From positions 1 to 33,298 of the forward strand of contig NZ_NOXU01000010.1 in the NCBI RefSeq assembly GCF_002251795.1: a DNA stretch of 33,298 nucleotides, written 5' to 3'. The notes below the pieces were generated by a model that was not told the DNA's origin, searched no databases, and was given only the letters and a program-made list of their open reading frames with translations. Below, piece after piece: positions 1-33,298 of the stretch. Numbering within the stretch: the first letter of the stretch is position 1; each line of letters starts with the position of its first letter. Origin of the DNA: Niveispirillum lacus (lineage in GTDB: Bacteria > Pseudomonadota > Alphaproteobacteria > Azospirillales > Azospirillaceae). The position numbers and the translations under genes are program-made.

Positions 1-1
1 A

Positions 2-343
2 CGACCGACCAAACCTGTCCAGCCATACGGGTCCAGCTCACTATTCCACCGTGATCCGCGTTGGTGGGATGGAAGCGACGACCTGTCGATATGGCTCGCC
101 GACCGATCGCCGCCATCGGCGAAGCATGCCTTCCTGCCGTTCGGCGTCGGCCCCAGGGCCTGTGTCGGAGTGGCTGTATCGTTCCTTGAGCTCCAGATCA
201 TCGCTGCGACGTTCGCGTCGTCATTCAGCATGGAGGCGGCGGGACCGGATGAGCCGCGGCCGATCGCGTCGGTGACGTTGCAACCGGATCCGGGATTGGC
301 CCTGCGGTTGATGCCTTTTGACAGGCTCACCGTTGCGGCTTGA
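2..343 (+). CDS. Cytochrome P450, C-terminal part (5' end outside window)
   Basis: The frame is open from base 2 to a TGA at 341-343 and has no start in the window, so this is the last ~113 codons of a longer gene. It contains the P450 haem-binding loop F-L-P-F-G-V-G-P-R-A-C-V-G (F-x-x-G-x-x-x-C-x-G, about bases 128-166), whose Cys is the axial haem ligand. About 25 residues upstream is the conserved HRDPRWW segment that precedes the loop in many bacterial P450s. The L-helix and C-terminal beta region follow. The usual D-P-x-R-F segment between the two is poorly conserved (DDLSIWLADRS), which may mean a divergent or decaying copy. P450s are haem monooxygenases; the substrate cannot be inferred. 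Family call is firm; intactness is unknown. Confidence 0.85.
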   Translation, partial: RPTKPVQPYGSSSLFHRDPRWWDGSDDLSIWLADRSPPSAKHAFLPFGVGPRACVGVAVSFLELQIIAATFASSFSMEAAGPDEPRPIASVTLQPDPGLALRLMPFDRLTVAA

Positions 344-604
344 CGAGGTAGGCACCGGGCAAGGCCGATCCCATCCGGACGTTGCCGGCCCCAAGGCCCA
401 AGGCAGGGCCTCCGGCGCGGGGACTATTGGGGAGGCCATACGTACGGCGAGACGCCGTGCGTCCCCCACGGCAAGCCCGGTGCCTCACATTACTGGGAAG
501 CCTTGGAACATGAAATATCAGACGCCCGCCGTGGTCGTGCCGACGGATCTCGTCAGCCACCGTTTGCGGGACAAAGGGGGCGTAGGCCTGTAGGAACTTG
601 CCTT

Positions 605-735
605 GGGCTGCCAAAAAGCGCCTGCAAGGCGCGTGAAGGCACTGCGGCGCGTGAGCGCCATTCCCCCGGCGCGCCGTTGGCGCCGGAATAGAGGAGGCGC
701 CATAGCGCCTCCGGAGCAGGGCGCGCAGCGCCCGA
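605..735. repeat. GC-rich hairpin repeat cluster (copy A)
   Basis: This noncoding stretch is a chain of short perfect stem-loops, for example GGAGGCGC-CATA-GCGCCTCC at 693-712 and GCGCCT-GCA-AGGCGC near 618-632. Bases 605-672 align without gaps to 19438-19505 (55 of 68 identical by hand count), so it belongs to a dispersed family. The rest of 344-904 holds no gene I recognise; ORFs read through it are low-complexity and arise from the repeats. Confidence 0.7.
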
Positions 736-904
736 GGCCGAAAGGTGAAGAGAGGGGATTTTGCGGGCGATTTGGACTCTTGGGCAAACAATGGTCCGCC
801 CGGAATGACTGAAGCAGCGACTTACTCGTCAACCTATAGCCCTGTCACCTTTCGGCCCAGACTCTTGTTGTGCCTCGGGGTTCAGCCTCGCCCTTGCGCC
901 CGCG

Positions 905-1552
905 TCAGTCGTCGTAACTGCGAATGTCGGCAGGATTCCAGACAGCGCCGGTCGGGCGGCGGTGCTTGCTCGGCTTCGTGTTCGTGGAGCCCGCCGGCCG
1001 GCCGCGGCGGCGAGGGGGAGCTTCATGCTCGTCTGGGGGCGGCGGCGGAGCAGCCTCGGCTGCGGCAGGCTGCGGTGCGGGCTCAGGGGTCAGCGTTGAC
1101 TTCGGCGTGGCGGCCTGGACAGCTTCCGGGACAATCTCAGCCTGCCGGTCCGGCTCAATGGCCCGCAGCAGCGCCGAGACCGTGTCGGCGACCTCGGGCG
1201 GCGCGCCACGCCAGGCCCGCAGCAGATCCAGCTCGCGGCGGGACAGGATGCCTGATTGCTCAAGGGTGTCGGTGCTTGCAACGGGCCGTTGGCCGGCGTC
1301 CTCTAAGCCGTCGAAGAAGAACATCATGGGCACGTCGAGGATGTCGGCCAGCCGATAGAGCTTGCCGACGGAGACCCGGTTGGACCCGCGCTCGTATTTC
1401 TGGACCTGCTGGAAGGTGATGCCGAGGGCGCGGGCCAGGTCAGACTGGCTCATGCCGAGCAAGGCGCGTCTCAGGCGGATGCGACCGGCGGCGTGGGTTT
1501 CGATCAATGTCTCGGCGGCGTTCGCGGCGGCATTCCTTGAGCGACGGGGCAT
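905..1552 (-). CDS. XRE-family HTH regulator with AT-hook-like C-terminal tail
   Basis: This is a 215-residue DNA-binding protein. A Cro/C1-type helix-turn-helix occupies about residues 24-80 (MSQSDLARALGITFQQVQKY at 34-53, then RGSNRVSVGKLYRLADIL). A second helical segment spans 100-140. The C-terminal third is Pro/Ala/Glu-rich (about 150-180) and carries RRRGRPAGS at 181-189, which matches the RGRP core of AT-hooks. I chose the ATG at 1552 because the HTH fold starts just after it; the upstream open frame (to 1678) has no family resemblance. It lies alone between the hairpin repeat and IS debris, so its targets cannot be inferred. XRE proteins with the M-S-Q-x-x-L-A core are usually repressors; that role here is inference. 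Confidence 0.8.
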   Translation of the reverse strand: MPRRSRNAAANAAETLIETHAAGRIRLRRALLGMSQSDLARALGITFQQVQKYERGSNRVSVGKLYRLADILDVPMMFFFDGLEDAGQRPVASTDTLEQSGILSRRELDLLRAWRGAPPEVADTVSALLRAIEPDRQAEIVPEAVQAATPKSTLTPEPAPQPAAAEAAPPPPPDEHEAPPRRRGRPAGSTNTKPSKHRRPTGAVWNPADIRSYDD

Positions 1553-1763
1553 TACAAATCCTAGAGCGATTGGGATGGCCGGTGGGAATCTACAACCCGT
1601 GGCGACCTGGGCGCCACAGGGAATTCTGGGGCTGCGTAATTGACTGTGCCGGTTCGCCGCAATGTGGCGGAAGCGCATCGGGGATCATCGGGTCCTTGCG
1701 TTGTGCGATCGTGAAGCACGTTTAACTTCAGTATGGCTCAGCCAAGCACGGAATTCCCGATAG

Positions 1764-2123
1764 TCCCGCCTATCGGCGAAGACCGCCCTGGCCAAGGCCA
1801 TCCAATACGCGCTCGGTCGCTGCACGGCATTGCTGCTCTATACCGGGGATGGCCGTATCGGCATCGACAACAACCCGGCCGAACGCAGCCTGCGCACCAT
1901 CGCCCTGACGCGGAAGAATTTTCTGTTCCTGGGCTCCGAGGTCGGCGGCAAGCGGGCGGCTAACCTTTACACCCTGCTGGAGACGGACCGGCTCAACGGG
2001 CTGAACCCGGAGGCCTGGCTGGCCGGTGCCATCGACCGCATGTCCAGGGGCCATCCGATCAACCGCCTGGACGAACGTCTCCCGTGGAACTGGCGGGAAC
2101 CGGCGCTACAATCGCCGGCATGA
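1764..2123 (+). pseudogene. IS66-family transposase, C-terminal fragment
   Basis: The frame after a TAG at 1761 reads RLSAKTALAKAIQYALGR, then IDNNPAERSLRTIALTRKNF (from about base 1861), then LYTLLETDRLNGLNPEAWLA and HPINRLDERLPWNW. These are the hallmark C-terminal blocks of IS66 TnpC, including the catalytic Glu region IDNNxAER. The N-terminal two thirds and the DDE Asp residues are missing, so this is dead debris. It runs directly into a pRiA4b ORF-3-like pseudogene. No terminal repeats are recognisable. The preceding 1553-1763 holds nothing I recognise apart from the start-side flank of the XRE gene. Confidence 0.88.
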
Positions 2124-2644
2124 GCCATGCCGACCCATCCCCCAGTGCCACATCCTTCCACGAGATCGCCACCCTGCGCATCGAGTTGAAGGGCAGTGAT
2201 CCCCTGATCTGGCGTGAACTGGAGGTACCCACCTCCGTCAAGTTGAAGGTGCCGCATGACATCGTCCAGGTCGCCATGGGCTGATTCGATTATCATATCT
2301 GGGAATTCACCCTGGACGATCGGCGCAATGGCCTGCCATCCGACGAGGATTGGGGAACCGGTCGCCTTTATGACGCTACCAAGGTCCGCCTGCACGACAT
2401 CCTGGAACCCCGCCGCACCCGCATCGATTACCTGTATGATTTCGGGGGCAATTGGGAACACATGCTCGCCATCCTGGCCGACACAGACCATCCCGATCAT
2501 GCCGAAATCGCCGAATGGCTCGACGAGTACGATCCAGACACCATCGACGAAATCCCGATGCAGTAAGCCCTCCGCCGCATCGCAAACCGCAGAAATGCCG
2601 CCGCCAAACGCCTCAAAAACAAAAAAGACGTGTGGAAAAGCTGA
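2120..2644 (+). pseudogene. pRiA4b ORF-3-like (IS1096 TnpR-like) protein, decayed
   Basis: The product from the ATG at 2120 reads LRIELKGSDPLIWRELEVPT, then a short gap, then KVPHDIVQVAMG, typical of the plasmid pRiA4b ORF-3 family. At 2282-2284 an in-frame TGA replaces the Trp of the conserved GWFDYHIWEF block. The same frame continues through DYHIWEFTLDDRR, DEDWGTG, RIDYLYDFGGNWEH and HPDHAEIAEWLDEYDPDTID. A second stop (TAA at 2564-2566) sits where the family has a Tyr, before ALRRIANRRNAAAKRLKNKK. The stretch usually found between the WEH block and the HPEHAE block is absent, so a segment of the gene has been deleted. With two stops and a deletion it is not expressed as a full protein. 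The family often rides with IS66-type elements, which fits its neighbour. Confidence 0.8.
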
Positions 2645-2652
2645 CACTTGCC

Positions 2653-2901
2653 CTTTACATGCCGGGTTTCCAGCAGCACCACCTCGAACCCGGCCGCGGT
2701 CAGACCGGCATGCAGCCACTGCGACAGCGGTCCGGCCTCCAGTCCAATCCGAGCCGGGGTCTGCGTCAGCGCCCTAAACCGCGCCATCACCGCCTCGGGC
2801 TCACTAGTTACCTTGCCCTCGCGTACGATCTTGCCCTGTCCGTTAACCACGCAAACGCTGCTCTGTTCCAAGGACACGTCAATGCCGGCGTAGTGTTCCA
2901 T
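2653..2901 (-). pseudogene. IS110-family transposase, N-terminal fragment
   Basis: The start at 2901 gives MEHYAGIDVSLEQSSVCVVN, then EPEAVMARFRAL, IGLEAGPLSQWLHAGLTAAG and LLETRHVK. This is the DEDD_Tnp_IS110 N-terminus, including the first catalytic Asp (GIDVS) and the E-A-G block. Similarity stops at HVK (2653), where the family continues with a Lys-Thr-Asp-Arg block. The rest of the DEDD domain and the serine-containing transposase_20 domain are lost. A good Shine-Dalgarno (GGAGGA) precedes the ATG. The fragment is oriented away from the salvage locus, with its noncoding end next to that locus. Confidence 0.85.
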
Positions 2902-2971
2902 GGCTGTCCTCCGATGATGTTCGGGCCGATCAAGACCCCGTTGCTTAACACCATCACTCTGGAGGACAGCC
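2902..2971 (-). other. IS110 noncoding end with SD-sequestering inverted repeat
   Basis: GGCTGTCCTCC at 2902-2912 and its exact complement GGAGGACAGCC at 2961-2971 form an 11-bp inverted repeat around 48 bp. On the minus strand the downstream arm is the transposase Shine-Dalgarno (GGAGGA) directly before the ATG at 2901, so a transcript entering from the flank could fold and hide it. IS110 elements encode their guide (bridge) RNA in a noncoding end, so this stretch may also be a guide-RNA relic; that second role is inference. Confidence 0.5.
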
Positions 2972-3024
2972 ACCAAAGCCGCTACTCTGGGCCCAGCCCC
3001 ATACCGCATCTAGGTCGGAGCACC

Positions 3025-4611
3025 CTACTTCACGCCGGACACCCCTCCAGCGTGCAAGTCAGACAGCCCCGCTCCAGGCTGCGTCCGCACGCTGATACAG
3101 GTCAGGAACGAGACGGCAATGCCGATCAGCAATTGCCAGGGGAAGGCCAACGACTTCCAGGCAGCAGGAAGCCCCAACATATCCACAATGTAATCCTGCT
3201 GCAGCACAATGGCCAGAAAGCCTGTGACCAGTGCTGCCATCACCGAGGCTGAAGACCCGCGCCGCGTGAACACGGCCGCGAAATAGACGCCAAGCAGCCC
3301 AGCATAGGCAAAGGTCATCACCCCAAGTACAAACTCCAACAACGGGGCATCGCTATACTGCTGCCAGTAGTAACAGACGATGGACATCCCGAACAACAAA
3401 CCACCCAGTAGTAGCATGCTGAATTGTCCAGCACGCACATAATGCGCCTCTGGCTTCATCTGCTGACGCGCCTCCATCCAGGGGCGGTAGAAATCCTGGA
3501 TGAGGACGGATGACATGGAGATCAAACCGGAATTCACGGCCGCCGCCGCAATCACCCCCACCGTGACAAACCCCCGCAGACCCGGCGGAATCTGGCTCAG
3601 GATAAAATGCATGAAGATGGTGATCTTCTCGCCATTGAATTCGCCGCTAACCCCGCTGCCGACCCGCATCATCAAATCCGGCCGATCGTAAAATATATAG
3701 AGCAGGGACCCGATGGAGATGAAAATGAATACAACCGGGACGGCAACAAAAACCGAAACATAGAGCGCCCGGCTGCCCTCGCCATGGTTGCGACAAGATA
3801 GCAACCGCTGAGTGGTGTCCTGGTCCAGCCCGAAATTCCCGACATTCAGCAAGGCAAAGCCCGTGACGATCGACAGCAGGGTGAATGGCGCCGAAAAATC
3901 CAGCGATAGGTCGAACAACCGCAGCTTGTCCTCTCCACTCGGTGTGCTGGACAGCGCCGTGACAATCTCCCCCATCGACAGCGGGATCAGGTTCAACAGA
4001 AAGATCAGTACGGCAATTGCAGCGCCGACATAGATCACCACCTGCACCAGATCGCTCCAGATCACGGCGCGAAGGCCACCGATGAAAGTGAAGGCCAAGC
4101 CAAATACTACGAGAATCAAAGATGAAAGTACAATGTCCTGCGGTTCAATATCCAGGAAGACGATCATTGAAACAGCGATAGAGGCCAGATAGAGCCGGGC
4201 GCCGCTGGCGAACAACCGCCCGACCAGATACATCCCTCCAGCCGCCCGCATGGCGGAGGCACTGTAACGATGGCGTAACAGTTCATACACCGTGGAGGCA
4301 TTCACCGCATAGAAGCGAGGCATCAACACCTTGGCAACAATGAAGGCTGCAACCAAACACCCGAGATAGCTGGTGAGATAAGTATAGTCGCCGCGATAAC
4401 CATAATCTGGAGCCCCCAGAAAGGTTGCGGCCGATTGTGTGGCGGACAGGACGGAGATGGCGACAAGCCACATGGGTACTCGTTGGCCGGCTAGGAAGTA
4501 ATCCGATGCGTTCTCCAACTTTGATCTAGACGACCACATACCGGCAACGGCGATGATCAAGATGTACCCAAGCAGGATCGACCAGTCCAAAATGGTAAAC
4601 TCAAGTTCCAT
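3025..4611 (-). CDS. Sodium/solute symporter (SSS/SLC5 family)
   Basis: A 528-residue integral inner-membrane protein with about 13-14 hydrophobic segments. Family features are the N-terminal WSILLGYILIIAVAGMWSSR helix, the SDYFLAGQR segment after TM1, the SATQSAATFLGAP motif in TM2, and GGLRAVIWSDLVQ around residue 190, a hallmark of the SSS fold. The length matches family members. GGAGA precedes the ATG at 4611. It lies 183 bp downstream of the TonB receptor on the same strand, so co-transcription is likely. SSS proteins couple Na+ to uptake of sugars, sialic acid, amino acids or similar. In this context GlcNAc, MurNAc or a related amino sugar is the probable substrate, by inference only. 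Its 3' end abuts the IS110 remnant but the C-terminus looks complete. Confidence 0.9.
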   Translation of the reverse strand: MELEFTILDWSILLGYILIIAVAGMWSSRSKLENASDYFLAGQRVPMWLVAISVLSATQSAATFLGAPDYGYRGDYTYLTSYLGCLVAAFIVAKVLMPRFYAVNASTVYELLRHRYSASAMRAAGGMYLVGRLFASGARLYLASIAVSMIVFLDIEPQDIVLSSLILVVFGLAFTFIGGLRAVIWSDLVQVVIYVGAAIAVLIFLLNLIPLSMGEIVTALSSTPSGEDKLRLFDLSLDFSAPFTLLSIVTGFALLNVGNFGLDQDTTQRLLSCRNHGEGSRALYVSVFVAVPVVFIFISIGSLLYIFYDRPDLMMRVGSGVSGEFNGEKITIFMHFILSQIPPGLRGFVTVGVIAAAAVNSGLISMSSVLIQDFYRPWMEARQQMKPEAHYVRAGQFSMLLLGGLLFGMSIVCYYWQQYSDAPLLEFVLGVMTFAYAGLLGVYFAAVFTRRGSSASVMAALVTGFLAIVLQQDYIVDMLGLPAAWKSLAFPWQLLIGIAVSFLTCISVRTQPGAGLSDLHAGGVSGVK

Positions 4612-4794
4612 TTACATGTCTCCGTAATATCCGCCCGGCACATCAGGACATAACCATGGCCGGAAGGACAGAAGAGGAAGGCCTTGGAATTCAAAGCCCT
4701 CCTCCTCACAAGACTTATCGACCCTGTTGCCTGCCGACCGACACAAGCGCCTGCATTCTGTCAGACCTGATACCGGCGCGGCAGGTGCCGGTGA

Positions 4795-7518
4795 TCAATA
4801 ACGAAGCGTGGCTGAGATGCCGATAGTCCGCCCGATGATGTTGTAGGTGTCGGGATAGGTGTTGAAGCTACCAGCATTGGTGGGGGTCGGCGGGTCAGTC
4901 TTGAATACATTATCCACACCGAGATTGACCGTCAGCGTCTCCAGCGGCTTGACCGACAGGGCAAGGTCGAAATAATCCTTGGCCCCGATACGGCCCGTGC
5001 TGCCGGCGGCGCTGTCCCGCAAACCGCCGATGCGCTGCCAGCCAAGTTGCGCCGTGACCATACCCACATCCCAGGCCGCCGAGACGCGATGACGATAATC
5101 AGCGGCGACCAGCGATACGGCGTCGGACGAGCAGGCAAAGCCATAGGTGCCCTTGCAATCCACCGGCTGCAACACTTCGTTGCGCTGGATCGTGTACTTG
5201 GTCACGATATTACCCTGGTATGCCAGTCGCAGCCGCTCACCAAGCGCACTCTCAGACAGGTCAATCGTATAGCTGACGCTGATATCGAGGCCCTTCTGTT
5301 CGATGACGCCCAGGTTGCGGTCGACGGGGAAGCCATTCAGGATGAAGCCCGTGGTCGGATCGCGCGTAACCGCTGCGCAGAGCGGATTATCCGCCACGGG
5401 GTTGGTAATATAGCAGCTGGTCAGGGCGTCGATGGGCTGGATCTGGCCGACCGCGTCCTTCAGCTTGATCTGATACCAGTCAACAGTGGCCGTGAACCCG
5501 TCCAAGAGGTCCGGGGTCAGCACGGTGCCGGCGGTGTAGGTGACGCCCCGCTCCGGCTTGATATCGGGATTGCCGCCGAAGAAGTAACTACCACGCAAGT
5601 TGGCAGCATCGCGTGAATTGTAGCTGCCGGCTGCGGGGGCATTGAACCGGCGGCACTGTTCGGCATTGCCGGTGCCCAGCGTACAGGGATCGCCCGCGTA
5701 ACGTGGGTTCAGGCGCGCCACCGTCACCAGATTGGCAAAGGGGATGGACGAGGTGGGAGCCGCAAATTCCCCGATATTGGGGGCGCGGATGACCTTCTGC
5801 CGCGACCCGCGGAAGCGGATATTGTCATCAACAACCCAGGTTGATGCCAGCTTGTTGGTGTCAAACCGCCCGGCATTGGAATAGTCAGAGGTGCGATAGG
5901 CCGCCTCGACATTCAGTTCCTTGATGAAGTCCATGTCGGCCAGCAGCGGCACCAGCACTTCACCATAGAATTCGTTGGAGGAGAAAGAGCCGCTGACCGG
6001 CAGCTCGGTTCCCTGGCGATAGGACAGGCCCAGACCAAGGGCGGCATCATGCGCCACCGTCCCCTTTTCATCCCGGTATTCATAGCCGACGGCAAAACCC
6101 AGCGGGCCCGCCGGCAACTCGAACAGGTCGGCGCTGGTGCCGGCCAGGGTTGCAGCCGTCACGAACTGTTCACGTGCCCGGATATCACGCTGGAAACTCT
6201 GGCCGAAGGTGCTGAGATCAGCACCGGGGCCAAAAATGTCCACGGTGTTGGCGATGGCGGCAAAGCGGCTGGTGCCATCAGCATTGTTGCGGATAGCATC
6301 ACCGTTTACGGTCGTTTCTTCCTCTGTACGGCCGTACTGCGCGTAGACATCCCAATTGGTGCTACCGGTCAGGTCACCCTTGAAGCCGAGTTGCGTCTGA
6401 TAGGTGTTGCGTTCGGTATCGGCCGTGATGATGCCCAGTTCGCCCAGCGACCTGTTCACACGCACCTGCGCCACACCATTGACGAAGGTCAACAGGTTGC
6501 GGGCCTCGGTCGGCAGGAATCGGTTATCCTGACGGATGCCCACGACCTCGTTCACCGCCACCGGCTGAGAGCCGGAACGGCTGGACCCGGTGGTCTGCAC
6601 GTTGGTGAACATGCCCCGGCCATAGGCGGTCACGCCTTCCGCCAGCTCATAGTCAAAGAAGGTGGACGCGTTGTAACGCTCCATTGGCTGGATCAAGATA
6701 TAATCTGGTGTGAAGTTGGATGTCTGAGGGGTCAGTGTGAACGCACCAGCATCCGTGAAGGAGAAGGTGCGGCCGCTGGCCAAATCGGTGAAATTGCCGC
6801 CCGCCCCCGGCACCAGACCGGGACGGTCCAGGGCAAAGGCGCGATCACCAGCCCGCAGTACCTCACGCCTAGTATAATCCAGATAGCCAACGATATGGCC
6901 GCGGTCGCCGATGGTGCCGCCGGCGGTTGCATAGCCGCCATATTGCGCCCCGCCATCCTTGGCATGCTCATAGGTCGCACCGGCCTCATAGCCCTCGAAC
7001 TCGGTATCGATTACGAAGTTGACGACACCGGCCACAGCGTCGGCACCATAGACGGCGGCGGCACCGCCGGTCAAAACGTCAACGCGCTTCAGCAGCGGGG
7101 CGGGAATTGAGTTCACGTCCACAGCATTGCGGAAGCTGAACGGCACGGCGCGCGTGCCATTGATCAGCACCAGGGTGCGGTTCTGGCCGAAATTTCGCAG
7201 ATCAAGGGTTTGGGCACCATAGGCATCACTGCCGGCCGAGGTGGCGTTCACGCCGCCGGCCAGCTGCGGTAGCTTGACGGAGAAATCCTCCACCGTCAGT
7301 GCGCGGTCCAGGCGGATCTGCTCCTGCGAGGTCGCGGCTATCGGGCTGGTGGAGACAATCTCGGCACGCGGAATACGCGACCCGGTCACCACAATCTCTT
7401 CCAGCACCACAGCGTCTGCGGGACCGGCTACACCCTGCGCCTGCGCCTGCGGGGCCATTGTGAGACAGGTTGCCAGAGCCGTTGCCCCCAGCAGAGCCTT
7501 TGTTGAATACTTACCCAT
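4795..7518 (-). CDS. TonB-dependent outer-membrane receptor
   Basis: A 907-residue outer-membrane transporter. It has a signal peptide (MGKYSTKALLGATALATCLT, then MAPQAQA), then EEIVVTGSRIPR, the TonB-box-like start of the plug. Plug motifs are VLINGTRAVPF, VDVLTGGAAAVYGADAVAGV and VNFVIDTEFEGYEAG. A long barrel follows with the usual C-terminal block (DNVFKTDPP, then NIIGRTIGISATLRY ending in an aromatic residue). I chose the ATG at 7518 because AGGAGGG lies just upstream and the signal peptide starts there. An open extension to 7623 lacks these features and covers the promoter. It precedes the SSS symporter and has TGGT-type half-sites upstream, so it is probably the outer-membrane step for a cell-wall or chitin-like saccharide. 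The ligand is inferred from neighbours. Confidence 0.95.
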   Translation of the reverse strand: MGKYSTKALLGATALATCLTMAPQAQAQGVAGPADAVVLEEIVVTGSRIPRAEIVSTSPIAATSQEQIRLDRALTVEDFSVKLPQLAGGVNATSAGSDAYGAQTLDLRNFGQNRTLVLINGTRAVPFSFRNAVDVNSIPAPLLKRVDVLTGGAAAVYGADAVAGVVNFVIDTEFEGYEAGATYEHAKDGGAQYGGYATAGGTIGDRGHIVGYLDYTRREVLRAGDRAFALDRPGLVPGAGGNFTDLASGRTFSFTDAGAFTLTPQTSNFTPDYILIQPMERYNASTFFDYELAEGVTAYGRGMFTNVQTTGSSRSGSQPVAVNEVVGIRQDNRFLPTEARNLLTFVNGVAQVRVNRSLGELGIITADTERNTYQTQLGFKGDLTGSTNWDVYAQYGRTEEETTVNGDAIRNNADGTSRFAAIANTVDIFGPGADLSTFGQSFQRDIRAREQFVTAATLAGTSADLFELPAGPLGFAVGYEYRDEKGTVAHDAALGLGLSYRQGTELPVSGSFSSNEFYGEVLVPLLADMDFIKELNVEAAYRTSDYSNAGRFDTNKLASTWVVDDNIRFRGSRQKVIRAPNIGEFAAPTSSIPFANLVTVARLNPRYAGDPCTLGTGNAEQCRRFNAPAAGSYNSRDAANLRGSYFFGGNPDIKPERGVTYTAGTVLTPDLLDGFTATVDWYQIKLKDAVGQIQPIDALTSCYITNPVADNPLCAAVTRDPTTGFILNGFPVDRNLGVIEQKGLDISVSYTIDLSESALGERLRLAYQGNIVTKYTIQRNEVLQPVDCKGTYGFACSSDAVSLVAADYRHRVSAAWDVGMVTAQLGWQRIGGLRDSAAGSTGRIGAKDYFDLALSVKPLETLTVNLGVDNVFKTDPPTPTNAGSFNTYPDTYNIIGRTIGISATLRY

Positions 7519-7733
7519 TGTCCCTCCTGTTCTTCCATCATTCGCCTGCCGAGACACGCCCCGAACGACGCGATCCAAGCATGCATTCAGTTCTGTTCGG
7601 ATGTAAAGACAGAACAATACCAATTAAAACCACTTTGGTTATAGCGTGGCATTATCGCCACGTCGGGATTGACCACCCGGCCTCCTCCGCTGGGCGTCCC
7701 AGCGCTGCTACAGAAGGGTTGGCCGGCCGCCTT
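7519..7733 (-). promoter_or_regulatory. Receptor promoter region with GntR-type half-sites
   Basis: This gap holds AATACCA at 7616-7622 and a near-perfect palindrome TAAAACCA-CTT-TGGTTATA at 7625-7643 (7 of 8 arm bases match). Similar ACCA/TGGT half-sites lie upstream of murQ, the kinase gene and the first gntR. A hairpin CGTGGC-ATTATC-GCCACG is at 7644-7661. A second stem-loop CGCTGGG-CGT-CCCAGCG at 7688-7704 follows the methyltransferase stop and may be a weak terminator (no T-run). Confidence 0.5.
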
Positions 7734-8414
7734 CTATGCCCGCGCCATCAGGATCAGGGAGGCGGGCTTGCGAGTTACGGGGTTCAATGGTTCTTTGAGA
7801 GCCGTCAGGTGCCAATCGGTCGCGACGGCATCCACCCAGGACGCGATGGTCCGAAAATACCATGGCATTGGTGTCCAGTTGGCTTCGCCCTCAAACCCCA
7901 CAAAGGTTTCTGTACGCCACCCGTTCTCGTATGGCCCGTCTAGGCTCCCGGGATGCAGTGTCTGGATCAGCATCCGCCCACCGGGCGCCGCAATGCGGCG
8001 CAATGCCGACAGCAGCGGCCGCGGATCTTCGTCCATCAGGGCGAAATTCATGACGATCAGATCAAAACCGCTGCCGATTCTGTCCGGGTCGGCGATGATA
8101 TCGGCATATGAGGCAACGTGGTAGGTATCCACCCCCCCGGCCAGGGCGCGGCATTTGTCGATCAGTGCCGGCACGGCGTCGACGCCGACAACCGGGCGCC
8201 CTTGCGCCGTCAGCGCCCGCGCAAGCCAGCCCTCACCGCAGCCGACATCCAGAATGCACGTTGCCGGCCCCTCCAGAATGGCAGAGATAATGGCCTGATC
8301 CGTGACCAGCCGCCGGCTGGGGATCGCGCCATCGGCGATGGCCTTGGACCAGTTGGAGGCATTGGCATACCAGCTGTCCAGGTGGGCCTTATTGTCATGA
8401 TGAACTGACGCCAT
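7734..8414 (-). CDS. Class I SAM-dependent methyltransferase
   Basis: A 226-residue soluble protein with a Rossmann-type methyltransferase fold. Motif I is CILDVGCGEGWLARAL (about residues 53-68). The acidic ribose-binding end of beta-2 is VVGVDAVPALI (about 75-85). Motif IV is FDLIVMNFALMDED (about 117-130), and post-motif GGRMLIQTLHP is near 145-155. Start at 8414 (ATG) with a GGGGAG-like site upstream. It lies between the first gntR gene (divergent) and the receptor gene (same strand). The substrate is not evident, and it may be a bystander in the salvage locus. Confidence 0.88.
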   Translation of the reverse strand: MASVHHDNKAHLDSWYANASNWSKAIADGAIPSRRLVTDQAIISAILEGPATCILDVGCGEGWLARALTAQGRPVVGVDAVPALIDKCRALAGGVDTYHVASYADIIADPDRIGSGFDLIVMNFALMDEDPRPLLSALRRIAAPGGRMLIQTLHPGSLDGPYENGWRTETFVGFEGEANWTPMPWYFRTIASWVDAVATDWHLTALKEPLNPVTRKPASLILMARA

Positions 8415-8761
8415 TTCCGCTTGCTCCCCTGATTGTTCGCGTGAACCCGGACGGATGGACAGGGACAGGCCCCGCAGAACCGCCGCCTGTGGCCGTGCAA
8501 AACTGGTTGGTCAGTGACTGGCATGGCCGGAGACAGGCCTGTCACAATGCGCCGGACCGCCGCCGATGACGGCCGAGGCTGGCAGCCAGAATCCCCCGCT
8601 CTGCGCCATGATGGCCGGGCCAAGTGGTCTCATTTCGTTGCTATGTGGAACTATATTGGTATTAGATTAGCTGTCAAGTGGCCTGGGGCCTTGGTGCTGG
8701 CATTATTGGGGCAGACCGCATAGAATTTTACGTTTCCTGAGCCCGGTGTAAGGAGTGGTCG
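8415..8761. promoter_or_regulatory. Intergenic region between methyltransferase and gntR-1
   Basis: The 347-bp divergent gap carries TGGTCT at 8625-8630 and TGGTATTA at 8657-8664, the same half-site types as at the murQ/kinase promoter. The gntR gene has a clear AAGGAG ribosome-binding site about 7 bases before its GTG. I do not see a confident -35/-10 pair, and no gene is visible here. Confidence 0.4.
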
Positions 8762-9502
8762 GTGAAGTTAGCGCTCAATTCCGACTGGAATAACTACACG
8801 CCACTGTATATCCAACTGGCTAACAAGCTCCGCGACAGCATTAGCGAAGGCCAGATCACGTCTGGGGAAGCGCTTCCCTCCGAAAGGGCATTGAGCGAAA
8901 TAACTGGCACGTCCCGGGTGACCATACGCAAGGCCATTGATCAGCTGGTGGAGGAGGGGCTTCTAGAACGCCGCCATGGCTCCGGTACCTTCATCACTGC
9001 CCAGCTTGAACAGGCTGGCACCACTCTGTCGGGGTTCAGTGCCGACGCAATCCATCGTGGACAGTCCCCGAAATCCATCTGGCTGGTCAAGACCGTGTCA
9101 TCAGCAACTGCCGATGAGGCCATGGTCCTGGCCATATCGCCTGCGACGCAGGTCGCACGGCTGGCCCGCGTCCGGCTGGCCGATGATGAACCGCTGGCCA
9201 TTGAACATGCCATCGTCCCTCTTTCGCTGTTGCCCCCCATGGATACCATCGGCGATAGCCTCTATGCCGCTCTCGAGCGCCAGGGCAACAAGCCGGTGCA
9301 GGGCATCCAGAAGATCCGTGCCTCTCTGGCAACACCGATTGAGGCAGGGCTGCTCTCCATCCGCGAGGGGGCCGAGGTGCTGCGGATCGAAAGGCGGACC
9401 TTCCTGGCCGACGGCACTCCCGTTGAGCTGACACGGTCGGCCTATCGCGGTGACCATTATGAGTTCGTGGCCGATCTGCGTGAATGTGTAGACTATCGGT
9501 GA
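8762..9502 (+). CDS. GntR/HutC-family regulator (NagR-like), paralog 1
   Basis: A 246-residue transcription factor. The N-terminal winged HTH (residues ~10-75) contains PLYIQLANKLRDSI, ALPSERALSEITGTSRVTIR and EEGLLERRHGSGTFI, characteristic of GntR. The C-terminal UTRA effector domain (~90-240) contains ARLARVRLADDEPLAIEHAI and IERRTFLADGTPVELTRSAY. UTRA domains of the NagR/DasR group bind GlcNAc-6-P or similar sugar phosphates; here that is inference. The GTG start is supported by AAGGAG. A close paralog lies at 12307-13047. It faces the anmK operon convergently and shares its terminator region. Likely role: repressor of the receptor and salvage genes, and possibly of itself. Confidence 0.92.
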   Translation: MKLALNSDWNNYTPLYIQLANKLRDSISEGQITSGEALPSERALSEITGTSRVTIRKAIDQLVEEGLLERRHGSGTFITAQLEQAGTTLSGFSADAIHRGQSPKSIWLVKTVSSATADEAMVLAISPATQVARLARVRLADDEPLAIEHAIVPLSLLPPMDTIGDSLYAALERQGNKPVQGIQKIRASLATPIEAGLLSIREGAEVLRIERRTFLADGTPVELTRSAYRGDHYEFVADLRECVDYR

Positions 9503-9538
9503 AAAAGGCCCTGCATGTCGGCGAACCGGCACGCAGGG
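9502..9538 (-). terminator. Intrinsic terminator of the murQ-anmK operon
   Basis: On the minus strand, past the anmK stop, CCCTGC/GCAGGG arms (9509-9514 and 9533-9538) extend inward through GTCGG/CCGGC to a 4-base loop. The stem is about 13 bp with one mismatch. It is followed by CC and five T (A run at 9502-9506 on the plus strand). The T-run overlaps the gntR-1 stop codon, so this compact element separates two convergent genes. Confidence 0.65.
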
Positions 9539-9602
9539 TAAGTCCGCCGCGCCCGGCAGTACCGTGATGTGCGCGACGGGGGAGGAAGGGTGAAGGCCGG
9601 GA

Positions 9603-10703
9603 TCAGTGCGGGGGTCGCGCAATCCGGCCGCCGGTTTGTGGCTGGGGAACACCGGTGGTACCGGGTACGCTCAACGGCAGCCCGCGCAGGCAGCGGACAG
9701 CCAGGAAGGCGAAGGCCTCGGCCTCAATCGTGTCGCCGCGCCAGCCCAATGTGTCGGCATTGATGCAAGGCGCGCCCAACGCCTCCGTCAAGCGGGCCAC
9801 CAGCGTGGCATTGCGCCGACCACCGCCGCACAGGACCCAGGCCTTGGGCGGGGCGGGCAGCAAGGGGATCGAGGCGGCAACCGACACCGCTGTGAATGCT
9901 GTCAGGGTAGCGGCCCCGTCGGCCGCCCCCAGCCCCTGTACCGCATCCAGGGTAAAATCGTAGCGGTCGAGGGATTTGGGTGCGGCGCGCGCGAAATAGG
10001 CGTGCTGCATGAGCCGGTCCATCACCGGGCTGCTGATCTGCCCCTGCCGGGCCAGCCGGCCATCGGCATCAAAGGAACCCAGACCGTGCTGCACCATCCA
10101 TTGATCGATTAGCCCGTTGCCAGGCCCTGTATCAAAGGCCAGAAGCCGGCCATCGCCACCGATCCAGGTAACATTGCCAACCCCGCCCAGATTGAGGAAG
10201 GCCACCGGATGATCCAGCCCGGCAGTGGCTGCAAGTGCGGCATGGTAAAGCGGCACGAAGGGCGCCCCCTGCCCGCCGGCTGCAACGTCGGCACTGCGGA
10301 AATCATGCACAACATCAATCCGGTAGCGCGCCGACAACGCACAAGCATCCCCAACCTGCACCGTGCATGACAGGTCGGGCCGGTGCAGCACCGTCTGACC
10401 GGGAAAACCGATCAGGTCGATGCGACCGGCATCCGGGCCGGACAGCATCGCGTCGATGGCCCGGATGTGGGCGGCTGTCACCGCAGCTTCGGCGGCGGCA
10501 AAACTGGGCAGCGCTGCCCGGCTGGCCGCATGCGGTGCGGCCAGCGCGTCGGCAATGGCACTCTCAATCGCCTGTCGTTCATCCGGCAGATAGTCGAAGG
10601 CGGCAGCAGGTCCGAAACCCAGCAGGGTTTCCCCATCCGTTTCCAGGATGGCTGCATCGATCCCGTCAAGGGAGGTGCCACTCATCAAACCAAGCACACG
10701 CAT
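9603..10703 (-). CDS. anmK: Anhydro-N-acetylmuramic acid kinase
   Basis: A 366-residue cytoplasmic kinase, close to the E. coli length of 369. It cleaves the 1,6-anhydro ring of anhydroMurNAc with water and phosphorylates it to MurNAc-6-P using ATP. Visible motifs are GLMSGTSLDGID at the N-terminus, DFRSADVAAGGQGAPFVPLYH mid-protein (DxRxxDxAxGGQGAP signature), NLGGVGNVTWI, FDTGPGNGLIDQW and CGGGRRN near the C-terminus. Two starts compete. The ATG at 10703 has GAGG about 7 bases upstream; the ATG at 10715 overlaps the upstream stop as ATGA. It is the last gene of the operon, and its product feeds MurQ. Identity is firm. Confidence 0.95.
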   Translation of the reverse strand: MRVLGLMSGTSLDGIDAAILETDGETLLGFGPAAAFDYLPDERQAIESAIADALAAPHAASRAALPSFAAAEAAVTAAHIRAIDAMLSGPDAGRIDLIGFPGQTVLHRPDLSCTVQVGDACALSARYRIDVVHDFRSADVAAGGQGAPFVPLYHAALAATAGLDHPVAFLNLGGVGNVTWIGGDGRLLAFDTGPGNGLIDQWMVQHGLGSFDADGRLARQGQISSPVMDRLMQHAYFARAAPKSLDRYDFTLDAVQGLGAADGAATLTAFTAVSVAASIPLLPAPPKAWVLCGGGRRNATLVARLTEALGAPCINADTLGWRGDTIEAEAFAFLAVRCLRGLPLSVPGTTGVPQPQTGGRIARPPH

Positions 10704-10711
10704 GGGAAACC

Positions 10712-12298
10712 TCATTCTGGAGGGGGGGATTGACCCTGCGACCGGTGCACATGGGCGGCCGTGACCGGGATGACCAAGGCCAGGGCGGGAAGGGCCAGGA
10801 TGCCTGTACAGGTGAAGAACCAGGCGTAACCCAGTTGATCCAGCAACAGGCCGGAGGTGCCGGCCAGCAGCTGCGGGATCAGAAAGGCAAAGGAAATCAG
10901 CAGGGCATACTGCGCCCCGGCATGGGCACGACAGGTCAGCCCGGTCAGAAAGACGATGAAGACGGCTGAGACCACACCACTCCCGAACCCGTCGAGAAAC
11001 ACAGCCAGTGCCAAGCGCCAGGTGTCGGGCGGCGACAGCGACAGCCAGGCAAAGGCCAGATTGCCAAGCGCAGCAGTCACCCCACCGGCCACCAGGGCAC
11101 GTCGCAGCCCCAGCCTGCCGACGGACAGACCCCCGACCGCCACACCGGTGATGGCCGCGGCCAGGCCCAGCGTTCCTTCCACCGCCCCCACCGTTTGGGC
11201 TGTGAAACCGACATTGGCGTAAAGCGTCTTGCCAATCGCCGCCATCATCAGATCGCCCAGCCGGAACAAGGCCGTGAATAGCAGCAATACCAATCCAAAC
11301 CAGCCATAGTGAGCGATGAACTCCACAAGCCCGGCTGTGGCCGTGCTGCGTGCTAGGGGGGAGGTGGCGCCATACCGGCGCACCCAGGGAACCGACAGGG
11401 CCGCCGCCAGAAACGGCAGCAGCGCGAGGGCCCCGACACCCGCCACAATATCACCCCGCCCCGGTCCCCCGCCCAGCGGGGCCATCACCCGGGGTACGGC
11501 TAACCCCACGGCCAGGATCAGGGCGGAGGCCAGCAGGACCACCCCGGTCGTGACCAGCACGCCGGCCAGCCCCTTGGAAGGGGTCATGACCGGTCGGTCA
11601 CCGTCCCCCCCGCCGGGCGTTGGAACGAGCATGATGACCAGGCACAGCGCCAGCATGGCCCCCCCCGCTACCGTATAGGCGGGGGCCCAGCCAACCGTGC
11701 CTGCCAGGAACAGGGTGCCGCCACCGCCTGCCACCATTGCCGCCCGGTATCCCCAGAGATAGGCTGCGGCCAACACACCGGTTTCAGCGGCATCCCGGCT
11801 CAATTCAATGCGCCAGGCGTCAATGGCAATATCCTGACTGGAGGACCAGAACACCGTCAGCACAGCTACCAGGGCCACCGGCAGCAGCCCCGTCGCCGGG
11901 TCCAGGTGAGCCTGGGTGAACAAGGCACCTGCCACACCTAACTGGCACAGTGCGGCCCAGCCCCGCCGATGTCCCAACAGCCCCCCGACCCCCGGCGCGC
12001 GATAGCGGTCCAGAACCGGGGCCCAGAGGAATTTCAGATTGTTCAGCAGGCTGACCCAGGCCATGAACCCGATCAGGGCCGCTTCGATTCCCGCCTGTGC
12101 CAGGCGCAGTGAGAGGGTTGAAAAGGCCAGCAAATATGGAAGCCCTGACGAAAAGCCCAGCATCATCAGGTACAGCGCCCGGCTGTCGACGCGCGGGCGA
12201 CCCAGACGCGCCAGCGACGCTGTCCCACCGGTGGGGGCGGGGACTACCGGCATCGGGCACCCATCCCCAGCCCCAGTTTCGTCCATACGCTTTTCCAT
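10712..12298 (-). CDS. AmpG-like MFS muropeptide permease
   Basis: A ~528-residue inner-membrane transporter with about 12-14 hydrophobic segments. AmpG-type motifs are LGFSSGLPYLLAFSTLSLRL after a hydrophilic N-terminus, NNLKFLWAPVLDRY, and SSQDIAIDAWRIEL (compare AmpG SxQDIxxDAW). AmpG imports GlcNAc-anhydroMurNAc and its peptides by proton symport. Its place between two GntR/MurNAc genes and anmK supports the same role here. The ATG at 12298 is chosen. The frame opens at GTG 12325, inside the gntR-2 3' end, and another ATG at 12286 has GGAAAA before it. The stop overlaps the alternative anmK start. Which sugar or peptide it carries is inferred. Confidence 0.88.
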   Translation of the reverse strand: MEKRMDETGAGDGCPMPVVPAPTGGTASLARLGRPRVDSRALYLMMLGFSSGLPYLLAFSTLSLRLAQAGIEAALIGFMAWVSLLNNLKFLWAPVLDRYRAPGVGGLLGHRRGWAALCQLGVAGALFTQAHLDPATGLLPVALVAVLTVFWSSSQDIAIDAWRIELSRDAAETGVLAAAYLWGYRAAMVAGGGGTLFLAGTVGWAPAYTVAGGAMLALCLVIMLVPTPGGGDGDRPVMTPSKGLAGVLVTTGVVLLASALILAVGLAVPRVMAPLGGGPGRGDIVAGVGALALLPFLAAALSVPWVRRYGATSPLARSTATAGLVEFIAHYGWFGLVLLLFTALFRLGDLMMAAIGKTLYANVGFTAQTVGAVEGTLGLAAAITGVAVGGLSVGRLGLRRALVAGGVTAALGNLAFAWLSLSPPDTWRLALAVFLDGFGSGVVSAVFIVFLTGLTCRAHAGAQYALLISFAFLIPQLLAGTSGLLLDQLGYAWFFTCTGILALPALALVIPVTAAHVHRSQGQSPPPE

Positions 12299-12306
12299 GC
12301 CTGGGC

Positions 12307-13047
12307 CTAGCTGTTTTCGCACCAATCGCGAAGGTCAGCGACAAATTCATAGCGGTCACCGCGATAGGCCGACCTTGTCAACTCCACCGGTGTGCCATCG
12401 GCCAGGAAGGTCCGACGTTCAATTCGGAGCACCTCCGCGCCTTCCTTGATGGACAGAAGGCCGGCCTCAATGGGTGTGGCCAAGGAAGCGCGGATTTTCT
12501 GCACTCCGTTGGACGGGCGGTTACCATGATGGTCCAGCGCGGCATAGAGGCTGTCACTGATCAGCTCGATAGACGGCAACATGGCGACAGGCACAATGGC
12601 ATGTTCAATGGCCAACGGCTCCTCATCCGCGATGCGGACGCGAGCCAGCCGTGCGACCAGGGTGCCCGCCGACAAAGCCAGTACGGCCGCCTCGTCCACC
12701 GTGGCGACAGACACCATCTTCACCAGCCAGATCGACCCCGGCGCCTGACCGCAATGCACGGCATCGGCGCTGAATCCCGACAGGCTGGTGCCCGGCTGTT
12801 CAGGGCGCGGCGTAATGAAGGTCCCCGACCCGTGGCGGCGCAGCAGCAGGCCTTCATCCACCAGCTGGTCAAGCGCCTTGCGGATGGTTACGCGCGATGT
12901 CCCGGTCAGTTCGCTCAATACCCGTTCAGATGGCAGGGCATCACCATAGGCGATCTGCCCCTCATGGATGCCGTCACGAAGCCGGTTGGCCAACTGGATG
13001 TAGAGCGGCGTATGGTCATTCCAGCGCGTTTGGAGATTAAACTTCAC
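12307..13047 (-). CDS. GntR/HutC-family regulator (NagR-like), paralog 2
   Basis: A 246-residue protein with the same architecture as the 8762-9502 gene: winged HTH (PLYIQLANRLRDGI, ALPSERVLSELTGTSRVTIR) and UTRA domain. The two proteins are highly similar throughout, for example IQ/VQKIRASLATPIEAGLLSI, then KEGAEVLRIERRTFLADGTP. This points to duplication. The GTG start overlaps the murQ stop (GTGA), so the two are translationally coupled. It sits inside the operon it probably controls, so feedback regulation is likely. Whether the two paralogs share operators or respond to different effectors (for example GlcNAc-6-P versus MurNAc-6-P) cannot be seen from sequence. Confidence 0.92.
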   Translation of the reverse strand: MKFNLQTRWNDHTPLYIQLANRLRDGIHEGQIAYGDALPSERVLSELTGTSRVTIRKALDQLVDEGLLLRRHGSGTFITPRPEQPGTSLSGFSADAVHCGQAPGSIWLVKMVSVATVDEAAVLALSAGTLVARLARVRIADEEPLAIEHAIVPVAMLPSIELISDSLYAALDHHGNRPSNGVQKIRASLATPIEAGLLSIKEGAEVLRIERRTFLADGTPVELTRSAYRGDRYEFVADLRDWCENS

Positions 13048-13949
13048 CGGCCATTCTCCGACAGGGCGCGGTGCGCGGCGGAAAGCGCATCACGCAGGCT
13101 GCCACCCGCGTTGGTCAACTGGTCTTGGGCGTCCGCCAGCGGCAGCCCCACCGCCACAAGACAGGCGATCCGAATATTGCCATCGGCCTGCTGCAAGGCT
13201 TCCGCAGCGGCCGGCAAAGCACATCCTGTGATCTCAACGACGATGCGGGTCCCGCGATCACGTAGTTTCTCATTGGACACTCGCATGTCCACCATCATGC
13301 CGCGATAGACGCGACCCAGGCGGACCATTATGGCTGTAGACAGGATATTGATGGCTATCTTCTGGGCCGTGCCGGCCTTCATCCGGGTCGATCCGGCGAT
13401 AAACTCCCCCCCTGTCTCCAGACAGATGGGATACTCAGCCGCCCGCAGCAGCGGGGTTCCGGAGTTATTGGCCATGCCGATGGTCAGCGCGCCGGCAGCA
13501 CGCGCCACCGCGACGGCGGCTACGGTGAAGGGCGTGGTGCCGCTGGCAGCCAGCCCGATGACGACATCAGCCGGTCCCACCTGGGCCGCGCGGATTACCG
13601 CCTCGCCCTGCTCGGCACGGTCTTCGGCATCTTCGGCGCTGGCCGACAGCGCCCCCATTCCGCCTGCGAGCGCAAAGACCGATCTTTCCTTCGGCCAGTT
13701 GTAGGTCGGGCCCAGTTCGACCCCGTCCTGAACCGCAAGTCGGCCGGATGTGCCCGCCCCGACATAGATCAGACGCCCAACCTCACCCAGACGCGCCGCC
13801 GCCGCATCGGACGCAGCCGCCAGTACCTGGGTCTGCGAGCGGACAGCAGCTACAGCATCGAACTGGCTCTCCAGCATGGCCTGAACGGCATCAGTCGTCG
13901 GCCAGGCATCCATGTCCAGATAGCGGGCGCTGATTGACTCTGTTTTCAT
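13044..13949 (-). CDS. murQ: N-acetylmuramic acid 6-phosphate etherase
   Basis: A 301-residue cytoplasmic SIS-domain enzyme (E. coli 298). It removes the lactyl ether of MurNAc-6-P, giving GlcNAc-6-P and D-lactate. Motifs are IYVGAGTSGRLAVQDGVELG (~61-80), AEDAED (~105-110), VVIGLAASGTTPFT, and STRMKAGTAQKIAINILSTA with the family-specific MVDM block after it. Glu79 and Glu109 match in spacing the E. coli catalytic Glu83 and Glu114. It is the first gene of the murQ-gntR-ampG-anmK operon and diverges from the sugar-kinase gene across a 355-bp regulatory region. Its two products are handled by dld and, presumably, by nag genes elsewhere. Confidence 0.96.
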   Translation of the reverse strand: MKTESISARYLDMDAWPTTDAVQAMLESQFDAVAAVRSQTQVLAAASDAAAARLGEVGRLIYVGAGTSGRLAVQDGVELGPTYNWPKERSVFALAGGMGALSASAEDAEDRAEQGEAVIRAAQVGPADVVIGLAASGTTPFTVAAVAVARAAGALTIGMANNSGTPLLRAAEYPICLETGGEFIAGSTRMKAGTAQKIAINILSTAIMVRLGRVYRGMMVDMRVSNEKLRDRGTRIVVEITGCALPAAAEALQQADGNIRIACLVAVGLPLADAQDQLTNAGGSLRDALSAAHRALSENGR

Positions 13950-14305
13950 GGGCGGTAAACCTCAACAGACGGGTAAGGGTAGGGCAGCTCAACACCAGCC
14001 GACAGGCGCCTGCCTGAAAGGGGCGATGGACAAGGCGTCGAAAACCGGTATGTGCCAGATCGTTCAAAGCCGCGACGCCTCATATAAAGGCCATTTTAAT
14101 ACCATTACAAGCCATAAAATGGCATGTCCTGAAATTCATAGAAAACCCCGCCATACTGACACATATGTCCGCTCAGGAGGACCTCATCCGACGTGTCAAT
14201 TGACAACCGCAGAAACCAAGTGTAATACCACTTTAATAAGACCACCACTTGCTGGTCTCTTCCCTGCAGGGTGTGTCTATGGAGACCAGAAAGGCCGTAT
14301 AAGTG
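13950..14305. promoter_or_regulatory. Divergent operator region between murQ and kinase genes
   Basis: This region is AT-richer than its flanks and densely symmetric. A 9-bp perfect inverted repeat GCCATTTTA/TAAAATGGC lies at 14090-14098 and 14115-14123, with TAATACCA at 14097-14104. A 12-bp perfect palindrome TGTCAATTGACA is at 14194-14205. TAATACCA (14223-14230), TAAGACCA (14237-14244) and TGGTCTCT (14253-14260) follow, the last two forming an inverted pair. The TGGT/ACCA half-sites recur near the receptor and gntR-1 genes, as expected for NagQ/NagR-type GntR operators. Regulation is inference. Confidence 0.6.
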
Positions 14306-15187
14306 ATGCAACACTTCCTTGGCGTTGACGCTGGCGGGACAAAATGCCGTGCCCGGTTGGTGGATGTCTATGGTCAGACGTTGGGCGAAGGGGTTGCCGG
14401 CCCTTCCAATCTGCGTTTCGGGGCAATAGCTGTGGCCAGTCAGATTACCACAGCTTGCCTTGCAGCCGTTGCTGCGGCAGGGCTCGATGCGACCATTCTG
14501 AGCCAATGCCAGGCCGGACTGGGTATCGCTGGCTTCAGCCGGGCCGGCAATCTGGATGACTTGCTACCGCTGCTTCCGGAATTCGGTTCGGTCAAGATAA
14601 CCAGCGATGGCTATGTCGCGCTGCTGGGCGCCCATTCAGGGTCGGACGGGGGCGTGATCATCGTGGGCACGGGCAGCATCGGCCTGGGTCAGCGCGGCGC
14701 AAACCTGTTTCGGGTTGGCGGTTATGGATTTCCGATTTCTGACCAGGGCAGCGGTGCGGATATCGGGCTGTCTGCCGTGCGGCTGATGCTGCAAGCCCAT
14801 GACGGGCTGATCGCCCGCACACCCCTGACCGACGCGGTCATGGACAGTTTTGGTGGTGCGCCGGCTCAGGTGATCCAATGGATGGATACAGCCACCCCTA
14901 CCCATTATGCTACCTTGGCCCCCCTGGTGACGCAACAGGCCAGCCGGGGGGACCCGCTTGCCCGCTCCATCATGTTGAAAGCGGCTGTGGAAGTCGGGCG
15001 GATGGTTGAGACGGTGATGGCGCGAGGCGCACCGGTCTGCTCCCTGCTGGGCGGCTTGTCACAGGAAGTCCAGGGTTGGATGAGCAGCGATCTGCGGCAA
15101 AGGCTGAAGCCACCGGATGGCGATGGCGTACAGGGCGCTGTGCTGCTTGCGCAGAAGGCGGGTCCCAACGGCGTGATCTTCGGCTAG
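14306..15187 (+). CDS. BadF/BadG-type amino-sugar kinase (GlcNAc/GlcN kinase-like)
   Basis: A 293-residue ASKHA-fold ATPase. The N-terminal FLGVDAGGTKCRARLVD is the phosphate-1 loop. IIVGTGSIGLGQR (~116-128) and DQGSGADIGLSAV (~146-158) match the BadF/BcrA/BadG family members that act as glucosamine or GlcNAc kinases. SLLGGLSQ near the C-terminus is the adenosine loop. ATG 14306 is preferred over GTG 14303. It leads a plus-strand set with GH84 and dld, divergent from murQ. The likely reaction is ATP-dependent phosphorylation of the GlcNAc released by GH84; MurNAc or glucosamine are alternatives. Confidence 0.85.
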   Translation: MQHFLGVDAGGTKCRARLVDVYGQTLGEGVAGPSNLRFGAIAVASQITTACLAAVAAAGLDATILSQCQAGLGIAGFSRAGNLDDLLPLLPEFGSVKITSDGYVALLGAHSGSDGGVIIVGTGSIGLGQRGANLFRVGGYGFPISDQGSGADIGLSAVRLMLQAHDGLIARTPLTDAVMDSFGGAPAQVIQWMDTATPTHYATLAPLVTQQASRGDPLARSIMLKAAVEVGRMVETVMARGAPVCSLLGGLSQEVQGWMSSDLRQRLKPPDGDGVQGAVLLAQKAGPNGVIFG

Positions 15188-15342
15188 TGGCTGATGGTTC
15201 CCTCCGTTCATATTTAAAGCGTTGATTTTACAAGAAAATATAGACTTAAGGCTACATTACTCAGGTCCATGGGTGCCTGTCGGAGTCAAACTGGGGAGTT
15301 CTGGCGGAACATGCCCGGCATTGCCAGAAGGGAGAAAGCAAC

Positions 15343-16404
15343 GTGCAGCTTGGTACTATTGAGGGATATTTCGGCAGCCCATGGACTTGGCAACAGCGGA
15401 CGGAAACCATGCGCTTTCTGGCCCCGCATGGCTATGGGTTCCATATTTATGCGCCCAAGGCAGACACCTATCTGCGTCGGGAATGGCGCACACCACACCC
15501 CGAGGCAACCATGGCCGAACTCGCCCGGTTCGGCGCTGGCTGCCGGGCCGCGGGGGTGCGTTTTGGTGTGGGCCTCAGCCCCTATGAAGCCTACAAGGAC
15601 TTTGACACTGGCATGGCCGATGACCTAGGGGCCAAACTGCGTTTTCTGGACGCGTTGGGGATCGACGATCTGGCCATCCTGTTCGACGATATGGATGGCA
15701 ATCTGCCGGACCTGGCTGAACGTCAGGCTCGGATCATCAACGCCGCCGCCGAACGTACCGGCGCCAGCCGCATCATCGTCTGCCCCACTTATTATTCCGA
15801 TGACCCGGTGTTGGACAAGGTGTTCGGGGCCCGTCCGCCGGATTACCTGGCAAGCCTGGGGCGTCTTCTTGATCCCGCCATCGACATCTTCTGGACAGGG
15901 GAAGAGGTATGTTCGCGGGAATTCTCACCACACCATCTGGACAAGATTGCCGATCTGCTGCGCCGCCGGCCGCTTTTATGGGACAATTACCCCGTCAATG
16001 ACGGGCAGCGCATGTCCCAGCATCTGCATCTGCGGGCTTTCACAGGGCGGCACGGCGATCTCCTGAAGGATCGGATCACGGGACATGCCGTCAATCCGGC
16101 CCTGCAGCCCGTACTGACCCGCATTCCCATGCTGACTCTGCCGGAGAGCTATCGGCAGGGGCGTGACTATTGCTATGGCGTGTCTTTTCGGGCAGCGGCA
16201 ACCCAGGTGCTGGGCGCGGAACTCGCGGCACTGGTCACGCTAGACCTGCTGACATTGCAGGAATTTCCCCGGGATCTGCTGGGCAGCCGTCAGCAGGCGC
16301 TGTTGGATCGCTACGGCGCCCACCCACATCCGGGTGCTATTGAGATCGTACAATGGCTGCGGGGTGATTATCGCATGGACGATTCTGTCGTTCAGACGCA
16401 GTAA
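15343..16404 (+). CDS. Intracellular GH84 beta-N-acetylglucosaminidase
   Basis: A 353-residue protein with no signal peptide, consisting of just a GH84 TIM-barrel. Family signatures: IEGYFGSPWTW at residues 6-16 (catalytic-domain start), YAPKADTYLRREWR (36-49), the catalytic aspartate pair in ILFDDMDG (Asp115-Asp116), IFWTGEEVCS (182-191) and LWDNYPVND (212-220). GH84 enzymes hydrolyse terminal beta-GlcNAc by substrate-assisted catalysis. Most bacterial examples are secreted and multidomain; human O-GlcNAcase also belongs here. Start is GTG 15343, with GGGAG upstream. Between a GlcNAc-type kinase and dld, opposite murQ/anmK, it is best read as the cytoplasmic enzyme splitting GlcNAc from anhydroMurNAc or MurNAc, the job usually done by NagZ. 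That substrate is inference. Confidence 0.9.
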   Translation: MQLGTIEGYFGSPWTWQQRTETMRFLAPHGYGFHIYAPKADTYLRREWRTPHPEATMAELARFGAGCRAAGVRFGVGLSPYEAYKDFDTGMADDLGAKLRFLDALGIDDLAILFDDMDGNLPDLAERQARIINAAAERTGASRIIVCPTYYSDDPVLDKVFGARPPDYLASLGRLLDPAIDIFWTGEEVCSREFSPHHLDKIADLLRRRPLLWDNYPVNDGQRMSQHLHLRAFTGRHGDLLKDRITGHAVNPALQPVLTRIPMLTLPESYRQGRDYCYGVSFRAAATQVLGAELAALVTLDLLTLQEFPRDLLGSRQQALLDRYGAHPHPGAIEIVQWLRGDYRMDDSVVQTQ

Positions 16405-16444
16405 CCGCCGCGCGGACCCGCAGACCATTGGGCTGGAGCGCTGA

Positions 16445-18190
16445 ATGATCAAGCACATGTCGCCACAGGATCGCGTGCGGCTGCTCTCGCGCCTGCGCTG
16501 CATTGTTGGCCGCCGCTACGTTCTGACACAGGGCATCAGCACAAGACACTATTGCACCGGCTATCGGTTCGGTGGGGGGCCAGTGCTGGCCGTTGTCCGG
16601 CCCGGCAGCCTGGTTGAACAGTGGCAGGTGGTACAGACCTTGATACAGGCCGGCTGTATCATCATCATGCAGGCGGCAAACACGGGTCTGACCGGCGGCT
16701 CTACGCCTGATGGGGATGGGTATGACCGGGACATCGTTCTGATCAGCACCACGCGCCTTAACATCGTTCAGATCATCCAACAGGGCCGGCAGGTCATCTG
16801 TCTGCCCGGCGCCACCCTGACACAGTTAGAGGAAAGGCTGCGGCCGCTGGGACGGGAGCCGCACTCGGTCATCGGTTCTTCCTGCATCGGCGCGTCGGTG
16901 TTTGGTGGCATCGCCAATAATTCCGGCGGCGCCTTGGTACAGCGGGGACCGGCCTATACCGAACTCGCGCTGTTCGCCAGGGTGGAGAGTAATGGCACCC
17001 TAGTACTGGTGAACAGGCTGGGCATTGCGTTGGGCGATGATCCAGAAACAATCCTGCATCGACTAGAGACGGAGCAATATGGTCCGGGCGACATCGAGCC
17101 TGATGCGGGGCCAGCATCCGACCACGGCTATGATCAGCATGTGCGAGATATTCACTCCGACCTGCCCGCCCGGTTCAACGCAGACCCGTCACGGCTTAGG
17201 GATGTGTCCGGCTGTGCGGGCAAGCTGATCATGTTCGCCGTGCGGCTGGATACGTTCGTTCTCCAACGCGACACCAGGGTCTTCTATATCGGCACCAACC
17301 GACCTCAGACATTGACGAACCTGCGGATCGCTTTGCTGACCCGCCTGCAGGAACTGCCCATCGCGGCTGAGTATATGCATCGCGATGCCTATGCGATGGC
17401 CGCCACCTATGGGAAAGACACGTTCCTAGCCATACGCCTGTTCGGTGCCAGACGGATGAAAACCCTGTTCCGCTTGAAATCCTTGGCTGATCAGGCGGCG
17501 CGGATACTGGGCATGTCCCCTCGTAACGTGGCCGACCGGCTGCTTCAGTGGATCAGCCACTTGTTTCCAAACCACCTGCCCCGCCGCCTCAACCAGTTTC
17601 ACGAACGTTATGACCATCACCTGATGCTGAAGGTCAGTGCAGATAATAGCGCAGCGGTGCAGGTGCTGCTGGACAGCGTTCTGGGGGCGGCAACGGAGGC
17701 AGACGATGAGGCCTATTTCGAATGCACCACAGCGGAGGCGGAGAAGGCTTTCCTGCATCGGTTCGCGGCAGCCGGTGCCGTGGTTCGTTACTGCACTATC
17801 ATGGGGAGCAAGACTGGCGGTATGGTAGCACTTGATATTGCGCTGCGGCGCAATGATCGCGAATGGTTTGAACAGTTGCCTCCTAACCTGGATGCGATGA
17901 TCGACAAGAAGATCTATTATGGCCATTTTCTGTGCCATGTCCTGCATCAGGATTATGTGCTGCGTCCGGGGCACGATCCACATGCGGTCGAGCAGCGGAT
18001 GCTCGGGGAACTGGACAAGCGCGGCGCGCGTTACCCAGCAGAACATGGATTTGGCCATCTTTATGCTGCACCGGCGTCCCTGGTTGAGTTCTATCAAACC
18101 CTTGACCCGTGCAACTGCTTCAATCCAGGCATCGGCCAGACCAGCAAGTTTCAGCAATGGTCTGCCGGAGCAGAGCCGCCATCCTTCTAA
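16445..18190 (+). CDS. dld: Quinone-dependent D-lactate dehydrogenase
   Basis: A 581-residue FAD enzyme (E. coli Dld 571). The N-terminal PCMH-type FAD domain shows GYRFGGGPVLAVVRPGSLVE, MQAANTGLTGGSTPDGDGYD, QVICLPGATLTQLEERLRPL and REPHSVIGSSCIGASVFGGI. The membrane-binding and cap domains contain FHERYDHHLMLKV, and the C-terminus has YPAEHGFGHLYAAP followed by DPCNCFNPGIG. Dld is a peripheral inner-membrane protein that oxidises D-lactate to pyruvate and passes electrons to quinone. GGAG precedes the ATG, 40 bp after the GH84 gene. D-lactate is the by-product of MurQ, so pairing the two closes the carbon balance of MurNAc breakdown. Confidence 0.96.
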   Translation: MIKHMSPQDRVRLLSRLRCIVGRRYVLTQGISTRHYCTGYRFGGGPVLAVVRPGSLVEQWQVVQTLIQAGCIIIMQAANTGLTGGSTPDGDGYDRDIVLISTTRLNIVQIIQQGRQVICLPGATLTQLEERLRPLGREPHSVIGSSCIGASVFGGIANNSGGALVQRGPAYTELALFARVESNGTLVLVNRLGIALGDDPETILHRLETEQYGPGDIEPDAGPASDHGYDQHVRDIHSDLPARFNADPSRLRDVSGCAGKLIMFAVRLDTFVLQRDTRVFYIGTNRPQTLTNLRIALLTRLQELPIAAEYMHRDAYAMAATYGKDTFLAIRLFGARRMKTLFRLKSLADQAARILGMSPRNVADRLLQWISHLFPNHLPRRLNQFHERYDHHLMLKVSADNSAAVQVLLDSVLGAATEADDEAYFECTTAEAEKAFLHRFAAAGAVVRYCTIMGSKTGGMVALDIALRRNDREWFEQLPPNLDAMIDKKIYYGHFLCHVLHQDYVLRPGHDPHAVEQRMLGELDKRGARYPAEHGFGHLYAAPASLVEFYQTLDPCNCFNPGIGQTSKFQQWSAGAEPPSF

Positions 18191-18277
18191 CTGAACTGAT
18201 GGTGTTGATGCCCCTTCACCTTGGGATGTTTGGTTTCCAGGTTATGGTTTCCGACGGGCGTCACGCCGGCGGTCATC

Positions 18278-18415
18278 ATGGAGGCGACACATTTGCTGGC
18301 GATCGATCTGGGCAAGGGGCATATTCAGGTTTGGGGAACAGATGTTATCGGCAACGTGTTGTTCAGCCGGCCTTTGTCTCTACCGAAGCTGATGCAGCTT
18401 CTGACTGTTATCCGG
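18278..18415 (+). pseudogene. IS110-family transposase, N-terminal fragment (second copy)
   Basis: From the ATG at 18278: MEATHLLAIDLGKGHIQVWG, then VLFSRPLSLPKLMQLL. This matches the IS110 N-terminus (AIDLGK with catalytic Asp) but is a different subgroup from the 2.7-kb fragment. Similarity ends near 18415, where IS21-like sequence begins. It points away from the salvage locus, a mirror image of the left fragment. Confidence 0.7.
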
Positions 18416-19025
18416 TGTGGAAAAGTAACCCGTAAATCGGGGTTATAGGCGTCCGACTTTGACCCTGCTGTTCATGGCTGTTTGACTGCCTGGATCGAGA
18501 ATTGATCTGGGCGGGCTGGAGGATGCTGATCGTGGAAACCATCGGGCGGATCCGGCGTGAGTCTTTGGTCAAGGGCAAGGGTATCCGGGAGATCGCGCGG
18601 GACCTTGGCGTATCGCGGAACACGGTACGGAAGGTTCCGCGTCTGGGGCGACGGCCTTTGATTATGAGCGGACGGTGCTACCCCGACCACAGCTGGGTCA
18701 ATGGACCGGTGAGCTGGACCGCATGCTGTTGGCCAACGAGGCCAAGGCGGCGCGGGAACGGCTGACACTGATCCGGATCCATGAGGAACTGCAGGCGCTT
18801 GGCTATGCTGGCAGCTACGATGGTGCGCCGCAATGCGCGCCAGCATGGCGGCAGGGTCGGGTTTCCAGCAGTGTCGATGCCTATGTGCCACTGAGTTTCG
18901 CGTCGGACGAGGCCTATCAGTTTGACTGGAGCCACGACATCGTGGTGCTAAACGGGGCGACGACGACGGTCAAGGTGGCGCATGTGCACCTCTGCCATAG
19001 CCGAATGTTCTTCGTGCGGGCCTAA
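18416..19025 (+). pseudogene. IS21-family istA, frameshifted and truncated
   Basis: A terminal-like TGTGGAAAAG at 18416 is followed by an ORF from ATG 18523. It starts MLIVETIGRIRRESLVKGKG, then IREIARDLGVSRNTVRKV, the HTH of IstA. At about 18635 a single-base loss shifts the frame; the next frame resumes SGATAFDYERTVLPRPQLGQ, then LDRMLLANEAKAARERLTLI and AYVPLSFASDEAYQFDWSHD. It stops at 19023-19025 just after CHSRMFFVRA, where IstA normally continues into the rest of its catalytic core. No istB is present, so the element cannot move by itself. Confidence 0.85.
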
Positions 19026-19189
19026 TGCGGACGTTGGCATTCCATGTATTCTGCTCCGCACCCGGCTCGGTGATGACAGTCCATCACACCCGAAACAAGG
19101 ATAATCTCAGGCCCGACCACCCCGCCCGATTTCGCCTCGACTGGATAGGTGGAGGTGCAGCAAGGTCTGGCCGGAGATTGGAGGACGCG

Positions 19190-19333
19190 ATGACGGTGGG
19201 CCTCGACACATTCCTGCAGGGCATGACCGATGAGGAATGGAGGGCGGTCGAAGCTCGCACGAAGCAACTGATCGCGGGGAACTTGTTCACAGGGCGGATG
19301 GCGGGGAGGGGGAGGAAACCGGGCTGGCACTGA
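19190..19333 (+). CDS. Small hypothetical protein (47 aa)
   Basis: ATG at 19190 follows GGAGG at 5-base spacing, a better ribosome-binding site than chance would often give. The product starts MTVGLDTFLQGMTDEEWRAV and ends in a basic, Gly/Arg-rich tail. The MTDEEWRAVEARTKQLIAG segment is probably one amphipathic helix. I do not recognise a family. It lies between IS21 debris and a hairpin repeat, so it could also be the end of a broken gene. Confidence 0.35.
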   Translation: MTVGLDTFLQGMTDEEWRAVEARTKQLIAGNLFTGRMAGRGRKPGWH

Positions 19334-19390
19334 AGGGGAATGGGCGGGCTGACAGTGGTGGGTGTGGTGAGGGGTGAACCGGGAAAGGGG

Positions 19391-19530
19391 GAGGGCGCCT
19401 TGGCGCCCTCGGGTCGAGAAGCTGTGCGCGTGGGCGGGGGCTGCCAGGTCGCGCATGCAAGGCGCGTGTAGGCACCATGGCGCTATGGCGCCATTCCCCC
19501 GGCGCCTCAGGCGCCCGGGATCGAGAGGTG
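19391..19530. repeat. GC-rich hairpin repeat cluster (copy B)
   Basis: Perfect stem-loops GAGGGCGCC-TT-GGCGCCCTC (19391-19410), ATGGCGC-TATG-GCGCCAT (about 19477-19494) and GGCGCC-TCA-GGCGCC (19501-19515) lie in a row, with a tcgagag tag at both ends. Its central 68 bp (19438-19505) repeats copy A at 605-672. The following 19531-19719 shows nothing I can identify. Confidence 0.7.
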
Positions 19531-19719
19531 GGTGAGTGGGGGAATCGGCAGACCCCAGCCCATGTACCTGGAGGCAGCAGTCTTGTGCATTTCTGCGTGA
19601 ACAGCGAAGCTTGCGCGGCGCGTCATCGCGCGGACGCAAACGAGTAGCAAACGTTGTGTCTTGTTGCCGCGAGACCAGCCAGCGACGGTGGCGATCTTGT
19701 ATGCTCCGGCTACCGCCTA

Positions 19720-20247
19720 TCACCAGGACCGTACCCTCCCAGAATCCACATGAATGAAGCCACCCTGGTCGGGCGGATAAAACCCAACACCCCCGCGCTT
19801 CATGCCCAGGGCGGCCGCTCTCATCGCCTCCAGCGGCACCCCCTCGATGATCAGGTCGGCCGCCATCGCTTTGGTATGGAGACTGTCCGGGCTCACGTGT
19901 CGACCCTGCAGCGCCAGGCGCAGGTTCGTCTCGGGTGACCGGTACCCGCAGATCAGGTGGACGGGCCGGTCGGAAGCGCGGACGGCGTCCCGCAGATCGG
20001 AGATGATCGCCAGGACCCTGGGATCGACGACCGCGTACTCGTCCCGGCGCCAATCCCGGAAGATCCTGAATATCCTGTCGAGGGCTTCACCGTCGTGGAG
20101 CCCGTCCTGCTCGTAGACAGTCTCGGGGAGGTACTCGCCCGTATGGAAATTGACGATGCTCAACGATCGTCTTTTCGGCGCGGTGGCAAAGGCCGGCATG
20201 GCGATGACGGCGGGGGCGCCGACGATGAAGGTCCTGCGGGAGAGCAT
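19720..20247 (-). CDS. Tat-exported DUF882/YcbK (MepK-like) murein peptidase
   Basis: A 175-residue M15-like metallopeptidase. The N-terminus MLSRRTFIVGAPAVIAMPAF carries an S-R-R-x-F twin-arginine motif and a short hydrophobic stretch, so folded export by Tat is likely. The body has LSIVNFHTGEYLPETVYEQD, ICGYRSPETN and HVSPDSLHTKAMAADL (zinc ligands His and Asp, H-x6-D). FIHVDSGRVRSW at the C-terminus supplies the third His. DUF882/MepK proteins cut peptide cross-links in murein. It lies downstream of the usher operon on the same strand, with 151 bp between, and may open the wall for the pilus or be independent. Confidence 0.9.
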   Translation of the reverse strand: MLSRRTFIVGAPAVIAMPAFATAPKRRSLSIVNFHTGEYLPETVYEQDGLHDGEALDRIFRIFRDWRRDEYAVVDPRVLAIISDLRDAVRASDRPVHLICGYRSPETNLRLALQGRHVSPDSLHTKAMAADLIIEGVPLEAMRAAALGMKRGGVGFYPPDQGGFIHVDSGRVRSW

Positions 20248-20304
20248 GGGGTCACCTGTTTCCTGGACCTTCCGGCCGACAAAAGCTGTCCGACCGGGCA
20301 GGGG

Positions 20305-20330
20305 GCGCCTGCGGCGCGTCGAGAGGTGCG
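20305..20330. repeat. Short hairpin module with tcgagaggtg tag (copy E)
   Basis: GCGCC-TGC-GGCGC at 20305-20317 is followed by gtcgagaggtg, the same tag as after hairpins at 19.5 and 25.6 kb. It sits in the 151-bp gap between the DUF4402 and DUF882 genes. Confidence 0.45.
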
Positions 20331-20398
20331 CAGCTGGGGCCGGTCTGGCCTTTTGGAGCCGGGGAAGAGGGTTGGCAACGGAATTGGGGCAGGCAGGG

Positions 20399-20908
20399 TC
20401 ATTCGTAAGTCGCTTCGATCAGGATCGAGCCCGATGTTGCGCCGGGGTCGAGCTGGCCGGCGGGGAGGGCCAGACGGCCGCCGATCCGGACCTCGGCGGG
20501 GGTGCCGGGGATGGTCGAGAGGGTGATCGGGATTCCGCCGGCGGCACTGCGCTCGGGTACGGGGGACTGGACAGAGTCCACGGCGATGACGAGCTGGTCG
20601 ATGGTCCAGGAACCGAGGGCTGCCGTGCTTCCACCCCCGGCGATCGTGATCGTCAGGGCCTGGCCGGGATCTCCGGTGACGGCCACCCGGGCTTCGCGCG
20701 GAACGGCACCCTGCCGGAAAGCCTCGACGCCGCCGGTATAGGCGGCGGTGCCGTCCGTGCCGATGGCGACGGTCCCCGCCCCGGAATGGACGACGGAGCC
20801 GAACGATAGGGGCTGGCCCAGGGTGACGTCCGGCTCGGCGGCGAAGGCTGGGGACGGCCAGAGGATGCTGGCCATGACGGCCGCGGCGATGGAGGAGAAG
20901 CGTTTCAT
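20399..20908 (-). CDS. DUF4402 pilus subunit-like protein A
   Basis: A 169-residue exported protein. A signal peptide (MKRFSSIAAAVMASILWPSP, then AFA) is followed by a beta-rich domain: LSFGSVVHSGAGTVAIGTDG, then YTGGVEAFRQG, VAVTGDPGQALTITIAG, and a C-terminal GSILIEATYE. The order FG-x-V ... GTV ... VTGxPGxxxxI ... I/VTVxYE is the DUF4402 pattern. It is the last gene of the chaperone-usher operon, 15 bp after a second DUF4402 gene. The alternating hydrophobic C-terminal strand resembles the chaperone-binding strand of pilins. Role as a fibre subunit is inferred. Confidence 0.8.
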   Translation of the reverse strand: MKRFSSIAAAVMASILWPSPAFAAEPDVTLGQPLSFGSVVHSGAGTVAIGTDGTAAYTGGVEAFRQGAVPREARVAVTGDPGQALTITIAGGGSTAALGSWTIDQLVIAVDSVQSPVPERSAAGGIPITLSTIPGTPAEVRIGGRLALPAGQLDPGATSGSILIEATYE

Positions 20909-20923
20909 GGATGTGCCCTCCCA

Positions 20924-21487
20924 TTACTCATACTCGACCAGCACCATGATGAAGCCGCTGTAGGTACCGTCCGGGGCGGACCCACTGACGGCAAAGCGGC
21001 CGCCGATCTTGAGGGTAGAGGACCCGCCGGCGCCGATCGCGCCTGTCAGGTTGTTGCCGGCGCTGATCGGCGTGCCGCTGTCCAGGCAATGCTCCAGGTT
21101 GCCGATTTCCATGGCGGTGGAAGACGGACCCGCAATGTTCCGGGTGGTCTGGTTGCTGTTGGTCGTGACCGTGATGGCCGCCCCTGGCGTACCGGTGATG
21201 ACGGCGGAACCCAGGGAAGGCGTCCCCAAGATCGAGAGGGAGGAGCCCGCGGTGACATTGGCCGAGCAGCCGGCGCCGATGCCCACGGTCAGGTAATCGG
21301 TGATTCCCGTGTTGGAGGGCTTGGATATCGTGCCGGCGGCCAATGGGGTCGTGGAACCGATGGTCAGGCCGGGCACCAGGGTGATGCTTGTCGGGATGCC
21401 GATGCCGGCGGCGGCCAGGGTGGGCGAGGCGGTGCAGCTCGAGAGAAGGGTAGCGGCGAGGAGGGCGGACAGGCGCTTCATGATCAT
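20924..21487 (-). CDS. DUF4402 pilus subunit-like protein B
   Basis: A 187-residue exported protein in the same family as its downstream neighbour: ITGTPGAAITVTTNSNQTTR mid-domain, then IGGRFAVSG, then TYSGFIMVLVEYE at the end. The N-terminus (MIMKRLSALLAATLLSSCTA, then SPTLAAAG) can be read as a lipoprotein signal (LSSC lipobox) or as a type I site after LAAA. It has two further Cys residues (GCSAN, HCLDS) that could form a disulfide. Its ATG overlaps the usher stop (ATGA), so the genes are coupled. It is probably the second fibre subunit, possibly tip or anchor. Confidence 0.8.
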   Translation of the reverse strand: MIMKRLSALLAATLLSSCTASPTLAAAGIGIPTSITLVPGLTIGSTTPLAAGTISKPSNTGITDYLTVGIGAGCSANVTAGSSLSILGTPSLGSAVITGTPGAAITVTTNSNQTTRNIAGPSSTAMEIGNLEHCLDSGTPISAGNNLTGAIGAGGSSTLKIGGRFAVSGSAPDGTYSGFIMVLVEYE

Positions 21488-23925
21488 TTCGGGGATGTCT
21501 CCGGGGAGGTGGTGGGGGTTTCCGCCGTTGGGGGGAGCCGGTGGCGGAGGTCGGGTGCTGGATCGGCTGGGGTCAGCAGGATCCGCTGGGGTGGCAGGCC
21601 CTCGACCTCAATGGTCCAGGGACCGAGGACGGCGCGGTCGATGAGGTATTCGCCGGCCGGGTCAGTGACAGCGGACATGGCGCGGCCGCCAGGGCCATGG
21701 GCCGTCACACGGCGACCGGCAACACGACCGCTTCCCTCGACGCGGCCCATGACAAGGCCTGCGGGTGCTACGGGGATTTCGACGATGGTGGTCGAACCGG
21801 GGCGCACGGACACCAGGCGCTGGGGTCGATAGGGGGAGACCATCCCGCCGGCGATGCCGTCTGCGGCGAGAGAGACGCGCATGTTGCCAGCGGTGACGGG
21901 GAAGGAGGTTTGGCCGTCGAGCAGGGTGCCCTCGATGTTGTTGACGGTGACCGGGGGGCCGTCTTCAACGGCGGGCTCGTTTGGATCGCGTCGGCCGTCT
22001 GCGTTCAGGTCCATCCAGGCGCTGACGGTGAGCCGGGAGAGCTCGCCGGCCCTGGCGGGACGGACAAGGGGGCCGCCGCCGAAGGAGGTCGAGAGGCCGA
22101 GGCGCAGGGACCAGGCAGACGATTGGCGCTCCAGCTGGCCGGACACGCGCCAGGCGCCAACATCGTGGCTGGCACCGGCATAGGCGCGGAAGTTGCCGGC
22201 AGTGGTCTTGCCGATACCGGCGAACTGGCGGGAACCGTCGGGACCGAGCCAGGTCGCGTCGACGAAGGACTCCCGGCCGACATAGCGGCCGCGGACAATG
22301 AGGGGACCGCCGGCGGCGTGGGTGGACCAGGACAGCATCCGCCCGAAGCGCAGGCCCTGGCCATACCGGCCTTGCTCAATGGTGGCCTGGGCGTAGAAGG
22401 GCCCGACCTGCCGACCGGCCATCACCTGGATGACATCGCGGGAACCGGACCGCTGCTCAAAGGTGGCGGACAGCGAGGTGTCACCCAGCCGACCGGCGGC
22501 CCGGATACGGGTCTGGACCAGGGCCGGATCCATGCCATCGATTGCCCAACCGTCGGACGCGCGGCGATGGTCGATCATGCCCGACCAGCTGCCGGCGGAC
22601 GCCGAGAGGATGATCCGCCCGGCCACGGCACCGGTGCTGGCGGCCCCGAGGTCGGCTTCAAGGCCGACGGTACCGGCTCCGGTCGAAAGGCCGGCGGAGA
22701 ATTCCTGGCGGCTGACATTGGTGTAGGGGCGGTGGGCAAGGGATGTACGCAGGGAGCCCCAGTCGAAACCACGCTCCAGCTCGCCGAAGGCGGCCAGGGT
22801 GCCGGAGCGGCCCTGGGCCTGGTCGAGGAGGCGGCCATCATCAAGCCAGGCGGCGGCCGTATAGGAGGTTTCGCCAGGGGCCAGCGTGGCGCCAACAGGC
22901 ACGGAATAGGTTTCATACCACTCCTCGCCGCCGGGGCCGCGCAGGGTGACGTCCACCTTCTGGCCGGGAAAGAGCGTGATGTCGTCGGGCGCTGTCCAGC
23001 GACCGGAGGCGTCGACGGGCACTGTCGCGGCGATACCTGCTGGCGTGGAGATTTCGGCTGTCCAGCCGGCGGGGGCGTCGCCCGACGGGACACGGCCGGA
23101 CCTGGAGGTCGAGAGGTCGGGCCGTAGGTAAAGGCCAAGCCCGCCGCGGGCGGGGGCGGAAAGGGTGCCGGCAAAGGGATGGACGTCGCCGGCCTGGACG
23201 AGGGACCCGGGGAGCAGGTCGCGGGCTTCGGCGGTGAGGCGGGCCGAGGTGATGGAATGTCCGGGGTCGCCGGCCAGGGAGGCGAGGATCGAGGTCGAAA
23301 GCCTGCCGGCGGGAATGTAGCCGGCACCAGCTCCGCGCAGGCTGAGGCTGCCATCGGTGGAGATGTCGGCCCCGACCTCATAGTTGGGCAGAGCCCTGAC
23401 CTCACGGCCCCGCTCCACGGGGAGCTTGGGTTCCCGGCGGAGCAGGCGGGCGGAGGATTTGCCCGTCAGGATGGAAAGGACCATGGCGCGCCGGTCGAAA
23501 CGGATCTCCAGGCCGAGGATGGAAGCGGCGGTGGTGGACTGGACGAAAAGCATGCCCCCGCTGACGGAGAGGTTGCCGGCGGATATCGGGATGGCACCGT
23601 TGGGACTGTCGGCGGCGAGGTGCTGCGCATCGACACGCCAGCGACCCTTCGGACCCTGACCCTCAACGAGGTCGGCGCTTTCCGAGAGGACACGGTGGCG
23701 GGCCAGGGCGGCGATTGCGGCGATGGGGAGGTAGGGCTCGCCGTCTTCGCCGACCAGGGCGTCGACCAGGCCGACGGAGGCACCGTCGATGGAAAGCTCC
23801 ACGGGGCCGGACAGATCGTCTGCGGGCGATAGGAAGGATGGACGGTCCTGGGCGGTCGCGGCCGTCGAGAGGGCGAGCGCGCAGGAACCGGCCACCAGGA
23901 GGGCATGGAGGGGGCGGACGGCCAC
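21484..23925 (-). CDS. Outer-membrane usher-like protein
   Basis: An 813-residue exported protein with a signal peptide (LLVAGSCALALSTAATAQ). Residues ~30-180 form an N-terminal periplasmic domain. A long beta-strand-rich stretch follows, with repeated Gly/aromatic strands (ILASLAGDPGHSITSARLTA, FGELERGFDWGSLRTSLAHR, LGLSTSFGGG). At about residue 635 is SAWMDLNADGRRDPNEPAVE, the D-x-N-x-D-G calcium-binding loop of SdrD-B-like domains. A carboxypeptidase-regulatory-like stretch (VTDPAGEYLIDRAVLGPWTI) ends it. GTG start. The context (PapD-like chaperone upstream, two DUF4402 genes downstream) makes it the secretion pore of a divergent chaperone-usher system. Similarity to classic FimD is low by eye. 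Confidence 0.75.
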   Translation of the reverse strand: MAVRPLHALLVAGSCALALSTAATAQDRPSFLSPADDLSGPVELSIDGASVGLVDALVGEDGEPYLPIAAIAALARHRVLSESADLVEGQGPKGRWRVDAQHLAADSPNGAIPISAGNLSVSGGMLFVQSTTAASILGLEIRFDRRAMVLSILTGKSSARLLRREPKLPVERGREVRALPNYEVGADISTDGSLSLRGAGAGYIPAGRLSTSILASLAGDPGHSITSARLTAEARDLLPGSLVQAGDVHPFAGTLSAPARGGLGLYLRPDLSTSRSGRVPSGDAPAGWTAEISTPAGIAATVPVDASGRWTAPDDITLFPGQKVDVTLRGPGGEEWYETYSVPVGATLAPGETSYTAAAWLDDGRLLDQAQGRSGTLAAFGELERGFDWGSLRTSLAHRPYTNVSRQEFSAGLSTGAGTVGLEADLGAASTGAVAGRIILSASAGSWSGMIDHRRASDGWAIDGMDPALVQTRIRAAGRLGDTSLSATFEQRSGSRDVIQVMAGRQVGPFYAQATIEQGRYGQGLRFGRMLSWSTHAAGGPLIVRGRYVGRESFVDATWLGPDGSRQFAGIGKTTAGNFRAYAGASHDVGAWRVSGQLERQSSAWSLRLGLSTSFGGGPLVRPARAGELSRLTVSAWMDLNADGRRDPNEPAVEDGPPVTVNNIEGTLLDGQTSFPVTAGNMRVSLAADGIAGGMVSPYRPQRLVSVRPGSTTIVEIPVAPAGLVMGRVEGSGRVAGRRVTAHGPGGRAMSAVTDPAGEYLIDRAVLGPWTIEVEGLPPQRILLTPADPAPDLRHRLPPTAETPTTSPETSPK

Positions 23926-23972
23926 GACGTGCCTCGCTCACAGGGATGGAAAAGTAGGGGAGGGGGCTGGGC

Positions 23973-24737
23973 TCAGCGCGCCGGTTGCGCGGCGGGACGT
24001 TGGCAGGCCCGCGTCGTGGTGGGGCTGTCCTTGCGCGGGATCCAGGTCGCCCAGGTGGGGCCGGCGATCTCGCGGGTGGGCTTGACCGTGTATTCCCGCG
24101 CCTGGACTTCCGGCCAGAGGGTAGTGGCGGTCACGCGGCCCAAAAGGCCGGCGGCGTCGCAGACGGCGAGGTCGCCATGGCTGGAGACGGCGGGCTGGCC
24201 GTCGGGGCGGCGGACGGTGGCGGTCAGCAGCCCGTCGGGGCCGGCCTTGACCTGCTGGTCGACCAGGATCTGGGGCTCGCCAGCGACGCCGACCCGCAGG
24301 ATGACGGGGATCACCGGGGCGGTCAGAACGCTAAGGCTGGCGCTGGCGAGCTGGGGATCGGCGACTTCTTCGGCCGGCATCGGGATGAAGGCCACATAGG
24401 CGCGCCGCTCACCAGTGAAGCCGGCCGGCACCTGGGTGATCATGCGGATGGTCTGGGCCTCGCCGGGGGCCAGCAGCATCGAGCGGGGGGCGGCCTTCAG
24501 CCAGGTCGCCGGATCGGGCTCGGTGGCGGAGGAAGGCCGGAACTGCACCCGGAAACGCATGGGCTGGTCGGAACGGTTGGCGACCAGGATTGTCCCGCCG
24601 AAGCGCTGGCCGTCGGCGATCACCAGACGGGTGGGGGCAACGGTCAGGCCGATTGCGTCGGCATGGGCGGAAGGTGAGGTTAGGGCGGTGAAGCCCAGGA
24701 AGGCGGTGACCGTACTGACGAATAGGGCGTGCTTCAT
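23973..24737 (-). CDS. PapD-like periplasmic pilus chaperone
   Basis: A 254-residue periplasmic protein. Signal peptide MKHALFVSTVTAFLGFTALT, then SPSAHA. The first Ig-like domain shows IGLTVAPTRLVIADGQRFGG, then ILVANRSDQPMRFRVQF, LLAPGEAQTIRM and RRAYVAFIPMPAEE. The second domain begins near ILRVGVAGEPQ. These are the edge-strand and hydrophobic patterns of PapD/FimC-type chaperones. It is the first gene of the minus-strand operon with its own GGAG site. It would fold DUF4402 subunits and hand them to the usher. Confidence 0.82.
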   Translation of the reverse strand: MKHALFVSTVTAFLGFTALTSPSAHADAIGLTVAPTRLVIADGQRFGGTILVANRSDQPMRFRVQFRPSSATEPDPATWLKAAPRSMLLAPGEAQTIRMITQVPAGFTGERRAYVAFIPMPAEEVADPQLASASLSVLTAPVIPVILRVGVAGEPQILVDQQVKAGPDGLLTATVRRPDGQPAVSSHGDLAVCDAAGLLGRVTATTLWPEVQAREYTVKPTREIAGPTWATWIPRKDSPTTTRACQRPAAQPAR

Positions 24738-24923
24738 TTTCCTGCTCCCTGGATTGGGGCGCGGTTGCGGCTGATCGCGGGCGGGGCAGGAAAACAGGGG
24801 GCTGGAGGGAAGGGACCCGCGACGGGTGGTTTCGATGATGAGATAATATATGCTGCATTAATAAAAATCAATGGGAATTATATATGTTGCATTAGTTATT
24901 TCCCGTTCCATAATCGGTCCACG
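24738..24923. promoter_or_regulatory. Divergent AT-rich promoter with 15-bp direct repeats
   Basis: ATATATGCTGCATTA at 24846-24860 and ATATATGTTGCATTA at 24880-24894 (14 of 15 identical) repeat at a 34-bp interval, about three helical turns. They lie in an AT-rich island between the chaperone operon and the small HTH gene. They are good candidates for the operator of that regulator. Confidence 0.6.
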
Positions 24924-25160
24924 ATGGGAAAAACACCGACTTCGCCATGGGGACTGCGGGCTCACGCCTCGGGCCTCCACCAGAAAGACCTCGCCCGACT
25001 GGCGGGGACGGACCCGATCAACGTCTCCCGCGGCCTGCGCGGCGATTGGACCAGCGGAGTCCCCAAGCACCTGCAGGCCCTCATCATCGCGTGGGAACTC
25101 ATGACCCCGGCGCAGCGGGAAGACTGGATGCGCCAGGTGGTGGCCATCGTTCCGGAATGA
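24924..25160 (+). CDS. Small HTH (Cro/CI-like) DNA-binding protein
   Basis: A 78-residue basic protein. GLHQKDLARLAGTDPINVSR (about residues 17-36) reads as a helix-turn-helix of the lambda-repressor type, followed by a Trp-rich C-terminal helix (EDWMRQVVAIV). ATG 24924 is chosen because the upstream open frame lacks similarity and covers the promoter repeats. It is divergent from the chaperone gene across the direct-repeat region, which suggests control of the pilus operon. It has no effector domain. Confidence 0.7.
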   Translation: MGKTPTSPWGLRAHASGLHQKDLARLAGTDPINVSRGLRGDWTSGVPKHLQALIIAWELMTPAQREDWMRQVVAIVPE

Positions 25161-25700
25161 TCGGGGCGCGGTGGGGTATGGCTGATGCTTGTCCCCGAAA
25201 TCTTGCGGTTGTCTGAGCCTGAGGACAGAAGAGGCGGAACTATCCAGCGTTTCCGATGCGAGATGATTTTGCTGCAGGCGCGGCCTCGTCGGGGAAGGTC
25301 AGGGCCGGGCTGACCCGTGGTGTGGACCGGAATGGCCAACCGGGGACCGATGCGGATCGGATTAGGACGCGATTTGGTGTGGTTGGATGACCGAGATGTG
25401 GTTTCGGTCATCTTGGGCCTGTTCTCGCGTCCTGCGGGCTTCCTATCGCTAAATCGGGGTTGTTGTGATGGGGGGGGAGCGGACGGATTGGCTGGCGGCG
25501 AGGGTGCGCGCGCGCCGCACGCGGGCGGGCCCGGGGCGAGAGGCGGGCGCCGGAGGCGCCGTGGAGGGCTGGCAACGCTGGGGAAGGGCTGGACGTCTGC
25601 GGGAGGGGGTGAGGGCTGGGTTCGAGAGGGTGCGCTGCGGGCGCACCCAGCGCGAGAGGTGGTGAGTGTGGACGACGGCTGGCATGATGGGTTTTGGTGG

Positions 25701-25756
25701 CTACCCCCACAAATACCCCCACTACCCCCACTGTACCCCCAGTTGAGTGGGGGTAC
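25701..25756 (-). repeat. G-quadruplex-type array with 9-bp inverted repeat
   Basis: C5 runs at 25704-25708, 25716-25720, 25725-25729 and 25736-25740 give four G5 tracts on the minus strand with loops of 4-7 bases. This is a canonical four-tract quadruplex pattern. GTACCCCCA (25733-25741) pairs with TGGGGGTAC (25748-25756). Confidence 0.7.
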
Positions 25757-25866
25757 TGGCGATGATCAGTAAGCTATTGTTTCATATATGTTTTTTATAG
25801 AAGAAATTAGATAATTAGATAAAAACCCCCACACCCCCAAGATGATATCCCCCCTTACGCGCGTGT

Positions 25867-25914
25867 GCTCGACGCGCATGCGCTCATGTTTGCGCATGCA
25901 TGTGCGCGTCGAGC
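25867..25914. repeat. Palindromic alternating purine-pyrimidine tract
   Basis: GCTCGACGCGCA (25867-25878) is exactly complementary to 25903-25914. The spacer and flanks are also runs of CG/CA/TG dinucleotides, a sequence type prone to Z-DNA or cruciform formation. Confidence 0.6.
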
Positions 25915-25998
25915 GTACGCATGCACATGTGTATCTCCCGATTTTTTCTGGGGGTGCGGTAAAAATCGTATCTAACTCATTGATATTAAACGTCAAAA

Positions 25999-26175
25999 AG
26001 TACCCCCAAGGACTGGGGGTACTGGGGGTATTTGGCCGATTCTGTACCAGAACGCTGAATAAGTCACTGATATATAATGGTTTTCTGCGATCCCTACAGG
26101 ACGGCATACGGGATTCCCGAATTTTCCAACCCATTGATTTCATTGAGTTTCAAAATACCCCCACTCCCGGGGGTA
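25999..26175. repeat. Further TACCCCC/GGGGGTA inverted repeats
   Basis: AGTACCCCCA/TGGGGGTACT at 25999-26008 and 26014-26023 is perfect, with an extra TGGGGGTA at 26023-26030. TACCCCC/GGGGGTA lies at 26156-26162 and 26169-26175. These are the same unit as the array at 25.7 kb. Confidence 0.65.
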
Positions 26176-26963
26176 GGGTGTTAGCCGCAGGCCCCACCGA
26201 CCCCAGATCCACGCCCTTTTTCCCGAAAACTTCCTGCCAGAATTCCCCGCGCGCGTACGCGCGGAACCGCGGCGGCCAGCCCCCACCCCCACCCGAGGTC
26301 CGCCCGAGCAAACTCTCCCCGCCTCTCGCATCGGGGCGCTCCGCGCCCCTACACCCCGGCGCGCTGCGCCGTCGGCCGGCCAGTACATCGACGCCGTGCC
26401 TAACCGCATGATAAATTCGATTCTGGTGAGGGTTTCCCGCCGAGATGGGGCTTTTCCCCACTTACCTCATTCACCCCTCCAGCGGCCATTTAGTGCGTAA
26501 TTTGAGCCCTTAGTACCGCGCCCAGCCCGCGCCTACCCAATTCCCCCACCTCGTCACTTTTCGACCAGGGGACCCCCCGGCGCCCCGCTCTCGCCTTGAT
26601 CCAGGCCGCGCTGCCGCGTCCTCCTGCAAGCTCACTACCGGACGCTACTTTGCAGTCACGCCGCGCGTCGGTACCTTTCGTGAAACGCCTTTTTACTTGG
26701 TACAGCACCATCTTCGGCAGGTCGGGCGGCATCTCCATTCGGGTGCCCACCCTTTTGGTGACGCCTTGGGAGGAGCTGCAAGCAACCGAGGACCAACTTC
26801 GTGATCCAAGTCGAGGCCAGGGAAGCAATCGCAACCGCCGACGTTGATGGCGACAATCTGCGTCCGCCGCTTCCGCTCGGTGGGCCGGGCGCTCAGGGTC
26901 ATGGTGCATATGTATCGACCCGGTGGCGGCCAGAAAGTCCCCGCCCAACAGCGGCGGTGCTTT

Positions 26964-27542
26964 TCATGTCCGGCCGGCCGCTGCCAAGCCGCCCAGCAAC
27001 AGCGCAACCGCGGCGGCATGATCCGCGGTCACCGCGAGGACTTGCGAAGGCAGGGTGCCTTCGCGTGCCACGGCCAGGGCGGCACCATGGGTATGGTCGA
27101 TCAGGATATGGGTCCAGCGGCGGGCACTGTCGGGCGGTAAGCCCATCCCGGTCACCAACTGCTCCAGGGTATCGGTCAGGACCAAGGCCTGAACTGGATG
27201 GGCGGCGGGCCGTCTGAAAACTGCGAGCAGCAGGGCGGGGTGGCGGATGATCGTCGCGTGGTAGGCTCCCAGCAATTCTGCGATGGCGGTCCGACCGGTC
27301 GCAGCTTTGGGGACGGCTACCGCCGCGAATGCCCTTTCCGCCATGGATTTGATCAAACCATCCTGATCATGGAAATGATGGTAGATGGTCATGGGTGTAA
27401 CGCCTGACCGCGCAGCCAGCGCTCGCATGGTCAGCGCATCCAGCCCCCCCTGTTCCACCATATCCAGCGCATGGGACAAGATCACCTGAGGATCCACCCC
27501 GCCATCCCGGGCTGCCGGGCGTCCACGTTGCCGTGGGGTCAT
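26964..27542 (-). CDS. TetR/AcrR-family regulator
   Basis: A 192-residue repressor-type protein. An Arg-rich N-terminus (RQRGRPAARD) precedes the HTH: ILSHALDMVEQGGLDALTMR, then ALAARSGVTPMTIYHHFHDQ, DGLIKSMAERAF. A variable helical ligand domain follows. Its ATG overlaps the stop of the DHFR-like gene (ATGA), so both are one transcript. The palindrome upstream of that transcript (28092-28106) is a likely operator for this protein. The inducer is unknown. Confidence 0.9.
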   Translation of the reverse strand: MTPRQRGRPAARDGGVDPQVILSHALDMVEQGGLDALTMRALAARSGVTPMTIYHHFHDQDGLIKSMAERAFAAVAVPKAATGRTAIAELLGAYHATIIRHPALLLAVFRRPAAHPVQALVLTDTLEQLVTGMGLPPDSARRWTHILIDHTHGAALAVAREGTLPSQVLAVTADHAAAVALLLGGLAAAGRT

Positions 27543-28075
27543 GCGGCCACCTTATAGGTGGATTGGACCAACCCGGACGGGAAGCAGCGCGTTGAGACAT
27601 GGGTGAGGGACACATCGCCCGCCAAGGGTCCGAACAGCGACCGCCCTTCACCCAGCAAGACCGGCACCCGCGTGACCACCATGTCCTGGATCAGGCCCAG
27701 CTGCAAAAAGGACTGTATCACCAAGCCCCCGTCGACATAGGCACGGCGACAGCCCCGCTGCCCTAGCATCATCATGACCGCGGCAGGGTCCGTGTCGCAC
27801 GGCTCCACCTGTCCCGAGAGGTAATCAGGTACAAGTCCTAATGACGGTCCTCGCGACAGAACAAGGACCGGTCGGGTATAAGGCCATGGTCGATAGTTGC
27901 ACATCGTCGCAAAGGTGTTCCGGCCCATGATGATAACATCCATGTCGCGGATGAAATCCTCATACCCGTGATCCTCGCCCTGACCATCTAGGGCCAGCAG
28001 CCAGTCGATGGAACCATCAGGCCTCGCGATAAATCCGTCCAGGCTGGTGGCGATGAAGACATGGCCCGTGACCAT
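27539..28075 (-). CDS. Dihydrofolate reductase-family (RibD C-terminal-like) protein
   Basis: A 178-residue cytoplasmic protein of the RibD_C/DHFR-like fold. It shows HVFIATSLDGFIARPDGSID at the N-terminus, DVIIMGRNTFATM (the nucleotide-binding GRxTF block), PVLVLSRG, CRRAYVDGGLVIQSFLQLGL and a C-terminal strand. Such proteins are NADPH-dependent reductases of unknown substrate; they are not the folate enzyme FolA. The ATG at 28075 is chosen for its GGAGG at 5-base spacing; the open frame extends to 28129. First gene of a two-gene operon with tetR. Confidence 0.88.
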   Translation of the reverse strand: MVTGHVFIATSLDGFIARPDGSIDWLLALDGQGEDHGYEDFIRDMDVIIMGRNTFATMCNYRPWPYTRPVLVLSRGPSLGLVPDYLSGQVEPCDTDPAAVMMMLGQRGCRRAYVDGGLVIQSFLQLGLIQDMVVTRVPVLLGEGRSLFGPLAGDVSLTHVSTRCFPSGLVQSTYKVAA

Positions 28076-28091
28076 CATTCCCTCCATATAT

Positions 28092-28106
28092 TTATACGCC
28101 GTATAA
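28092..28106. promoter_or_regulatory. 15-bp palindrome upstream of DHFR-like/tetR operon
   Basis: TTATACG-C-CGTATAA is a perfect 7-bp inverted repeat around one base, 17 bases upstream of the DHFR-like start. It is placed to act as a TetR operator over the promoter of an operon that encodes a TetR protein. Confidence 0.6.
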
Positions 28107-28125
28107 TTAATTGGAGCAGCCCCCG

Positions 28126-28533
28126 TCAATGACCGGGTGCTGGCTCAGTGGCCCAGATCGTGTGCTGATGCCGGGGGTCGGGCGTGTGGTGATGGTGGGG
28201 ATCCAGCAGCAGGACCTGGTTGGCCGTGAGCCTGTGTCCTTCGGCGCACAGGGCCGCCATCTGCGCCGTGCGGGCGACGGTGCGTTTTGCTGGGGGGCCG
28301 AAATCGCCGCCCTGTGGGATGACGCGGTGTTGGGGCAAGGCGCCAGGCATCTCCCGTTCCAGCTTCGACAACAGGAACGCGACATGACGGGGCGGCACAT
28401 TGAGGGCGGATGACAGCAGGCCGAGGGTAACAACTTTACCGGCTGGAATGGCCTGCACCGCCGCAATAAGGGCATAGCGCAGATTCACGAATGCCTGGGA
28501 TTTCGTCTGGCTGACCATCCTTGCGCCCGTCAT
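28126..28533 (-). CDS. MGMT/alkyltransferase-like DNA-binding protein lacking Cys
   Basis: A 135-residue protein matching the DNA-binding domain of O6-alkylguanine transferases: ALIAAVQAIPAGKVVTLGLL (~21-40), then SSALNVPPRHVAFLLSKL. The PQHRVIPQGGDFG block (~67-79) stands where active enzymes have P-C-H-R-V and ATL proteins P-W-H-R-V. The acceptor Cys is Gln68, so alkyl transfer is impossible. ATL proteins bind alkylated DNA and pass it to excision repair; that role is likely but the Gln is unusual. The ATG overlaps the stop of the upstream exported-protein gene (ATGA). Confidence 0.75.
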   Translation of the reverse strand: MTGARMVSQTKSQAFVNLRYALIAAVQAIPAGKVVTLGLLSSALNVPPRHVAFLLSKLEREMPGALPQHRVIPQGGDFGPPAKRTVARTAQMAALCAEGHRLTANQVLLLDPHHHHTPDPRHQHTIWATEPAPGH

Positions 28534-28958
28534 GCTGAAGGCATGAGCTTGCGGCTCATCACGATACTGCCCAAGTCTTTCAGGCGCTTGCCGTCGATAG
28601 GCACGATGGTATGGGCGGCACGGATGGCCTCAAAGGCAGGCGCGATGCCGGCATAGCCTTCCGGGGTGGGATAGCCCACGATGACCAACACGTTCCACGG
28701 CTCCCCTGTCCCGGCGCTTTGCAGGAGGCGGTATTCAGTCATGATCCCTTGCTCCACGGCGACGCGGTCCATCTCGAACCAGTTGGCAGTGATGAAGCGG
28801 ACCAGGGCACCGGGATCGGCGTCGTGGGATTTCAGGAAGGTCAGTTCAAAGGAGCGGGTAGGCCGGGCGGTCTGGCCGCTGGCCAGGGCGGAAGCCGCCG
28901 GCAGAGCAGCACTGGCAGCCAGGCCAGCAAGTGTGGCGCGTCGGGCGATGGGCCGCAT
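28530..28958 (-). CDS. Small exported protein of unknown function
   Basis: A 142-residue protein. The N-terminus MRPIARRATLAGLAASAALP has Arg-Arg followed by a hydrophobic Ala/Leu stretch ending near ASALASG, a Tat-like or Sec signal. The mature part starts RSFELTFLKSHDADPGALVR and has a regular alpha/beta look, perhaps a dimeric alpha/beta-barrel, which I cannot confirm. GGAGGA precedes the ATG. It is coupled to the MGMT-like gene downstream. I do not recognise the family. Confidence 0.75.
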   Translation of the reverse strand: MRPIARRATLAGLAASAALPAASALASGQTARPTRSFELTFLKSHDADPGALVRFITANWFEMDRVAVEQGIMTEYRLLQSAGTGEPWNVLVIVGYPTPEGYAGIAPAFEAIRAAHTIVPIDGKRLKDLGSIVMSRKLMPSA

Positions 28959-29018
28959 GAGCAGATCCTCCGGGATCGGATTGAACAGGCAATCGATCTG
29001 GGCGAAGCTGCGTGTCTG

Positions 29019-30338
29019 TCAAGGGGACGCCGGGTTTGGGTCTATGTAAACAGTCGGGAATGGCTCCTTGCTATTCAGGCAGAACCTATCCCCTGCGAAG
29101 CTGCCGCAGCACTGGCAAAAAATCGACATTGCCAAGGCCACCCCGACCAGTAGGGCGATCAGCCAGGTAATAGCGCCAGCCCCCAGGATGTCGACGGCCG
29201 GGCCGGCGGCCAAGGCTGCCACAGGCTGGGCCAGAATCACGGCAGCGGACAGGGTACCGATGACCCGGCCCCGGTCCTGCGGCGCGACCTGGCGGTGGAT
29301 CGCCGTCACCACCAGGGGCCAGAGCGGGCCGACACCCAACCCGATTAGGACGGGGCCCACCACCAGCGCTAGGGCGGGCGGCAGCGTGGCCAGCAGCAGT
29401 GTGCCGGCCCACATCACCCCCACCCCACCGATGAACAGGCCACGATGGCTAATGCTCCGGCCCAGAGCGGGGCCCAGCAGGGCGAACAGCAGGTTGGCCA
29501 GCATGACGCTGGCGCCCGCGATGGAAAGGAACAAGGCCAGATCGCCCGCCCCCATGCCCGATGCGATGACTAGGTTGGGGGCGACAATTTCATCCATGGC
29601 CGTGAAGATTGCGACCAGCAGCGCCCCGATGGCCGCCACGCTGCCCAACAGCGGGTCGCGCAGAATGGGCCTGGCCGTCTGACCGGCGTCGCCACGCGGC
29701 TTGGCCCGGAAAGCGGGGAAGCAAGCGGCGTCGACCAGCGCGATCACCACCGACAGTTCGGCCGCGATGACCAGAGTCCAGACAAGGCCGATGACCGCCA
29801 CCAGCAGTACCGCCGCTGCCGGACCACCCATCATGCCCAAGCTCATGACAATTTTCCGCAGGCCATTGGCGCGTTCCAGTGGCAAGGCGGCCAGCCGCGC
29901 CAGTTCTGGAATGCGCGCATCCTGCGCCAGGGTCCCTGGCTGTCCACAGAAATTGGCCGCCGCCAGAAGGGCGATGATTCCGGCAACCACGGTCAACCTG
30001 TCAGTTCCCACCCCCATGGCCAGCAGGGCCGCCACCCCGGTCAGCATGGCTGTCAGCAGATTGGACAGCATCAGCACGCGGCGCCGCCCCACCCGGTCCA
30101 CCAGCTGCCCACCCAGCAGCATGCCAAGCGCCACCGGCAATTGCAGGGCAAAGGCCGCGGTCCCTGCGACGCTGGCGCTCTGTCCCGCCGACAGCAGCGC
30201 CCAGGGGACGGTCATCGATAACAGCCCCGCCACCAGCGCTGACAGGCCCGACGTCAGCAGGCTGGCCAGCAGGGGTCCCGCCGGCGAGAGGGGGAACGAG
30301 TCAGCAGCGGCGGGTTCGGCATGGGGCATTGGGCACAT
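29019..30338 (-). CDS. MFS transporter (drug-efflux-like)
   Basis: A 439-residue inner-membrane protein with 12 predicted hydrophobic segments. The loop-2 motif GGQLVDRVGRRRVLMLSN is the MFS signature G-x-x-x-D-R-x-G-R-R. RANGLRKIVMSLGMMGGPAA in mid-protein and QDRGRVIGTLSAA in the second half fit exporters of the EntS/MFS_3 type. It follows a broken tetR gene by 49 bp on the same strand, the usual setting of TetR-regulated efflux pumps. The substrate is unknown. No strong ribosome-binding site precedes ATG 30338, so ATG 30329 is an alternative. Confidence 0.88.
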   Translation of the reverse strand: MCPMPHAEPAAADSFPLSPAGPLLASLLTSGLSALVAGLLSMTVPWALLSAGQSASVAGTAAFALQLPVALGMLLGGQLVDRVGRRRVLMLSNLLTAMLTGVAALLAMGVGTDRLTVVAGIIALLAAANFCGQPGTLAQDARIPELARLAALPLERANGLRKIVMSLGMMGGPAAAVLLVAVIGLVWTLVIAAELSVVIALVDAACFPAFRAKPRGDAGQTARPILRDPLLGSVAAIGALLVAIFTAMDEIVAPNLVIASGMGAGDLALFLSIAGASVMLANLLFALLGPALGRSISHRGLFIGGVGVMWAGTLLLATLPPALALVVGPVLIGLGVGPLWPLVVTAIHRQVAPQDRGRVIGTLSAAVILAQPVAALAAGPAVDILGAGAITWLIALLVGVALAMSIFCQCCGSFAGDRFCLNSKEPFPTVYIDPNPASP

Positions 30339-30387
30339 AAAGGGGGGAGTGGTAGAAGCAGCGTCAGCAGGGCAGGGGTTGAGCCGA

Positions 30388-30962
30388 TCAGGACGGTGAC
30401 AGCAGTCGCCGGATCATCAGGGCCAGGCCCTGCAAGGGCGGGGGGATGCAAAGGGCCGTGTCGCGGACAAAGGCGCCGTCATAGGCCGCCAGGCACAGAC
30501 TGGCCATCGTGTCGGCCGCCACCCGGTCGGACACCTCCCCCTTGGCCTGCGCGGGCGCGATCAGGGCGCACAGGCTGGCCGGAACTTGGTTTTCGGCAGC
30601 ACGTACGGCAGCGCGCACCCGGTCATTACGGGTGGCCTCCGACAGGATCTCCAGCCGCAGGCGGGGGTACAGCGCGTCATCATCCGATAAAGGGGTTTCC
30701 AGCGCGGCTAGATGCTGTTCCAGGGCTGCATCCAGGCTGTCAGCGGACGCCAGCAGCGCCAGATCATCGGCGCGGTACCCCCCACAATGGCCAGGATCAG
30801 ATCATCCTTGCTGGCAAAATACTGATAGAGGCTGGCGGGGCTGATCCCCGCGTCGCGGCAGATATCGGCGGTGCCCGCACCATGAAACCCATGGCGCGCA
30901 AAACAGCGCCGCGCGGCGGCCAGTATATGGTCGGTGCGGGCCTGACGCGCAGCGGCATCCAC
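30388..30962 (-). pseudogene. TetR-family regulator, frameshifted in a G6 run
   Basis: The first frame (GTG 30962) gives ARTDHILAAARRCFARHGFH, then TADICRDAGISPASLYQYFA and SKDDLILAIVGG, a clear TetR HTH. It then runs out of frame at a run of six G (plus-strand C6 at 30778-30783). With one G fewer the frame continues as YRADDLALLASADSLDAALE and on to the stop at 30388, giving a normal ~191-residue TetR. So it is a one-base slip, either a true mutation, a phase-variable tract or an assembly error. Upstream of the GTG an in-frame PRRGRPVD suggests the real start is further out and may be shifted too. Confidence 0.85.
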
Positions 30963-31004
30963 GGGCCGGCCCCGGCGGGGATTGGGTGTTTCATCGCCAA
31001 TGGC

Positions 31005-31032
31005 AATTATGTGATCGATCGCTCACATAATT
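31005..31032. promoter_or_regulatory. Palindromic operator upstream of broken tetR
   Basis: AATTATGTGA (31005-31014) and TCACATAATT (31023-31032) are perfect 10-bp arms around 8 bp, directly upstream of the tetR-MFS genes. This is typical of TetR autoregulation. Confidence 0.65.
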
Positions 31033-31045
31033 CAAGGGGTGCCGG

Positions 31046-31630
31046 CTACATCGCTTTACTGCCCAGCCGTTCCATCTCCGCCAGCCAGTGCGCGATGGCG
31101 CCGGGCTTTGGCTGGCTGGCGGGCGACAGGTGGGTGATGCGGGTCGGCTTGATGCCGACAAAGCCCAGGACCTGGCCTTTCAGCTGCCACAGAAGGGCGT
31201 TGTGATACAATAGGCGCAGGAACCAGCCAGGCGTGTCGGAGGTCAGCACCACCCGTGCGCTGCGCCCCGACAGCATCGGGCGTGGCATCCCAAAGTGGGT
31301 TTTGCGCGTGTCGAACGCCCGACCCGGCAGCAAGGCCCGGTCGAATAACCCCTTCAGCCGCGCGGGCAGCCCGCCCCACCAGAGCGGGGTCACCAGCACC
31401 AGATGCTGGCACCAATCCAGATTGGCCAGCATCTGTTCCAGGTCCGGCTCCAGCGGCTTTGTACGGGAATAACCGGCAAAGCCGAAATCCGCATCAAACA
31501 CCATGTCCGCCAGCTGCATCAGGCGCACCGGATGCCCCGCCGCCTCTGCCGCGCGGGCATAGGTTGTGGCAAGGGCCGCCGACAGCGACCCTGCCGCCGG
31601 ATGGCCGTTGAGGATGAAAATACGCGTCAT
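31046..31630 (-). CDS. NAD(P)H:quinone reductase-like flavodoxin-fold protein
   Basis: A 194-residue cytoplasmic flavoprotein of the NQO1/MdaB/Kef-ancillary type. The FMN/FAD loop is ILNGHPAAGSLSAALATTYA (from residue 5). VLVTPLWWGGLPARLKGLFD is the central signature, and RALLPGRAFDTR follows. Such enzymes reduce quinones or electrophiles by two electrons. The ATG at 31630 is chosen because GGAAGGG precedes it; the frame opens at 31645. It diverges from a TetR gene across three palindromes, so TetR-controlled induction by an electrophile or quinone is likely. Confidence 0.9.
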   Translation of the reverse strand: MTRIFILNGHPAAGSLSAALATTYARAAEAAGHPVRLMQLADMVFDADFGFAGYSRTKPLEPDLEQMLANLDWCQHLVLVTPLWWGGLPARLKGLFDRALLPGRAFDTRKTHFGMPRPMLSGRSARVVLTSDTPGWFLRLLYHNALLWQLKGQVLGFVGIKPTRITHLSPASQPKPGAIAHWLAEMERLGSKAM

Positions 31631-31732
31631 GGCTTGCCCTTCCAAAAACTGACCATGGTCATTAAATCAAGAAAATGACTATAGTCAATTTATATTTTTG
31701 ACCATGGTCAGTTTGTGTGCGAAGGTCAGGAC
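31631..31732. promoter_or_regulatory. Divergent promoter with three 12-bp palindromic operators
   Basis: TGACCATGGTCA occurs at 31650-31661 and again at 31699-31710, with TGACTATAGTCA at 31676-31687 between them. All three are perfect palindromes, with centres 26 and 23 bp apart. The core TGAC-n4-GTCA is therefore a three-site operator between the flavoprotein and tetR genes. Confidence 0.8.
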
Positions 31733-32314
31733 ATGGTGAAGGGCGTGCAGCAAAGGGCCGTTGAAACCCGCGACCGGTTGCTGGCTGTGGCAACCGCGCT
31801 GATCGCGGAAACCGGCTATGCCGGCGTGCGGATCGATGAGATCGTGGCCCGGGCCGGCATGGCGAAGGGCACTTTCTTTGCGCATTTCAAGGACAAGGAC
31901 GGCCTGATGGATCTGCTGATCGCGCAGCGGATCGCCGAATTCCTTGACGCGCTGGAGGCATCGCCTGTGCCGGCGGATGCGGCGGACCTGGCTGATAGCA
32001 TGCTGCCGCTGCTGACCTTCATGTCCTGCGAACGCTATGTCTTTGATGTCATTCTGCGCCGTTCGGGTGCCGCGGCCCTGGCCGAGATCGGGCCGATCGC
32101 ACTGATGCTGGGCCGGCATGGAGAGATTGTGGGTCGCTGGTTATCCCGGCGAAACTTCCGGCCCGATGTACCTGTCAGTATCCAAGCCGAAGGGGTGCAG
32201 GCCTTCATGATGCAGGCCTTGGCCCTGCATTTCTGCGCCCTGCACAGCGACATACCCCTATCGGGCCGGTTCCGGCCCTATATGCAGGCATGGCTGGGGC
32301 ATCCGTCAGAGTAA
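31733..32314 (+). CDS. TetR/AcrR-family regulator (divergent)
   Basis: A 193-residue protein. The HTH region reads ETRDRLLAVATALIAETGYA, then GVRIDEIVARAGMAKGTFFA and HFKDKDGLMDLLIA, a textbook TetR N-terminus. The C-terminal domain is helical. ATG 31733 is preferred (GAAGG upstream); a GTG at 31715 would start five bases past the last operator. It very probably binds the three TGAC-n4-GTCA palindromes and represses both itself and the quinone reductase-like gene. The effector is unknown. Confidence 0.9.
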   Translation: MVKGVQQRAVETRDRLLAVATALIAETGYAGVRIDEIVARAGMAKGTFFAHFKDKDGLMDLLIAQRIAEFLDALEASPVPADAADLADSMLPLLTFMSCERYVFDVILRRSGAAALAEIGPIALMLGRHGEIVGRWLSRRNFRPDVPVSIQAEGVQAFMMQALALHFCALHSDIPLSGRFRPYMQAWLGHPSE

Positions 32315-32404
32315 TTTCCATAACATATATTATCAATCTTTAATTGTGTAGGGGGTGGATTCTATTTTGAAGCGCGACTCTCTTTTATAATCAGATGGTT
32401 AACA

Positions 32405-32545
32405 ATGGGGGCTACCATGGGAGAGCATTATTCGCACTTGAGTTTGGCGGAACAGCGCAGGATTGCCGAAGCGATCCGTTTCGCTGCCACGGTCATCAGT
32501 TCACCCTGGACCTCATCAGGCAGTACAGACGCGTCATTCCGGTAG
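32405..32545 (+). pseudogene. IS30-family transposase N-terminal scrap
   Basis: The frame ATG 32405 to TAG 32543-32545 begins MGATMGEHYSHLSLAEQRRI. H/Y-S/T-H-L-S-L-x-E-R-x-R-I is the start of IS30 transposases. Similarity fades after about 25 residues. Only the first helix of the HTH region is left. Confidence 0.4.
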
Positions 32546-32574
32546 AGTGACGGACCGAAGGCATTTTCAGGCCC

Positions 32575-32711
32575 TCACGCGAAACGATAGCCGGTAGAAC
32601 TGAGGGGCATTCGGCGCAACCGCTCGCCAGTGGCAGCGAAAAGGGCGTTGGCCAGGGCGGGCATTACCGGCGGCACCATGGTTTCGCCCACCCCGCCCGC
32701 AGGAGCATCAG
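32575..32711 (-). pseudogene. Xanthine dehydrogenase-type Mo subunit, last ~45 codons
   Basis: On the minus strand the frame entering from 32711 reads APAGGVGETMVPPVMPALAN, then ALFAATGERLRRMPLSSTGY, then RFA and a TGA (32577-32575). G-G-V-G-E-x-x-x-P-P-V-x-P-A-x-A-N-A-x-F-A-A-T-G is the C-terminal signature of aldehyde oxidase/isoquinoline oxidoreductase molybdopterin subunits; the Glu is the catalytic base. The gene is cut exactly where a Tn3-type terminal repeat begins (32712). Confidence 0.75.
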
Positions 32712-32749
32712 GGGGTCACGACATAAAACGGGCGAATAACCACGCTAAG
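32712..32749 (+). mobile_element. Tn3-family 38-bp terminal inverted repeat
   Basis: The 38 bases start GGGGTCACGACA and end ACGCTAAG, the length and end pattern of Tn3-type repeats (GGGG start, ACGTTAAG-like end). The repeat points rightward, so the element lies to its right, towards the resolvase. GGGGTCACGACA recurs in the same direction at 33246-33257. Confidence 0.7.
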
Positions 32750-32781
32750 GGGACAGAACAAGAACCAAAGCCACTTTTCTC

Positions 32782-33132
32782 TCAAGTTTTGCTTTCTGCC
32801 CCGGTGTCCGCAGAGTTGTCCATCGCTGCGTAGAGGGCTGTTTTACCGACCTTAACCCTCGCGGCCGCGTCCCTAACCGTCAGGCCCTGGGCGAAGAAAG
32901 TTTTTGCTCGCCGCAGCTTGTCGTCGTTAACGACGGGCTCCCGGCCACCACGCCGCCCCCGGGCGATGGCGGAATCCAGGCCAGCGCGGGTTCGTTCCCG
33001 GATCAGGTCTCGTTCGAACTGCCCGAGTGCCCCAACGATATGGAAGATCAGCCGGCCGCCGGGCGTAGTTGTGTCGATGGCTTCGGTCAGGGACGGTTTG
33101 GCGGACTGGGCAAGTTGCTGCAACGTCGGCAT
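32782..33132 (-). pseudogene. Serine resolvase/invertase (TnpR-like), N-terminus missing
   Basis: From about 33090 the product reads SLTEAIDTTTPGGRLIFHIV, then GALGQFERDLIRERTRAGLD. A linker (RGRRGGREP) and a C-terminal HTH (AKTFFAQGLTVRDAAARVKV, then GKTALYAAM) follow. These are the second half of the catalytic domain and the DNA-binding domain of Tn3-type resolvases. The N-terminal part with the catalytic Ser (YARVSTxxQ) is absent; the 15 residues before SLTEA are unrelated, so a deletion joined it to other DNA. The 3' end lies 32 bp inside the Tn3 terminal repeat. Confidence 0.85.
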
Positions 33133-33245
33133 AGGGTCCGGAAGCGGACGGGCAGGTTTCCGCGCTTGGGGTACGGATTCCGGACATTCCTCCCCAGCCC
33201 GGGGACTCCCATCAGACGCAACTGTTCACCTTGGGGTCCTATGGT

Positions 33246-33257
33246 GGGGTCACGACA
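33246..33257 (+). repeat. Direct copy of the Tn3 repeat start
   Basis: GGGGTCACGACA is identical to the first 12 bases of 32712-32749 and in the same orientation. The following bases match only loosely, so this may be a second, divergent element end. The 33133-33245 stretch holds nothing I recognise. Confidence 0.45.
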
Positions 33258-33298
33258 GTAAGCATCCGGCGTAGGCCCATTCAGGGTTTTGCCTTCCA

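Follow-up and report, generated by a model that had tools for sequence, protein, structure and literature searches.

A short, cytosolic enzyme of glycoside hydrolase family GH84 seems likely to be a second, non-orthologous NagZ. Comparison of genomes points to it as the muropeptide beta-N-acetylglucosaminidase with the housekeeping role in much of the Pseudomonadales (Marinobacter and the core-cluster lineages) and, in the form of a distinct GH84 lineage, in an alphaproteobacterial family (f109) nearly without GH3. One such enzyme is encoded in Niveispirillum lacus, on the 33,298-nucleotide stretch of contig NZ_NOXU01000010.1 that was analysed as a whole (the window). There it quite likely forms part of an accessory, probably regulated salvage locus for peptidoglycan sugars. 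Short and signal-less, this GH84 would be a functional analogue of NagZ, a stand-in for it in many Pseudomonadales and in the alphaproteobacterial family, and a companion to it here and in most other sampled carriers.

One paper describes NagZ as an enzyme that Gram-negative bacteria have conserved (PMC5371407). If our reading is true, the NagZ step is not conserved in Gram-negative recycling and that view needs correcting; genome-based predictions of recycling would change for Marinobacter and its relatives, and orphan bacterial GH84 proteins would gain a physiological role. Inhibitors of NagZ must spare human O-GlcNAcase. Selective ones have been developed (PMC3920638); in these bacteria O-GlcNAcase inhibitors might block recycling, whereas NagZ-selective ones would not. 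Literature searches (open-licence PMC, titles and starts of abstracts) returned no paper on GH84 as a NagZ substitute.

A probable salvage locus

Profile searches and the sequence itself indicate that all predicted genes of the locus are real, with the right reading frames. They follow the order gntR, anmK, ampG, gntR, murQ and, in the opposite direction, BadF kinase, GH84, dld (Table 1).

Table 1. Features of the salvage locus, with window coordinates and supporting matches
Feature	Coordinates	Strand	Evidence
SSF (sodium:solute symporter) gene, probable sugar importer of the locus	3025..4611	-	PF00474 88 bits
TonB-dependent outer-membrane receptor	4795..7623	-	PF00593, PF07715
gntR1, GntR/UTRA regulator	8762..9502	+	PF00392, PF07702
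anmK, anhydro-N-acetylmuramic acid kinase	9603..10715	-	NF007141 492 bits, cut-off 352
ampG-like muropeptide permease	10712..12325	-	TIGR00901 358 bits, cut-off 350
gntR2, GntR/UTRA regulator within the murQ-ampG-anmK run	12307..13047	-	PF00392, PF07702
murQ, N-acetylmuramic acid 6-phosphate etherase	13044..13949	-	NF003915 337 bits, cut-off 168
Divergent promoter region, two AATACCA boxes (14098, 14224)	13950..14302	.	sequence and motif scan
BadF-type sugar kinase (GlcNAc and/or MurNAc kinase)	14303..15187	+	PF01869 110 bits
Short cytosolic GH84 beta-N-acetylglucosaminidase, putative GlcNAc-(anhydro)MurNAc cleaver	15343..16404	+	PF07555 194 bits, cut-off 25
dld, D-lactate dehydrogenase (Dld type)	16445..18190	+	NF008387 850 bits, cut-off 391; PF09330

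The AmpG-like permease, AnmK, MurQ, BadF-type kinase, Dld and GH84 named in the original prediction are all borne out by profile matches; the two GntR regulators, the symporter and the TonB receptor were absent from its gene list. It saw the genes it named as lying around one divergent promoter; gntR1 is convergent with anmK and off that promoter. Two scores lie under the cut-offs of further models: MurQ reaches 248 bits on the equivalog TIGR00274 (cut-off 302), and the kinase 217 bits on the NagK_SO3507 GlcNAc kinase model NF046058 (cut-off 370). The two regulators are paralogues, 76% identical. The AATACCA motif of the divergent promoter also precedes the TonB receptor gene (at 7616) and gntR1 (at 8657, minus strand); these make four upstream sites among six in the window, the other two (7856, 11286) being intragenic, and AATACCA is a candidate operator for the receptor gene, gntR1 and murQ/kinase. 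The receptor and symporter genes (3025-7623) probably belong to the locus, because both recur at two linked GH84 loci, from Sphingomonas and Sphingopyxis.

AnmK acts on anhydroMurNAc and MurQ on MurNAc-6-P, releasing the D-lactate that Dld would consume. In the route proposed for this locus, receptor and symporter would import peptidoglycan sugars or disaccharides, and AmpG anhydromuropeptides. The cytosolic GH84 would then cut the non-reducing GlcNAc off GlcNAc-anhydroMurNAc or GlcNAc-MurNAc by substrate-assisted catalysis involving Asp115 and Asp116. AnmK would deliver MurNAc-6-P, MurQ would turn it into GlcNAc-6-P and D-lactate, and Dld would oxidise the latter; the BadF kinase would phosphorylate GlcNAc, perhaps MurNAc too, and the two GntR/UTRA proteins would regulate the whole. 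The route had been called self-contained. That fits up to the formation of GlcNAc-6-P and D-lactate; the genes for NagA and NagB-II, nagA and nagB-II, lie at another locus.

Set beside recycling of the Escherichia coli type (AmpG-NagZ-AnmK-MurQ), the locus is alike in that AmpG, AnmK and MurQ each reach at least one NCBIfam cut-off, and the same intermediates are expected. It differs in that its beta-N-acetylglucosaminidase is a GH84 rather than the GH3 enzyme NagZ, and in the addition of a TonB receptor, a symporter, two GntR regulators and dld. The ampG-murT-murK-murQ cluster of Tannerella forsythia likewise groups AmpG, a MurNAc importer, a kinase and MurQ (PMC7670621), a likeness by description; there, however, no AnmK ortholog is predicted, and the parts of that paper drawn on here do not mention GH84.

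GH3 is matched seven times in the genome of N. lacus, and two of these matches fall in short frames that contain the motif KHIPGHG-x4-DSH; on the NagZ model NF003740 (cut-off 207) one of these scores 252 bits and the other 195. To judge from profile and motif, the genome has a canonical nagZ and a NagZ paralogue. A second murQ-nagK-nagB-nagA set stands elsewhere, and the salvage locus is best read as acquired. The original prediction had placed GH84 in the position of NagZ and proposed a search of the genome for nagZ; that search finds the canonical gene, and for this genome the replacement is wrong. The function assigned to GH84, the NagZ step, is nevertheless backed by comparison: near exclusion in Pseudomonadales, co-occurrence and linkage in f109, the loci L090 and L104 and, in part, L100.

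Distribution of GH84 and NagZ

Among 293 Pseudomonadales genomes (completeness of assemblies not stated), GH84 alone is found in 78, NagZ alone in 159, both in 2 and neither in 54, a near exclusion with a Fisher p of 2.7e-32 that ignores kinship and is inflated because the genomes share ancestry. NagZ was called at E < 1e-50, weak NF003740 matches (E above 1e-18) not being counted as NagZ; at 1e-35 and at 5e-62 the counts for both enzymes and for GH84 alone are still 2 and 78. Of the two genomes with both, G832 has a full GH84 and NagZ, and in G670 the GH84 match spans 56 profile positions.

Fifty genomes were also searched for NagZ, hand-picked by taxon and for isolates from at least 80 GH84 loci; eight were already covered by an earlier GH3 search of 18 genomes. 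NagZ is absent from all 20 tested Marinobacter/Oleiphilaceae genomes with this GH84, and a match of at least 195 bits is present in 27 of the 30 carriers outside that group, including those of L090, L100 and L104. The 18-genome search gave two partial GH3 matches in G401, perhaps a split nagZ; in family f123, the GH3 matches of both genomes that carry this GH84 type all fall in long frames (714-867 aa). Marinobacter aquaeolei VT8 (now M. nauticus) is among the genomes with AmgK, MurU and AnmK (PMC5371407), so that species has the downstream pathway.

Genomic surroundings were compared in the best 60, by score, of the 80 GH84-positive Pseudomonadales genomes, 20 being left out. Among them, tig (in 39) and mltG (in 31) recur in one conserved gene order; dctP occurs in 9, and in none of the 60 contexts, over up to 17 kb, was anmK, murQ, ampG or the kinase matched. 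An in-situ swap, with GH84 exactly at the site of NagZ in related genomes, is unsupported by 20 Pseudomonadales NagZ contexts (19 without GH84, and G832), where probes for mltG, holB, tig, clpP and clpX found no match. The same contexts have a distant tatD match in 2, thiolase in 3 (one also with fadB), and YkuD and LexA neighbours in 13 each. In E. coli, nagZ presumably lies downstream of mltG-tmk-holB-tatD. GH84 would share with NagZ (GH3, NF003740) the proposed reaction and the cytosolic location, but it belongs to a different family, and in the 20 contexts compared the two genes are differently placed.

In f109, 59 of 61 genomes are without GH3 and the two matches are both partial; G523 combines GH84 and AnmK with a partial GH3 match. 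GH84 and AnmK occur together in 31 genomes, one without the other in 2 and 3, and neither in 25 (p 1.8e-11, kinship again ignored and the value likewise inflated). They lie on one contig, 182-3431 bp apart, in 27 of the 31, and all three longer contexts have the order ampG-YkuD-murQ-anmK-PIG-L-GH84. On the GH84 tree f109 forms its own clade, and the Marinobacter enzymes fall among alphaproteobacterial ones, apart from those of the core cluster.

Could the exclusion reflect lineage history only, a few old losses and gains with no exchange of function? The 293 genomes were compared without a species tree, 54 of them having neither enzyme, core-cluster GH84 looks vertically inherited, and genomes outside these groups mostly have both enzymes. 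Yet NagZ is missing alongside at least three lineages of GH84 (that of the core-cluster Pseudomonadales, the Marinobacter type and that of f109), and within f109 GH84 follows AnmK by genus, so that we hold this explanation to be unlikely and prefer that of a functional substitute.

Recurrence of the linkage

The GH84 clade of the window is linked to murQ, anmK, a kinase, dld or an FAD-linked oxidase, a TonB receptor and SSF in L090 and L104; in L100 it is linked to the kinase, with recycling neighbours in part. Beside GH84/murQ, the symporter copies are 55% (L090) and 65% (L104) identical, and the receptor copies 54% and 51%. The immediate neighbours of GH84 in L104 include nagA and an SIS gene resembling NagB-II. 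Of 85 other loci that carry this GH84, many of them cut off at contig ends, just 3 have any recycling neighbour known from the window; with the 0 of 60 contexts above, this rules out that most relatives of the enzyme stand beside recycling genes. A GH84-murQ linkage unique to the window is ruled out in turn by L090, L104 and the f109 contexts. The original prediction was to be given up should nagZ exist elsewhere and the linkage be found only here: nagZ is present, but the linkage extends beyond the window. Fourteen of the 85 loci, exclusively from Marinobacter, have TRAP transporter genes; in L021-L024 many of the ORFs picked for Pfam gave no family and are probably shadow frames.

GH84 might also be a cytosolic hexosaminidase of general use, acting on imported chitobiose or other disaccharides of GlcNAc, its murQ and anmK neighbours being incidental. 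The BadF kinase does resemble NagK, NagA adjoins GH84 in L104, the substrate of receptor and symporter is not known, and the genome has NagZ for recycling. What makes this improbable is that the substrates of the anmK and murQ products are anhydroMurNAc and MurNAc-6-P, that Dld would use the D-lactate of MurQ, that linkage with anmK/murQ is seen with two separate GH84 types, and that NagZ exclusion would not be expected. We infer instead that the substrate is GlcNAc-(anhydro)MurNAc.

The GH84 protein

The window's GH84 is a small relative of the human enzyme that removes O-GlcNAc, and solved members of the family carry the names O-GlcNAcase, glucosaminidase or hyaluronidase. At E 0.001 the protein matches PF07555 (Pfam) and NF041654 (NCBIfam) only, with no match to the NagZ models PF00933 and NF003740; on NF041654, the equivalog for long beta-N-acetylglucosaminidases, it scores 111 bits where 1000 are required. 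The barrel fold is present, and the description as single-domain was nearly right: the predicted structure (pLDDT 93.5) is a barrel followed only by helices at 260-352. The Asp115-Asp116 and WDN-x3-ND motifs are there as predicted and conserved in relatives: K39, D115, D116, Y151, W213, D214, N215 and D220 are kept in close and f109 GH84s, N219 mostly, and catalytic residues are retained in 146 close sequences and in 13 from f109.

The bacterial O-GlcNAcases OgOGA and TtOGA (2xsa, 5diy) share the GH84 barrel, the catalytic residues and about 30% identity with this enzyme; unlike it, they have the full helical bundle (chains of 447-474 residues in their entries), and the short enzyme has genomic ties to cell-wall recycling. 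That it is itself an O-GlcNAcase, set among recycling genes only through the common product GlcNAc, is very improbable, since the bundle proposed for recognising the protein part of substrates (PMC4683255) is reduced to about 90 residues here, the short clade stands apart from OgOGA and 5diy on the tree, and such a role would not predict NagZ exclusion, co-occurrence with AnmK or a site beside ampG, murQ and anmK.

The protein has 353 residues, and its longest ATG/GTG/TTG frame begins at the barrel, leaving no room for a signal peptide; the signal-less enzyme announced by the original prediction, with no N-terminal extension, fits a cytosolic location. In 6 of the 85 loci of relatives the longest frame is extended upstream with a hydrophobic stretch, probably as a run-through frame.

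The locus in the window and the NagZ of its genome

The genome holding the window (4.97 Mb, 100% complete by estimate) carries it as one entire contig of 33,298 bases. There, murQ, gntR2, ampG and anmK, with neighbours overlapping by 4 to 19 bases, are arranged as in a single operon (see table). The paralogous regulators GntR1 and GntR2, 76% identical, flank ampG-anmK, and past gntR1 lie genes for a methyltransferase, a TonB-dependent receptor and an SSF symporter. The last two are probable members of the locus, because they recur beside linked GH84 and murQ (loci L104 and L090), while neither was found in 16 murQ contexts without GH84 (L139-L154, some of them short). Farther along, at 20924-23925, a DUF4402 protein adjoins an 813-residue one that matches CarboxypepD_reg weakly; the two may represent a secretion cluster of the pilus type.

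Features of the window and of compared loci
Feature	Position	Strand	Context
gntR1	8762-9502	+	points toward anmK
anmK	9603-10715	-	last of the minus-strand run
ampG	10712-12325	-	between gntR2 and anmK
gntR2	12307-13047	-	between murQ and ampG
murQ	13044-13949	-	first of the murQ-gntR2-ampG-anmK run
BadF kinase	14303-15187	+	from divergent region shared with murQ
GH84	15343-16404	+	between BadF kinase and dld
dld	16445-18190	+	after GH84
L104, Sphingopyxis sp. L1A2A			TonB receptor, SSF, murQ, gntR, HGSNAT-like gene, FAD-linked oxidase, NagB-II-like SIS gene, nagA, GH84, kinase, anmK
L090, Sphingomonas sp. GM_Shp_1			murQ, SSF, TonB receptor, anmK, dld, GH84, kinase, S13 carboxypeptidase
L100, labelled Arthrobacter sp.			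GH84 and kinase only
YkuD, family f109	L135:7440-7979; L136:12097-12630; L137:7155-7682	L136 -	between ampG and murQ
PIG-L type deacetylase, f109	L135:9933-10622; L136:9373-10125; L137:9815-10504	L135, L137 -	between anmK and GH84

The GH84 gene of the window was probably acquired, because GH84 of whatever kind is present in just 2 of 82 genomes of the family and the other copy is different: a 649-residue protein of the same genus (G069:C1:573331-574260; L009, L281), with a long N-terminal extension that resembles a signal plus a further domain. The window's genome gives seven GH3 matches, two of them in short frames that share KHIPGHG-x4-DSH and score 252 and 195 bits with the NagZ model (cut-off 207). 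The weaker, slightly below the cut-off (L006:1411-2442), is a NagZ-like paralogue in which ISDC takes the place of the FSDD of the canonical copy. This genome also has a second murQ, 49% identical to that of the window and divergent from homologues of nagK, gntR, nagB-II and nagA. The original prediction had placed GH84 at the NagZ step; with a canonical nagZ and a second murQ-nag set present, GH84 therefore does not replace NagZ in this genome.

From genomic comparison, we infer that GH84 would release GlcNAc from GlcNAc-(anhydro)MurNAc. The reading we prefer for this locus is salvage by an inducible route, where GH84 would act alongside NagZ, perhaps on disaccharides that are imported and not of the anhydro form.

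Recurrence of the linkage

Full-length relatives of the window's GH84, at 48-58% identity, are present in 5 of the other 384 genomes sampled from the class, and scanning named genomes yielded at least 80 GH84 loci at 51-61% identity. Among the 85 loci thus compared (the 5, and 80 among the matches listed, many ending at contig ends), three have recycling neighbours of the window: L104, L090 and L100. The GH84 of L100, despite its Arthrobacter label, pairs with that of L090 on the tree. The linkage of GH84 with murQ and anmK thus does recur, in L104 and L090 and in family f109, which is nearly without GH3. The genomes of L104, L090 and L100 each carry a NagZ match of 205-220 bits.

Family f109

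In f109, an alphaproteobacterial family, a second type of GH84 is found in 33 of 61 genomes and AnmK in 34. The two go together (31 both, 2 GH84 only, 3 AnmK only, 25 neither; Fisher p 1.8e-11, descent ignored), and in 27 of the 31 genomes they share a contig, 182-3431 bp apart. GH3 matches are limited to two genomes and are partial in both: G500 (7% contamination) and G523 (77% complete), the latter also having GH84 and AnmK. Of the two glycosidase families covered, GH3 and GH84, only the latter gave a candidate for the NagZ step in f109. All three longer contexts hold, in this order, ampG, YkuD and murQ divergent from anmK, PIG-L deacetylase and GH84; a fourth, ending at a contig end, has a peptidase M19 gene, GH84, anmK and murQ. 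The YkuD protein, in which inspection by eye revealed no N-terminal hydrophobic stretch, may be a cytosolic LD-carboxypeptidase replacing LdcA; of 20 NagZ contexts from Pseudomonadales, 13 likewise have a YkuD gene directly upstream of nagZ. The deacetylase possibly acts on the amino sugar set free. Genera g290, g291 and g293 have GH84 in none of 15 genomes and an AnmK match in one, a short fragment in the contaminated G500, as if the entire recycling branch had been lost jointly.

GH84 and NagZ in Pseudomonadales

Fifty genomes with the window's GH84 type, taken from loci among the matches listed, were surveyed for NagZ (E 0.001). None of the 20 from Marinobacter/Oleiphilaceae gave a match, against 27 of the other 30 at 195 bits or more, 21 of them over the cut-off; both f123 genomes with this type have GH3 in long frames only. 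According to PMC5371407, Marinobacter aquaeolei VT8 (now M. nauticus) is among genomes having AmgK, MurU and AnmK; another strain, M. nauticus DSM 50418, has GH84 and no NagZ match (E 0.001). A wider sample took 293 genomes evenly from the order in which the genome collection places Marinobacter changyiensis, here named Pseudomonadales after the NCBI lineage of Marinobacter, with NagZ counted at E < 1e-50. GH84 is present in 80 and NagZ in 161, and the two nearly exclude each other (both 2, GH84 only 78, NagZ only 159, neither 54; p 2.7e-32, descent ignored). One of the two carrying both has only a partial GH84 match; G832 has both.

Sixty of the 80 GH84 contexts (L198-L257) were compared, with tig among the neighbours in 39, clpP and clpX in 37, mltG/tmk/holB/pilZ in 31 and tatD in 27. 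The genes run ketoacyl synthase, aminotransferase IV, mltG (YceG family), tmk, holB, pilZ, tatD, gcvT or hrpB, GH84, fadB and thiolase, tig, clpP, clpX, some members being absent in places. GH84 looks like a core gene of these lineages, because this order is conserved across diverse species (lowest identity 44% for trigger factors, 39% for MltG). In 20 NagZ-positive contexts nagZ sits elsewhere, outside this neighbourhood.

For f109 and Pseudomonadales, we prefer a true replacement of NagZ by GH84, of which we found no statement in the open-licence literature searched. One rival is a lineage effect. A maximum-likelihood tree, quickly built from 162 rows, unites the 146 short GH84 proteins, the window's included, in a single clade (SH-aLRT 99), separate from the f109 clade (100) and from OgOGA and 5diy; Marinobacter sequences are intermixed with alphaproteobacterial ones, and the window's protein falls with M. 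changyiensis and the Phycosocius set (90, under the starred level). From these placements, the GH84 lineages in which NagZ is absent number at least three. GH84 might otherwise be a general hexosaminidase or an O-GlcNAcase, as its solved relatives OgOGA and 5diy are read. The matches listed also include this short type from MAGs that bear the labels Gemmatimonadaceae/Gemmatimonadetes, Longimicrobium and Sericytochromatia (L025, L026, L066, L084), through transfer or binning error.
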